Assembly: GCA_914767715.1 (NCBI GenBank)
Contig: OU612074.1
Coordinates: forward strand, 3,857,501-3,921,500
DNA from: Membranipora membranacea
Taxonomy: Eukaryota > Bryozoa > Gymnolaemata > Cheilostomatida > Membraniporidae
DNA length: 64,000 nucleotides
Reading direction: 5' to 3'
Below are positions 1-64,000 of the stretch, one piece after another. The notes beneath the pieces are model-generated. The model saw nothing but the letters and a program-made list of their open reading frames with translations. It had not been told where the DNA came from and ran no database searches. The number at the start of each line of letters is the position of its first letter. Within the stretch, counting starts at the first letter, position 1. Made by a program: the position numbers and the translations under genes.

Positions 1-2972
1 ACGCTGCAGATTAATGCAAGACAGTTGCAACGGGATATCTACTTACTAATACCCTAGAATTTAAATATCAATGGTACAAAGTGGAAGGTTTGTTGACTTT
101 CACAGCGCGGCCTGTCTGAGATTGAATAATTTGTAAAAAATATTACGCTATCGGATAAAATAGGGGCTTCTCGCTTAATGGACCTGTCACTCAGATTTGT
201 TTCACATAACGATAGATTGACTTTTATGTCTATGTGACTACCTACTCAGATTTTTTTATGACACAGTGATCTAGTGCACTCTTGTAAAAAATGACTTTCC
301 ATGTGAATATAAAACTTTGATTAATACGGATTAAGCAAAAACACTTGTTTCAGTCAAAAACGAGCACAATTTCTACAAAAATCATCAGGAATTTATTTGA
401 TATGATATCATCATGCAATCAGGACACTTGATAATCGGTATAAACATGACATGACAATTCACCATCAATCCCTATGACAGCATCCTTATTGACTGCTTGT
501 AAATCAATGATGTGTTCATCTCAGAAAGTTAAATTTGATTCACATTCAGATGGAACAGTTTAATATATGATTCAAGCATGGCTGACCAGTAAACAGAAAG
601 AGGACAAAAGAATTCCTATAAACCCTCAGTTAGGAAAAGTGCATCATAGTTGGGTAGCTAATAGACAAACATTAATTAGTCTGATGGTGAAAAGTTTTGT
701 TTTATAAACGAGCATAACTGTATATCTCTCTTTTTTCCAAACAGGGTAAATCAAAATCAGTATGGGTTAAAAAAAGTTACAATCCATGTTAACATTTTAT
801 TTTACATCAATCATCTAACTGGGGTAGACAAGACGAGGTTAAATTGAGAGGACATTCCGTATGCGAACATTGTTGTAGCAGACCTAGTTCTCGATGTCAG
901 TCAAGGAGTTCAAGAGGTTCACAATATTCTGGTTGGTGGTCTTGGCAGGCACGACAATTATTTACCCTCTCAGTTATGTCTTGAGATATCCCACAGGCCA
1001 CCACACAGATTGGCGATTTTGTATTCCTATAGATGACCGCAGTGTATGCAATTACAATGTCACTTCATTTGCTGATTCGTATCATTATTCTCTGATTGTA
1101 TGACGGTAGTTTTTATTTCAATTTTCCCTTGCCAATAAATTTTGAGGTTAGTGTCGACATCTGAGAGATAATCAGGCCATACATAGCTGGCAAAGAGTAT
1201 CAACTGACATAGAGTTGTGTTGTCAGAGCATTATTCTAGCTCTTTTAAGCATTTTCACTTGCAAGAAACAGTGAGATAGCAGATATGGCTTGGATTTATA
1301 TACATCTTTATAGTCGTACATCCCCAATATCAGGTTAAGATAGTGGCTATCTGAAGAGCAGATCAGCTTGATTGTTGCGTTCAGCGGGTACATGTTATAC
1401 TGTTGGTGAGATTTTCAGTGATTGGAGTCGTCGCCATGAATTCTGTTGTAAATTCGGTGAGATTGGTAAGAGGCGTTTGCGGTAAGCTTCATTTCTCCTA
1501 TTGGTATGTGTTAAAATGTTGATCTCAGCCTTCATGCACACCCAGGCTATTCCTTATGCTTCTAACTCGATAGGTTATGTACGTCATACCATCCTAGAAA
1601 GGGTGATTTTGGGTTCTGCTTCCATATCCTGCAATGCTTACGCCACACCTATGTTCCAAGTACAATCACGGTGGAGCATCGTGTTAGTGGCCGAGTTAGA
1701 TCACATTTATTCTAGGGGAAAATTTACCTAGTTGGTTTACTGAACCAAGAAACGACTGATGCGCTCTGAGACAAGTAGGGGAAGGTAACTCCATAATATC
1801 ATGTAAACAGTTAGGGTCAGGGTGCACACTTTGCTCGCTGATGACATCATCTGAAGTTTTCACAGAATCTTACAGAACAGACACCTTTTTTTGGTTTTTG
1901 AGTCATTTCAGCATCTTTGAAATGTTTTAGCACCTAACACACTATCATCATGTTCCTCCTCAATCATAAAGCTGTATACGAATAAATCCCCAGTGTAGCA
2001 CACAACACCAACGAATATCAAACATGAGGAACTAATGAGACCAAATTGCACATGATTATAACAGTTAATCCGAATCGAGTGATAAATGTAATGAGCATTG
2101 GTAGTTGTCTTGTAGTGGAAGCTAATACTAACCTGCTGACTCGAGTAGCGTCTTCCTAGGTATTTGAAACATGCCTGTGCACCAGTCATTCGGAACAGGC
2201 ACTTTAGATATGATGCCCATTACTCACTTCGGCAGTTTGCTGTTCTGCTTTCAATAATTAATCTCACTTAATCTAATCACCTAATCTGCTATATATTCTA
2301 TAAATATATAAATATATATATATATACCTTTCATGTTATTGTCCAAGGATTCAGTCATTCTTCCTAAGACTCGATCACATATGACACAGCAAATAAACTT
2401 ACACATGCATTTCAATGACCTATTAGGTTCTCCAATCCTTGAGTTTGAAGACAGCTTCACCCTGTCACTAAAATGGTGAATATTGACAAACAGCTGTCAA
2501 AGAGTCAGATGATCATCAGCTGTTTAGATAGCATTTGAGATTTCACTTTGCAAATTAGACTTTGATATGGCGAATTGTTTGTGTTGTTAATTACGATCTC
2601 AGCTGTTTGTCTCTGTTTGTTTCTGTTTTGCAAGCCATGACCTTTCCAAGCACCTCCCTGACAGATTTTATTGTGCATAATTCTGCACAGTATATCTTTA
2701 CACACTTGTGGTATAAAAACTGTTCCATAAATCATTATTCACATTTATTGGACACTGGCTGAAAATAAAAATGATAATTGTTGACTATATAACTTTTGAA
2801 TGAGAATTTTCTTCTCCACTTTTCATTGATTCTATGTCAGATGTGGACTGGTTCAAATTTTGGCTTGAATGAGAGCTAGGAAGGTGGTCATAACTATAAA
2901 GCAAGTGTGCCCTGATTAACTAATAACAATGTACACTGCTTGGCTTACAATGATCGTCGTTTTCTGTTGCAG
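1..2972. other. Upstream or intronic DNA with no supported gene
   Basis: I find no exon that I can support here. The open frames are short and unlike any family I know. The stretch is AT-rich, with a short TA-rich run near 2290-2326. The first clear exon (2973) starts in the middle of a codon, so an upstream exon of the LRR gene must exist, either here as an unrecognised short exon or before the window. A frame open at about 853-1033, preceded by an AG, could be such an exon but has no recognisable domain. Confidence 0.4.
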
Positions 2973-3540
2973 CATTGGGGAGCTGACAAATCTGGAAGAA
3001 TTAGAAGTTTGCAACAATGTCAGACTGACCAGCTTACCAGATGATATTAAAAAGCTGAGGAATCTGAGGGTCCTCAAGGCTGATCACTGTTCTCTATCTA
3101 AAATCCCTGAGTAAGTCTGTCAGTGTTTATTACCGAATAAGGGCAATGTTAAAACATGATAATACTGAATGTTACAGATTTGGCTCCAGGATCCTCATGT
3201 TTTGTCTTCTCTCAACATGAATATGATATAATCATGTTGCGAGTAACCAACCTTAATGTACTTATGGACTTACAATGATGATTGTTGTCTGCTACAGAAT
3301 TTGTGAGCTGAAAAGTCTGGAAGTATTAGATGTCTCATTCAATATCAGACTGACCAGCTTACCAGATGGCATTATCAGGCTGAGGAATCTAAGGGTCATC
3401 AAGGCCGATCACTGTTCTCTATTTACAATCCCTGAGTAAGTATATCAAGGTGTATTATTAATAAGGAGAATTTTACAATATGATAATACTGAATGTTGCT
3501 GATATGGCTCGAAGATCCTCATGTTCTGCCTCTTTTCAAC
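2900..3540 (+). repeat. Tandem duplication of an LRR exon with its flanking intron
   Basis: Exons 2973-3110 and 3298-3435 are both exactly 138 bp, have the same phase and encode near-identical LRR units. The similarity continues into the introns on both sides: a shared TTACAATGAT block before each acceptor, and a shared GATAATACTGAATGTT block followed by a CCTCATGTT block after each donor. The unit is about 325 bp. This is LRR-number growth by exon-intron duplication and looks fairly recent. Confidence 0.75.
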
Positions 3541-6500
3541 TGCAATATCTTTCTAAAGTGTCTTGGAAAGGTGTAGTATTGTAAACTGTCCCAAGCTGTA
3601 CCAGGGGATGGCGGTGGTAACTCCGTAACATTATGACTGAGTGTATGAAACCTCTTTATTATGAAGTACCCGATAGATCTAGTTTTCCGGAACACCAGTT
3701 GTTATTTGAAGCTCCTACGATTTAAAGACATCTGGTTTGCAAAGAAAGGTGTACTACATTACAAAACACACTATCCTTGCAGTGTCTTGCCGAGGTAATA
3801 ACAGTTTTGAGAATGATACTTTGGCGCCTTAATGCATTGCCACATTTGTGACTGACTGTCATCACCATAGAGTTATTATATACTCTAGAGTGGACAATGT
3901 GTACAAAAATAGCATCAGTTTTTGTCCTACTTAATTATTGTGAAATCCATGACGCGACGCAATCTGGTTGTGCATGGCTAGTGCCTGTATCATATAACTT
4001 ATCATTGAGAATATACGTATTGAGTATGGAAATTTAGATTTTTAGAGCGCTTAGAGCCATTTTTTTGGAAATTCTTTTATGTGACACTATGTGGATCACT
4101 TGCAGGTGTTCTCACTTTCAATTCTATGACGCAACAAAATCTGGTTGTGCGTGGATAGTGCATGAATCATTGACTTTATCATTGAAAATATTAGAATTTG
4201 ACACACAAATTTATTGTTTATGGAACACTTATAGCCATTTTTTCAGAGAATCTCACATGTAGCACCAATTACATCACCTGCAGGTATTTTCTCTTCCAGT
4301 CAGTATAAAAATTTTTCTTATTCTCCCATTAAAATAAGCCAAATATAAACCGCAAACACATGAGCTTAAGTCGCAATGACAGGGCTTGCTGTTTTCTGCC
4401 AGTTCCCAGGCATTTAACTTTGTCTTTCTGACTAAAATGTTACATCCTCAGTGAGTTCATTTTATCTGTCTGCTATTATGACTTCCAATTATACAAGGTG
4501 TACAAGTAACCCGTGGTTAAATAATTTTCAGCTTGAAGATCTCGGGTTTTGGTTTGGCTATGTCATTTAAAGCTCCTAATTCCCTCTTCGGGGTGGCCAC
4601 TTTTTTTTTGCCGAAACTATTCAAGCCAACACAGCAGTTTAAATCAGTAAATACATAAGCTCATCTGCTGAGTCGCTGAGTATCAAGAAAACGTCGAATG
4701 GACAACTCAAGATACATGCTTGTCCAGATTGACTCGTGGCAGAAAACAGCTAGCCCTGTCATGGCAATTTAAGCTCATGTGTTTGCGGTTTATATTTGGA
4801 TTATTTTAATGGGAGAATAAGGAAATTCTCATACTGACTGGAAGAGAAAATACCTGCAGGTGATGTAAATGATGTTACATGTGAGATTCTCTGAAAAAAA
4901 TGGCTATAAGTGCTCAATAAACTAAATTTGTATGTCAAATTCTAATATTTTCAATGATAAAGTCAATGATTCATGCCCTATCCACGCACAACCAGATTTT
5001 GTTGCGTAATAGAATTGAAAGTGAGAATACCTGCAAGTGATCCACATAGTGTCACCTAATAATTTCCGAAAAAAATTTCTAAGCGTTCTAAAAATCTAAA
5101 TTTCCATACTCAATACGTATATTCTCAATGATAGTTATATGATACAGGCACTAGCCATGCACAACCAGATTGCGTTGTGTCATGGATTTCGCAATTATTA
5201 AGTAGGACGTTTTTAGCACTGCATTGTCCACTCTAGAGTATATAATAACTCTATGGTCATCACTCACAGGCAAATGCTTGATAGAGGTAAATTTTATGAT
5301 GAATGAATGGGGTGGTTGTTTTCACGCGGCTCGTGAACCTGCAAAGAATGACATATTATAACCCATTGTGCCATTGTGCCATTGTGTCCATCCAAAATTT
5401 GCTACACAGTCCCCTCATAACAATCACACTAGGGCTGCAAAATTATAATTTATTCTGCTTGAGACTTTTTGACAGATAATCTTTATAAGACAGCTTGGGG
5501 GTGGTTGTTTTCGCGCAGCTAAAGCAATGGGTCAAAATGCAATGGGAAAATGTTTAGTGCGATAAGTATTGTAGTAGAAACTTGTTCAGGACTCACACTA
5601 ACAAAGATTGAAAAGCAGTGTTTCTCCAGACAGACGTGGGGGGGAGTTTTTTCACGCGGGTTATAGGGCTACTGTGGAATGCAAATAACCTGTTACTTTC
5701 ATTAAATTGCGATCCATCCATCTGAAAATCAACAAGTAGCATCATTATGACATTAATACATGGCTGTAAAATAAAATAAGATTACAATAGTAATTATTGA
5801 ACATACAGTTCATATAAGCTAATGTAGGGTGGTTGTTTTCGCGGCTTGAGCGATCATTTTCAGCTCAAAATTGATCGTCTCTCACAGGCAAATGCTTGGC
5901 ACATACAGTTCATAAAAGTAACTCTTGTGGCATGGTTGTTTTCTCATGGCTTCAGCAAAAGCTTTGTTGAGGTGTAGCAAAAACTGTGGCCTTAGCTCAA
6001 TACAAACAAGCAACAATAGTACACATTGTACTATCTGGTTGGTTCAGCCATCTCTCATGAGAGAGTATATTATCATTGAGGCGCCAAAGTATCATTCTTA
6101 AATTTTTTATTACCTCGGCAATGATAGCTGTTGGCTAGGCACTGCAAGGACAGTGTGTTCTATGATCTGGTATCCACACATCTATTCACTGTTTACTTAG
6201 TGCACCTTTCTTCGCAAACCAGGCGTCATAAAATCATAGGAGCTTCAAATAACAACTGGTGTTCCGGAAAACTAGATCTATCAAATACTTCATAATAAAG
6301 ACAGATTACAATATTGTAAAGTGTCCCGGGTCGTTTTTGCATGGGGGACAGTTTACAATACTACACCGGTACTAAAATAATTGAGAGAAACAAATGTAGC
6401 ACCAAGATGATTTCTAATCAGTTTTCTTTCCTTCGTTCTAGCCATTTATTATTATTGTTTTAGTACTCCAAATCTTTCGCAACTAGAGGAGATCGGTCTG

Positions 6501-9500
6501 AGAGGAAATCTTGCTCTGACTAGGATACCATCATCTCTGTTCATGCTTCCTAAGCTGACAGTAGTAGATTGTACTGGTTGTGAGAAGCTCACATCGCCAC
6601 CCTATGTTGTATGGATACAAGGAATTAAGGCAGTGCGTAAATACTTCTTTGATCTGGCAGCTGGAGCAAATCAAAATGTTAAGTACATTCCTGTGACAGT
6701 AATAGGACAAACTATGGCCGGTAAAACCAGTTTAGTGAGATCAATGCAGGACAATACACGAGTTCTAACCTTTCGGTCTGAAACCAATCTCCGTGACGAG
6801 GCTACAAAGGTGTTTAAGGTTTGTGAGGCAAGTGTCGATGATCAGTCAAGATTAGTATTTCATGATTTCGGTGGTCAGGCGATCTATCATTCCTCCTACC
6901 AATTGTCCATGAGGTCTCAATTTGTGCCAATGTTGGTTATCGATATTGCAGAGTTTCACAGACTTTCCTCCTTAAGTGATCCTGAGACAGCCTGCAGAGA
7001 ACTATGCTTTGAGTGGCTTTCACACCTTTTTCTTGCTTGCCCCCAAGCTGGTCCACCCCTTGTTATTTTGACACATCGTGATGGGATCAGTGATGACTCC
7101 GTGTTCGAGCTTAGCCAGAAGCAGCTCATTGACACCACAGAAGCTCTGCAGCAAGAAACTGTTGCAGAGGAGGAAGCTCTGGCCCCTCAAACTAGCACAT
7201 CCTTCTCTATGAAAAGCTTCTGTGATTTGTCATCACCACTTCTTACATTGGACAGAATCAAAGTCTTTTCAAGGGCCTCTGATATTTCGGATATAAACGA
7301 ATTAAAAAGGGTCTTACTAACGATGGGATTGGCATTACTGACAGAAATCCCTGCCAGTTGGTACCTGATGATGAATTTGTGTTTGGGTCAGAAGGATGAG
7401 CCATTTCTTACTCTAGATCAACTCAGTAAACTGTTTCCTGATGACAAAGACCACATTATCCTTCAGTATCTCACTGATATAGGCATAGTCATGTGGTATA
7501 AGCACAGGGAGAAATATAGTGTATAGTGTTCCATCGATCTGAAGTTCTGACTAAAATTGTCGAGTTAGTTTTTGATCATTCAAGTGAAGAGGCATGGAAA
7601 CAGAGGGTGGCGGTCTTCAAGCCGTTCAGTGCCAAAGGCAAAGGGGTGACCAAGAGAAGGTATGAGGATATGGTTCAGCATTTTCAGAGTGCAGGATTGA
7701 TGGATGAGGTTTTGCTGTCTAGACTCCTAGAAGAGGAGTCTGAGTTGTCTAGTGAATTAGCTATAGAGATTCTGAAGACATTCCATTTGATCTGTGGACC
7801 GATCAAAGGTGGGAGAAACTCCTACTACTCAATCCCTTATTTCTGCAAAAAATCAATTCTGCTTCTGGTGACTGGGTCTCTCATTCCTCTGAAGATAGAC
7901 ATATGCTTCAATGGTCTCTCAATACCTAATTATGTCTACCATCTTCTGACTGCTGTATTCGTTGATTTTCAAATCGAACCTGAACAAATCGATGTCGGAA
8001 TGAATGGAGCAAGTGTTCTAAAGAGAAATGGTACAATGCTTTATCTGCTGCACAATTCATATGATAGGGTGGTTACAATCTTGGCTATGAGTTCTATAGA
8101 ACAGATCGTTGATGCTTGGGAAAGCCAGATGTCTACTCTACACCATCTCACATCCCAACTTCGTTCCCTTTGGATAGGAGCCCATTATGATGTCCTCACT
8201 TACTGTGCCCACTGTCTGATGACGAAACAGAGTGTTCCAAAAGCCCAATTAGATCCCGACTGGCTTGAGGAACTCACTTCACCTCAGTACACTGGAGAGC
8301 AGATTGCACCTTGTGAAAGAAGCTCATTTCACTCAAGGCCTCTAGTGCCTAGCCCTCTCCAGCGTCCATGTAAGTGGAGACAATCTTCAATACAAAGTTT
8401 CTTTTGTTATAGAGAAGTTCTGCTCATTATCAACATTGTTTCTGATACTCACTGCTATAGTATAACCATCTAGATGCAGTTTTTGTGTTGTCTACATTTA
8501 ATTGCTATAGAAATGGCAATGATCGATGTAGTACCAACAATAAAGACCCCTAAAATTTTGATAGGTGGAGGCATTACCACGGAAGCCATTGAGGTGCTGA
8601 AGGAATATGCCGCTGATATTGGTGTAGAAGCAAACCGACAAGGTATGCTTAATGGTAGACACTGCGTTAATATGCATCACGCATAAGCACCATAGTGCAG
8701 GGGTTTCTTATTACATTCTAAGCATAATAATCAAGATACCAATAAATTACTTGAGTATCATTCAAATAGGATATTATAGGATATTATGTTAAGTATTCAA
8801 ATTAAATAGGGGGAGAAGAATTATAAGGTATCAATATCGATTAACAATATATGCCACAATCAATACTTGCTTACTGTTTCGTTTTCAACAGAAATCAATG
8901 AGGCTCAACAACAGTCCGGAGTAAGACCTGTTCCAGGAAATATTACCAGGTCACAGATTCAAGATGTTGTGGCTATTGTGAACTCTACCCACACCGTCAT
9001 ATATCTGGATCCAACTCTAGACGGCCTTGCAGTTAGAACAGAGTCCCAAGTGAGTGTTTGAGCATGATTCAAATAGATTTATCAAACTCGAAGCTGTATA
9101 AAATCACTCATCATGCAACTTGGCTTTGAAATAGAGGAGTCTACTACAGCACTCTACATATACGATCTGATTTTCCCTCCACACCAATGTTAGCTAATGA
9201 AATGGTGTCATATTTTATTTAAGGATGAAACTTTCCCACTGTCAGAGACTCGTGGACGAGCTCTTATAATATCCAACTCATACAACAATACAAGGCCCGG
9301 GTCAGAACATGACTATCACAATGTGAGACTGATGCTTCAGAAGTTTGGGTTCATCACAGTAGGAGACCATAAGAACTTCACTGCACATGTATGTCTACTT
9401 ATCCGTATTAATATAGTATTTTTTAAAGTTGTATTGGCTTTAAGTTTCCATCCTGTATGAATCAAATTAAGTAATTAGTTACTAAAATAGATTTTTTCAT

Positions 9501-12415
9501 GGTAACAACCAACTGATCCTAGGTTAAAAGCATCCATAACAATCCAATATTGTGTTGTGTATAACAAACAGTTTAAATCCCTCATGAACAGGGCATGATT
9601 AACTTAATCCACCGTGAGACTCAGATGATGGATGGTCATACAGGAGAATCGGTACACAAAGATCTCAGTGCATTCGTACTCGTGGTAACAACTCATGGAG
9701 ACGAAGGGTGTGTTATGGGCTCTGATAGAAAGTACATCTCTATCCCTGATTTACTACAGCTACTCTCTCCGAAGAATTTCCCAGCAATGAAGGGGAAGCC
9801 AAAGATCGTAATAATACAGGCTTGTGGAGGCAGTAAGTTTGTATCACATGATTTTGCACAGGCATTTTAATTTTAGAAATGCAACGGTGGCCTTTGTGCT
9901 TTTTGTGCAGCTCTACTTGGTTTCAGTTTCTCTACAATGTTCAAGAATACTATTCATCAAATACAAAATCGAGTCCTGAGACAGACCAATATTATTTTGA
10001 ACCATTAATTCACAATACTTACCAAATACTAGCATGGCTTTTGTAGCAAAACGAGAACTGCTGCTGTATGACCAGTTTGATGCTCCGAGTCAGCCAGCAG
10101 CTGGGACTCAAGCAGCTCAAGCAGCACCCAGAAGTTGGCATCCTGGTGCTATGGATACAGAGGAGACAGATGATGACTTCTGTGATTCAGAACCTCAAGA
10201 GATCTCCACATCTGATTTTATCATAATGCAGTCTAGCTTTGACTGTATGTACCACACTTGCAACTCATTTATCTATAAAGCTGTCAAAATCAACACATAG
10301 GATGCAATATTAAAAAGGTTGATTAAAAGGTTGATTAAAATCCGATGTCATATCACTCGCCCATCCCGAGGCATGGGCGGCGAGGCGAGGCCGCAATATC
10401 TGCGCCAATTTGCTCTCTGTTTGCAGGCAGGTCGGAGCACACCTGGGGGACCAACCAATCCCCAGTAGAAGATGGACTGCAGTGGGATTCGAACCCACGA
10501 CCTTCAACACTTGCGTGTTGAAGTCTGGCGCTCTAACCAACTGAGCCACCTTCTACTCCATTAACATGACAAAGTACCTTGAGACAGTTAGCTCAGATGC
10601 TACCGGATAAAAATTGATGGATTTTATATAGATAAACCTGGCCCATAGTTGTGAATGGCAATACTTAGCTAACACCATCATTTAAGACAGATAAGTCAAC
10701 GGCTATGGCCCATCCCATAGCTGGCAATGCTAGAGTAGTCAATAGCAAAGTATAGCAGATAAAATCAGGTCTGCCTTTTATGTGTCTTGCTCACATCACT
10801 TATATTCACTTCTTTCATAATTAATTTGGAAGACATTTTTTTAATTGGTTTCAGCCTTTGGGTCACCCAGAAGAGAGAGTATTGGTTCAGTCTTTATCAG
10901 ATCCCTTGTCACAGTGTTTTACAAGTTTGCTCACCAACATCACATAAAAGACCTGGCTGCTGTGGTAAGTCATATGTACTTGGTCTGTTCATTATGTTTC
11001 CTTCTCAGTGTGAATATATGGATTACAGTTTGCTCTTGACAGGCAGGGCAGGCAGATTATAATATTATTTGAACTCTGACTACTGTTGAGATTTATTGCA
11101 AATAGTGTCAAAGGCATTTTCTGTATAAAGATCCCCCTCTGCGTCTCCGAAAGAAGTTGCCAGTATGTGCACGACAGTGTTAGGGTCACTCCTTGGCACA
11201 TCTGGGACTACGTAGAGGATTTCTACTAACTGACTGGGCTCAACTCATGTACAGTGATTAAAAGCATTATAATAAATGATACTGGCTGATGAAAGAGCAG
11301 GAAACAGGGAGCATTCTAGATGGGTGTGTAAGAGTTAAAATCAGTTATTAAAAGCATTATTATAATACTGGCTGATGAAATATTTTAGATGGATTGTAAT
11401 AGTGAAATTCAGTTATTAAAAGCATATTATTATTAAAATTAGAAAAGTTATAAAAATGATGAAAGGGGAAGACAACTCATGATTCATGAATTTATTTTTG
11501 AATGTTCCGTCAGCTGTGGTGGAAAATCCACCCAACTACATGGGCTTGTTGCTCGTTGGGTCATGCTGGATAAAATTTTGTCTATACTTACTGATATAAC
11601 TTTTAGCAAAACCTTGTATTGCCATTGTACTTCCTCTGCTACTTATTGATGTGTCATGCAGTGTGTCATCACTTCTATTGAATGTGTTATATTTTCTTAG
11701 ATCCGACATGTTGTTGCTAAGGCTGGAGTGGAGAGAACAGACTACCTGCTGACTGTCAGGCCAAACAGGAGAAATCCAGAGAAGGCCTATGTAGCCTCCA
11801 TGCCTCAGACAAGATGTACATTTATAGATCAGAAGTTCTATCTACGACCTGGAGTAGAAGTGAGAACAGATAATCATCCAAACTCACTGGTTCATCCTGT
11901 TCTACCAGATCCGACAGTCACAAGGATTGAGGAGCTTCCAGAAGGTAAGAGTAGCTGAATCACACCTTTATATTATAAATAGCCAACATACCTTGTCAAG
12001 AACCAGTAAGTGGCTACCAATTTAAAGCACAAATACAGGATTAGTGAGGGTGGAGTAGTTCCAAAGATTTTATTCCAACATTGGTTGTATTTTCCTGTGT
12101 TATTTTTCCAGGCATTAGAATTTCTATTTCCATACTATTGCGTTTCTCTCATTTACTTAAAAATATCACTAAAATTTTTCAGGTGACGCTGCTCTGAATT
12201 TGCCTCATCACATGATCAGATAAAAATGTTCTCCTAAGAGAAAAATCTTTGTCACTTTGTTACTTTTTCTGATCAAATCTGTCATCCATGCCACTACTTT
12301 TTCTCTAAATTGACTTTTTCTCCAAATTGATTTTTTAGAAGTCAAAAGTGTGACTGTGAATGGTCAGACCTTGAGATCTGCTCGTTACTACAAATGGGAA
12401 GTCAAGAAAAACTGA
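2973..12415 (+). CDS. LRR-Roc-COR-caspase fusion protein (ROCO GTPase with C-terminal peptidase C14), 5' partial
   Basis: Proposed exons: 2973-3110, 3298-3435, 6464-8369, 8511-8642, 8892-9049, 9224-9388, 9592-9832, 10047-10244, 10855-10964, 11701-11944, 12339-12415 (stop TGA). Exons 1-2 each encode one 46-aa leucine-rich unit containing LTSLPD. Exon 3 starts with a third LRR, then Roc: P-loop GQTMAGKTS (about 6709), DFGGQ switch (about 6867), THRD base-recognition motif (about 7072). COR follows to about 8369. After a linker of unknown type comes a caspase. The p20 has RGRALIISN, the S1-type Arg in TRPGSEHD, catalytic His in TTHGDEG and catalytic Cys in QACGG (canonical QACRG). An acidic Asp-rich linker leads into p10 with SFGSPRRESIGSVFIRSL. 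Phases fit at nearly every junction, which argues for one gene. Two faults exist: a frameshift at 7517-7526, and a TAA formed by the 8369/8511 junction. The alternative is two adjacent genes, or a decaying copy. Family knowledge: Roc-COR binds and hydrolyses GTP and mediates dimerisation; caspases cleave after Asp. Inference: a GTPase- or LRR-controlled death protease in the cytosol. Confidence 0.8.
3570..6367. mobile_element. Fold-back (inverted-repeat) transposable element, about 2.8 kb
   Basis: The ends are inverted copies of GGTGTAGTATTGTAAACTGT (start 3570; complement ends 6367). Outer arms are 3570-3825 and about 6080-6367; they share, for example, GGCGCCAAAGTATCATTCT in opposite orientation. 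An inner pair of arms, about 3858-4405 and 4735-5262, is also inverted and centred near 4570. No transposase frame is present, so it is non-autonomous. I could not find a target-site duplication. It occupies most of the intron between the second LRR exon and the Roc-COR exon, and its transcript could form a very long hairpin. Confidence 0.75.
5308..5955 (+). repeat. Five dispersed copies of a TGGTTGTTTTCRCGCGGCT motif
   Basis: Copies begin near 5313, 5512, 5640, 5830 and 5933, in the part of the fold-back element that lacks an inverted partner. Spacing is irregular, roughly 100-200 bp. The core is TGGTTGTTTTC followed by a CGCGGCT-like segment, diverged in the last copy. Repeated subterminal motifs are typical of transposase-binding sites; that role is inferred. 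Confidence 0.6.
7517..7526 (+). other. Frameshift inside the Roc-COR exon
   Basis: The Roc frame runs through VMWYKHREKYS and hits TAG at 7524-7526. The COR sequence continues as VFHRSEVLTKIVELV in the frame beginning at 7526. That frame is closed upstream by a TAG at 7517, so the shift lies in these ten bases. The sequence here is a short tandem run (TATAGTG twice), consistent with a two-base slippage gain. With two bases discounted, all exon lengths sum to a multiple of three. It may be a sequencing error, an allele or a disabling mutation. Confidence 0.8.
10315..10556 (-). mobile_element. tRNA-derived SINE, family A, copy 1
   Basis: On the minus strand the head reads GTAGAAGGTGGCTCAGTTGG (A-box-like), and 10484-10495 is the complement of a B box, GGTTCGAATCCC. 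The anticodon arm is replaced by a TTCAACAC / GTGTTGAA hairpin, so this is not a working tRNA. The body contains CCAGGTGTGCTCCGACCTGC, shared with the element at 43676-43835. The 3' end is a short tandem TTTTAATCAACC tail. It lies in the intron before the caspase p10 exon. Confidence 0.75.
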
Positions 12416-12967
12416 TCAAATGTCTCTTCATTGATCAAATTATTTACTCTGAGCTATGAGAGAAGAGATGATAGCCACAATAACACCCTGCCAAGAGCAG
12501 CATCTACCTGACCAGCATGAGAGCCATAGACTGTGGCCCTAAACCTAATGTTTCCCAGAGTATTCATATAATACTCCCTGCTAAATCATGTTATCTACAA
12601 ACAGCTTTTCTGTTATCTATAGCTTCAATAAGTTTCATATTTCTACAAAGAGATGCATGGCTGTTTGCATCACTGATAATATCCCATAATCAGATCATTA
12701 TCACATATGAGAATGCTGATGGTCCTAACTTTTATTCAATTTTTTTCTGTTCACAATATCAAGCGATAAAGTGCGCAACCACCTGGCTGATAATAGTTTT
12801 GCATTTCAGTTTGTCTGTGTGATATGGTTCCTTTTTTATTATCTCCTGACTGACTCTGTCATAATTCTGTTTGCAATGATAGAAATCAAAGTAATGAGCT
12901 GCGGTTATCAGTTATATGTTAGCAGTTATATTATCATTATATTTACATGTAATAATGTACCTCAAAC
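12416..12967. other. 3' flank of the ROCO-caspase gene, no gene seen
   Basis: AT-rich DNA after the TGA stop. It presumably contains the 3' UTR. The open frames are short and not supported. The last eight bases, CCTCAAAC (12960-12967), are the left target-site duplication of the following MITE. Confidence 0.4.
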
Positions 12968-13385
12968 CAGGGGCGTATATTCTAAAAAATTTCACTCACT
13001 GACTTTTTAGAGATGAGCATAATGATCGGACGCAGCCTGATCCCCACGCCGTAGGCGTGGCGGGGAGGGTGTGGGAGGGGCGCTCAAGCGCCCTCCCACC
13101 ACGGAAATTTTTGCAAATCGGTAGCAAGATAGTGCAAGCAGAGAGGTATTTCAATAGCTCACTGAGCTGTTGGGTACTTTCAGAAAACAACTCAATAGCA
13201 GTAGAAGATTACGGTAAAAATGCTCCAGTTATAAAGCACCCATTTGAAAAAAAGCTGACCATGATGGGATTCGAACTCACAACAATCTGTGTAACAGTGT
13301 TTAAAAGGCAGCTGCTCTACACACTGAGCTACTATTCAGCATCTCACGGCTATCTGTGGGCCGTGAGTAGTAATATACGCCACTG
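12968..13385. mobile_element. Non-autonomous hAT-type DNA transposon (MITE), 418 bp
   Basis: Terminal inverted repeats are CAGGGGCGTATATT (12968-12981) and the complement of CAGTGGCGTATATT (13372-13385), 13 of 14 matching. The element is flanked by an exact 8-bp direct repeat CCTCAAAC (12960-12967 and 13386-13393). Eight-bp target sites and CAG-starting ends are hAT hallmarks. It has no transposase. Inside are two GC-rich hairpins (about 13045-13098) and, on the minus strand near 13255-13345, a degenerate tRNA-like segment with GTAGCTCAG and GAGTTCGAATCCC. The reading frame at 13057-13461 crosses this element and is not a gene. Confidence 0.85.
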
Positions 13386-14500
13386 CCTCAAACTACGCAC
13401 AGGAATCAATATAAAGGCCCATTTTAAAGGCAAATGTGCTCAAAGAATGAATGTTGAATAACAAAACTATATATGACGCCTGTAAATGCTACACATGTGG
13501 GATAATACACAAGTTAGACAAGCAACTGGTGTGTCATGCATATCGTAGTTCTTCTAGGCTATTTTGAATTGTAATTTATGTGAAAATTATAATGAATTAT
13601 TATGCTGGAGACATAAGATGATGAGTGGAGTACCTGAGGTAGTTCTTTCGATTGTCATGACGGAGAACTGATACAGCTTACCAGGTTATATTTTTGAATG
13701 ACAGGGCTATGAAATTACAAATGCTGGCTGCATGATTTTGACAATTTAATGCCCACTTGCTTAGCCCCTCGCCAGTTTAGACTAGGATGTAGGGGTACCC
13801 AACCTTCTTGTTGAATGGAAAGAAGCCCATAGCACCTGAAGCCGTGATCATAATTTTGACATAGATACACGCCGTAATGAGTAGGATAGTCAAGTATTAA
13901 GACAGTTTAGTGTGCAGGGCGAGTGTGAGATGACTAGAATTGCTTATCTTAGCATACATTCAAATTGTGATGATTTTATACTGGTAAAGTATCAAATCTG
14001 GGTAATTTTCCATCGCCTCTGAATTATTTTGTGTTTGTATGAGTACCACTCTTAGATAAAAATGAAGAATATAAATGTGAAATATTATAATTATTGTGAA
14101 TATGCTCCTTGCTTGCAACCAGAAGTGTAGTTTCGAAGGTTGATACAGTTTAGAATTACTTATAGGGTGTCCATATTCTGGTTGAACAAATGGGTCTTTT
14201 GAAGTTGTGTTATAAACTATTCAAAGTTACTACGCTCTGACGCCAAGGCAGGTATAAGGATACGGTTATGGTTCATTTTACACATCTGACCATAACACCA
14301 TATGAATTACCCCCTTCCCGACCCCAACCAAAACACATCATAGAATCACAAGCTGTCTCACTCCAAAGATCTATTAAACTGGTCTGATAAGATCAAGGAG
14401 AAATAGGGGAACTTCTGTTCCTCCTTGATAAGAAATTACTGCCAACTGGGAATCCCAATTAGAAAGCCCTGATAACTCAAACAGCTCTTCACAGATGTAT
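13386..14500. other. Intergenic DNA
   Basis: No coding segment, RNA gene or clear repeat was recognised between the MITE and the MGST3 promoter block. A short imperfect hairpin with AAGGAG/CTCCTT arms sits near 14390-14435. Confidence 0.4.
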
Positions 14501-14501
14501 T

Positions 14502-14600
14502 AGAAAACTAAAATCCATCATAGCCAATCATAAATCAGAACATAGTCACGCCCATTTTTTGACACACCCATCTTATGTGTAGTTTCACTTTAGCACGCCT
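14502..14600 (+). promoter_or_regulatory. Conserved promoter block of MGST3-like gene 1
   Basis: This block precedes the start codon by 70-165 bases and is shared with 19850-19935 before the second copy, although surrounding DNA has diverged. Shared pieces in order: AAACTAAAAT, TAGCCAATCA (a CCAAT box), AGTCACGCCCA, CCCATCTTRTG and GTTTCACTTTA. The CCAAT assignment follows the known motif. Any factor for AGTCACGCCCA is unknown; it only loosely resembles AP-1-like sites. Confidence 0.6.
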
Positions 14601-14667
14601 TTGAAATTGAAAAAGAAAAGTTGAGGTTTCAGCGGATCGTTTACAGTGAGCCTGTAGATATTAAAAC

Positions 14668-17600
14668 ATGACTGTCAAAGTGGAGTTACAGCCTGAGTTT
14701 GGCTACTGTATGCTGGTGTTTGTTTTGAGCATCATTCAGCTGGTATGGATGTCATTCAAGGTTGTCATGGCTAGAAAGAAGTTTGAGATCCAAGTGAGTG
14801 TGTGTTAAAATTACTTATTTATTATATTATTATAATTCAACTTCACCAGTAAAAATAATAATAACATTACAGTTCTTTCATCAAAGTATTGGTCAATTTA
14901 TTCAACTCAGTTGAATGTAAACATAATTGTAAGTGTTATCCAGTGTGAAGGGCTTCCCAGACCCTAGTGATTGTTAATAATAATCATGCCATAATGATTA
15001 TTATACACACACAGTGATAAACTGGAACTCAACTCAAAGTTCACACTCACTCATGTAGCATAATGTGAACTGCTCTGCTCCACTGTTTCATATGTTGATG
15101 GATATGGTGGGTTATTTTTCTGCATTTTTACTTTTAAGATGAGGTTGTCTAGACAGCAGCCAAAGAGTCTAATTTAATCTTTAATTTAATCTAATCTAGT
15201 TTAATCTCACCAAGGAGTTAAAGACTTTAACTCCTTGATCTCACTGGACAATAAAGTGGTGACGTCACACCCAACCTGGTCTCAGTTCATTCCTATTTGC
15301 CGCCCTCCCCATTGTACACATCATGTCATATTGCGAACTAGTATATTCTGTTACTGTTGTAGCCACCACAACTTTACTCTGATAAGCCAGGAGATATCGC
15401 GTTCAACTGTACAATGAGGGCTCATCTCAACACGTGAGTCTTGTAGGGCTTATAATCACAATAAGGGTGGCGTGGTTTGCCAAGCTCATCATTCATCACT
15501 CCGGTATGACATTATCTTTTCTTCACACAGAAGATATTATCGAGCTGAGAGCAATTAGGGAACAAGACCTCTGGCAAGTCTCTTGCACTTCAGCAAAGAA
15601 TGATATAGCGATGAAGCGAATTAGGCAGTTTTTAACTGAAAGACCCACCAAGCCTTATTTGTTAGATACCGTATTGCGGCTATAAACTTATGAAAATCTG
15701 GAGGAAACATCCATGTAGCAGTTAAGGGCCCGTACTCCAACTTTCATACTGGCTCTTGAAATGTCCACGGGGGGAGGGGCAGGAGGGGGCTAGAGAGCAG
15801 CAAAGTTAATTTGATATCCTTGGCATGTCAATGAATCTATAATGATTGATAATGAAATATTTTATTCATCTTGTTGTAGGTTGGAGGGTTACCCTCAGTT
15901 CTTAGCTTTACTGTTTGTTGGAGGTTTGAAGCACCCGGTAAGTGACTGATGTGAAACATTCTTATATGGCTTTCAAGTTCTAAGATTGCTTGAGCTGGGC
16001 ATACATACTATTCAACCAAATATTAGGAGAGAGTTAGTTTATTTGAACTTCATGTACGTCTATACGCTAGTGGATGGTAACCAAGATTGTTAGACCTGCT
16101 CTGTAGGCCTACAACAAATTCATCCATTAGCTCAATCATCGCCCACTTTAGACACCCCTGCTGATAATATGAATAGAACAAATTTTAAATGAAGGTTCAA
16201 ACTTTCCTCTTTAGACACTTTTTAAAATCACAACAAAACCATGAGGCTTGGTCACCCGAAATAGCGACGGAGCAAAATATTATACGAGCTTATTTTTTGT
16301 GTAGAGTTAAACAAACTGCAGGCCCTGCAGAGTGCAGGCCTTGTTTTCCATAAAATGCAGTCATTAGTCCAGATCTGACCATTTAAAAGTCAACTAAGAA
16401 CCGGTAGCCATCCAATTTTGATAGTCATATATTGATGACTTGGTCAGATCAAGGAGTTAGAGACAACTCCTTGGTCTGACTCATATTCACGTGTATCATG
16501 GTTACAGTACCCTTGTTGCTTGTCGGTCGCGTCTTTGTCCCATTTATTGTTTTATGTGATCACGTCTGGTTTATATCAATGACTGCCTTTTTATCAAGCT
16601 GCAAATAGACTTTGTGAAACAAACTTGAGTACCTGCATCAACTGACTATTCACCAGTAAAATCGCATACATCTATAGTATATAACATTGATCTTTTTGTT
16701 ATGGTCTATATTGCCTGTGTGAAATCAGTCAGCCAACCAACGACTAAGAGTATTTATTATCTTTGAGCCAAGTAGCAGTGCTCGAATATTTTTGACGTCG
16801 TACTGTGCAGTTGCAGTCATGCAGAAAAAGACCATATTATATTATCTGCTTTCTCATCTTTTGTTCAAGACTGTTCTATCATCGTAGTGGAAATAAATCT
16901 TGAAAGGAAAATGGTTCTAGCCTTGTCAGGCGGCCACTGTTTTTGTTTTGACGACCCCCAAAACAAAATAAAGTAACCGCGTGACAAGGCCAAGGTTTTC
17001 TCTTTTGAGGCCTATGGTATGAAAACACGTGAGCTATTATTTCTGAAGGTTATGTAGAACCATCGACAGCCTGCCTCGTTGATGCGGTGACACGTAATAT
17101 TATGTAGATGACATTACTTTACAGGTGCTCTCTGCAGTGGGAGGTCTGATTATCATAGCTGGTAGATTCGCCTACTTCCTCGGCTACGCTACAGGAGGTT
17201 AGTACAGGGCGGTCATCTTATCGTCAGTTTTGTGTTTTGAAATCTACTAAATTAAAAAAAAAATTTTGTAAATCTACACGTGAATAATGTCTTTTCTGTG
17301 ATCGTCTCATATATGTTTTCCAAATGTAGTACAGGGTTTATAAGATCTATCTGGAAGCAGGTTGTGCAAGAAGCTTGCTATAAACTAATCATCACATGCT
17401 TCTATTTCATCACCCAGGACATCAGCAGGTTGTGCATGACTTAATAATGTCCCAGATACTCACCTTCACATTCACAATGTTTTGCACAGTCATGATCTGC
17501 TGCAAGGCCCATGCAATAACAAAGTTCATTCATGAGGTGATAAATTGACTTTTGCTTATCAACAAGAATCCGGCGCTAAACCTGCCCATCCGTAATCGAG

Positions 17601-18118
17601 CTGGAGATTCTTTTTAGCGACCCTCAAAAATGTACTACTCTCTAGGCTTTGTACCCTGACCATATAAGTGCAGGTCAAAGTTAGCAACGAAATACTGATA
17701 AAAGTTATACGCAGACGAAATAAGACACCCCGGTGACTACCACACTGATCAAGCGATGTATATCTCTGATCGATAGAGAGTGAACTAACTCACTGCATGA
17801 GAACCATCACAAAGGATTTGGTGTGACGACCCGAGTTCAGTTTTAATAGCTAGGGGTTGGTAAATGTTAGGTTCTTAAACTAAATTGATGCTAAAGATCG
17901 GAGAAACACATGATATTGGTGTAGTCTCGATGTCAGTGAGGGTGACTTCCTTCTAACCAAAAATAATTTCATAGACACTATAGTAGCATATAGATTTCTA
18001 TTTTTCTCACTCTGTAGATGCCAAGAAAAGACAGAGAGGAGGATGGTTTCATATCGGAGAGCTTGTCTGTCTGGGATGTGTCATCTCTGGAGCTCTTAGT
18101 CTACTAGGATATATATAA
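14668..18118 (+). CDS. MGST3: Microsomal glutathione S-transferase 3-like protein, copy 1
   Basis: Exons 14668-14793, 15363-15433, 15880-15937, 17125-17197 and 18018-18118 give 142 aa with consistent phases. Residues 6-30 (PEFGYCMLVFVLSI...) form the first membrane helix. ARKKF follows at its cytosolic end. Exon 2 encodes the MAPEG-type FNCTMRAHLNTLEGYPQF motif (completed by exon 3) with Arg, Asn and Glu placed as in MGST3/FLAP/LTC4 synthase. Exon 4 encodes AGRFAYFLGYATG, matching the GRxxYxxGY pattern. The C-terminus LGCVISGALSLLGYI is the fourth helix. The length is close to human MGST3 (about 150 aa). Expected role: an ER-membrane trimer conjugating or reducing lipid hydroperoxides with glutathione. 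It is a tandem paralogue of 20009-23210 with identical exon lengths. Confidence 0.9.
15211..15237. repeat. Short palindrome CAAGGAGTT...AACTCCTTG, copy 1
   Basis: A perfect 27-base palindrome-like hairpin with arms CAAGGAGTTAAAG / CTTTAACTCCTTG. Related hairpins occur at 16450-16473 and 19189-19209, with further CTTTAACTCCTTG half sites just after the last. All lie within or beside MGST3-like gene 1. Confidence 0.7.
16450..16473. repeat. Short palindrome CAAGGAGTT...AACTCCTTG, copy 2
   Basis: Same arms as at 15211-15237 with a slightly different loop (AGAGAC). It lies in intron 3 of MGST3-like gene 1. Confidence 0.6.
16915..16998. repeat. Fold-back repeat with CTAGCCTTGTCA arms
   Basis: Left arm CTAGCCTTGTCAGGCGGCC and right arm CGCGTGACAAGGC are inverted around a T/A-rich loop. 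A tighter member of the same family is at 41832-41875. It lies in intron 3 of MGST3-like gene 1. Function is unknown; it is probably a tiny MITE. Confidence 0.55.
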
Positions 18119-18459
18119 GTCTAATAAAAATGTAATTGAAGTGTACACTTGGTAATAACACATTGAAAAAATGTTACTTTAGCCAAGTAAACCTTTTAAA
18201 TCCCCACAGAAAATATTTTTTGGAGTTGTCCACACTGCTTCAGATGACGTAGAATGCTAGTGAATTTCACTGTTCCTACATCAGAGTTGAGTAATTGGTC
18301 TACTATTTTAACTCAATTTGATTTGATCGATATTTTTAGTCATTAGGAGAATGCCTGAGTGTTGATAAAGACCCGACTGACCCACTTTTCAACTCATCAA
18401 AAAATACTGAGGTCAACAAGCCGTCAAATAAATTACAAGTCCAAGACGAAAGTATACAA

Positions 18460-18492
18460 AGCTTCTCGGCCTATTGGCTAAGATCAAAGTGT
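18460..18492 (+). pseudogene. U2 snRNA 5'-end-like fragment
   Basis: GCTTCTCGGCCTATTGGCTA followed by AGATCAAAGTGT matches the strongly conserved first ~32 nt of U2 snRNA (usual form GCTTCTCGGCCTTTTGGCTA). The branch-point-pairing block that should follow (GTAGTATCTGTTC) is absent, so it cannot be a normal U2. It is most likely a truncated or rearranged U2 pseudogene, or a repeat with a U2 head. It sits just after the last MGST3 coding exon. Confidence 0.6.
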
Positions 18493-18913
18493 CACTGCCA
18501 ATGGCTGATTAGTGCCTGTTTCAGTTTCTGGCAGCTTGCTGCACACTTATGATTAGGAGGTCCACCATGGCCTCACCTCTAGGATGCATTCTAGTTATCT
18601 AGGATGTATCACATTCTCAGTATGAGGATTTAGGGCACCTTGCATCCCTCTTCAGGGTCAGCCCAATCTTCTGTTTCTTCGCAAACAGCAAGACTAGTAA
18701 CTATCGTCAAGCAGTAACTAAAATCATGATACATTGTAAACATATTCTAAAATAGTAGGGAAGATCATGCAAACCAATTAGTACTTGGATGGCATGTTAG
18801 TCATACACTTTGAGTCCTTGCATACTTGTAACTAAGAATTTGATAAGCCCAACGATTAGCAAAAAATATATAGGTCTGTGTCGGATTTTTGAATATTCTC
18901 TTTTAAATTGCAG

Positions 18914-19002
18914 GTGCAGCTATGACAATGAGAGAATTCTCAGACTTTCCACCTCAAACCGGCTATAAACGGTTCCTAGAATGTATTTTCCTGAACAAGT
19001 AG
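18914..19002 (+). other. Candidate alternative terminal exon of MGST3-like gene 1
   Basis: An AG acceptor at 18912-18913 is followed by a frame that fits the phase-1 end of exon 4. It encodes GAAMTMREFSDFPPQTGY and then a short tail to TAG (19000-19002). The counterpart at 24371-24429 after gene 2 keeps the acceptor, the phase and the AxMTMxEFS core. Splicing exon 4 directly here would replace the fourth helix. The alternative is a spliced 3' UTR. AATAAA occurs downstream near 19142. Confidence 0.45.
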
Positions 19003-19849
19003 AAGATAATTCCCATATTTGCAATCCGACATAACGACATTCCTCTCTTTTTATACCTTTATAAATATTATTGTTTAGTTGATATATTGAATTTTGTATA
19101 ATTGTAGAAAGGGTTACTCCATACTGTAGAGACTTCCTCCTAAATAAATGAATACTAATTACCTAGAAAATGTGTCTTTCTGTCTGAGCAAGGAGTCTTT
19201 AACTCCTTGATTTCACATGAGTTTGATCGCCTTTAACTCCTTGGTCTTTAACTCCTTGGTCTGAGCATACCAGACAATACAGCCTGCCCTTGATCTTATA
19301 GTCTGAGATATAAACGATGACCCTTATGTGCATTGGCAATAAATATTTTCCCATGATGATTTATCAAGATTCAGTAGACCAGGATTAGAGTTGACTCTGC
19401 ATTTGGTTGTCAGCAATAACATATTGCATATCATGTCAGGAGACATTGCATAAACATATAAAACAGTCATTTATGACATCCCATCTTATTATGAGAATAC
19501 CCTGACTATGCCACTGGTTTCTGGAATCATGTTGTGGCTTGGTTCATTCATTTGACAAAGTCACAAGAAATGAATATTTGAAGAAAAAATACATTTTTAC
19601 TTTAAACCTGGATAAATTTACAGTTTACACACTTTTTCCAGATATTGATCTTTATTTAGTTATTAAGACTTTCAACTGCCTGCCTGTCTCCCTCCCCCAA
19701 TGCATTATCGGACTAACTTTTGGAGGTGAAACTTAGTATGGAAGGGTTTTTACCAAGATTTTGGATATCCAGCACCTTGCTTTTACTGTCTCATGGAAAT
19801 CCTAATTAGAAAACTTACAGAAAACTATAATTTTACTAAATTCCCCTTA
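19003..19849. other. Intergenic DNA between the MGST3 copies
   Basis: Contains AATAAA near 19142 and the third AAGGAGT/ACTCCTT hairpin (19189-19209), followed by repeated CTTTAACTCCTTG(G) half sites to about 19263. No gene is seen; the frame at 19539-19736 has no recognisable content. Confidence 0.45.
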
Positions 19850-19935
19850 GAAAACTAAAATAGCCAATCAGATAGCAGCATAGAGTCACGCCCAATTCTC
19901 TGCCATACCCATCTTGTGCGTTGTTTCACTTTACA
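19850..19935 (+). promoter_or_regulatory. Conserved promoter block of MGST3-like gene 2
   Basis: Second copy of the block at 14502-14600, with the CCAAT box in TAGCCAATCA at 19861, then AGTCACGCCCA, CCCATCTTGTG and GTTTCACTTTA. Retention of these pieces between otherwise diverged flanks suggests they are under selection. Confidence 0.6.
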
Positions 19936-20008
19936 ACAGTTGGTAAAACGAATAAAGCCGCCTGTGTTGGTTTTAGTTACACATTGTGTGCCAGTTTCCA
20001 GAGTAGAA

Positions 20009-23000
20009 ATGTCTGTCCAAGTCGTATTACAGCCTGAGTTTGGCTACTGTATGCTGGTGTTTGTTTTGAGCATATTCCAGCTTACATGGATGTCAATCAA
20101 GGTTTACATGGCTAGAAAGAAGTTTGATGTCCAAGTGAGTTGTTTATAATATTTTCCTCAGGTCAGCATTAAGTAATTGGGTAAAATGAAAGTTTAGTTC
20201 ATTGGTAAAACACTGGCAGAGCTCTGTCAACATTGGAGTAGAACATTGGTTCCCCTCTCAGTCAGCAAATTGTGAACAAGAAATTGAGTTCATGGAGAAT
20301 AATATGCAGATCAAACTGAATTTAGCCAACACATTTGCTCAATCAGAGCCAACCAACCACAATGGCTAGACTGCTGTGAAGTCCTTCTAACAATTAGTCC
20401 GTATCTACCATATTCATGTGAGCCAATATGTTGGTCCATTTTCAACTTACCATGTCATATTGCTACTTTATTCTGTTACTGTTTGTAGCCACCACAGCTT
20501 TACTCTGATAAGCCAGGAGATATCGCGTTCAACTGTACGATGAGGGCTCATCTCAACACGTGAGTCGTCAAATCTCTGCAAAGAGCCATCTGCTTAACAG
20601 TTACAATGTGTGAATATCAAAAACCCACCCGGATTGGTCTTTGTTATAATAATTTATGCTGCCAAAACCATCATCATATCATCGTCTGGATGGGCTTATT
20701 GCTCCAATAATAATGAGTGTCTAAAGCCCATCCAGTTTTATTACAAATTACATATCCATCCACCTTTATCAAGTTTGTTTACGAATGCATGTTATGCAAT
20801 CGGATGCCTATTCGGCAACTGACGGTTGTCTGAGTTCAAACTGGATGCCTATTTGGCAATTACTAGATGTCCCCTTGGTATTGGCAATTGCTAAATGTAT
20901 ACAGGATCCTTCCCTAGAGCCAATGTGTTAGCACTGATTGGTCAGAGCCAACACATTGGCTATCTTTTGCGTAGAAGTGAAGTGTCCCCCCCCCCCCCCC
21001 CCCCGAAATTTGATGTTAAGCGTGATCTAACAGTGAGAAGAATTCATGAGGGAAAGAGACTCGCGGACCTCAAAGCCAACTTTCATAGTTTAGCTCTTTT
21101 TATGGCAGCTGAGTGCGAGGAATGGAACAAAATTATTTTGTTATTATTCCCATGGCTAAGAATCTTTAATGTTTAAGAATGTATTATTTTATTCATCTTG
21201 TTGTAGATTGGAGGGCTACCCTCAGTTCTTAGCTTTACTGTTTGTTGGAGGTTTGAAGCATCCGGTAAGTGACTAATTTGTACCATTTATATGTGACTTT
21301 TAAGTTCTAAGGATGATGTGGGCCCGTGGGACTACAGCTTTTCTTAACTTTGGTTTAAGCCAAGCCAAACCAAAGTTGAAATAAAACAGCAGTCCTATGG
21401 AGCAGCCAGTCTAAAGCAATTAAACCATTCCAAACATCCTGACAGAGATTCCTAGTATTCCAAATTAATCCATTTTCTGCCTCCTTCCTTGCTCATGCAC
21501 AGTGAAAAATAGCAAACAAACAAGTAAAACTAGTAAACTACCTACTTTGCAAGCATTTCTTTTTATCGCAACAAAACAAAATATCTTGTCCACCTGTTAG
21601 TAGCTTATTTTGATTTGTAGAGTAAAACAAAGGCCTAGTTGTCATCATAATGCTGCAATTAGCCCTACCCTGACCATCAAAAACGCAACAAGCAAAATAT
21701 CAGTTGAAAGGCAATCAATAGTCACGTATTGTCTATTGGCTAGCATGTCCGGTTTACCGTAATCATAGACCTCATTGTATTCATTCTAACCAAAGACAAC
21801 CTGAGCACCCTGCCATCCCTAGAATTATTGTCCCATATTCTCACTCAACTCTATAACTTGTCATGTATGGGTTTGATGGGGATGATATCGCCAAAAGTGT
21901 TTGTTTAACAAATCGTAAAGAAAAGCGGACAGAGTTAGTGAGACTGCCTTAAGGATTCACACGTAAATCAGCTGCCACTGAATAACATTGATCCAAACGT
22001 TATGATGTATTTTCTTTGCGCAAAATATGTGTAAAATCAATTGCAATGCAATAATTGCATGTATCCATTCCATCAGACCAGTAGCAGTGCTCAATTGTTT
22101 TTAACAGTATTTCGCAGTCTAGTTTTCCACACTACAGGCAATAATAATACTCACTCTTCCAACTTTGATCAAAACTGCTCTATCATCATATGGATATCAA
22201 ATCATTAAAAAGATGTAGACCTTCGGTTCAATTTTTTTGAAGGTAACGTAGAACCATTGACAGCATGCCTTGTTGATGTGATGACATGTTATATAATATA
22301 GATGACATTACATTACAGGTGCTCTCTGCAGTAGGAGGTATGATTATCATAGCTGGTAGATTCGCCTACTTCCTCGGCTACGCTACTGGAGGTTAGTCAT
22401 CTTATCCTCGGCTCAGAAAATTTGGAATGACATTGTAGTTGAGTTTTTTTAACACACATATCGAGTACCAAGATTTCTGTGCCCTTAATATATTTCCGAA
22501 AGTTAACCTAAATATTTAAATGTGGACCAACAAGTCTCTCTAATTAATGCTTGATTTGAACCGGAGGCCCTCTTTTACTTCAATGAGGTTGAGCAGTCTA
22601 ATCCCTGCAACCAAATAAAATGTATGTGGTGCCGTTAAGATGTTTCTGTACTCTACTAACAGTCACATGCATATTTTATTTCATCACCAGTGCTAACAGT
22701 AACTTTTGCATGACTTGATAATGTCCCAGATATTCACCTACACATTCATAATGTTTTGCACAGTCATGCAAAGCCGATGCAATATTGAAATATCTCCTAT
22801 GTACCAATAAATAACCCTGTACTAATCAACAAGATTCAGGCATGTTAGTTTTAACATGCCCTCCAACAATTTGGTCCATACTTGATGCACTATTTCTATA
22901 TCTTCACCATCAAGCTGTCATTCCTGACAGAACCTCAATAACTCTGTACTGTTTAGGCTCTGTTCCCTTGTCCCTGATCATATACATAAAATCCTAATGC

Positions 23001-23210
23001 AGGTTTAAATAAGAACTTAGATGACTTTATGAAAGCAAACTGTTGTACAGACCAATATGCCACATGACATTATGATGAATTGTAGACCATATATTTTTTC
23101 ACTCTGTAGACGCTAAGAAGAGGCAGAGAGGAGGATGGTTTCATCTGGGAGAGCTTGACTGTCTAGGATGTGTCATCTCTGGTGCTCTCAGTCTGCTAGG
23201 ATATATATAA
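20009..23210 (+). CDS. MGST3: Microsomal glutathione S-transferase 3-like protein, copy 2
   Basis: Exons 20009-20134, 20489-20559, 21207-21264, 22319-22391 and 23110-23210 give 142 aa. Each exon has the same length and phase as in the first copy. The proteins differ at scattered positions, mostly in helix 1 (MSVQVVLQPEF) and in FHLGELDCLG near the end. FNCTMRAHLNTLEGYPQF and AGRFAYFLGYATG are unchanged, so the active-site region is retained. Intron sequences have diverged and changed length, so the duplication is not very recent. It is the same predicted ER-membrane glutathione transferase/peroxidase. Confidence 0.9.
20986..21004 (+). repeat. Homopolymeric C tract (19 bp)
   Basis: Nineteen consecutive C in intron 2 of MGST3-like gene 2. 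The frame spanning it (20895-21176) is not a gene. Length in the assembly may be unreliable. Just upstream, at about 20918-20962, AGCCAATGTGTTAGC-type sequence is repeated in inverted orientation. Confidence 0.85.
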
Positions 23211-24370
23211 GTGTCTTATATTAAGTAAGTAAGCAGTACACTAATCAGCATGAAAACTGGAAATTTTAATCATGATTTTGAAAGATCTTACATTTTTGGA
23301 GTTGTCCACACCTCTTCAGAGGATGCACAACTCCAATACTAAAGTACAGTGATTTCCACTGTTTATACATCAAGTTACCATTCCGGTGGCGTTACTTCAG
23401 CTATGATTCAAACAAATATGTCAGTCATTATGAGAATAACTTAATGATGAAAAGGGGCTTAACAGGCTCTCCAGCAAACACTGAGGACATCAAACGGTAA
23501 ACTTTAAGGGCAACCAGGGTTTCAAACAACTTCTCATTGATTAATAGCAGATTGCACCTTCTGCATGGGGAAAAGGACAAAATCTAATTCGGATGATTTT
23601 TCAGCCAGAATTCATGTGAAACATTTCATCTCTCAGTTACTCAAACTCAGCAGAAATTGAATACCACAGAGCAGTTTCCTGTTCCTGTTATTATTTAGCC
23701 TGTGCTCTATCATCATTACAGCAATGTCTTGGAACGTCCCCTAAACTGAAGTGTTACCAAGCTTAGAGTCAGCAACTACTTTGAGTTTTGCATTGCGTAA
23801 TGCACAAAGCTGATCCTGCCTAGCACATTATTTACTACCCATTAATGCATTGCTGCGAAACCTTGGTTGCCCTTTAACTGTTGAGACTAAGGTTGACCAA
23901 AAAATTAGTTATTTGCCTAATGTATTGACTAACAGTGTGTAGCGATGAATGTATGCTACACTTAGATAATGCGATATTTTGTATTCAGCATTTTGATTAT
24001 CAATTTGGTAACTTTGAAAGTCAAAAAATGCTGCAGAAATATTGCCGGCATTTATTATTTTGTATTTTTCCGAAAATCCAAAAATGAGCCAAACTGACAA
24101 ACTATTCGAGAACTAATATGAGAACATTTTCGCAGTTAGAAATTTTTGATCTATCAATATGGCAAGAGAAAAGGAAATTGAATATGGCCTTGAGTCTCTC
24201 TTCAAATAGTTGGGAAGATTAACCATATCTATAAGTTCAGGGAAGGGGTATTTGCCATGCATGACGATACCCTGTAGACTAAATAAGAATAATATAATGT
24301 CACTGATGTTTTGTGCACATAACTCATAGTGCTCATTTTAATTATCTTTTTTTGTTTTTTTACTTTGCAG

Positions 24371-24429
24371 GTGCAGGTATGACCATGAGTGAATTTTCCA
24401 GACGGTGCATTGGACTATTAATCAGATAA
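24371..24429 (+). other. Candidate alternative terminal exon of MGST3-like gene 2
   Basis: Acceptor TTTGCAG at 24364-24370, then a phase-compatible frame GAGMTMSEFSRRCIGLLIR ending in TAA at 24427-24429. It parallels 18914-19002 in position, phase and the first ~10 residues, then diverges and is shorter. Confidence 0.4.
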
Positions 24430-27336
24430 AAGTTCAGCTGTGAGTAGTTCAGCAGGATTTTGATTTCCAGATACATGAGCAGACAACTCAAAGATTATAC
24501 AACATTCCTTTTTTTATACTTTTATAAAATAAATTTTAACAATGTAGAATTGATACCCCCTATTGTAGTAACTATTGAAATCATCTTTTTCCTAAATATA
24601 TACTTATCTTTGCACTATAAGTTTGTTTTTCTGTCTGAGCAGACTAGACATAGCAGTCTGTGCTCTGTCTAATAGTATTGGATATAATTTGAGGCCCTGG
24701 CAGTTTCTAAAATGTCTCATGATGAGTAAGACGTTCAGAACGTAGCCCGGGCTCAGTTTACTGTGTGGTGTTGTCAGCAAAAATGTACATCCGTCTATAT
24801 GGCACGGTAGTCATGTCAGGAGTCTGTCATTATTGAACATGAACCAAGATGCTTAAAGTCATATATCGCCTTCCTGGTTTCAGCAAAAGGTGTGTTACAA
24901 TACTTAAAATTTTTTCATAAGTTTATTCAGAATAGCGCACTGATGCAAAATGTATCGTCATGACTCACTAATTTCAATTGCAAGAGTTCCATGCTGGAAA
25001 GCACATACACCCAATTTGCTCCCATTACAACATACTGAAAAATGTGAAAAAAATTACATTGCGTCCCCCCTGGCTCTGACGCCTCACCACCGACGTTTCT
25101 TGGGATTAAGTTACTAATCTATGACTCTTAGTCTATGTGGGGCCATAAGGATATCCGCATCATATCTTCTCATCGTTTTGCAGAGCAGGATCGGTGGTGT
25201 TTTTTTGCATTTGACGATGATAAATCAGTTATTACCTGACAGATTATCAGCGTGACAGATTCCGATCATCGAGTCAGCTGTACTTTACTCTGTTGTCTCA
25301 GGGTGTAGGTACTGATCCTGTACCGTGTGGTGTCAGCTTTAAATGCTTTGTTCTGTCCTGCCGGTCTATATGAGTAGAATATCCGCTCTTGATCAAGATT
25401 TTGTGTGCTTTAATGGCGTTTTTTACCTGAAAATTAAAATGACAAATTGTCTCTAGAGACATGGTTCCAATAAGGATGCGAGATGAAGGTGTAACACAAA
25501 CGTAAAGTTTGATTGTCGAATTTTGAAGCCATCTGACTCGCATGGATGTTGAAATGCATGGCTCTGTCTGAGGAGGTCTGTCTAAAAGAAACGAAAACAG
25601 GAAGATTGGTGATGGTACTGGGTATGAAGTGTCAACATCAGTAATTGCTTGTCTATTTCCTCCTGGATCTGCATGGTGAGCAGTAACTCAATCATAGACA
25701 AAGTTATGGAATAATATATGAGAACTCAACTGCCAAGTAAAGTGCTTATTCTATATTTTACCAAAAGTTCCGCAATTGCATCTACGCTTGGTCGCTACGT
25801 AATTTAACCGTCTATTTCTTGATATCACCACTACATCGACCACAATTGCATGTTGCTGGTTGATCAGGGTCACGCTCCAATGGTAAGCTAATGAATGTTG
25901 CAAAATACCAAAAAAATCCTATATTATGGAAATCAGTATGGAATAATTAATGGCCATTAACTAGAAGTTATCTGTCACTAATATACAGATAGATCAGAGG
26001 CGTTTTAGGTTTTAATGTAGAGTCAATGCCAACGAGTGACGTAGTCGTCACAGCCTTGTAGGTCTGCTTATCCTGTTGTTGTGTTGGTTGCACCTGGCCC
26101 ACTTCATACCTATTAACTGTCAAATCGCCTGTGGTGAACATTTCGTGTCTCAAGCTCTCTTCTTGTCTGCCATATCTCCGAGTGTTGAGCCTGACAAGTG
26201 ATAGAGCTGTGGATGGAGTGGATTATGTGTGGACTTAACCGCTGACAAACCAAAGGTAGGTTAATGTTACCAGAGCTGCCAGAGCTACTGTTGACCTTTT
26301 GTTGGTACCGATATATCATATCTACTGTCCAGCCGACTAAAGTTTGTGATCTAAAGCTGTGATGTCCCCTTGTTGAACTTTGGACTCGAAGTTGACAGTC
26401 TTATGGAAGCTGGCAGCAGGGTACCACCTTCACCCCATCAACTTTTTGGTTTCACTTACAGTATGTCAGACTTGGGGTGAGGGATCACATTGTCCCACTG
26501 ATCCTTTTTGATTACATTTTAGATCCTGTTTTAAGGGTTACTCTTGTCCGCAGCCCAATAGGCAAATTTAGTCACGGATTAGCCAGTCTTGAAAAGTTAT
26601 TTTGGTTGGGGGGATGTTCACCAACAAAGCTTGTCATTACAGACTCGTCCTGGCTATTCTTCAGGTTGGGCAGATTTAATGATTTGAGAGCACAATCACT
26701 GGCATCGATCGTTACTAGGCCATATCCAGATCAGGAATAGAGGCCGGGCATTCATATAAGTCTGACCTTGTGCCGGTCATTCGTTTGGTCCTGGGTTACT
26801 TTTGTATTTTTTGATTGGTTATAGAAATACCTAGCCTGTCTTTGACAAGCTTATCAAGACAGCTGGGGGCGCAACCACATCATCTCTTGACAAACCTGTG
26901 ACGTTATCAGAATGCATCAGCTCAAACCATTAGAAGTAATCGCGGTTGTTGGAGTATTTTTAACACAGCCCATTATCCTTATCTGTGACTGGTCTCATAA
27001 GGCTAATGGGCCATTCTGTTACTCACTATTGGGTATAAATGGATGATCTGCCTAAGGTATGAAATATGGAGCCTCTTAACAACCTTTTAATCTTGTATCA
27101 TCTTTTGATATATATGGCAAAAAAGTTGAAAATTCACATTGTATCCATGTTGTTTAATGTCATTTCAGGCAAAGACGACTACATTTGTGGGATCGAAAAC
27201 AAAAACAGGCATTTCTTAATTAGACGCTTACAGCAGAAGTCGCCTTTATGCTGGATTATACCAACAAGCATACTTCAGTAAAGGCAGCAGATGCGGGGAT
27301 AGAGACTTCAAACACAGGCATTAGTGATATCAAATC
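24430..27336. other. Intergenic DNA with the 5' UTR of receptor gene 1
   Basis: No gene is supported here. A small fold-back (GCCTGTCTTTGACAAGCTT region, about 26832-26870) belongs to the AGCCTGTCTTGACAAGCTT family seen at 45316-45389. TCATTTCAG at 27160-27168 is a good splice acceptor, so 27169-27336 is probably the 5' UTR part of the receptor's coding exon. Confidence 0.4.
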
Positions 27337-28758
27337 ATGAGTACAGAAAATATGACCGGATATTGGTTAGAGGAATTTGAAAAGGAACATTGCGCTGTCA
27401 TCGATATCCTCTTCGTGATATTTCCAATATGTGGATTATTATCTTCCGGACTACTACTCATGTTATTCATATTCCAAAGAAGCCTTCGTAAATACTCCAG
27501 TCTCATGTTGAATATGACACTTTTACATCTCTTCTTGAGATCTATATCTGTACTTATATTCAAGTCGCCTCAGAACATCCAAAGTGACATCGGAGATAGC
27601 AGTCCAATCTACTGCTCTATTATGAAGCTAGTACCGGAGTACTGGAAGATTGTACTTATTATTGGATTACCTCTACATAGCATGGAGAGACTCATCAGAT
27701 TTAAGACGCGCTCTTTCATGACTCTATCAAAGAGGAGACAACTTTTCGGATGTCTACTTATTGTAACGCACACGTTATCGTTGTTTATCGTGATATTACC
27801 AACAACTTCTATATTCAACGAAAACTTCAACGTAATGTGTGACCACGCAGTCGTGTACGGCGAATCTTATGTCTATATATTCATGTCTATTAACGGATTA
27901 TCGATAACTTTGACTGCTGCATTGGTTGGAGTTATTCTCATAAAGCTGAACTTTAAGAGACTTGAGCTCAGAAATGATCAAAGCAGACGTACACGCCTGT
28001 CTCAGGTGGTTAGAGCCGAAGTCATGCTGACGCTGGCTATTTCTGTCGGATTGATGCCGTGTGGAATAATCAACATAGTGAAACTTATGTGCGGCAGTTA
28101 TATGATCAATCATAACAGTTTCTGTGACAGCAAAGAGGAAGGCTACCGCATGCATAATATTCTACAAATGCTGAGATTCACACATAAAATCTTCTGCTAT
28201 TTCTCGCCGATAGTTTACCTACTTCTAAACTCTAAGCTACGACACAAAGTGTGGTTATCATTTCGTAACAGCAAGTCAGGAAAGAAAGGAAGTAGGTCAC
28301 AAGGGTCACAAGGGTCAAACCTGGTGAGCGAAGACACCTCATCTGAATCTTTGGACTCCTCATCTACACGATTCACTGTGTCTATCATAACAAGCAGACG
28401 AGGTAACAGTCTCAGCAAAACTATCAGTGTTAGTTCACTTGACGAAGACGATATCCTCACTATAGCCAATGATCTACAGGTCATACCAGGCAAAAAACTG
28501 ACACCGCCCCCTATTTGGCAGCGAGAGAAAAAGGACTCACATATGCGGCAGCGATCTTCTAAATCCAGTAAGAGTCTAACTGATCTAGTCGATGTTATGT
28601 CTGTGATTAGTGAGAAGTCAGAGGTTAGTCGTACTAGCTCGATCACTCGATTATCAGTCAGTCAGTTAGAGTCCCGTATTAGTCCTGTCGACTCTGGTAG
28701 AGGGTCTTTACGTAAGTCTGACTCATCCGACAATGAAGAGGACAAAGAATACTACTAA
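27337..28758 (+). CDS. Divergent seven-transmembrane receptor 1 (rhodopsin-like GPCR candidate)
   Basis: Intronless CDS of 473 aa. Seven hydrophobic helices at about residues 23-48, 56-76, 91-113, 133-153, 174-198, 229-252 and 280-297. The cytoplasmic tail of about 170 aa is rich in Ser/Thr. Class-A-like features: Cys at the start of helix 3 (IYCSIM) paired with Cys in loop 2 (VMCDH), and SMERLI at the helix 3 end in place of DRY. Helix 6 has LMP instead of CWxP, followed by an extra loop-3 Cys pair (MCGS...FCD). Helix 7 ends SPIVYLLLNSKLR instead of NPxxY. The tail has DVMSVISEKSE from residue 419, shared with both paralogues. No signal peptide. The ligand is unknown. Assignment to rhodopsin-like GPCRs is inference from topology and the Cys/ER pattern. 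Confidence 0.8.
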   Translation: MSTENMTGYWLEEFEKEHCAVIDILFVIFPICGLLSSGLLLMLFIFQRSLRKYSSLMLNMTLLHLFLRSISVLIFKSPQNIQSDIGDSSPIYCSIMKLVPEYWKIVLIIGLPLHSMERLIRFKTRSFMTLSKRRQLFGCLLIVTHTLSLFIVILPTTSIFNENFNVMCDHAVVYGESYVYIFMSINGLSITLTAALVGVILIKLNFKRLELRNDQSRRTRLSQVVRAEVMLTLAISVGLMPCGIINIVKLMCGSYMINHNSFCDSKEEGYRMHNILQMLRFTHKIFCYFSPIVYLLLNSKLRHKVWLSFRNSKSGKKGSRSQGSQGSNLVSEDTSSESLDSSSTRFTVSIITSRRGNSLSKTISVSSLDEDDILTIANDLQVIPGKKLTPPPIWQREKKDSHMRQRSSKSSKSLTDLVDVMSVISEKSEVSRTSSITRLSVSQLESRISPVDSGRGSLRKSDSSDNEEDKEYY

Positions 28759-31700
28759 CATACAATTCAGACTGTTTAAAAACGCACCCTACCCTTTTCA
28801 AAATTCAAACGAAAAAGATTTTGTTACACAGCGATATTAGTTTTTTCAGCTAGGGAGTGGTGACCACCCTTACTGAATTTTTTACATTTATTTCTATGTA
28901 TGACAAGGCATTTAATATGCTGCTATTTGTTTGTAACTTGACCTACACGATGTATACCGCCTCTGGTGGTATTTTCTGACAATCTGTGATGTTCTAAAAT
29001 AATATATTTTGTGAACCAAAATAAATTTATGTTATCCTGAATTAGCACTAACAATGACAATATCATGATATCGTGACAGAGTTTGGTTAAACCTTCCAAC
29101 CTCAGCAGAGGTGCATAGGCCCTCCGCAAGCTTTCCTTGTTCACTAGGGTATGGCAGGTACTAGATATAATTGTCAAACAGCAACATTTAGATTTTTCCC
29201 ACATAGCTGAACTTTGTGTTTAGTGAAAGTTTAAGAGGTTGTAAATTGCGTTCATGACTGATATCATGAAGGGAAGTTAGTGCGCTAACTTTCAGGAACT
29301 CAGATCTTCCCACTATTTGAACTTGATGAGTACCAGACTATCCTGTTCTAAGTTACCGTTGCGGTGAATCGTTAACATGACACTAGTGGCATAGCAAGAG
29401 TTCTCATACCACGACTTATGTATGACCAGGAAGTATAAAGCTCTGAGTCACTTTTAGATATTGAGCAACATAATTTGCATAATATTTGTAGTAAAACACT
29501 ACAGCCTGACAAAATCCTGAGGGAGCTGTCCATATTTTATAGTGCAAGAGAATTATTCTGTTTACTGCTAGAAAAATTAGCATGCTCAGTTAACAGTGCA
29601 GCTCATCGAGCCAAATCATCAGTTGACATTGGATTCCAGTTTTATAGTAGTTTGACAAGCTTCACATGGGTGATAATGTGTATCCGCCATGAATAGGTAA
29701 CAGGGCTAATGTACTTATATCGATATTCTGAGGTTCTGGTTAAGAAAGGAGTTTTTAATATCCTGAACACAGTTGAAGCTGTGTACAAAATGGAGTATAA
29801 ACACACACAGAGAAACAAGTTTTCTCACTGTGGTTCTTCAGCCGAATTAGGTTTCCCTACGATTTAACTGGTGCTAAAACATTCTAGAGCTATTCTTTGT
29901 TTTTTTGTAATTAATTTATTACCATGACTCATAAAGCTTGTATGTTAACATGTCAATAGTAAAGTTTAAGAAGGAAACATGTGGTCATCAGATGTGATTG
30001 ATTTCTTCTCCATCATATATGAAAAAAAACAAAACCTGGGTAGAAATTGGGCTATGCAACAAAAGATAATCCAGCTAATAATGTGTCTCCCACTGATTGG
30101 AAATTAGACGATGTAAGATTTTAGTGTTTTGGAAAATAAAAAACAACCACTGTACATCTCAAATCAATCTCATAGCAATGAACAAAAAAACTAAATTTAC
30201 TCGTACAAAGACATTATTGAATCGTATCACCGTTCAAAGCGTGAAAACACAGGGAGTAGAAGGGTTTATCTATTCTATCTCCCCTATGACAGATTAACAC
30301 TAAAATGATGATTATGATAAACATCATAACACTATGGCGTAATGTACTCCCAACCTAGCTGTTGCTATTCGATCTCAGACCTATTGGAATATTATGAAAC
30401 AGCACAATACATCATCCCAGTCCTGTAATAAACTGCAGCAAATGCAGAACTTGCAGCTCTTGATAAAAAAAAAACTTTATATTGAGTCGTGCTCTCCGAA
30501 TTTAAGGCGTGACAACTTCTCAGTAATATAAAACAAAGAGTTCCGGTTGAGACGTTTGAGGTGTGGTGTTAAATATTGTTGCATACATGTGTGCGCTTAT
30601 GTTGAAAATGATTTTAAGGTCAGGCTGTTGTTCTTATACAGCTACTTATAGAAATAAAACAAGGCATATTGTTAGATAGTTAAATTTAGTAGCTTCTCCC
30701 ATCTGTTGTTTCCCCGCTTAGTTCAAGCACAACAGCAGCGAGAGGGCGAGAAAGTTTAGTGTTCACTGGGTGTGTAGATTATATTGGTTATCATTAATAT
30801 CATCTGAGCTTGGTTTTCTTTGATCACAAAAGGTTATATGATAAAACTAGAGAACACTCTGCACTGAAAACCTCACCCCAGATATTGAGGATCATCTAGC
30901 CATGAGCATTTTACTGCTTCTTGATACTACTGGTATAATTTACGATTAAAGAATCAAAACAACCGAAGAATCCTGAAGGACTTTTTGCATTTTTGTATTG
31001 TAGTATGGTGATTCCCCAACACACTTATTTAGATTGATTTCAACCTCAAATTTACACCTTTTGTTAGAGGTGCTTTGTTTGTTTTGCAGTTTTTGCATGT
31101 TACGTAATGTGCTTTGTCAATACTCTCAAACACACAGATAGTATATGAAAAGAAACTCAGTAATTTCATCATAGTTTATTTGATCAACTAATAAAAATTT
31201 ATTCCATGCAAAAAATTTGGTTCCGACACTTTTTGTTGTTGTTTTCAAACACATGGTCCTATTTGCTTCTTGCATTGATCGGTGTTAAATAAAGTTCATA
31301 TCATTATAATATCTTTATACGTATCGTGCTTTCACTCTCTCCTTGCTCCCTGTGTTAATTATGTTGTTGGCACGAACCATAAAACCCACAACATGTCAGA
31401 CATTCCTGTGGATGCAGAAATTAACAAAAAAATGACGGATTCCTGTTTTGAAACAAGAATAACGCAGTGAATGTAAGCATTCAAACCAGACAAGGGGTCT
31501 TCAAATAGCAGAAAGTGATTTATCATCTTAACACTGTAGAAGTCCCAAACACTTGCAATTATGCGCTGCGATCTAATTGACGTAACACTCTAGCTAGGTA
31601 CCATACAAAACACTTATAAAACATCGTTACAAAGTTTTGGACCATTCCTATTCTCACTGCATTGACGAAGTTTTTGTCATCAGCTTCAGCAGAAAATTTA

Positions 31701-33435
31701 GCCTATGGTTTTTGGTGAACGGAAAGTGAAGACGATTGATTCTTTCATCTTCTGTCTTACCCAAGGAACCCTGATGGAACTTTTAATCGTTCGTTGTGAT
31801 ATGGAGAATATTACGCTGCCATACATATATATATTTATATATATATATATATATGTTGACCTTAATATATAAAATACATATTATATATATATATATATAA
31901 TATAGACTTTATATATAAAGGCATGTATATATAAATGCTGACCTACAGACATCAGTGGGGGTATATAAGTGAAAATCCAGACCTCTGAATAGTGAAATCA
32001 TCCGATTTTTCTATTAGTCTGCTTCAAGGAAATAAGGAAATGAAACGTCCTGTATCAACTTTATAGGAATACCATAGTCTAGCTTGAAGAATGACTTGCA
32101 ATAATTGTTCTCAGATTGCGATTGATTATGTTAGTCAATGATGTAAACTACCTATGATGACGGCTACTTCAAAGTTAATCGGTATGTCCATCTTCGGCAT
32201 CGGTAAGGGTACAGAACAAATTAACAATAGTGCAAAAGAAATAAGGTCCCCAGGACCGACAGCCAGAAAAGATTTTTCCGTGTCCCAGAGGGTTAACGTA
32301 TTTGCAGCAGGATGAGTATGCCTTTTTGGTGCAGGCTTGTATTAACTCATGGTTAGCTAACATTTACTCATCCTGGATGTATCTAATCTGAGTAACTGTT
32401 CGACAAATTCTTAATCAGATTGCTAACAAACTTTGAACTCCCAGCATATAAGCTGAACCTCTGGCCTGCATTTGGAAACAATGGTATATTTATATTCTGC
32501 TGGCATAAGACTGACACTTGTTGGAGAGCGCTCTACTTGTGTGGCGATACAACATAAGTGTCATTAATCTTAATAATACCCAAAACTGTCAATATATCAC
32601 CGCTTTAACCAGATCCGGAGTCATAACTTACTCGGCCAAATGGCTTACCAACCATACTAAACTGAGTGCAACAGGGCAATCTCGGCGGAGGATCAATCTA
32701 GCTTCCATATTACTAAAGAGAACCAAATGAGCTTGACAGTGGCATTTTATGACATTTATTCCTTGCACTGATGAAGCAGAGCTCCTGATTTTAAAGCAGG
32801 TTGCATTATAAGGAAGGATGCGGTACTGGACAGATCTGATTCTACATCTTCTTTAACTTGTAAGTCAAACTGAGCTAGAGATATTATAGTGGCAACACAT
32901 TTTTTTTACCTGATGTTATAGTGAGGACCTCTGATGCACATAAAAGATTTAGCTACAGCTGATACATAAAAGATTTAGCTACAGATTATCGTATCACCGT
33001 TGGCAAAGTTGCTGAATTCCCTTGGAATTAACTTTGTTACTCAACGTCCCATACAGTTTTGTAGTACAACATGATCTTCTTTGATCAAAAGGCCAATATG
33101 TCATTGCCTGCAATACTGATAAATGATGGCGTTGTTACTATTTTTTATGCTAGGCTGGTATCAGTTTGCAAGCACCTCGAAGGACATCTGATAAACTAAA
33201 TGGTGGGCAATAAATGGTGTACTGTCTTGGGATTTAAACTCAGGCACTGGTGCAATCGAAATTGATTGTTTATTGAGCTCGAAATTGTGTTGTCAAAAGG
33301 TTAAACTCAAGCTCTTAGGAAACAGTTGAATATATTGACAATTTCTCTCTGTATTAATACTCTACCCGTCTATTTTCGATGTATTACCTTCACCTTTGCT
33401 CCATCCTTCCAGGGCCGGTACAGATATGTCCAAGA
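28759..33435. other. Intergenic DNA between receptors 1 and 2
   Basis: A possible poly(A) signal AATAAA for receptor 1 is near 29020. A TA-rich microsatellite is at about 31824-31931. A short direct repeat of CATAAAAGATTTAGCTACAG occurs twice near 32938-32985. TCCTTCCAG ending at 33412 is a likely acceptor placing the receptor 2 start at 33436. No other gene was recognised. Confidence 0.4.
31824..31931. repeat. TA-dinucleotide microsatellite cluster
   Basis: Several (TA)n runs separated by short unique sequence, self-complementary on both strands. Intergenic. Confidence 0.8.
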
Positions 33436-35244
33436 ATGACAGTGACAGAAAATAACACAGACCTATGGTCCCAGCCACACGGATATAATCTGACATTAAA
33501 CTACACCACAAATACTCTTCTACAAGTCATCCATAGTAGCGTTGACAACATACTCGACGCCGAGCAAGATATAAACAATGTCATGGAAAACCCTAACTCT
33601 AACCCTAACTCTAACTATGTCACCTCATCAACAGCTGCCGTAACGTTATCGGCGACTGATGACACTACGTCATCAGTTACTGACACAACGTCATCAACAC
33701 TAGAGACAAGTACAGTGGATGTGTGGGCTGATACTATAAGCCGATTCGACGACAGTCCGATTTCCTCTACTTCTCTTATTGCATTCTCTTTAGCAGCAAT
33801 TCTAACCGCCGGGTCCCTTTTGTTATTGTTCGCTGTGAGAAGACGAACCCTAAGATATACCTCGATGATAAGGATGACTATACTAATCAATATAATACTT
33901 ACCTCTATTAGTGATATTATGGTCAGAGTGCCGGCAAAGGCTGACAAAGATCCACGGGAACCAATCATATGCGTCATATCTCATCTGCTTTCTGACTTCT
34001 GGATAATATTGATGATTTTGATGCTTCCTCTGCTTTGTGTAGAGAGCTTATTGACAAAGAGATCAAAGTGGATAGTATCAGAGAGGCAGAAAAAGAATCT
34101 CATCGGATCATTGCTGGTTGCCGTGTACACATTTACTGTGGTCTTCAGTTGTCTCCCCACAATGGTTGTTGGCCGATATGATCAAAAGAATCGCAAATGC
34201 GATGGGAAAATTCAGTATGGTCATTACTTTGCCTACGTCTTTTTATTTCTCTCAGTCATAATGCTTGTCATTGTGGTGGTCTCAGGTCTCTTAATAAGGA
34301 GTCGTCTGAGGGAAAGATTAACTCAAAATGACATCTCAGATAAACGCAAGGAGAAGCTCAAACATCGGTATCACAACACAGTATCACTAACTGCTATGTT
34401 GTGTCTCGGACTGATCCCACACTCAATAACACGGCAGCAGACCTTATTCTGTGGCAGTAGAGATCTGAACGTGGTTACTTATTGCACAGATACTCTGCCC
34501 TTTGTGTTTTATCGGCTTTCATTTCTGCTGCTAAAGTCAGTATACACTTTTCTACCGGTTATGTTTCTTGGGTTGGATCCCAAGCTCAGATCTAAATACT
34601 GGATTTCCTTTGGCAGCCCTCCAGAGGAGGTTTTATGTGAGGACTCTGTGCCGACGAGTAGCGCTTTAGTTCCAGTAGAAGGCCCACCACACCGTAGACT
34701 GTTTGAGGAGGACTATGAGACAGATCCAGAAGTTCTGGCTCTTCTGGCTATCACAGATGGCCGATCAAATCTAGATTCAAACCCTCAAGAAAATCTCCCC
34801 TCGACTTCTCAAATAGTTCGACAGCGCAGCAGAGGTAGAAGTGCCCAGAACACTTTAAGTTTCCGCAAGAAGAGAAAGCGAGTCAGTGACAATGTTGATG
34901 TACTTTCAATGATCAGCGAGAGATCCGAGTCGAGTCGGTCGAGCCGGTCGAGCCGGACTTCCAGTGAAAGGGCTAGCTTTAGAGCTAACTATACTAATCA
35001 AGCGTTTGATTGGTCAGCTTTGCAGGCTGCTGGAGTCACACCGTCTGTACCTAGGTCAGTTATCCAGCCTAGGCTGATAAGGAGGACAACATCATACTCG
35101 TGGATAGCCACCCTCACCAACGATGCATTCATAGAGGATGAAACAGATGAAAGTGACACACGACAGCACAGCAGACTCGCTCTCACAGATGGGACCGCTG
35201 AGACGGGTAATGCTGTAAATACTGACATAGATGACTTGGATTAA
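33436..35244 (+). CDS. Divergent seven-transmembrane receptor 2 (rhodopsin-like GPCR candidate)
   Basis: 602 aa from ATG 33436. An upstream in-frame ATG at 33379 is disfavoured because a splice acceptor ends at 33412. The N-terminal ~110 residues are extracellular, Asn/Ser/Thr-rich with NxT sites and repeated DDTTSS-type segments. Seven helices follow (first at about residue 111). Shared marks with its paralogues: Cys before helix 3 (IICVIS), CVESLL at the helix 3 end, loop-2 Cys in RKCDGKIQYGH, helix 6 GLIP, loop-3 Cys pair (FCGS, YCTD), and helix 7 FLPVMFLGLDPKLR. The ~210-residue tail carries DVLSMISERSE from residue 488, then a Ser-Arg repeat (SSRSSRSSRTSSER). It has the longest ectodomain and tail of the three. 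Confidence 0.78.
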   Translation: MTVTENNTDLWSQPHGYNLTLNYTTNTLLQVIHSSVDNILDAEQDINNVMENPNSNPNSNYVTSSTAAVTLSATDDTTSSVTDTTSSTLETSTVDVWADTISRFDDSPISSTSLIAFSLAAILTAGSLLLLFAVRRRTLRYTSMIRMTILINIILTSISDIMVRVPAKADKDPREPIICVISHLLSDFWIILMILMLPLLCVESLLTKRSKWIVSERQKKNLIGSLLVAVYTFTVVFSCLPTMVVGRYDQKNRKCDGKIQYGHYFAYVFLFLSVIMLVIVVVSGLLIRSRLRERLTQNDISDKRKEKLKHRYHNTVSLTAMLCLGLIPHSITRQQTLFCGSRDLNVVTYCTDTLPFVFYRLSFLLLKSVYTFLPVMFLGLDPKLRSKYWISFGSPPEEVLCEDSVPTSSALVPVEGPPHRRLFEEDYETDPEVLALLAITDGRSNLDSNPQENLPSTSQIVRQRSRGRSAQNTLSFRKKRKRVSDNVDVLSMISERSESSRSSRSSRTSSERASFRANYTNQAFDWSALQAAGVTPSVPRSVIQPRLIRRTTSYSWIATLTNDAFIEDETDESDTRQHSRLALTDGTAETGNAVNTDIDDLD

Positions 35245-37608
35245 TAAATTCATACAGACCTCAATAGACAATCAGCCACATATCTTGAAATATCTGGATT
35301 TACTATATTAGATGTATCAGTAAGAATCTGAACCCTGTGATTATTTGTTTACACTTTATTCGGTCAGAATATGGTAGACCAGATCAGATTAGTCTTTTGC
35401 TAGCGCATCAACAAAGGAAAGACAACTCTTCGTTTTTCAATCCGGCTATTTTTCTCGAACTCAAGATACATAATATAACATTTATGTACGTCGATCACAT
35501 AATGTATGCACTGATATCTTGATACCGGTAGAGATATTATATTAACATTTAGTATATCATAACTTTATGCTGAGGTCTCAGTGCGTGACTGCAGATTAGT
35601 CTATGATCACAGCTATCTATCTCTCTATAATAGCTGAGGACAGCTAAGTCACCATGATTTCTTAATATTTTTGATGAATCCATACAAAGCCTGAGATTCC
35701 TTGAAGGATTAATGATGTTGTTGAGTTGTGCCCACAGGGCAGGATTAATAAAATATTTGTGCTATAGCCACAGGTATATATTAATACTAAGTTAAATTGT
35801 AAAGGGTCGTTACCAATTTAAGCTTTCAATGTCTTGTGAAAACTTAAGAATCTGAAGCTATATTGGTATCCAAAGCACCTAATCCCTTGCCATGCCATAC
35901 GCTGATATCTTTACAACAGAATAGATTGATTACAATATTACGGCTCAGTCAACCGTGGACTGAATTTGTCATCACACTTTGATTCAGATACACAAGGAGA
36001 GGGAAGCTCGATAATAGGGGAGTTAGCTCTGTCAGTTGCATGACAACATAATTATACGTTAGCTTAAATGCGTCAAAGTCCCCGATAGTAAGACTCTACA
36101 CTACCGACTGTCAGTGTGAGAGGAGACTACGAGATACGAAAGTTGGATTACTATGAATAACTAGACGAACATGATTATAGTAACTGAACTGTAAAGTTAC
36201 CAACTCGAGAAAACCAATCAAGGTAAGTTTGTTAAAATACTTTGCCATGGTCTATGGGTGTATGCTTTATGGAAATCTGACATTCATACCTATATTTCAT
36301 GTTGGCTCTCTGTATATCATGACTTTAAAATGAACTCCCCCTACTTCAGACGCTCATAAGACACATAGGCATATGGGATAATGAAGTGTTATGTTGGCTT
36401 AAGTACTGCACGCTGCCATCATGTATGGTTTTGTATTACTATCGATTAGAAACTTCCTGCATATCAACAGTAGGAGGCTTTGGCTGTCAAGAAGCCAACT
36501 CTACCCCTCTATCAGGTTTCCCGACATTGAGTTGACAGTAACTGCGACTGATCGTCAATTTTGGAGCAAGGCCTGAACGTTTTATGATTGCATAATCTTT
36601 GTTCTATTATGGCGGCCCATAAAGATGACAAACTGCATTTCAAGATGTCTCTTCTCAAGATGTCACTATAGGCTGCCATAGTCTGTTCCATAAAAAGTTA
36701 CCTGTATGTCACCTGCATCAAATTTTTATATTGAGTTGATTTAAATCCTGTCATTTCATCATCAATAATGGCAAATTCATAAGTATGGTTTAATCTAGAT
36801 TGTGACATAGAAATCTAAGCTAAGCTTATATGGGTAGAGCATTTAACTGAGATCTAACAGGGAGAATTCCATTCTCCCTGGATCTAATCCCTGCTAATAA
36901 TATCAATCAAAGCCTACTTACTGCAGGCATATCCTCTTTCTTATTTAATACACTATATGCTGGGATATTTGACTGCCTTGGATAACAGCTTTATGTCGAC
37001 AAACATATCGTTTTATTTTTGGTTTGATTTTTTTAATTTTTGAGTCATCTTTCTACCATAGTGAAACCGCCTATGGCGGATTCGGACGGACAGACAAATA
37101 AATAAGCTCATATTTTAACCTGCTCATCACAACCTATAGCTGTGACTTTAGTTTCCTTGAGGAACGCCCCCCCCCTCCATCTCGAACACGCTGCAAAGCT
37201 TTTGGTTGATATTGCGGTGCTTTTTTTGGACAATTATAATTGTTTTTTTGATAGTGAAAAACCTCCCTGTATACAGTTGTATTATTGTATAACCAGCGAT
37301 ACATGAAAGTTAGGATCAATTAAATAGGTGATAAACATCAAAATATTACATTCCCTGATGCGACCGGTTCCATGAGACAATAGGTAACTTTAGTAGTGAA
37401 TTAACATATACCATCTGATGACTAATCTCCCATACTTTAGTGCCATTTTGAACTCATTATTCGGCAAAGCTTGTTACGTTTTTTGCTATGAATCAGTTGT
37501 TTTCTATTTGTGTTTACAGATACAGAACTAACATTTATAAGGAAAAGACAACGCTGGAATCACAACAGACGCAACTGGTGCTGTGTAACTGCGGATAAAT
37601 AACACACA
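35245..37608. other. Intergenic DNA with likely 5' UTR exon and intron of receptor 3
   Basis: A GTAAGT donor at 36223 and a TGTTTACAG acceptor ending at 37519 could bound a 1.3-kb 5' UTR intron of receptor 3. A weak tRNA-like segment near 36835-36895 (GGGTAGAGC ... GGATCTAATCCC) may be a degraded SINE head. No other gene is seen. Confidence 0.4.
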
Positions 37609-38958
37609 ATGGTATACGCCTTGACAGGAACTAAAATTCCTATCGACACATCTCACGAGTACGCAATGAATATCACCGACACAGCATTCAATGACTTAGA
37701 GCCGTCAGAATCGGATGAAGTGAGCTTACCGGCCGTAATAAGCACATCTGTTTTCGCTGTGGCCGAGATCGTCACAAACGGAGGACTACTTTTAATATTT
37801 TTACTACGACGACAGACTGCGAAACATGCCAGTCTGATAATGATTAGTACGATGGTGAACATTGTAATCTCCGCTGTGTTTGACTTAGCCATGAGAATAC
37901 CACTAGTGGTCGTCAAAGAGCATAATCTGGGAAAGACTAACAGAAATCTCTGTATAGCTATGACTCTAGCTCCAGATTTCTGGTTTTACGCCATCATACT
38001 GTGCCTGCCTCTCCTTAGCATCGAGAGATTAATAGTCCTAGAGACAAAATCAAAACTATATATCCGCAAGAAAAACGGAATATTCATTATTATGCTTATA
38101 GCGGCGTATACAGTCGCTCTTATTATAGCTATTTTACCTACGACGGCCGTCTTCAGGCCAGATGTTAACTCTAAATGTAACGGCAGCTTACTGTATGGTC
38201 ACAGATTCGCTCATCTGTTTGTCTCCATCACCGCGCTCTCAGTCATTCTAACGGCCATATTCTCCATATCACTAGTGTTCAGACTACGGCTCAAACTACA
38301 ACATTTGACAACCACGATGAGGAAGAAGATCGTCCTAAAACAAGGAACCGTATCGGCTATAGTCATAACTACAGTATTATTTTTTGCGTTGGTACCCTTC
38401 GCTGTATCGCTCCAGCTTGTTCTAATGTGTGGCAGCAATGAAATCACAGACCAGCAATTTTGTGAAGAGACCCTCATGGGGATTATATTCAGGGTGAGTG
38501 TCACGGTGAGTCGGCTAAGTCTCATTGTACTACCTCTTATATTTCTTGGTCTCAACCCAACCTTGCGCCGCCGAATCTGGCTGACGTTGCGTCGACCGAA
38601 ACAGATGGAAAACATAGCTACGATTTCAAGCACTACGGGATCTATGGCCTGGAGTAAAGACTCGGGGATCAATGAGGGAGACGAGTTAGAGTATGGGCAG
38701 TCCGATGATGCAGGGGACTTTATAACAATAGACCAGGATCTTAAGTTTGGCAGAAGCGGAGATCAAACAGCAGGGGGCTTAGTTAGGAGGCAGCGATCAG
38801 TCAGGTACAGACAGAGTGTGATAGATCTTATAGACGTGCTGTCTGTGATCAGTGAGAGATCTGAGGGCGCTGACAGCGCTGACAGCACTGACAGCGGTGC
38901 GTATAGTAACTGTGACTATCAGCATGATATAATCGAATATGATGAGGGGAAGACATGA
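37609..38958 (+). CDS. Divergent seven-transmembrane receptor 3 (rhodopsin-like GPCR candidate)
   Basis: 449 aa, single coding exon. Seven predicted helices, the first at about residues 42-64. Family marks: Cys before helix 3 (NLCIAMT), SIERLI at its end, loop-2 CNGSLLYGHRFAH, helix 6 ALVP, loop-3 Cys pair (MCGS, FCEE), and helix 7 VLPLIFLGLNPTLRRRIW. It is closer to receptor 2 than to receptor 1 in loops 2 and helix 7. The tail has RRQRSVRYRQ and then DVLSVISERSE from residue 409, with an acidic AD/TDS repeat after it. Same orientation as its two paralogues, so probably a tandem expansion. G-protein coupling is inferred only. Confidence 0.8.
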   Translation: MVYALTGTKIPIDTSHEYAMNITDTAFNDLEPSESDEVSLPAVISTSVFAVAEIVTNGGLLLIFLLRRQTAKHASLIMISTMVNIVISAVFDLAMRIPLVVVKEHNLGKTNRNLCIAMTLAPDFWFYAIILCLPLLSIERLIVLETKSKLYIRKKNGIFIIMLIAAYTVALIIAILPTTAVFRPDVNSKCNGSLLYGHRFAHLFVSITALSVILTAIFSISLVFRLRLKLQHLTTTMRKKIVLKQGTVSAIVITTVLFFALVPFAVSLQLVLMCGSNEITDQQFCEETLMGIIFRVSVTVSRLSLIVLPLIFLGLNPTLRRRIWLTLRRPKQMENIATISSTTGSMAWSKDSGINEGDELEYGQSDDAGDFITIDQDLKFGRSGDQTAGGLVRRQRSVRYRQSVIDLIDVLSVISERSEGADSADSTDSGAYSNCDYQHDIIEYDEGKT

Positions 38959-40118
38959 CAATAGACTACTGTACCTAACTGTGTTTTTTCTACCGTTAGG
39001 TATCTGACATCTGTCACTTAAAAGAGCATCTGTCAAAACTAAGAAATGCTCAGCTTGTCAGAAAATAGGGCTCAATAGTGTGACATCAACCTTGAACTGT
39101 AGTTATTTTTTTGTCACTTGGGTACAATGCCATGGGCCTACCTAATCTCAGTTAGGGCTGTTTGTCAAACCCTGGAAGGTGCAATCTTTTTGACGTACAA
39201 GACTTTAATTATATTCCAGCCACTTCAAACAATGATTTCTGTTGACTGTTTTTTCCTGGTTGAACATTTTTCTAATGTAGTGCCATCACATTTTTGGCAT
39301 TGACTTTCGGCAATTCATCATTTTGAAAGAGTAAAAAATGGTATGTTCATATAACCTGATATTGATAGATGATTCTGACTGAACAAGCCGCAGGAGTTTT
39401 AGAAGAAACCCAAGTTCAAGCTAATATTACTCTACGGAAAGCAATCGGTGGGAAACTTGATCCGTAACTTGATCTGAAAACATGACCCAGCCTTTCATGC
39501 AAAGTGCGTAACAGACTCATCGAGTACTACAAGTGTCGTATTTTTAACTGACAAACACCCATGTGCATTATCGTAACCCGACTACTCCATAATAATAGCC
39601 TTGTATCAGTTGAAGAGTAATTACGGAATCAATGAATTTGCATAAATGGAATTGGAATGAATGGTGAATCATTGATGAAAACATCACAAGATCATAGGTA
39701 AGGGTCTGATCTTCAGGTCAAAACATCCTGAAACTTCGACAGTAATATTCCGCAGATAAATCCAAAAATAAATTCAACACAATTAATTACATCAAGGGCT
39801 CACACTTTGCGACGATCTCGTCTCGTAGGCACTTTCTTAGCAATGGATTAGCTATGATTCAACATCATCTGTTAACGAGCACTAAAATGGCAGAGCAAGT
39901 ATCATTTTCTGCTAAAGATGGTTGGTTGCTAGGGAGGATATTGAAGTGTTTTCTGGCTGCACATCACAACAACAAGAGATAGTAGCGTCAGCTAAGTCAT
40001 GCAGCAAAAAATGAATACTTTATTTATTTCTAGAAGGCTGCGAAAAGATATCTTAGTCATTGTCACAGAGTAGCCAATCGCTTATTTTCAAATCAACAAT
40101 ACAGATTATCCTTCTCAC
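38959..40118. other. Intergenic DNA
   Basis: No gene recognised. The short frame at 39118-39303 has no family resemblance. The region leads into a decayed receptor tail. Confidence 0.35.
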
Positions 40119-40265
40119 ATGGCCCGCTGGTGTTTTGTGTCACCAGAAGGCAGCGCAACAAAGCTCCGGTCTGTACGCAACATTGATGTAATGAGTATGA
40201 TCTGTGAGACAGTAGATAATGCTCGAGAAAATACTAAAACTTGGACAATCATATTTGATTTATAA
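40119..40265 (+). pseudogene. Relic of a fourth receptor: cytoplasmic tail fragment
   Basis: A 48-codon frame contains TKLRSVRNIDVMSMICE. This aligns with the tail motif of the three receptors (for example RQRSVRYRQ...IDVLSVISE in receptor 3), with Cys in place of Ser before Glu. I find no membrane helices upstream in any frame. It follows receptor 3 in the same orientation. Most likely the remnant of a fourth tandem copy; a small separate exon is possible. Confidence 0.5.
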
Positions 40266-42203
40266 ACTGTTTAAGTCAGTGGTCTTATGTTCTGAACAGG
40301 GTATACTTATATCTTATTAATGTCAGGAGATTAAAACTTGACATCCGAGAAAAGTTTTATTCTCCCATCATGAATGCAAGATGAAACACGAGCCTGAATT
40401 CTGCCGAGTCGAGTCGTTTGGATTGTTTCTGAGCTTGGGAGATTATTTTATTATATTACATTATATTGTTCAACAAATGTCGCTGACGATTCAAGATGAT
40501 TGATGAATGTTTCTTTTTTAAATAATCGGAGGACATAAGAGATTAGTTTATTCAGATTCGATTCAGATTATTGAAACGAGGTAGTATAGAGATTACCATA
40601 TATCCCAAGGATGTATAACACTTATGCTGTGGTAGTGATAATGGAAACCTACTTTGCGGTAAAACTTTCCTCTACCTTTGGGATTTATCTCAGATCAGAC
40701 CATACAGATTAGGATTTATTAACTGATCAGACAGTTGGCTAATCCAAGATGGTAATCAAACAGTCAGACCTCAACTGCAGTAAGCTGCAGGAGTATGTTT
40801 TGGTAGGGTAGGCCTGGCAAGGTCGCTCAGACCAGCTGTACTGCTATGACATTCACTACCGCGGTGACAATAATAGACTCGCTGAAAACTGGTTCAGCAA
40901 GCTGCATATAGCAAAGCTCAGCCACTGACCAACAGCTGGCAATCCAAAACTATTTGTCATGTGTTTGTGTTGTTATGATCTGATGATGGTGCAAAATTGG
41001 CAATTACCCTGTGTGTCATAAAAAAGGCTGGATCATCAGCATTCAGCGTCCCATATTGATGACAAGCATCCCATGCTTTTTCGAGAGTGTTTTATTATGT
41101 TCATTATTCATGATTTGCACTAGTCAGGGTTGGTACCCTATACCACGATAAACAGACTGATATAACCATTGATATGAGTTCTGTTGCACCAGAGTGCGGT
41201 TAAACCTGGAAATTAAAAAAAAACAGCAAGGGTATTTTGGTCGATTGATTTAGTAAACCGCCGTTACACCTGATGAACAAAACTGAGTTGGGAAAACGCC
41301 AGAAATCAAATACAGTATTTTATATGAGTGCTATATGAGCACCGATAATGCATTCTGTTTGTGCAAATATCATAATTAGTTAAATAACAGAGTGAGGTCA
41401 TGTATGGTGGGAACTTTGTGCAGATTGTGGCTATCCATTTTCAAATGCATCAGTACGCTTGACCATATTGATGGAGTTGACCCCATTTTGTAACCAAAAC
41501 TGCCTATTTTTCATAAAAAATTGAAGTGATAATATTGTTGTATATTGTTTGACAATGATGTTTAAAAGGTAGGTATTACTTGGCTAGAGATTATAGTCTG
41601 TTTTCTTTGTATTTCCCAAAAGGATAACACAAATTTGGTCAGATATTGAGCACTCTTCTGTAAAAAAAAATTGAGTGACAGCGACGCAACACTTCTGCTG
41701 TACTGATGAGTGTCACTGTACGACTATGGATGGGAATTTTTGCAGATAAATGGCTTGGATGAATGAGTAGAATGAATAGCTTAAACAGTTTTGAGCTGCC
41801 TTGATCAGATATCTACTAGGATGTGGCATGGGGGTCCCACCTAGCCTTGTCACACGGCCGCGTGACAAGGCTAGGTCCCACCCTCCCTTGTGTGGCTTTC
41901 ACCAAACTCCCCGCTTTCACAATCAGTCACCCATTATGTGAGCAGTTGTCTGCTCAATTGACATCAGCTTATTGACAAGCTTTGTCGGGTGGTGGGGGAG
42001 GGGGTACAAATGCCCCACCCAACAAAAACTGACAAGACGGGCTAATATGAAATTATCTACTTTCTGATTGGACAGTTACCCAAGTTTACAGAAGTGATTG
42101 GACTGCATTCTACCAGTTTCTAGCTCATCAATTTCAGAATTTTTCAAAAACAAAAAAGTTGAAAATATCAAACTCAAAAGGAACTGATTCTGTTGGTCTC
42201 AAG
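40266..42203. other. Intergenic DNA upstream of TIPRL
   Basis: No gene recognised. It contains two small fold-back repeats, at 41832-41875 and about 41968-42040. Confidence 0.4.
41832..41875. repeat. Perfect short inverted repeat (CCTAGCCTTGTCAC arms)
   Basis: CCTAGCCTTGTCAC and GTGACAAGGCTAGG flank an 8-base CG-rich loop. It is the same family as 16915-16998. It would form a stable cruciform or hairpin. Confidence 0.75.
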
Positions 42204-45200
42204 ATGATGGCAGCAGCTAGAACTGATTCATTCACATATGATAAATGGAAGTTCGACCTATCGGATAGTCATATTCTGAAGTCAAATGGACCTGACAGAG
42301 AGAAGTAAGTAGGTTTAGCTTCTTGAAGCAAGAAAAGAAGTGAAAGCCAGAATAAATTGATGATTCATAATAAGTAAGGGTTACCAAACTAACCCAGTTC
42401 TGATTCTAAAAGGTAAAAATCAAAGGTTTAGGTGTGTTGTTTTTCCCCAAGTCCTTTGTTTGTGGTGTGAGATGGGTTGAGTCTTTGTATAAGGTCTCAT
42501 GACAGTCCTACAACGTCTCAAGGCTGCCTAGTCGCAGCGTCAGGACGCCCAAGACTGCTATACAACGTCTCAAGACTCCCTCACAATCTGTCTTACAACA
42601 TAACTTATGAGGAGCCCTCACGCACTCGTTGCTAGCCAGGGGCTGGTCAAGATTGAATTGGCCTGACAGCATTCCTTTCTGTAATATTGCCAAGAATACA
42701 TATTGTGCTGATACACATACAAGTATTCCACTATAATAATCGTTAATCCAGTGGTTGATTCATTACAAAAATAACCCTGTCTGTCCTGAAAGGTAAGTAA
42801 CATGAGTTCAATGAAATTCATAGGTTGGTTAGCATTAGGCTTCAAGACAGTCTTACAGCATCACAAGACTTCCTCACAACACTTGTCTTATGAGTATTCA
42901 TGCAACCGTCATCAAAGACTGGTCAAAGTGTTCTCTCAGAAGTCAGGCAACACAGGACGATTGTGTGAATGTGATAGTGGATATGATCCTAGTCTTCCTT
43001 TTCCTAAGAATTGTCGATTGATACCAAAGATTTGATACCGATACGTTAGTAAAATGGACATCCATTGAAGATACCAAGCCTATCTCTTTGATTTACCATC
43101 CAACAGTGAGTGTGAGAAAAGCCGATGGACCTTTGATTCCCAGCAGAGCATGTGTTTGAGAATTCATAAAAAAAGCGGGGGATCCTTTTTGGTGATGTAA
43201 ATGGTTTGGAATGTCAAGTAATTTAAACTCTTAGGGGACCTGACATGATTCTGCCAGTTGTAAACCCAACAGGCATATCTGGTTTCACTTTCGCCCTTTC
43301 CCTGCCATGTAGGCCTACCTACATTAGATGGACTAAACTTATCTGATATGCCTAATACCATCGATAACATCCTATATCTGTATCAATATGTATGGGCCCA
43401 TTATAGTCATCATACCATACCATCCCGATCTCACAATATTTACTTATTATTATAGGTTTGTGAGTGAGCTGAATCCTTTACCAGAAATACCTGAGATGAC
43501 CTTCGATAGAAACACTCTGAAGATCACACATGAAGAAGGCTTTGGTTTGGATTTCTCTGCTCTCGATGCTCTTAGACTGGTAGATGCTAAAAATGATTTG
43601 ATGAAAGTGGCTGTCTCTGACGAATGGAGAGCCAGCAGGTCAGTTCTGTATTCTATATAACAAAGAGTATGAGTAGGTGGCGCCTGCCCTCTCTCAGGTT
43701 TTGAATCCCGCTGCAGTATCCCGCTGCAGTCAACCGACTGCTGGGCTCAAGTGATGCCCCAGGTGTGCTTTGACCTGCCTGCAAACTGAGAGCAACTTGG
43801 CCCCGAATATGGTGGCTGCGCCCTTAAGGCACCTTTATTTCTCAGTCTTCGGAGCCTTGCGATTTTAACCTATATAGCCCTGATAATGGCTGAGTGTAGC
43901 TTATTATTATCGACAGTAAAAATATCAGTTGGCTGAAAAACGGATTTTGTGTTTCAACCACAGGGTTAGGAAATGGGCATATTTTCACGTACATCTCGCA
44001 TCATTTTCACATATAATATAATAATAATATACACTTTATTTGCCAACCAGTGCCCCTATTGGGGCCAATGAGAATATGCTTACATAAGACATGATACAAC
44101 TGATCATAAAACAGGCCACAACATTGATGGTGTTGAGGACCAACAATCAACAGGACATTTCACGTTTATTCAACTTGGACTCAATATTTTGTCTTCTATT
44201 TCAATGTAAAACATGACCAGCCTCATCCTAACACAGCACCAAGCTAAGAATAGCCATAGACCCATGGAAACCTCTATACCTATATCATTTAATTTACAAC
44301 TGTGTTAACTCCTTGCCCTGAATCTTTTTAACAGGACAGAGAGCGAAAACATACACAATGTTCATAATCCCTTTGACTGGACCTATACTACAAGCTACAA
44401 AGGTACTCTTATAAATGATGGAGAGAAGGCTTTCACAGTGAGTACATTATTATCAAACATAGACAAATCTTGCATCGGGATAGTGCTTGACCAAGTTTGG
44501 TCGACTTGTCTGCATTCGGAGTTGCTCCCCCTCCACTGGTCCACACAGCATGACCACTGGAAGGGGAGCAACTAATATGCAGGCAAATGGACCAAACTTG
44601 TTATAGGATGGTGCGGACCATGTAATAATGTACCATCAATCAGAAGTGTGATTCACGTGTTTAGATGTGGTCATAGCATGCCATGTGACTACTTGTGAAG
44701 AGAAAACTAACTTATTTAAGCTGTATGGAGAATTTCTTGATTACTGGTCCCATGGGATGCTTAACTGCGGTAAACAGTTGTCATTCATTTTCAAGCTGAA
44801 GCGTTTTCATATCAGGAGTTTTGTTCTCTTGTGTTAGAAATATGCTATGTTTGACCCTGAGTGACTTAATGCAAGAATCAATAGATTGCCATTTTTAGGG
44901 TACACATACGATCTTAACACTGTACAGCCTTTCAAGGCGTTTTGATAAAACCAGATAAGCCAGACCAATTATTAGGATGCGCATTCAAACTTAGCACTGA
45001 ACAGTTTTGTATTACAGATTACAGATTTATTTGTATCCCACTGTTAAAATACCCTGGGGTATTACATAATACTATTTGCGAGCTCTGGTAAAATTGAAAT
45101 TGGATTTCATAACATCATGAATTTTTCTTTTTAAAACTAGGTTACTCAGACTAAAGAGAAGATTGACTATGAGAAACTGAAGATTGAAGAGAAGATTTTG

Positions 45201-48200
45201 TTCTTCACCAGTTTCCTTCTGTTTGAAGATGAACTAGCAGACCATGGAGCATGCATCCTCTCGCTCAAATTTGTAAGTTAAATCTCAGAACAGGAGGATC
45301 ATGTAGCCTTATAGCCTGTCTTGACAAGCTTTGTTCGGTGGGGGGGGGATCACCTAGCTACCGAACAGAGCTTGTTAAGTCAGGCTAGTAGCCTTAGTAC
45401 TCCAGGTGTTGCTGGGCACACTCAGCATGCAGTTACACTGTTACTTTCTAAACTACTGCTGCAAGTCAGGGGAGTGCTGATTGAATTCTGTATTGCTCAA
45501 AGATAACTAGATGGGAGCGCAATCTTGGATTTGTCTACTCAATGCAAAAAATATCAATTAAATAGTGATGTTTGACCATATTACTACATCGTCACTTGAT
45601 TCATTGACAGCACTTCCTGATTTTGACGATCAAGTTTTGAAAATAGTTTGCCCAATAGGTGACAATTCTTAGATTGAAACCTCATCTAGTTATCTGTGAG
45701 CTTTACGGAATACAATTAGCACAAATTTCCTAGATTTATAGCAGATAGATTAAGTAGACGATTTATACATCGATATGACACTCTTCAGCTGAGGCACTTC
45801 GGCAGTTGAGCTGATCCATGAGCCAAGCCTCGCGCTGAGATTCAGAGAAATTCATAGAACTCAACTAAACTTGATATCTAACATAACTTCAATTTTTCTC
45901 AGGCAACACACCAAATTATCTGAAGTGCATGAATGCCGCAACACAGCCTGGCCTAAATCCCTAATACGCCCAAAATAAGAATTTGTGTTTAAATTTGGTT
46001 GAGGTATGTTATGAATCCTTTGAAGTTGTCTCCTCAGAGAAAAAGAAAGGGGCTAAATGAAAAGCAAGAATGGTTTGGACTTGTGCAAGATAAAAGTTGG
46101 AACACCTTTTTTACCATGTCTGCTACAATTCACAGTTCCTGATGAACTTTGAAGTGTGGTATTGGTAAATTATCTAGTTATCAATGTACCTGGGTAAAGG
46201 CTCAAAAGGAAAATAATGCCAAATTACATTCTGCACATATTCTACAAACATTCTACAAACACAGTTCGCAGTGAAATGCAAGCAGGCTTCTTTTTATGTA
46301 TAACAAAATAAGCAGTAAAGAAATCAGAATCTAAATACCTGTGTCAGTTACAAAGTCAGCTCGCTAAAATCATTTATTATCATTGAGATAAATAAAAACA
46401 TTCTTTGATCCTTATCTAGATACATCACTGATTTTGTCACTTGGAGCAAACAACACATGACAAGGCATTGTTAGGTTCATAGGGAGGACAGTTGTTGAGA
46501 GCACCGCTAACTTTATCACCACACGCAGCGCTTACTAAGTACATCTGAGCACCCTCTCGTCCATATGATTTGGATGTGAGTGATTCAGGTGTCACATCGA
46601 TACACACATAGTTCCCTTTGTAGTAATGTGACGTCTGGAAATCCTCCGAGTGTGACTCGGTTTCGGCGGTAGAGAAGAGGTATCCTCTATACTCTAATGT
46701 CCAGTCAGCAGACGGGCAGCGCGTCTTAGCTGGTATCATCAGCTGTGACACTTTTTGTTTCGTCTCACAAACTGCACAAGGTATTCTGTGATCGTTTACC
46801 GTCCCACCAAATCTGTAATGAGCTGCTCGCAGGAAGGAGTTGGCCGCTCTTAGTGACTTTTGAGCATACTCTGGGTCCGCAGGCAGGCACTGCCAGTTTG
46901 GTCCTCCGCCTACGGAGATCCAGCTGGGTCCTGTCATCTGTCCTCTGTACACTACTGTGGATGTTGAAGGACAGGACTTACTACCCCATCTCGTGAAGAA
47001 CGTCCCGCTGTAAGTTGGGAGGGTCGACTGGAGAGCTGACCATTCTAAAGGTAACAATAAAGCCAAGATTGAGAATCACATCTAAGGGCAGAATCCAGAC
47101 GGTTCTTAATGGTAACCTAGTGTTTCTGAATATAAGTTGCCACAGTTCACCATCTTAAAATTCATAATCAAGTCCAATGTTTGCTGGATACATTCGAAAA
47201 ATCCTGTCTAACTTATAGCAAAAACCTCCAAATTCGAACACTTAACATAAATAGGAGAACGTCTTGTCATAATCATATTCATATGTGTATAATCTGACCT
47301 AACAACTCTACATTGATAGTTACTGTTCACCGATCGATTCTTGTTCTTAGTGCTCTGGGTTGGGCGTGTGAACAACAGATTCAGCTCCCATATTAGCTTT
47401 GAATGTTTGACTTACCTCTCTTGACAGTATTATCTATCACATTCCTCAGTGCGGAGGGCACTTCCTCATTTGCGGCGGCGGAAATAATCTCTCTTCTGAT
47501 TCTAACTTCCTGTGGATCATTTGTCACATTATTGCCACATGACTGTAAAAAACAAAGGAGTGGTCTGATGATTAAGGTTGACATCTAGTTATCCCGCGAT
47601 CCAGGTTTGATTCCCTGTGCCGGATGTCATTTCAAGTGTGGCACTGGCAGGCCATTCATATTGGTCAAGTTGTTTTGATTAGGACCATAGATACAGGTGG
47701 CTGCTTGCAACCAGTAAAAAGATCCCCTAAACTTGTTTTGAAAAAAGAGTAGCTGATTACAGTTGGCGAGGGTATAGGGTCACTACCTCACACAAGACTC
47801 ATGCCTAGGGTGGCCCATTTAAATAAAGACCTGGTTAGTTGTGAAAAGCAAAAAGCTGAGTGCTGTTCTTTAATTTATGTGCCCTTTGCTTAGCAGAAGT
47901 ATTTTTACCAACATCGCAACAAAAAAGTTGGTATGCAACTGAGCTAGAGTATCCTAAAACTTGACTACCTTCCCCCAACTGTACATTATAAGAAAACAAA
48001 AACATATATTTTTCTCAGGTAAAAAACGTTTTCCAACATAAGCAAACTGGAGCATACTGATAGAGACAACCATCTTGAATGTTTTCTGATTACCTTTTCC
48101 AAACGCACAATTCTTCTCATCAACTCCGAACTATTGGAATTCTCACTTTGCCAGCGTATGGCAATAAACACGCAGAATCCGATGGACATGATGTTAAGGC

Positions 48201-50300
48201 AAACACAACCAGCCAGTGCTATACCCAGCTTTCTGTGGTTGCAGAATGGTGAACTCTCCTTGCTTTTCTCCATGATTTGTAGAAATCAGCAAACTCTTGA
48301 AGTACCTGACGGTTATACAAACCAATACTGATGGGTGGCGACTGAGCGCAAATCATATATTTGGCGGATAGAACAACGCCCCCCTCCTCTTTACTGATAA
48401 GCTATCCTCTTATCCCGCTATTATCATCGCAGAGAACCAATCGGGTGCTTTCATTAATCAAACTATTTATACAATTCGTTGAATGTTGAAAGATTATAAT
48501 TATGATTAGGACCAGGACATCCTGATATCTCATCTTATGTTCCAAATCAAACCTCAGACTCTGAACCCCCAGATCTTGCTCGTACCCTGGACTGTGACCT
48601 TGACCTGCACAGTACGCAGGTGCACAGTAAAATGACTTCCTGATAGACAAACTTTACGTGCCAAATCTTAAACAGTCCTGAAAGGAAATTCTAAGAATAG
48701 ATTACGTTGAATTGATGAAAAATGTGTACCATTCTAGCTTAAAAATATCAAACGCTTTTAGACGATTTGTGGTACAAGAGATGAAAACTTGTTGCATGGG
48801 GGGAGCAACACTTGATTGACTGCTGCAAGCTGCTGACCCCCGGTATGAATGTGCACAAATAAGACCAGGGATTGCAACTCTCTGCTATCGGTCCATAGTT
48901 AAACCCATTAGCTAGAATTATGTCTGTGGCTCCAAAACTCCAACATTTCAGTTGATCGAATCTCTGTGCTTGATGAGATATACTTATAATATGTTGTTCA
49001 CCCTCATTGAATGAACGAATTTATCCCCTCTCTCTCTTCACCTCACTTGCTATGTTTTGCTTTAGATATGAGTGCAAAAATTAACCAGGTAATCACGCAT
49101 ATTTATTTATTTATTTATTTATAGAGGTTGGCTTGAAAGTTAACAAACAACAGATAGTTAAAGGCAACTTGTTGACCTCTATGTTAGAAATAGACCATTT
49201 CTAATCCTCATACTTGATCAGTTCTTTTTTCCATCATATTTACAGAGAGCCATGGCATCGGGATACTTTATATTGCTCAGGTTTTACCTGAGGGTAGATG
49301 GAGTATTAGTAAGAGTCCACGATACCAGAATATACTGTGATTATACTAAGAATTATCTCCTCCGGGAATACAGTGTCAGAGAATGTCCTTACAACCAAAT
49401 TAAGGTATGTCTCTACCTCGCGTTAGATCAAGTCTGAGCCATTTTGCTAGCGTTGGAATTCCCCCGCCCCCACTCTACTGACATGCCCAGTGCGAACAAG
49501 TATTGTACTGAAGCTCTCTAGTCATGGCAGGATGTTTAGTAAAGCAAATGCATTGTGGGAGATTATCACAAGACAAGTTCAGGAGATAATTGCAACGAAT
49601 AGCATGAATGTTCTTTATCCCTTTTTGCCTTCGGCGTGTCAGTAGAAGGGAGAGGCAATTCCAACTCTTGCAAAATGGATCAGACTTGATCTAACTTCAC
49701 ATTCGCTTTTTTTACAGTTTCAGCACAAACCTCACCTCACATCGACCAGAGATATGTTTTCTTACCTGTCTTTTAAAAAATAGCGGATGTAATTTGGTCA
49801 TGGATTGACTGCTATAAGATTGTTTATGCCCTTATCAATCTAGTCAAGGTGCTCAGACAGCTGCAATGCGAGTAGTGGCATTAAATTATTAAGCACTCAA
49901 TTTGTTTGACAATTACACTAACTCACGTTGCAGCCGTCTGAGAACATAGATTAGATTGATAAGGGCATCAACAATCTTATGCCAGCAAACCATGACCAAA
50001 TTACATCTGCGGTTTTTTTCACGACAGGTGAAAAACATATCTCTGGTCAATGTGTGGTGATGATTGTGCTGATTGATATTGTATAAAGCGAATATACATC
50101 ATACAGCACTTGGGCTATTATCGATCAAAACACTACCTTATTTTTGAGAGAGATTTCAACTCGTAATTTTTTAAATCAATTTGTTATCTTTATTTCAGGC
50201 GCCGGTTGCAGTGATAACAGATACTAATGAAGTCGTACAGCATTTACCCCTAGTCTCATGTGTTACTGAAAAGTTGGCTTACCCTCCACTAGACAGCTGA
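42204..50300 (+). CDS. TIPRL: TIP41-like protein (TIPRL), PP2A-catalytic-subunit regulator
   Basis: Exons 42204-42304, 43456-43638, 44335-44437, 45141-45272, 49246-49404 and 50199-50300 give 259 aa (human about 272) with consistent phases. Recognised TIP41 blocks: LPEIPEMTFDRNTLKITHEE, FGLDFSALDAL, DEWRASRTE, PFDWTYTTSYKGTL, KIEEKILFFTSFLLFEDEL, DHGACILSLKFR, FILLRFYLRVDGVLVRVHDT, LLREYS and HLPLVSCVTEKLAYP. Known role: a cytosolic protein binding PP2A-family catalytic subunits (PP2A, PP4, PP6) and modulating TOR signalling. An ATG three bases later (42207) is equally possible as the start. Intron 4 (about 4 kb) holds an antisense gene. AATAAA at 50773-50778. It converges on the VPS15 gene. 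Confidence 0.93.
43676..43835 (+). mobile_element. SINE family A, copy 2 (degraded head)
   Basis: Begins GAGTAGGTGGC and keeps a B-box-like GGTTTTGAATCCCGC. The body has CCCAGGTGTGCTTTGACCTG, CCTGCAAACTGAGAGCAA and a TGGTGGCTGCGCC segment, matching the minus-strand copy at 10315-10556. The A-box portion is mostly lost. It lies in TIPRL intron 2. Confidence 0.65.
44010..44100 (-). repeat. Retroelement-like 3' tail
   Basis: On the minus strand GGCCCCAATAGGGGCACTGG is followed by a GGCAAATAAAGTG segment and a TATTATTAT tract. This looks like a retroposon end with a polyadenylation signal and simple tail. The family is not identified. Confidence 0.4.
45316..45389. repeat. Fold-back repeat, AGCCTGTCTTGACAAGCTT family
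   Basis: The left arm TAGCCTGTCTTGACAAGCTT plus TGTTCGGT is inverted as ACCGAACAGAGCTTG plus TTAAGTCAGGCTA, with a G-rich loop. Related sequences are at about 26832-26870 and 41968-42040. Short MITE-like element in TIPRL intron 4. Confidence 0.6.
46373..46378 (-). terminator. Poly(A) signal of the C4-like gene
   Basis: Minus-strand AATAAA, about 60 bases after the TGA stop of the nested gene. Confidence 0.6.
46437..48273 (-). CDS. Short-chain collagen C4-like type II membrane protein
   Basis: Exons (minus) 48273-48094, 47542-47416 and 47044-46437 give 304 aa with matching phases. Residues 1-16 are cytoplasmic. One membrane helix at about 17-40 (IALAGCVCLNIMSIGFCVFI), then a polar stalk with heptad-like spacing (MRRIVRLEKV). 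A Cys-rich domain fills the last ~200 residues: FTRWGSKSCP, TVVYRGQMTG, GGGPNWQCLP, IPCAVCE, MIPAKTRCP, WTLEYRGYL, HYYKGNYVCIDV and LSCVVCSK. These are the marks of sponge/cnidarian 'short-chain collagen C4-like' proteins. No Gly-X-Y collagen repeat is present despite the family name. It probably faces the extracellular side. The biochemical role is unknown. Nested antisense in TIPRL intron 4. Confidence 0.82.
47555..47860 (+). mobile_element. tRNA-derived SINE, family B
   Basis: A-box-like GTGGTCTGATGATTAAGG and B-box-like AGGTTTGATTCCCTG at tRNA-like spacing, followed by an unrelated body and an AATAAAGACCTGG 3' end. It differs from family A. It overlaps the intron between exons 1 and 2 of the C4-like gene, starting just upstream of exon 2 on its strand. 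Confidence 0.55.
49424..49702. mobile_element. MITE-like inverted-repeat element
   Basis: Arms of about 65 bp begin GTTAGATCAAGTCTGA and end with the complement TCAGACTTGATCTAAC; both contain a CATTTTGC segment, GTTGGAATT and TCTACTGACA. It starts 20 bases after the donor of TIPRL exon 5. No clear target-site duplication. Confidence 0.65.
49706..50095. repeat. Second, adjacent inverted repeat
   Basis: Arms of about 150 bp share, in opposite orientation, CAGAGATATGTTTT, CATCTGC/GCGGATG-AATTTGGTCATGG and GATTGATAAGGGCAT-type blocks around a loop near 49900. It lies next to the previous element inside the last TIPRL intron. Confidence 0.65.
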
Positions 50301-50772
50301 GAAAACAGGATATGACCACATAGAAAGTGATTTATAGCTTGATGCCGACCACACAAAAAAGCTTCTGCAAACACCGACCAGCTCTATAAGGTTTTTTTAA
50401 ATCTTATACTATAAGACTATGTGCAGGTAGGACTGAAAATGCAGGAGTAATGAGAAGACAGCTTCACAACACAGATGCATATCACCATGTCTAAGGCTAT
50501 GACCGTGTTCGGACAGTTTTATTGCCATTTAATTATGAGTGCGCTAAATTTGTCAATTCTTTTTCAACCGAAATCAAAATGATAAACTTTTTGAAGATAA
50601 TTATAAAGGTGACAACAGTGATCATGTCTAAAACTTGCAAAAATATAGATGCGGTTTCAATTTGCTTTGTTGTGTTGATATGATCATTCAAAATCTTTTA
50701 TTTCAAAACAAGTCATTTTATACTCGTTTTCATGTGGGTCTTTAAACTATGCCTGCGATCTGAGTTTTGTAA

Positions 50773-50778
50773 AATAAA
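50773..50778 (+). terminator. Poly(A) signal candidate of TIPRL
   Basis: AATAAA within an A-rich stretch, about 470 bases after the TIPRL stop. It is the best candidate seen before the convergent gene. Confidence 0.45.
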
Positions 50779-51196
50779 AAATATAATACTAGATTGTTGC
50801 AGAATCAATATCATCATTTATTATGAGACTGGATTTAGATATGAACCGATGGCCATGACCCTGAATCAAAGCACTGCAGGGACTTCTCGCTTTTATCATC
50901 TATCATTCCCAACAGAAATATGAAATATTGACGGGAAAACCACTGAACTCAGCAGCCAATATAAGTTGGCAAATGTAACTTGGCTGATCATGGTTATGAT
51001 ATCGTCAGGAATATATTATTGTTTTGTTTATGAGGATATACGATAATCAGCTGTACTATATTAATAGATTCATAAACTTAACACGGAAAACATACTGGAA
51101 AGATCAACAAAAGCAGTTGGTATAGAGTCTACTTTAATATACATCAATAATCGGCCTGTACCCAGTACTATATACACATTTGAATGTGCAGTGAAA

Positions 51197-51202
51197 TTTA
51201 TT
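51197..51202 (-). terminator. Poly(A) signal candidate of VPS15
   Basis: Minus-strand AATAAA about 183 bases downstream of the VKVWK stop. Confidence 0.55.
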
Positions 51203-51384
51203 GCAGCTCATTGAACTTATTAAAGATCAACAACTCAGTTGAAAAAATAAAATTTGCTCACATAATAAAAAAAAGTGACAGGGACAATCTTAGGCAAGTG
51301 AGTGAAATTAGGTTACTTTCAATTGTCTATAGAAATAATCCTGGCACCATATTTAGAGAAAATTGTTCAACGATAAAAAAAACT

Positions 51385-54300
51385 CTACTTCCACACTTTG
51401 ACAACACCACACGCGGAGGCGGAGACTATAAAAGGGTCAGTGGTGTGATACATGGAGACATCAGTGATGACATCATGATGTCCTGGGTGTGGCTTATCTC
51501 TTCTGTCGATACTACTGCTGTGGGCGGAGCTACCAGCTGAAGCTTTGTTTCTGCTGTAAGTCTCCACAATACAGTCAGTACCCTCCACTACCTGTGATCT
51601 GTATAACAGATGGTAAGCAGTGAGAACAATTCGTCTGGTGATTCGTGATAGTGCATTTCAGTCACAAATGTCAGATACCTGCCTTATCACAAGAACCACT
51701 CTTTTTACTAACTGACAGAAGGGGCTAGTTGAGTGTTGCGTTGTGGTGGAGAAGATACCAAACCTCGCAGTATTATTTGAGGTGGTGTTTACAGGAATAC
51801 CAAAAGATAATATCAACAAAACATGGTCACACTTGAGTTGTATCAATAGTATACTACATTACTCAACTGCCATTTTGTTTTTACTTTCATAGTGCAAGAG
51901 TATTTTACTTTGTATTATGTTAGTGTATAAGTGTAAGTACACTTACTTGTATTGCGTAAGGTTATAATTATACTATCTTGTATCATGTTAGTGTATCACC
52001 ATATTATCACTATTACTTACTTGTATTGGGTAAGTGTATTATTATACTTACTTGTATTGGGAAAGTGTATTATTATACTTGTATTGGGTAAGTGTATCAC
52101 TATACTTACTTGTATCATGTAGGTGTATTATCATACTTACTCGTATCGTGTAAGTGTATGATTATACTTACTTGTACTGTGTAAGTGTATCACTATACTA
52201 ACTTATATTGGGTAAGTGTATTATTATACTTGTATTGGGTAAGTGTATCACTATACTTAGTTGTATCGTGTAGGTGTATTATCATACTTACTTGTATTGT
52301 GTAAGTGTATGATTATACTTACTTGTACTGTGTAAGTGTATCACTATACTAACTTATATTGGGTAAGTGTATTATTATACTTTCTTGTATTGGGTAAGTG
52401 TATCACTATACTAACTTGTATTGTGTAAGTGTATTATAAAACTTACTTGTATTGTGTATGTGTATCACTATACTTACTTGTATTGTGTAAGTGTATTATG
52501 ATACTTACTTGTATTGTGTATTATTATACTTACTTGTATTGTGTTATCGTATTACCATACTTATTTGTATTGGGTAAGTGTATAACTATACTTACTTGTA
52601 TTATGTAAGTGTATCACTATACTAACTTCTATTGTGTAAGGGTATTATCAAACTTACTTGTATATGGTAAGTGTATGAGTATACTTACTCATATCATGTA
52701 AGTGTATTAATATATTTGTATTGTGTAAGTGTGTTATCAAACTTACTTGTACTGCGTCAGTGTATAAGTATACTTACTAGTATTGGGTAAGTGTAGGATA
52801 ATACTTACTTGTATTGTGTAAGTGTATTATTATGCGGATCTGTAGCCGCGTGAGAGACCATCATAGACTCAGTAGGACTGTACATGTTCCAGTATCTGAT
52901 CCTCATGTCTGTACCGGCGCTGATTATAAATGACTTATTCTCTGTGTGGTGGAAGTGTAACCCATTCATCCAGTGTTTGGAGCACTGAAAATAGTAAATA
53001 TTACACATGAGAATACTGTATTCTTAGATATACTACAGTATATATTATATATCTGTAAATATTACTGTAAAACATCACTATAGCGAATATCTGAGTTTTC
53101 AAAAATAATTTGTTTCACATGTTTTACAAGTCACCACACACTTAAAACCACTTATGAACCATTTTAAAAACCGGGAGTCAAAACCTTTGACATAACCTCT
53201 GTGAGCGATCTAAACACTTACAAGTTACCATCTATTGCCGACAAAAAGGAAAACACAATTCAGATATAAGCCGCGTCTATGCCATTTTATAAGTCACCTT
53301 CATTTATAAGTCTGATGACCTTATTATGAGGTATTACAGTACACATGAGAATATTGATTATCATGTTATAATGACAGTATGATATGTCTACTTATTTTGT
53401 TGTAGGCAGCGGCAGATAGTAGATAAAAATAATGCACTGAGGGAAATGAATATTATGATTGGTCAACTTTGTAAACAAATATTGACTAACAGGGATAGCG
53501 AGACTTCTAAATTTACCTTCAACGCTATATTTATTTATGTGAGTGTCGGAAGCTGGCTGATGTGACAAAATTCTTCTGAGCTAAATCTTACCAAACGGGC
53601 CAATAACATTTTTACTTTTTATTTGAAAAAATTTAACCAGAGTTTCGTGCCTTTTTAGTTCAAACTATTGTCAGCATTCTAATATTAGCATTGTTACCAC
53701 AAATGATGCAGGGATGTAGAAATAAACATAACATAACCTCTTTAGTAGATAGTAGTGGTGTAGGACTGGCCCACAGTGTAGTCTGTCTCTGCTTAGTCTC
53801 CAGGTTCCACATGGAGACCTCGTTGTTACCGAGGATACTGCCGATTACCCACGAGCTCTCAGCAGGGTGACTAATCAGACGATTTACTCTCATACCTACA
53901 CACAACAGAGACGGTACATCATCAAATGTAAATGTCAGGTTACTTGTGTCAAGAATCCCTACTTGACGGGAGGGGATAACTCTCTGATAATTAGACAACA
54001 TTATTTTGTAAATATTAGGTTGTTGCATCTCCTATCCTGTAAATCCTCGCTTGTGTGCAAGTGCTTCTTCGTCGATAATGTACTAGTAGCAGAGCTAGTC
54101 GAGGCTACTAGTACATTATCGACGAAGCACTTGCACACAAGCGAGGATTTACAGGATAGGAGATGCAGCAACCTAATATTTACAAAATGTGTACTGTTAC
54201 TGGGCCCCATACGCTAATTTTATTGCGTTTTAATATTCTAACCCATCATTGAATGAAATTTACAAATCCAAAGCCAAGTGCTTCATCAATCGTGCTGACA

Positions 54301-56834
54301 GGCTGGAATCAGTGCGATTATAGTCACTTACCAGTTGGATGTAGAATACTGTTGACAGGTAAATGGAATCTCATATCGTATAAAGTAATACATCCGCGTG
54401 CTGACCCTACACTGAGCCACTTCTCCTGAGGATGTGAAGTCATACAAGTAATCAATCCTGTTAATAAGAAAGGAAAGTAATAGTGATAGACCTCAGTCTA
54501 CACTTGGGGAGGGGGGCGGTGCAAAAACCCTAAGAATAATAGACCTCAGTCTACACTTTACTCAGAGAGAGAGGCGGTACACAAACTGTGAAACATGACA
54601 TCAAAGCGGTTAAAGCCTATTAAAAACTGAAAACATACAGTAGGAAGAAGATAGATGAAGTTAGCAACTTTCATGTTACGGATCGGTTGAACCCTGGTTT
54701 AAAATGGCATAGAACAGTCTCAAGAGCCTTGCAAGACTTTAAGGCTCACAATTACATTACAATCACATTACTATGCAGTTTTGCATCAGTGCAACAATCT
54801 TACTGAATGCTGAATGTCTAAGATTGAATAATACATTTTCACAATTATATTTCAACTGTCAATTAGTTGATTTCTGTATACTGCTTCACCTTTTGAGAGA
54901 TCATGTTTAAGTTTCCATGCAGTTCTGTTAGCTCTGATATCCCAGCCAAGTATATACCCTTGTACTGTTCCATAATTAATCACCGTTCTCGGCCCTAATT
55001 ATAAGAAATAGTGATCAAATTAAAAAACCAACTTGCAGACAATTCCTTGACTCTAGTCTTATATTATTGGCTATCAATCAAGAAACCTTTTGACACAGTG
55101 GATTTCCAGTTCAAATTCGCCTAAAGCAATGGTGTTACAACCATATAGCATTATATATCAGATCGTCAGTCATACATCTTCAACATTATTCAAAGCAGGC
55201 CAGATAAATCATAGAAATCTTAAATGAATGGTTATAACGGAAAGGTAAACTTGAATGTACTGTCAGCTTTAAGTAACCAATCACTGAATCCACACATGAC
55301 AGACATATACATCCTTCTCTTTTGTTTGAATTGTCTTTCAGAAAAAGCCAAAAAAAACCTTCCAAAAACAGCCAAGGAAAAATTAGCTGATCAAAAGTGG
55401 AATAAAACAATTTGGACTGTATTTTGTAACTCATGACAGATATAAGATAATTATTAGACAGACCGTATTCAGTGCTGGACAGTGCTGTGATATGTCCGTA
55501 TAGATGAGGGTCGGCGTTATGAGAGTCCTTGACATTGAAGCTCGTATTCGTCTGATTACTCTCTATATTGAGTAGAGTTATCGAGCTTAGTGAAGTCAAA
55601 CAGGCCACCCAGTTATCCGGAGTACAATATGCCATGTCTAATATCTTACCACCTATCAAAATAAATATCAATATATAATTATATTGTAAACATTTTTATA
55701 AACATATATTATAAACATAAAAAAAATAATATGATGGAGTTCTAGTCATATGGGCAGCATTGTCAGTGTACCCTAGAGAAGTAGGCTATTGGTATTGCCA
55801 TTTCACACATTTTCAAAATTGCTAGCTAAGATTTACTCACCCTTTTCACATTATAAAATCTCTCAACTCTTCTAGCCAAAATTTACTCCTAGTCAACTTT
55901 AAGTCACTCATAAACTAGCTAAATTATACTGTGCCAATATTTCTTATCTTATAGATCATCCATTTGAATCTCATTTACATGTCAACTTTGAGACTCAGAT
56001 GTACCCACATCATCCCATAACATAGCTGTGTCACATTGGTACAGTTAGACCAAGCTCAACCCAACCCAAACATATTCGATCAAAACCACATATATCATTA
56101 AAATGAAGGAAAAACCGTAACAATGCAGGATGAAAACATTGTCAATTCCATAGACCTAATAGTTTATCATTAAGTCTATGGTTTATTCTCAACATTGTTC
56201 AGGCGAAGTGGTAAGTTGAGAATGCTTAGATAAAGTGTCAAACGTACATTGTTTCCTGCCCTTTTACTCGACTGTGGAGCTTATCCATGCTGTACGTAAC
56301 ACAAATGGACTACCTCGCATACAAGTAGAGCGGGATATCCATATCTATATTCTTACCTATTTTATTGAAGGTGGCCTTGGAGCGTGATGTATTACACAAT
56401 CTCACGTCAGATTTATATGTGTCCCATATTTTGACACTGCCGTCTCGACTTCCTGTTATAAAGTATTCCTGGTTATTGCTCACCAGAATTCTACAAAATA
56501 AAACCACTTTAAAAAGATAGAAATCTTAAGATTCTTAGATGTGTCTATAGTAAAGCCTGAGGTAACGTTGTTACTGCCACAAAAACGGCAGACCCTATCA
56601 TTAGTGTAACTATTATTATTATTATCATTACAATTATTAATATAACTATCATGACAATTATCCTTATAACTATTTATAAGGATCCAGTCCGTAGACCCGT
56701 ACTGATACCGCAGACAAGCAAAATAACAAGCAACATCAAGGTTTCTCACACAGTATCACAGGGTATCAAGACTATAAATGGAAGTTAGTTTTATATGAGT
56801 TTTTAATTTCTGCTCATGTATATGTTTATGTATA

Positions 56835-56875
<41 letters not shown>

Positions 56876-58016
56876 CGTATGCATATGTATATGTATAAGC
56901 ATACCTGGATATAGAATCTTTATGCTCGTGTATATGAGACACTAGTATACCCTGTGGTCTCCACTCCACAGGTACAGAAGGTGTCTCAGCCAGCACTGTG
57001 TCCATCAGGTGCTCCTTGTTACGGTAATCCTCTCCGTACTCGTCACGCTTATGATGTACCAGAGTCCTCAAATCTAGCTTACATTTAGACTGTTTGACTG
57101 TGGATATAAAAAATGTGAAGTTAAAACTAAAGTACAGCTCACTTAATTCAGACCTCAGGGGACCACAAAAAATTTGTCTGTCTGAGTTTAAATTATAGTG
57201 ACATTAGATTACATTGAGATCTGGCTGAAGGGACCAATTTTCCTTGTCTGAATTAACAGGAGTTTGAGTTTTGAATTATAAAGTTTGAATTGATCAGCTT
57301 ACACTGTATACTGAAAAACATAAGTCTAAGCAACTGTGAGCTTTATGATGGCGGAAGCCTCAGAATGTACAAATGATCGACTGAATATCTCAGGAAGATA
57401 ATTTACAGTCATTATGTTTGATTCACATTAGGGTGAGCTTATCCGTCCATCAGGCCTTTTGACATTGAAATAACAGGGAGGCGCATCAAGATAGATTTAC
57501 TTCACAGTAGACAAGAGACATTCTGCTCTGTGGAAGAGGCAGGGTCACTCCATAATTGGCCGTCGGTAAAATGGCTAATCCTCTATTGATTCAGACTGTG
57601 GCATAAGATGACCAAATCTAGTAGTTTCAGTTCCAATACTGAGATAGACAAATAACATAGCGATAGCCAATCAGGGAGGGTGAGGGGAATCCCACCCTTA
57701 CTCGGCCAATAAGTAAGCAATAGATTAAGTACTTCAATGTCTCACATTGTTGTGGAGAGCTGCCTGTTGCTCTATTGCTGAGTGTTGCGTAGCCTCCGGA
57801 CATCACACTAGCTCGGGCTCTATCAGGAGTGTCCCTCCCAGTCTGAGCTATACCATGAGGAATCTGAGGTGATGGTGACCTTATGACCTCTCCTGCACCA
57901 GGGGGCGTGCCCATATGAGATGGGTGGAGCTTACCGACTTGATTGGCATTATGCTGAGAGATAGGGGCATCTAGAATATCAGTACCAGTAAATAGGGACC
58001 GCACATCTCCACTCGG
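51385..58016 (-). CDS. PIK3R4: VPS15 / PI3-kinase regulatory subunit 4, C-terminal WD40 part (5' partial)
   Basis: Minus-strand exons 58016-57746, 57097-56905, 56490-56357, 55652-55464, 54994-54890, 54457-54332, 53895-53738, 52984-52809 and 51598-51385 give 521 codons, all phases matching. Recognised against PIK3R4: SHIHEHKDSISR, FITGSRDGSVKIWD, NKIGGKILDMAYC, GTVQGYILGWDIR, WKLKHDLSKGLIT, LILHP-type ILHPTGMRVNRLISHP, SWVIGSILGNNEVSMWNLET, FIISAGTDMRIRYWN, VVEGTDCIVE, GHHDVITDVSMYHTT, and terminal VVKVWK. The first exon is a low-complexity Ser/Pro/Gly linker. Known role: scaffold and pseudokinase subunit of the VPS34 class III PI3K complexes in autophagy and endosome sorting. The N-terminal kinase-like and HEAT regions (human protein 1358 aa) are not visible upstream in the window. 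Exon 2-to-last ends within a minisatellite. Confidence 0.9.
51938..52834. repeat. Minisatellite of ~30-bp units containing GTAAGT on both strands
   Basis: About 29 imperfect copies, e.g. ACTTACTTGTATTGTG followed by TAAGTGTATTATTAT. Each unit holds ACTTAC and GTAAGT in inverted orientation, so both strands carry consensus splice donors. The unit nearest 52834 is partly coding: the VPS15 exon 52984-52809 ends with TACAA then GTAAGT inside it. Confidence 0.9.
54003..54188. repeat. Near-perfect 186-bp inverted repeat (hairpin)
   Basis: Arms of about 85 bp start ATTTTGTAAATATTAGG and are complementary, apart from a three-base difference in the CTTCTTCG run and one or two substitutions. The loop is about 15-20 bases around GCAGAGCTAGTCGAGG. 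It lies in a VPS15 intron. Frames on both strands across it are artefacts of the repeat. No coding, and no target-site duplication seen. Confidence 0.85.
56826..56902. repeat. ATGTAT/TATATG microsatellite
   Basis: A TATATG-type hexamer run beginning three bases beyond the donor of VPS15 exon 57097-56905 and lying in the intron. Confidence 0.8.
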
Positions 58017-58724
58017 CTACAAACAATAGAGTAAACAAAGTCAATATTCAGCTGAACAAGAGGCCACGTCAGCAGGGAGTCTGTTAATTAAAAACAGCCA
58101 ACATCACAATCTGATCACAAATTGCTCACTTATTGATGGAACTATAAACATTCTGAGTGACCGATTTGGAAACAAACTTGTCCAATTGAATAACCGTGTG
58201 AGTGGTAGTTTTGAGTGATGGGATGACGATAATTTGCTTTAATAAATAATTGCACACTGTAATTGAAAGACCCACTGGTGGGTTGTCTGAGCAATGTTCT
58301 CTAGAGGTGAATCCATGTAAGAAAACTTGATGATTCAATAATAAAAAACCCATCACATCACATCCTCTAGCTGTGCTAATTTGGCTTTGTGACTTCCAAA
58401 GCAGGATATTCCCATGTAACATTTAATCACTTTAATCACAATAACACAATCTGTTATACTGTTGAAATACCACAGAAAAGAACTGATGAAATACAGGTTT
58501 TAGTTTATCTTTGTTAAGGTTATGGCATTACTTAATGTTCATAGATTTAAGTGTTAATATGTAATCCTGACAAAATGGAGAAATGATAATGAAATAATTA
58601 ATGGTTGTTCTGTAATTTTGTGTGACGTCACATTGTGAGTTTCTTTTTTTGCTATGTAATTTTCACAGCACTATGCAACAGTTAATATTTTGTATCAGCC
58701 TAACGTGTTTGAGTGGGGAGGTGG
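58017..58724. other. Divergent region between VPS15 exon and secreted gene
   Basis: No VPS15 kinase or HEAT exon is recognisable on the minus strand. The frame at 58126-58422 (minus) lacks family features. The right part, from about 58580, is the promoter-proximal block duplicated at about 62270-62460 and 62790-62980. Confidence 0.45.
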
Positions 58725-58730
58725 TATAAA
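58725..58730 (+). promoter_or_regulatory. TATA box of the secreted gene
   Basis: GGTGGTATAAAACTGAGATA lies about 54 bases before the ATG. The same sequence stands before the second copy (62929-62934), with flanks conserved up to the start codon. Transcription would begin about 25-30 bases downstream. Confidence 0.6.
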
Positions 58731-58778
58731 ACTGAGATATTGAAGGCTTCCAAGTTATTATTCAATCTCGAGCTCACC

Positions 58779-60898
58779 ATGGATGTTCTAATCGTCGGAT
58801 TTCTGCTTTTAAACTCAGCTAACGCAGCAGCACGAGGTAGGCCTGGGCAGACACAGATAGACACACAGACAGACAATCTATTTAATCAGATGGTCATCTG
58901 GCGAATCAATTTTTGATGCTTTAGTTTTCGGTTGTCATAAAAAGAATACTGCTACTGCAATGATTGAGCATTATGTTCAGATTTTCAACTGTAGTTGAAC
59001 ACATCCAGCTATAAGATTTGAATAATACCTATTAATTTGTATTTTAGGACAGTCTAACTCAGAGGCGTGGGTGAGCTTCACAGATCCGCTGACGCCGAGG
59101 CCACCAACTAACATATGTGAGACTCTCAAGCTTATTAGTCAGAACTCGGCAGAGAGGGACGCTATACGTGCAGAAGTCTCAATGAAAGCTCTAACCATCA
59201 CCACTAAAACCATGGGGGTGGATCTCAGTGATGTACAAGGTATGTCTTAGATGTAGTCTCAATTGTCTCTTTACAATAGCAAATTATTGAAAGTTATGAG
59301 TTCTATTTTAAAGGTGAAAGCAACTTTTGCAGAGTGTTTGTCTGAATATACCATTTCCACTCCCCTGATGCCTAATTCATTGGCAACAAAGCTTATAAGC
59401 CAACCAATGTAAGGTTTCGGCATCCTAATTCATTTTCAAAAGGCCAGAATGTGGAAGCTGCCATCTTTGTATTTTGTCCGTAAAGTAGCTCTGAGCATGT
59501 GCAGTATGTATTGCTGTTCTCAGCAAATTAGATTCTGTTAATAGTGAAATGATTATGATTGCGTAATGGAAGAAGGTTGAAAGCGGTGTAGTTCACTAGC
59601 TAAACAGTTCTCATAAACTCAATCTGGCTTATTTAGTGACATGAAAAACTGCTTCAAAAGTTGACTTTGCCTACAAGGTCAGAAGTGAAGTGGTTGTTCG
59701 ACGGTGATGTAGACATCACTCATCTGAATGCATATGCCAAATATGTGTCTTACTCTTTTAGATAAAATTATAGTATTGACAAATGACAGCATAGCCGCAA
59801 ATTTCACTTTCTGTATAATTTTTTTACGTCTCAACATGATAATGATGACTTTATGTTGAAATCTGTAATTCTCTGATTTTCAGAATCTCCAGTACGATTT
59901 GACATATATGAGCCAATGGGAGAGCCTAACCGCATGTCTAAGACATACTATGTCATGTATATTTTTAATAAGCAGGAAGTGGCAGCACGCAGCAAGTGGT
60001 ATTCTATAGTACAGATGGACGCAGGCAGCGGCGGAACATCTCTTGTTGCTGAGGTAAAACATAGTCTCCATACTGACAGATGAACTTTTATGCACTTCAT
60101 CCTAACCAGTATTGTATTGGGTTGCCAGACTCAAATAGCCTTACTCTGATTGATTGGATGGTTTGTTCTGACCATAGTATTTTTTTAGTGAAGGCTATCT
60201 TTCTTGCAATAGATTTGATCAGGTACTTGGTTCTCAGGAGTTGTCCCCCATTATATGGGTTGCTAAACGGATGATTCCATCAATTTGTTTATTTTTTTAT
60301 ATGTTATCATTAGAGCAGATCACAAGTTTTCGTCGCATCAAAAAATGATCAAGGGAGGTACTGAAAACACTCCCTATTAGTAAAAGATAACTAAGTTTTT
60401 TTGTCATAAATGACTAGAATTCATGTTTTGTAGCCGAGAGCTGAACATCTTAACACTATCAACGCATGTGCTGCCCAGGTGTTTGAGATAAAATACAGAG
60501 ATATGTACAACTTTCAGCTCATAAAGCATTCAAGTAAGTTGTCAAATGTACAGTATCTGCTCAGAGATCATTAGCAGCAGTGCTTCCAGAAGTTTGTTAT
60601 AGCTGTTTGATGACAATAATATATGCATGAAATTTCAAAAATTAACTGCAAAACCTACCCTGACAGTAGTTATACAAATGTACTTTCTAACCATGCGTTC
60701 TGTTTGAAAACAATAACTTTTACAATTGCACAGTATGGAAGCATTTTAACTATATAATGTTAATTCCCTCGTTTAGGGTATGGAGAAAATACTGTGCTTT
60801 GTGCTGTCTCGGATGAGAGTGAGAGTCACTCTAACAGATTAGTGGCAAGGCTGACTCCAGAGAGTGAATGTATTAATGATACCTGGACATTCTTCTAG
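58779..60898 (+). CDS. Secreted protein of unknown function, copy 1 (213 aa)
   Basis: Exons 58779-58836, 59048-59239, 59884-60053, 60434-60533 and 60777-60898 have consistent phases. Residues 1-16 (MDVLIVGFLLLNSANA) are a signal peptide. There are few Cys: one in NICETLK, one in NACAAQVF, then VLCAV and SECIND near the end, so two disulphides are possible. Notable segments: EPMGEPNRMSKTYYVMY, FEIKYRDMYNFQL, VLCAVSDES, RLTPESECINDTWTFF. No membrane helix. I do not recognise the family; a cystatin-like fold came to mind but no diagnostic motif supports it. A TATA box precedes it. It was partially duplicated downstream at 62983-63540. Confidence 0.75.
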
Positions 60899-62928
60899 AG
60901 AGATTAAACCGATCATCTTGATTTTAATAACAATTCAATGACACCACTTAGTACGGTTCACCCAGTAGAGACAAATTTTAAATGTTATATTTGCATTTTT
61001 TTATACAACTTTTGTTCCATGAGCAAGTGAACGAAAAGTAAGAAAACAAGTAAATTTGTTTTCCTTCATCGTTCTTTTCCCCATACATTTCCGTAATTTC
61101 TTTGGCATGTTATGTAAAACATCCGACCAGGGTGATATTGCCTGCCAAATAAAAAGTGTATAATAATAAGTTAAGTAAGAACACTTCATTTTGCAGAAAC
61201 CCTTATGATTTATGGCCTCACACATCTATGATCTTTCAATAAGTATGAGGAATGAATGTATGACTATAATTTATTGTCTTTTTTCAATTATTATGCTTCC
61301 ATACAGCATCAAGTAAATACAGTGTACCCTATAGGATTTTAATTTAGCTAGAGTTTAATTTCGCTATCTGGACCTGGTACTAAATTTCGCTAGTAGGCTT
61401 ACTTGTGAAATGTAAAAAAAAATGTCCAAGCTGTGATTCGAACACAGGGCATAAATCTCCATCTGATTGCAAGGCAGACACTTAGACCACTAAACCACGC
61501 TAACTTGCATGATTAAGTAAGGTGTATTCCTGTATAATTGTACATTGTTTATGAAACTAAGGTGAGTGAGTTTAATTAAAGATACACTAAATTTCGCAAC
61601 CTAGGCAACAACGCGAAAAGCAATCCTAAATGCCGCAAAAACTAAACTCCTACAGGGTATGTAACTTTTATCATAGTCGACAGTAATATGATCTGGGAAA
61701 AAAAAAGCTGCTTTTTTTATTTATGCAACGATTTACTTTTTAGGCAGCAAGAAAAGTGACCATCTCACATTTTATAGGCTTTTATTTGTTGCTGGGTTTA
61801 GCTACTTTATTACAAATGTGTGTGCAATTTCACGAACCCCCCCTTTTTTATCACTCTTTTAGACATTTAACTTTTGTATTTTAATAAGCGTTCACAATTC
61901 ATGAAATTTAATTGGCTTCCGGGGAATTTCATTAATTCACTTCTACATTTATCCAGCTTGATTTAAAGTTGGATCTTTATTTAAACTTGGCTGCTTTATA
62001 AAGCTTACCTATCTACAGAAAGGACGAGCCTAATTAAGACTCCCCCAGGCTTTTCTCATGAATTAGCATATAAACAAGGGTGGCTACAAAAATCACAGAT
62101 TAAATTATTGTGACATCCAGCATTTGTTTCCTCATTGAAGGTGTCGGTATTACTCAATCATAGTACAATAAGTTCCAAAATAACATATAATCCGTTCACA
62201 ACGAATAATTAATAATGGTAAATAAGCAATCCAAATTCAAGTTCAAATTGTTACATTTTTTGCATGAAGTCACATTGTAAGTTGCTTTTTTTGCTATGCA
62301 AAATAAAGTTTCTAACACAAAAGAATTTTTAATAATCCATTATTTAACATGATGGTGTGGCATAAAAAGAGAGATCAAATGTTTCTTAGTTATTATTGTA
62401 CTAAAAATAAAAGTTCTCATTCTCGGATGACAGGGAACCACATGCATACTCTAGAATGCTCGAGAGACTTTTAGCTTTGTTACTTGCAAATCAGAACATT
62501 TCTGTGTAACTCAGATTACAGATTTATGGATTTAATTATTTATTGACCGACTGTTACAAATGTGTTATGCATCATATAAAGCAGGTGGTTGAGTACTCAT
62601 GTTGGAATAAAGAAAACTAATGCAGTTTTGCTGATGAAATATGGGCGGTTGACAGGAAAAGAGCCTGAGGAAATACAGTATCCTGCTTATCTTTGTTATG
62701 GTTTGGCATTACTCAATCATAGTACAACTGTGTGAATCCCCTTATATGTAATCCTGTCACAATTGAGAGATGATATTGCAATTATTAACCCTTGTTCTGT
62801 AATTTTGTAACAATGTATACGTTTTTTGTATGACGACACGTTGTAAGTTGCTTTTTTGCTATCCAATTTTCACAGCACCTGCTAATATTTTGTGTCTTCC
62901 TTCATTACATGTTTGAGTGCGGAGGTGG
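60899..62928. other. Spacer of the tandem duplication
   Basis: The segment at about 60990-61300, containing CTGCCAAATAAAAAGTG and AGTTAAGTAAGAACACTTC, recurs at about 63600-63930 after copy 2, marking the duplicated unit. A broken third copy of the upstream block is at about 62270-62460. No other gene is seen; the minus-strand frame at 61001-61225 lies in the duplicated flank. Confidence 0.5.
61425..61503 (-). repeat. tRNA-like pseudogene or SINE head
   Basis: On the minus strand GTTAGCGTGGTTTAGTGGTC, an anticodon-arm-like CTGCCTTGCAATCAG and a good T arm (CTGTG TTCGAAT CACAG). The acceptor stem pairs poorly and the variable arm is long (about 13), so I do not call a functional tRNA. The loop would read TGC (Ala-like). 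Confidence 0.5.
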
Positions 62929-62934
62929 TATAAA
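62929..62934 (+). promoter_or_regulatory. TATA box of the second secreted gene
   Basis: GGTGGTATAAAATTGAGATA, about 50 bases before the ATG at 62983, matching copy 1 nearly base for base. Confidence 0.6.
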
Positions 62935-62982
62935 ATTGAGATATTGAAGGCTTCTAAGTTATTGCTCAATCTCGAGCTCACC

Positions 62983-63540
62983 ATGGATGTTCTAATCGTA
63001 GGACTTCTGCTTTTGAACTCAGCTATGGCAGGTAAGCCTTGGTGCATACGGACAGACAGGCACTGTACCTAATCAGATGGTCATGTGCCTGTTCAATTTT
63101 AGATTTTTGGTTTTGGCTAAAATAACACTGCTCAGTTCCACTATTATCATGGCAACTGTGTATCAGTTTCCCTGTGTTCGGTACAACAGAACAGAATTTC
63201 TAACCAAGCATTCTGTTTGAACACAAAATCTCTTTTTGCACTGTTAGAGGCATTTCAACTGTTATATAACCTTACATTTATTTCACTTGTTTAGGGGATA
63301 GAGAAAATACTTTTACAATGTTTTACAGTAAAAGGCATTTTGACTATTATGTTCTATAAAAGTGTTATTTTCCCTTGTTTAGTGGATGGAGGAAAAACAG
63401 TGCTTTGCGCTGTTGTTGATACAGATGTGATTTTCAAAGGCACTATTGGATTATCAGCTAGGCTGATTCCGGAGAATGAATGCTATATGAATACCTGGAC
63501 ATTCTATGAGAATGATAAATTCGGCAAATTTGATTTTTGA
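62983..63540 (+). CDS. Truncated paralogue of the secreted protein, copy 2 (68 aa)
   Basis: Exons 62983-63031 (signal peptide MDVLIVGLLLLNSAMA) and 63383-63540, both phase 1, join in frame. The product is signal peptide plus the C-terminal segment: GKTVLCAVVD, ARLIPENECYMNTWTFY, and a new Lys/Phe tail (ENDKFGKFDF) beyond the copy 1 stop. Exons 2-4 of copy 1 have no counterpart. The single intron starts like copy 1 intron 1 and ends like copy 1 intron 4, so one internal deletion explains it. The reading frame, splice sites and TATA box are intact, so it could be expressed as a mini-protein with one disulphide. It may equally be a pseudogene. Confidence 0.55.
63295..63330 (+). pseudogene. Decayed duplicate of the last exon start
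   Basis: CTTGTTTAG followed by GGGATAGAGAAAATACT resembles the acceptor and start of copy 1's last exon (GTTTAG/GGTATGGAGAAAATACT). The same CTTGTTTAG acceptor recurs 88 bases later at the exon actually in frame. It is a small tandem duplication of acceptor plus exon start, now broken. Confidence 0.5.
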
Positions 63541-64000
63541 TGTTCATTCAATCAGACACTCAGTCGAGCTCACCTAATTGAGAAAAAATGTAAATATTTT
63601 TTTAAAACTGTTGTTCCATTTTAAAATGAATGAAAAGTAAGAAAACACGAAAAAAAATTTTATCTCTCTTTTCTTTCAATATTTCCTTAATTATTTTGGC
63701 ACATTATGTACAACATCCGACCAGGATGATATTGCCTGCCAAATAGAAAAGTGTATAATAATAAGTTAAGTAAGAACACTTCATTTTGCAGAAACCCTTA
63801 TGATTTATGGCCTCACACATCTATGATCTTTCAATAAGTATGACGAATGAATGTATGTCGATAATTTTTTCTTTTTTTTCAATTTTTTGTTCCATACAAC
63901 ATCAAGTAAATACAGTGCATGTAACTGTTATCATAGTCGTCAGTAATATGATTTGGGAAAAAAAATGATTGCTCTTTTATATCGAAGAAATGATTTTTCT
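63541..64000. other. 3' flank of copy 2, duplicated sequence
   Basis: Matches about 60900-61330 and about 61660-61720 downstream of copy 1 (shared AACATCCGACCAGG, GTATAATAATAAGTTAAG and ATCAAGTAAATACAGTG), but lacks the tRNA-like insert found there. No gene. Confidence 0.6.

Follow-up and report, generated by a model that had tools for sequence, protein, structure and literature searches.

A large and strongly expanded family of predicted LRR-Roc-COR-caspase genes emerges from our analysis of Membranipora membranacea, and we consider it quite probable both that the window, the 64,000-nucleotide stretch of DNA analyzed here, holds one copy of this family and that the family works by a sensor-switch-protease mechanism. 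Read from the genome sequence, the family is characterized by the order of its parts, the splice sites and phases conserved from COR to p20, the catalytic and S1 positions, and the dozens of loci at which it recurs. The preliminary description had presented a single ROCO-caspase gene; the genome has at least 76 Roc-COR loci, of which the window holds one.

Within the window, the gene model lies on the plus strand between 2973 and 12415, and on reading of this interval all ten of its introns are GT...AG and phase compatible. Two LRR exons (2973..3110 and 3298..3435, each entering and leaving in phase 2) come first, the former being a duplicate of the latter within direct repeat D1. The last LRR, Roc, and COR share a single large exon, 6464-8369. 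Its first part (6464..7520) comprises the last LRR, a linker, the Roc GTPase with its PF08477 match, and the start of COR, with 98% identity to the public sequence P0001, while the second (7523..8369) holds the remaining COR and ends at a conserved phase-1 donor, CCAT|GTAAGT. The consecutive phase-compatible exons described earlier are borne out by the introns but fail at a frame break within COR (7516..7526). Two linker exons follow: X1 (8565..8642; GGITTEAIEVLKEYAADIGVEANRQ), which is phase 1 on both sides and was recognized by eye, and X2 (8892..9049; containing RSQIQDVVAIVNSTHTVIYLDPT), which enters in phase 1, leaves in phase 0, and has a counterpart spliced to p20 in the cDNA-like sequence P0013. 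The caspase is spread over p20 exons a (9224..9388) and b (9592..9832), an Asp-rich intersubunit linker exon (10047..10244) that has DFIIMQSSFD at its end and a KRE motif also found in P0013, p10 exons a (10855..10964; SFGSPRRESIGSVFIRSL) and b (11701..11944; containing SMPQTRCTFIDQKFYLRPG), and a last exon with the stop codon (12339..12415; EVKSVTVNGQTLRSARYYKWEVKKN).

The last exon resembles the C-termini of P0013 and of the paralog at C10:1.62 Mb, which back the end at 12415 given previously and led us to replace our first choice, 12183-12222. The Pfam scan, the P0001 search, the seven-sequence caspase alignment, and the spliced-alignment queries used the model with the C-terminus at 12183-12222, and the Pfam scan and two of the joined-transcript searches also used slightly displaced borders for X1 and the intersubunit linker exon. 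The gene start probably lies upstream of the window, where a candidate N-terminal exon (about -1410 to -1180 from the window start) and an LRR-like exon (about -590 to -430) were seen by eye; BLASTP of these two candidates gave no connection to the paralogs.

The Roc part carries the motifs GQTMAGKTS, DFGGQ, and THRD, and PF08477 scores 30.7 bits on the window exon against a cut-off of 27, which together with the LRR exons confirms the LRRs and complete Roc motif set of the preliminary description. Its G4 motif is THRD and not NKxD, and DxGGH or DxGGD replaces DxGGQ in four family copies that were read. Pfam COR-A scores 18 bits on the window against a cut-off of 35.3, and the identity of COR is based on its position, the precomputed PF16095 of P0016, and fold matches. 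The top five Foldseek matches of the P0001 model are all Roco RocCOR or COR (TM-scores, 0.14-0.29), and CtRoco is the best match for the Roc part by sequence and, with low TM-scores, for Roc-COR by fold. The structure models are of low quality (pLDDT 52 for P0001 and 50 for P0013), and fold matches are used as support only. Pfam gave no match to a STAND ATPase (NACHT, NB-ARC), the only related entry being AAA_22 on the Roc exon at an E value of 0.14.

For the caspase part, PF00656 scores 107.4 bits on the window model against a cut-off of 21.4 and is covered from position 1 to 232 of 233, spanning p20 and p10. The catalytic His lies in THGDEG and the Cys in QACGG, both in p20 exon b, in agreement with the p20 and p10 subunits first noted, and the two catalytic columns, H419 and C462, are invariant in an alignment of seven sequences. 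The motifs TRPGSEHD, in p20 exon a, and SPRRESIGS are taken by us to be the S1 Arg/Gln positions, the former as the S1-pocket Arg position in the alignment of P0013 to caspase-1. Caspases are the best solved-structure matches of P0013 by sequence and by fold, and the best 50 fold matches of its model are all caspases. No CARD, DED, PYD, or DEATH adaptor domain was found by Pfam in the parts scanned, which may lack a first exon.

The combination recurs across the genome. At least 68 Roc-COR loci were found (69 matches listed, from 69 of 240 candidates scored), and eight of 11 separately aligned Roc-COR paralogs lie outside these 68, which raises the number to at least 76. Among the matches listed, 38 or more of the 68 loci are followed on their own strand by a caspase 927-2967 nt further downstream, and none was found within 6 kb in any other arrangement. 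When seven further loci were read (the window and six others), all had caspase exons, bringing the count to 45 of 68, with 23 unread; a caspase is present downstream at every Roc-COR locus read. The chance expectation of a neighboring caspase is about 0.0013 per locus, and recurrence in one orientation among the matches listed makes a chance neighborhood very unlikely. Eight of the 20 caspase loci inspected have no upstream Roc-COR.

As judged from splice sites and reading frames, one-gene ROCO-caspase fusions are very likely. The phase-1 COR donor (GTRAG) is kept in all 18 loci read, and X1 follows it in phase in 17 of them, restoring the split codon as Cys in 16 and as Ser in L026; X1 was not found in L019, and the pattern used for this search was modeled on X1 itself, without a random control. 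X1 and X2 form one exon in L021 and L028. Spliced alignment of C10:23.73 Mb with the C10:1.62 Mb query gave phases 1,1,0,0,1,1,0, as in the window. For several divergent loci, such alignments required additional introns of doubtful validity. Two alignments, the window against its own model and C10:1.62 Mb against the protein edited from it, are self-checks and not independent. Two very long open reading frames at C1:30.53 Mb and C11:2.96 Mb, considered as retrocopies that would prove an mRNA join, proved to be long LRR arrays with Roc-COR; both end at the COR donor and have caspase-like exons further on.

The single gene of the preliminary description thus has the conserved donor and in-phase X1 in its favor, whereas the matches listed in the sequence searches included neither a transcript nor a protein in which COR is joined to caspase. 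This would be expected of two separate neighboring genes, one ROCO and one caspase, duplicated as a block and not carried in one mRNA, a reading that we regard as highly improbable. The interval of 0.7-1.3 kb that separates COR from the first caspase match would leave room for a small promoter, and the correlation between Roc-COR and p20 distances (Mantel r of 0.55, with 29 of 9999 permutations as high, in 11 loci and omitting L024 on account of its break) shows linkage but does not by itself show fusion. Two separate genes are harder to reconcile with the conserved donor and restored codon, with the exon that unites X1 and X2, and with what is seen by eye: beyond the donor the sequence is unconserved and has no common stop, and a shared start codon is absent from X1 and X2. 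P0013, which is 97% identical to C10:1.62 Mb and is spliced from X2 through to the last exon, holds the caspase yet starts within the X1-X2 intron. A product that is caspase-only or retains an intron therefore exists, and the sequence neither shows nor excludes the COR-caspase join. It could be speculated that, in addition to the fused sensor-protease, the loci give rise to a free caspase with a start further downstream, for which Roc-COR may be a scaffold or decoy. We find such regulated isoforms unlikely, as P0013 is one sequence only, plain intron retention explains it, and inspection by eye of the open frame ahead of X2 in the window, L016, and L027 showed no in-frame Met.

A different question is whether the window copy itself is intact. 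Its Roc-frame open reading frame (6411-7526) meets a TAG at 7524-7526, and COR resumes in another frame (7520-8473). By eye, no usable intron was seen between the two, and we rejected GT..AG candidates with lengths of 8, 24, and 32 nt as too short, in the wrong frame, or deleting conserved COR residues. Because of this break, the window copy is probably non-functional or a variant allele. We lean toward the view that the family is real but is represented in the window by a pseudogene or null allele, with the window itself making no ROCO-caspase. P0001 is intact here, with 8 differences over 640 aligned residues; nine of 11 Roc-COR paralogs align across the break point in one piece, the alignment of L028 is in one piece to residue 592, and the window locus is the only one in two pieces among the 69 Roc-COR matches listed. 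Damage may also extend to other family copies, with L024 itself split about 15 residues beyond the window's break point and 27 of the 69 matches containing one or two stops, at positions not located. On the other side, the exons of the model have no further stop or broken splice site, an assembly error is possible, and P0001 and the window copy may be alleles of one locus.

Several known systems share features with the LRR-Roc-COR-caspase family. Roco proteins (CtRoco, LRRK1/2, DAPK1, and MASL1) likewise have Roc and COR in tandem behind LRRs, but their C-termini are usually a kinase, a death domain, or nothing, where the window family has a caspase. With initiator caspases (caspase-1, -2, -8, -9, and CED-3) it has in common p20/p10, the His-Cys dyad, and the S1 Arg positions, but its N-terminal side is LRR-Roc-COR with a short linker and without CARD or DED by Pfam. 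As in the NLR inflammasome and the Apaf-1 apoptosome, sensor repeats and an NTP switch would control a caspase, with the difference that a Roc GTPase replaces the STAND ATPase and that the protease apparently belongs to one chain with the switch, with no sign of an adaptor domain. In the accessible text of one study, bacterial LRR-AP-GTPase(Roc)-COR conflict-system proteins are described with caspase as one of their C-terminal effectors; they share the order LRR, Roc, COR, and caspase-type effector and have a proposed role in defense and suicide (PMC8195603). The preliminary description knew of no characterized ROCO-caspase; the order itself had been predicted in bacteria (PMC8195603), and what appears new is a strongly expanded animal-type version. 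Set against the bacterial proteins, taken here from their description, the window family is intron rich, with animal-type p20/p10, a two-exon linker, and dozens of copies. The legend of Figure 2 in a paper on Dysidea avara NLRs includes CASc and COR among the domains drawn, and the accessible portion of that paper contained no text on ROCO-caspases (PMC12909245).

When these features are placed into a functional context, it can be hypothesized that the LRRs sense a ligand, a foreign or danger molecule, and that Roc-COR responds with a change in its nucleotide or dimer state. Two tethered caspase domains would then be brought together or freed, could cleave themselves in the Asp-rich linker, and would cause cell death or alarm with no need of a CARD or DED adaptor. 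The preliminary description had suggested that GTP-dependent dimerization might drive caspase activation; the nucleotide cycle of CtRoco runs opposite to this, the protein being described in the text available as a dimer when nucleotide free or GDP bound and as a monomer with GTP (PMC5714945). If both enzymes are in one chain, the debated nucleotide and dimer control of a Roco effector would become directly testable by a simple protease assay.

On a broader view, for which we see the case as evenly balanced, one-chain death receptors may have multiplied by duplication into a large repertoire in an animal lineage, with a tethered caspase controlled directly by a Roc-COR GTP switch and not by a STAND ATPase with CARD/DED adaptors. 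Such a repertoire, with LRR number varying and caspase type exchangeable, would be a counterpart of bacterial Roco suicide systems and plant-style receptor repertoires. If true, a caspase pathway would here operate with no adaptor-based platform, and the output of a Roco protein would be protease activity, which is easily read. A link would also be made between bacterial Roco-effector suicide proteins and cell death in animals, whose innate receptor repertoires would gain a GTPase-based class.

The preliminary description had placed consecutive, phase-compatible LRR, Roc, COR and caspase p20 and p10 exons in one gene, and reading frames and splice sites indeed give eleven coding pieces over 2973-12415 on the plus strand, linked by ten GT-AG introns; the reading frame is broken only within the Roc-COR exon, where it changes at about 7516-7522. 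A home-made spliced aligner returned the same introns, with phases 1,1,0,0,1,1,0 between the COR donor and p10 exon b, although this is only a consistency check, as the query was the window's own model. In Pfam, LRRs, Roc (30.7 bits against a cut-off of 27) and caspase (107.4 bits against 21.4) are detected in the model, and COR-A reaches just 18 bits against a cut-off of 35.3. The catalytic His and Cys, reported earlier as present, are invariant across all seven sequences of caspase alignment A1, and at the S1 Arg positions P0013, a cDNA-like caspase sequence, lines up with caspase-1. The intron preceding the Roc exon holds a long imperfect hairpin (3653-6301; nine inverted pairs, 80-96% complementary), perhaps a mobile element. 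Two minus-strand tRNA-like matches (10482-10548 and 61423-61504; Rfam 31 and 32.5 bits), one of them in a caspase intron of the gene, received no tRNA call from ARAGORN and are possibly tRNA-derived repeats.

The connection between COR and caspase can be followed across loci. In all 18 examined (the window, 11 paralogs and a further six), the COR exon ends at a GTRAG donor that splits a codon after its first base, and in 17 the first linker exon, X1, opens with the two bases that complete this codon, which is Cys in 16 loci and Ser in L026. Counterparts of X1 were located by script in 15 loci and by eye in the window and L023; none was found in L019. In the first locus set, inspection by eye also showed the second linker exon, X2, joining p20 at phase 0; in L021 and L028, X1 and X2 are merged as one exon. 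Past the COR donor, neither sequence conservation nor a common stop was seen by eye. Taken together, the conserved donor, the in-phase X1 and the unconserved sequence beyond the donor argue for COR and caspase belonging to one spliced gene, as originally proposed.

With the C10:1.62 Mb paralog as query, spliced alignment repeats the phases 1,1,0,0,1,1,0 at C10:23.73 Mb and required doubtful extra introns at several divergent loci. P0013 matches C10:1.62 Mb at 97% and lacks the introns from X2 through the last exon, so transcription and splicing of a locus of this type apparently took place in some sample; the start of P0013 falls inside the X1-X2 intron, reflecting either intron retention or a second start. 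No joined COR-caspase product emerged from the protein searches, two of which scored about 8000 candidates each: P0014 begins with p20, and ten matches (P0016-P0025) are Roc-COR frames reaching the COR donor or slightly beyond, the pattern expected of genomic contigs. Roc-COR and p20 distances are correlated over 11 loci, L024 excluded (r 0.55; 29 of 9999 permutations as high). The pair C3:23.43 and C5:4.15 Mb, near in Roc-COR (0.41) and distant in caspase (0.60), suggests effector exchange.

The arrangement recurs at dozens of loci in the genome (339 Mb, 18 contigs). When 10 kb was taken at each of 20 loci chosen among the best caspase matches, Roc-COR lay upstream in 11, at a spacing of 0.7-1.3 kb, and was absent upstream in eight; L025 has LRR and the start of Roc ahead of the caspase, the bulk of Roc-COR being absent. 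A genome search with P0001, a public sequence 98% identical to the window Roc-COR exon, gave at least 68 Roc-COR loci (69 of 240 candidates scored), and at least 76 in total, since eight of the 11 lie outside the 68. Judged by the 145 caspase matches listed, 38 of the 68 are followed by a same-strand caspase at a distance of 927-2967 nt, and none has one in any other arrangement within 6 kb. Of the remaining 30, the window and all six that were read (L031-L036) also have one, bringing the count over listed matches and these seven loci to at least 45 of 68. The caspase reaches 46.3 bits in L033 (Pfam, hand-joined protein) and in the other five is supported by weak tblastn matches, with E values from 4e-6 to 0.03, together with motifs recognised by eye. 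All six share the Roc-COR scaffold but have a divergent caspase of a second type, with QACQ and, in several, a p10 with SVRGxFTG. In L031 and L032, very long regular LRR arrays precede Roc-COR in the same ORF (1745 and 1634 aa).

The window covers C10:3857501-3921500. The LRR exons of its gene are phase 2 and are expected to extend upstream of the window. There, an exon between about -1410 and -1180 looks by eye like a set of N-terminal exons that L019, L020 and L021 have in conserved form, and an LRR-like exon with an ill-defined donor spans about -590 to -430. In BLASTP, L019-L021 matched each other and no match of the window upstream exons to them was obtained; neither the exon at -1410 nor the L020 exon matched a Pfam family. 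Immediately 5' of the gene, at about -9000 to -3200 (within C10:3847501-3857500), are retrotransposon-like ORFs, which we take to be of BEL/Pao type. Downstream, three plus-strand ORFs of 451-628 aa (27328-28758, 33358-35244 and 37603-38958) look by eye like related multi-pass membrane receptors.

The frame change in the window Roc-COR exon, with TAG at 7524-7526, is absent from P0001, which comes from a public assembly and differs outside the break at 8 of 640 aligned residues. Nine of the 11 Roc-COR paralogs align unbroken across this point, from residue 3 or 4 up to residue 635, and L028 forms a single piece from residue 4 to 592. L024 aligns in two overlapping pieces meeting about 15 residues beyond the window's break (about 6574-6583 in L024), and likely carries its own frame break near, not at, the same site. 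The window locus is the sole one listed in two pieces among the 69 matches, yet 27 of the 69 contain one or two stop codons somewhere within the match. With P0001 intact and most of the 11 paralogs unbroken at this point, the window copy must be either damaged, a variant or the product of misassembly; in view of those stops, other copies may be affected like it.

It is established that initiator caspases become active when forced into proximity, and Roc-COR would be the obvious device for bringing this about. The nearest solved structure to Roc-COR is that of the bacterial CtRoco, which matches in sequence in the Roc part only and in fold at low TM-scores. CtRoco is reported to be a dimer when nucleotide-free or with GDP and a monomer with GTP (PMC5714945), and the switch could therefore have either sign. 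DxGGH or DxGGD replaces the DxGGQ Roc switch motif at C3:23.43, C5:4.15, C8:21.17 and C11:1.53 Mb, and GTP hydrolysis is possibly altered in these copies. Bacterial LRR-Roc-COR proteins with a C-terminal caspase have already been described in silico (PMC8195603), and our literature search found no report of an animal LRR-Roc-COR-caspase family. What is notable in the Membranipora family is its copy number and its testability.
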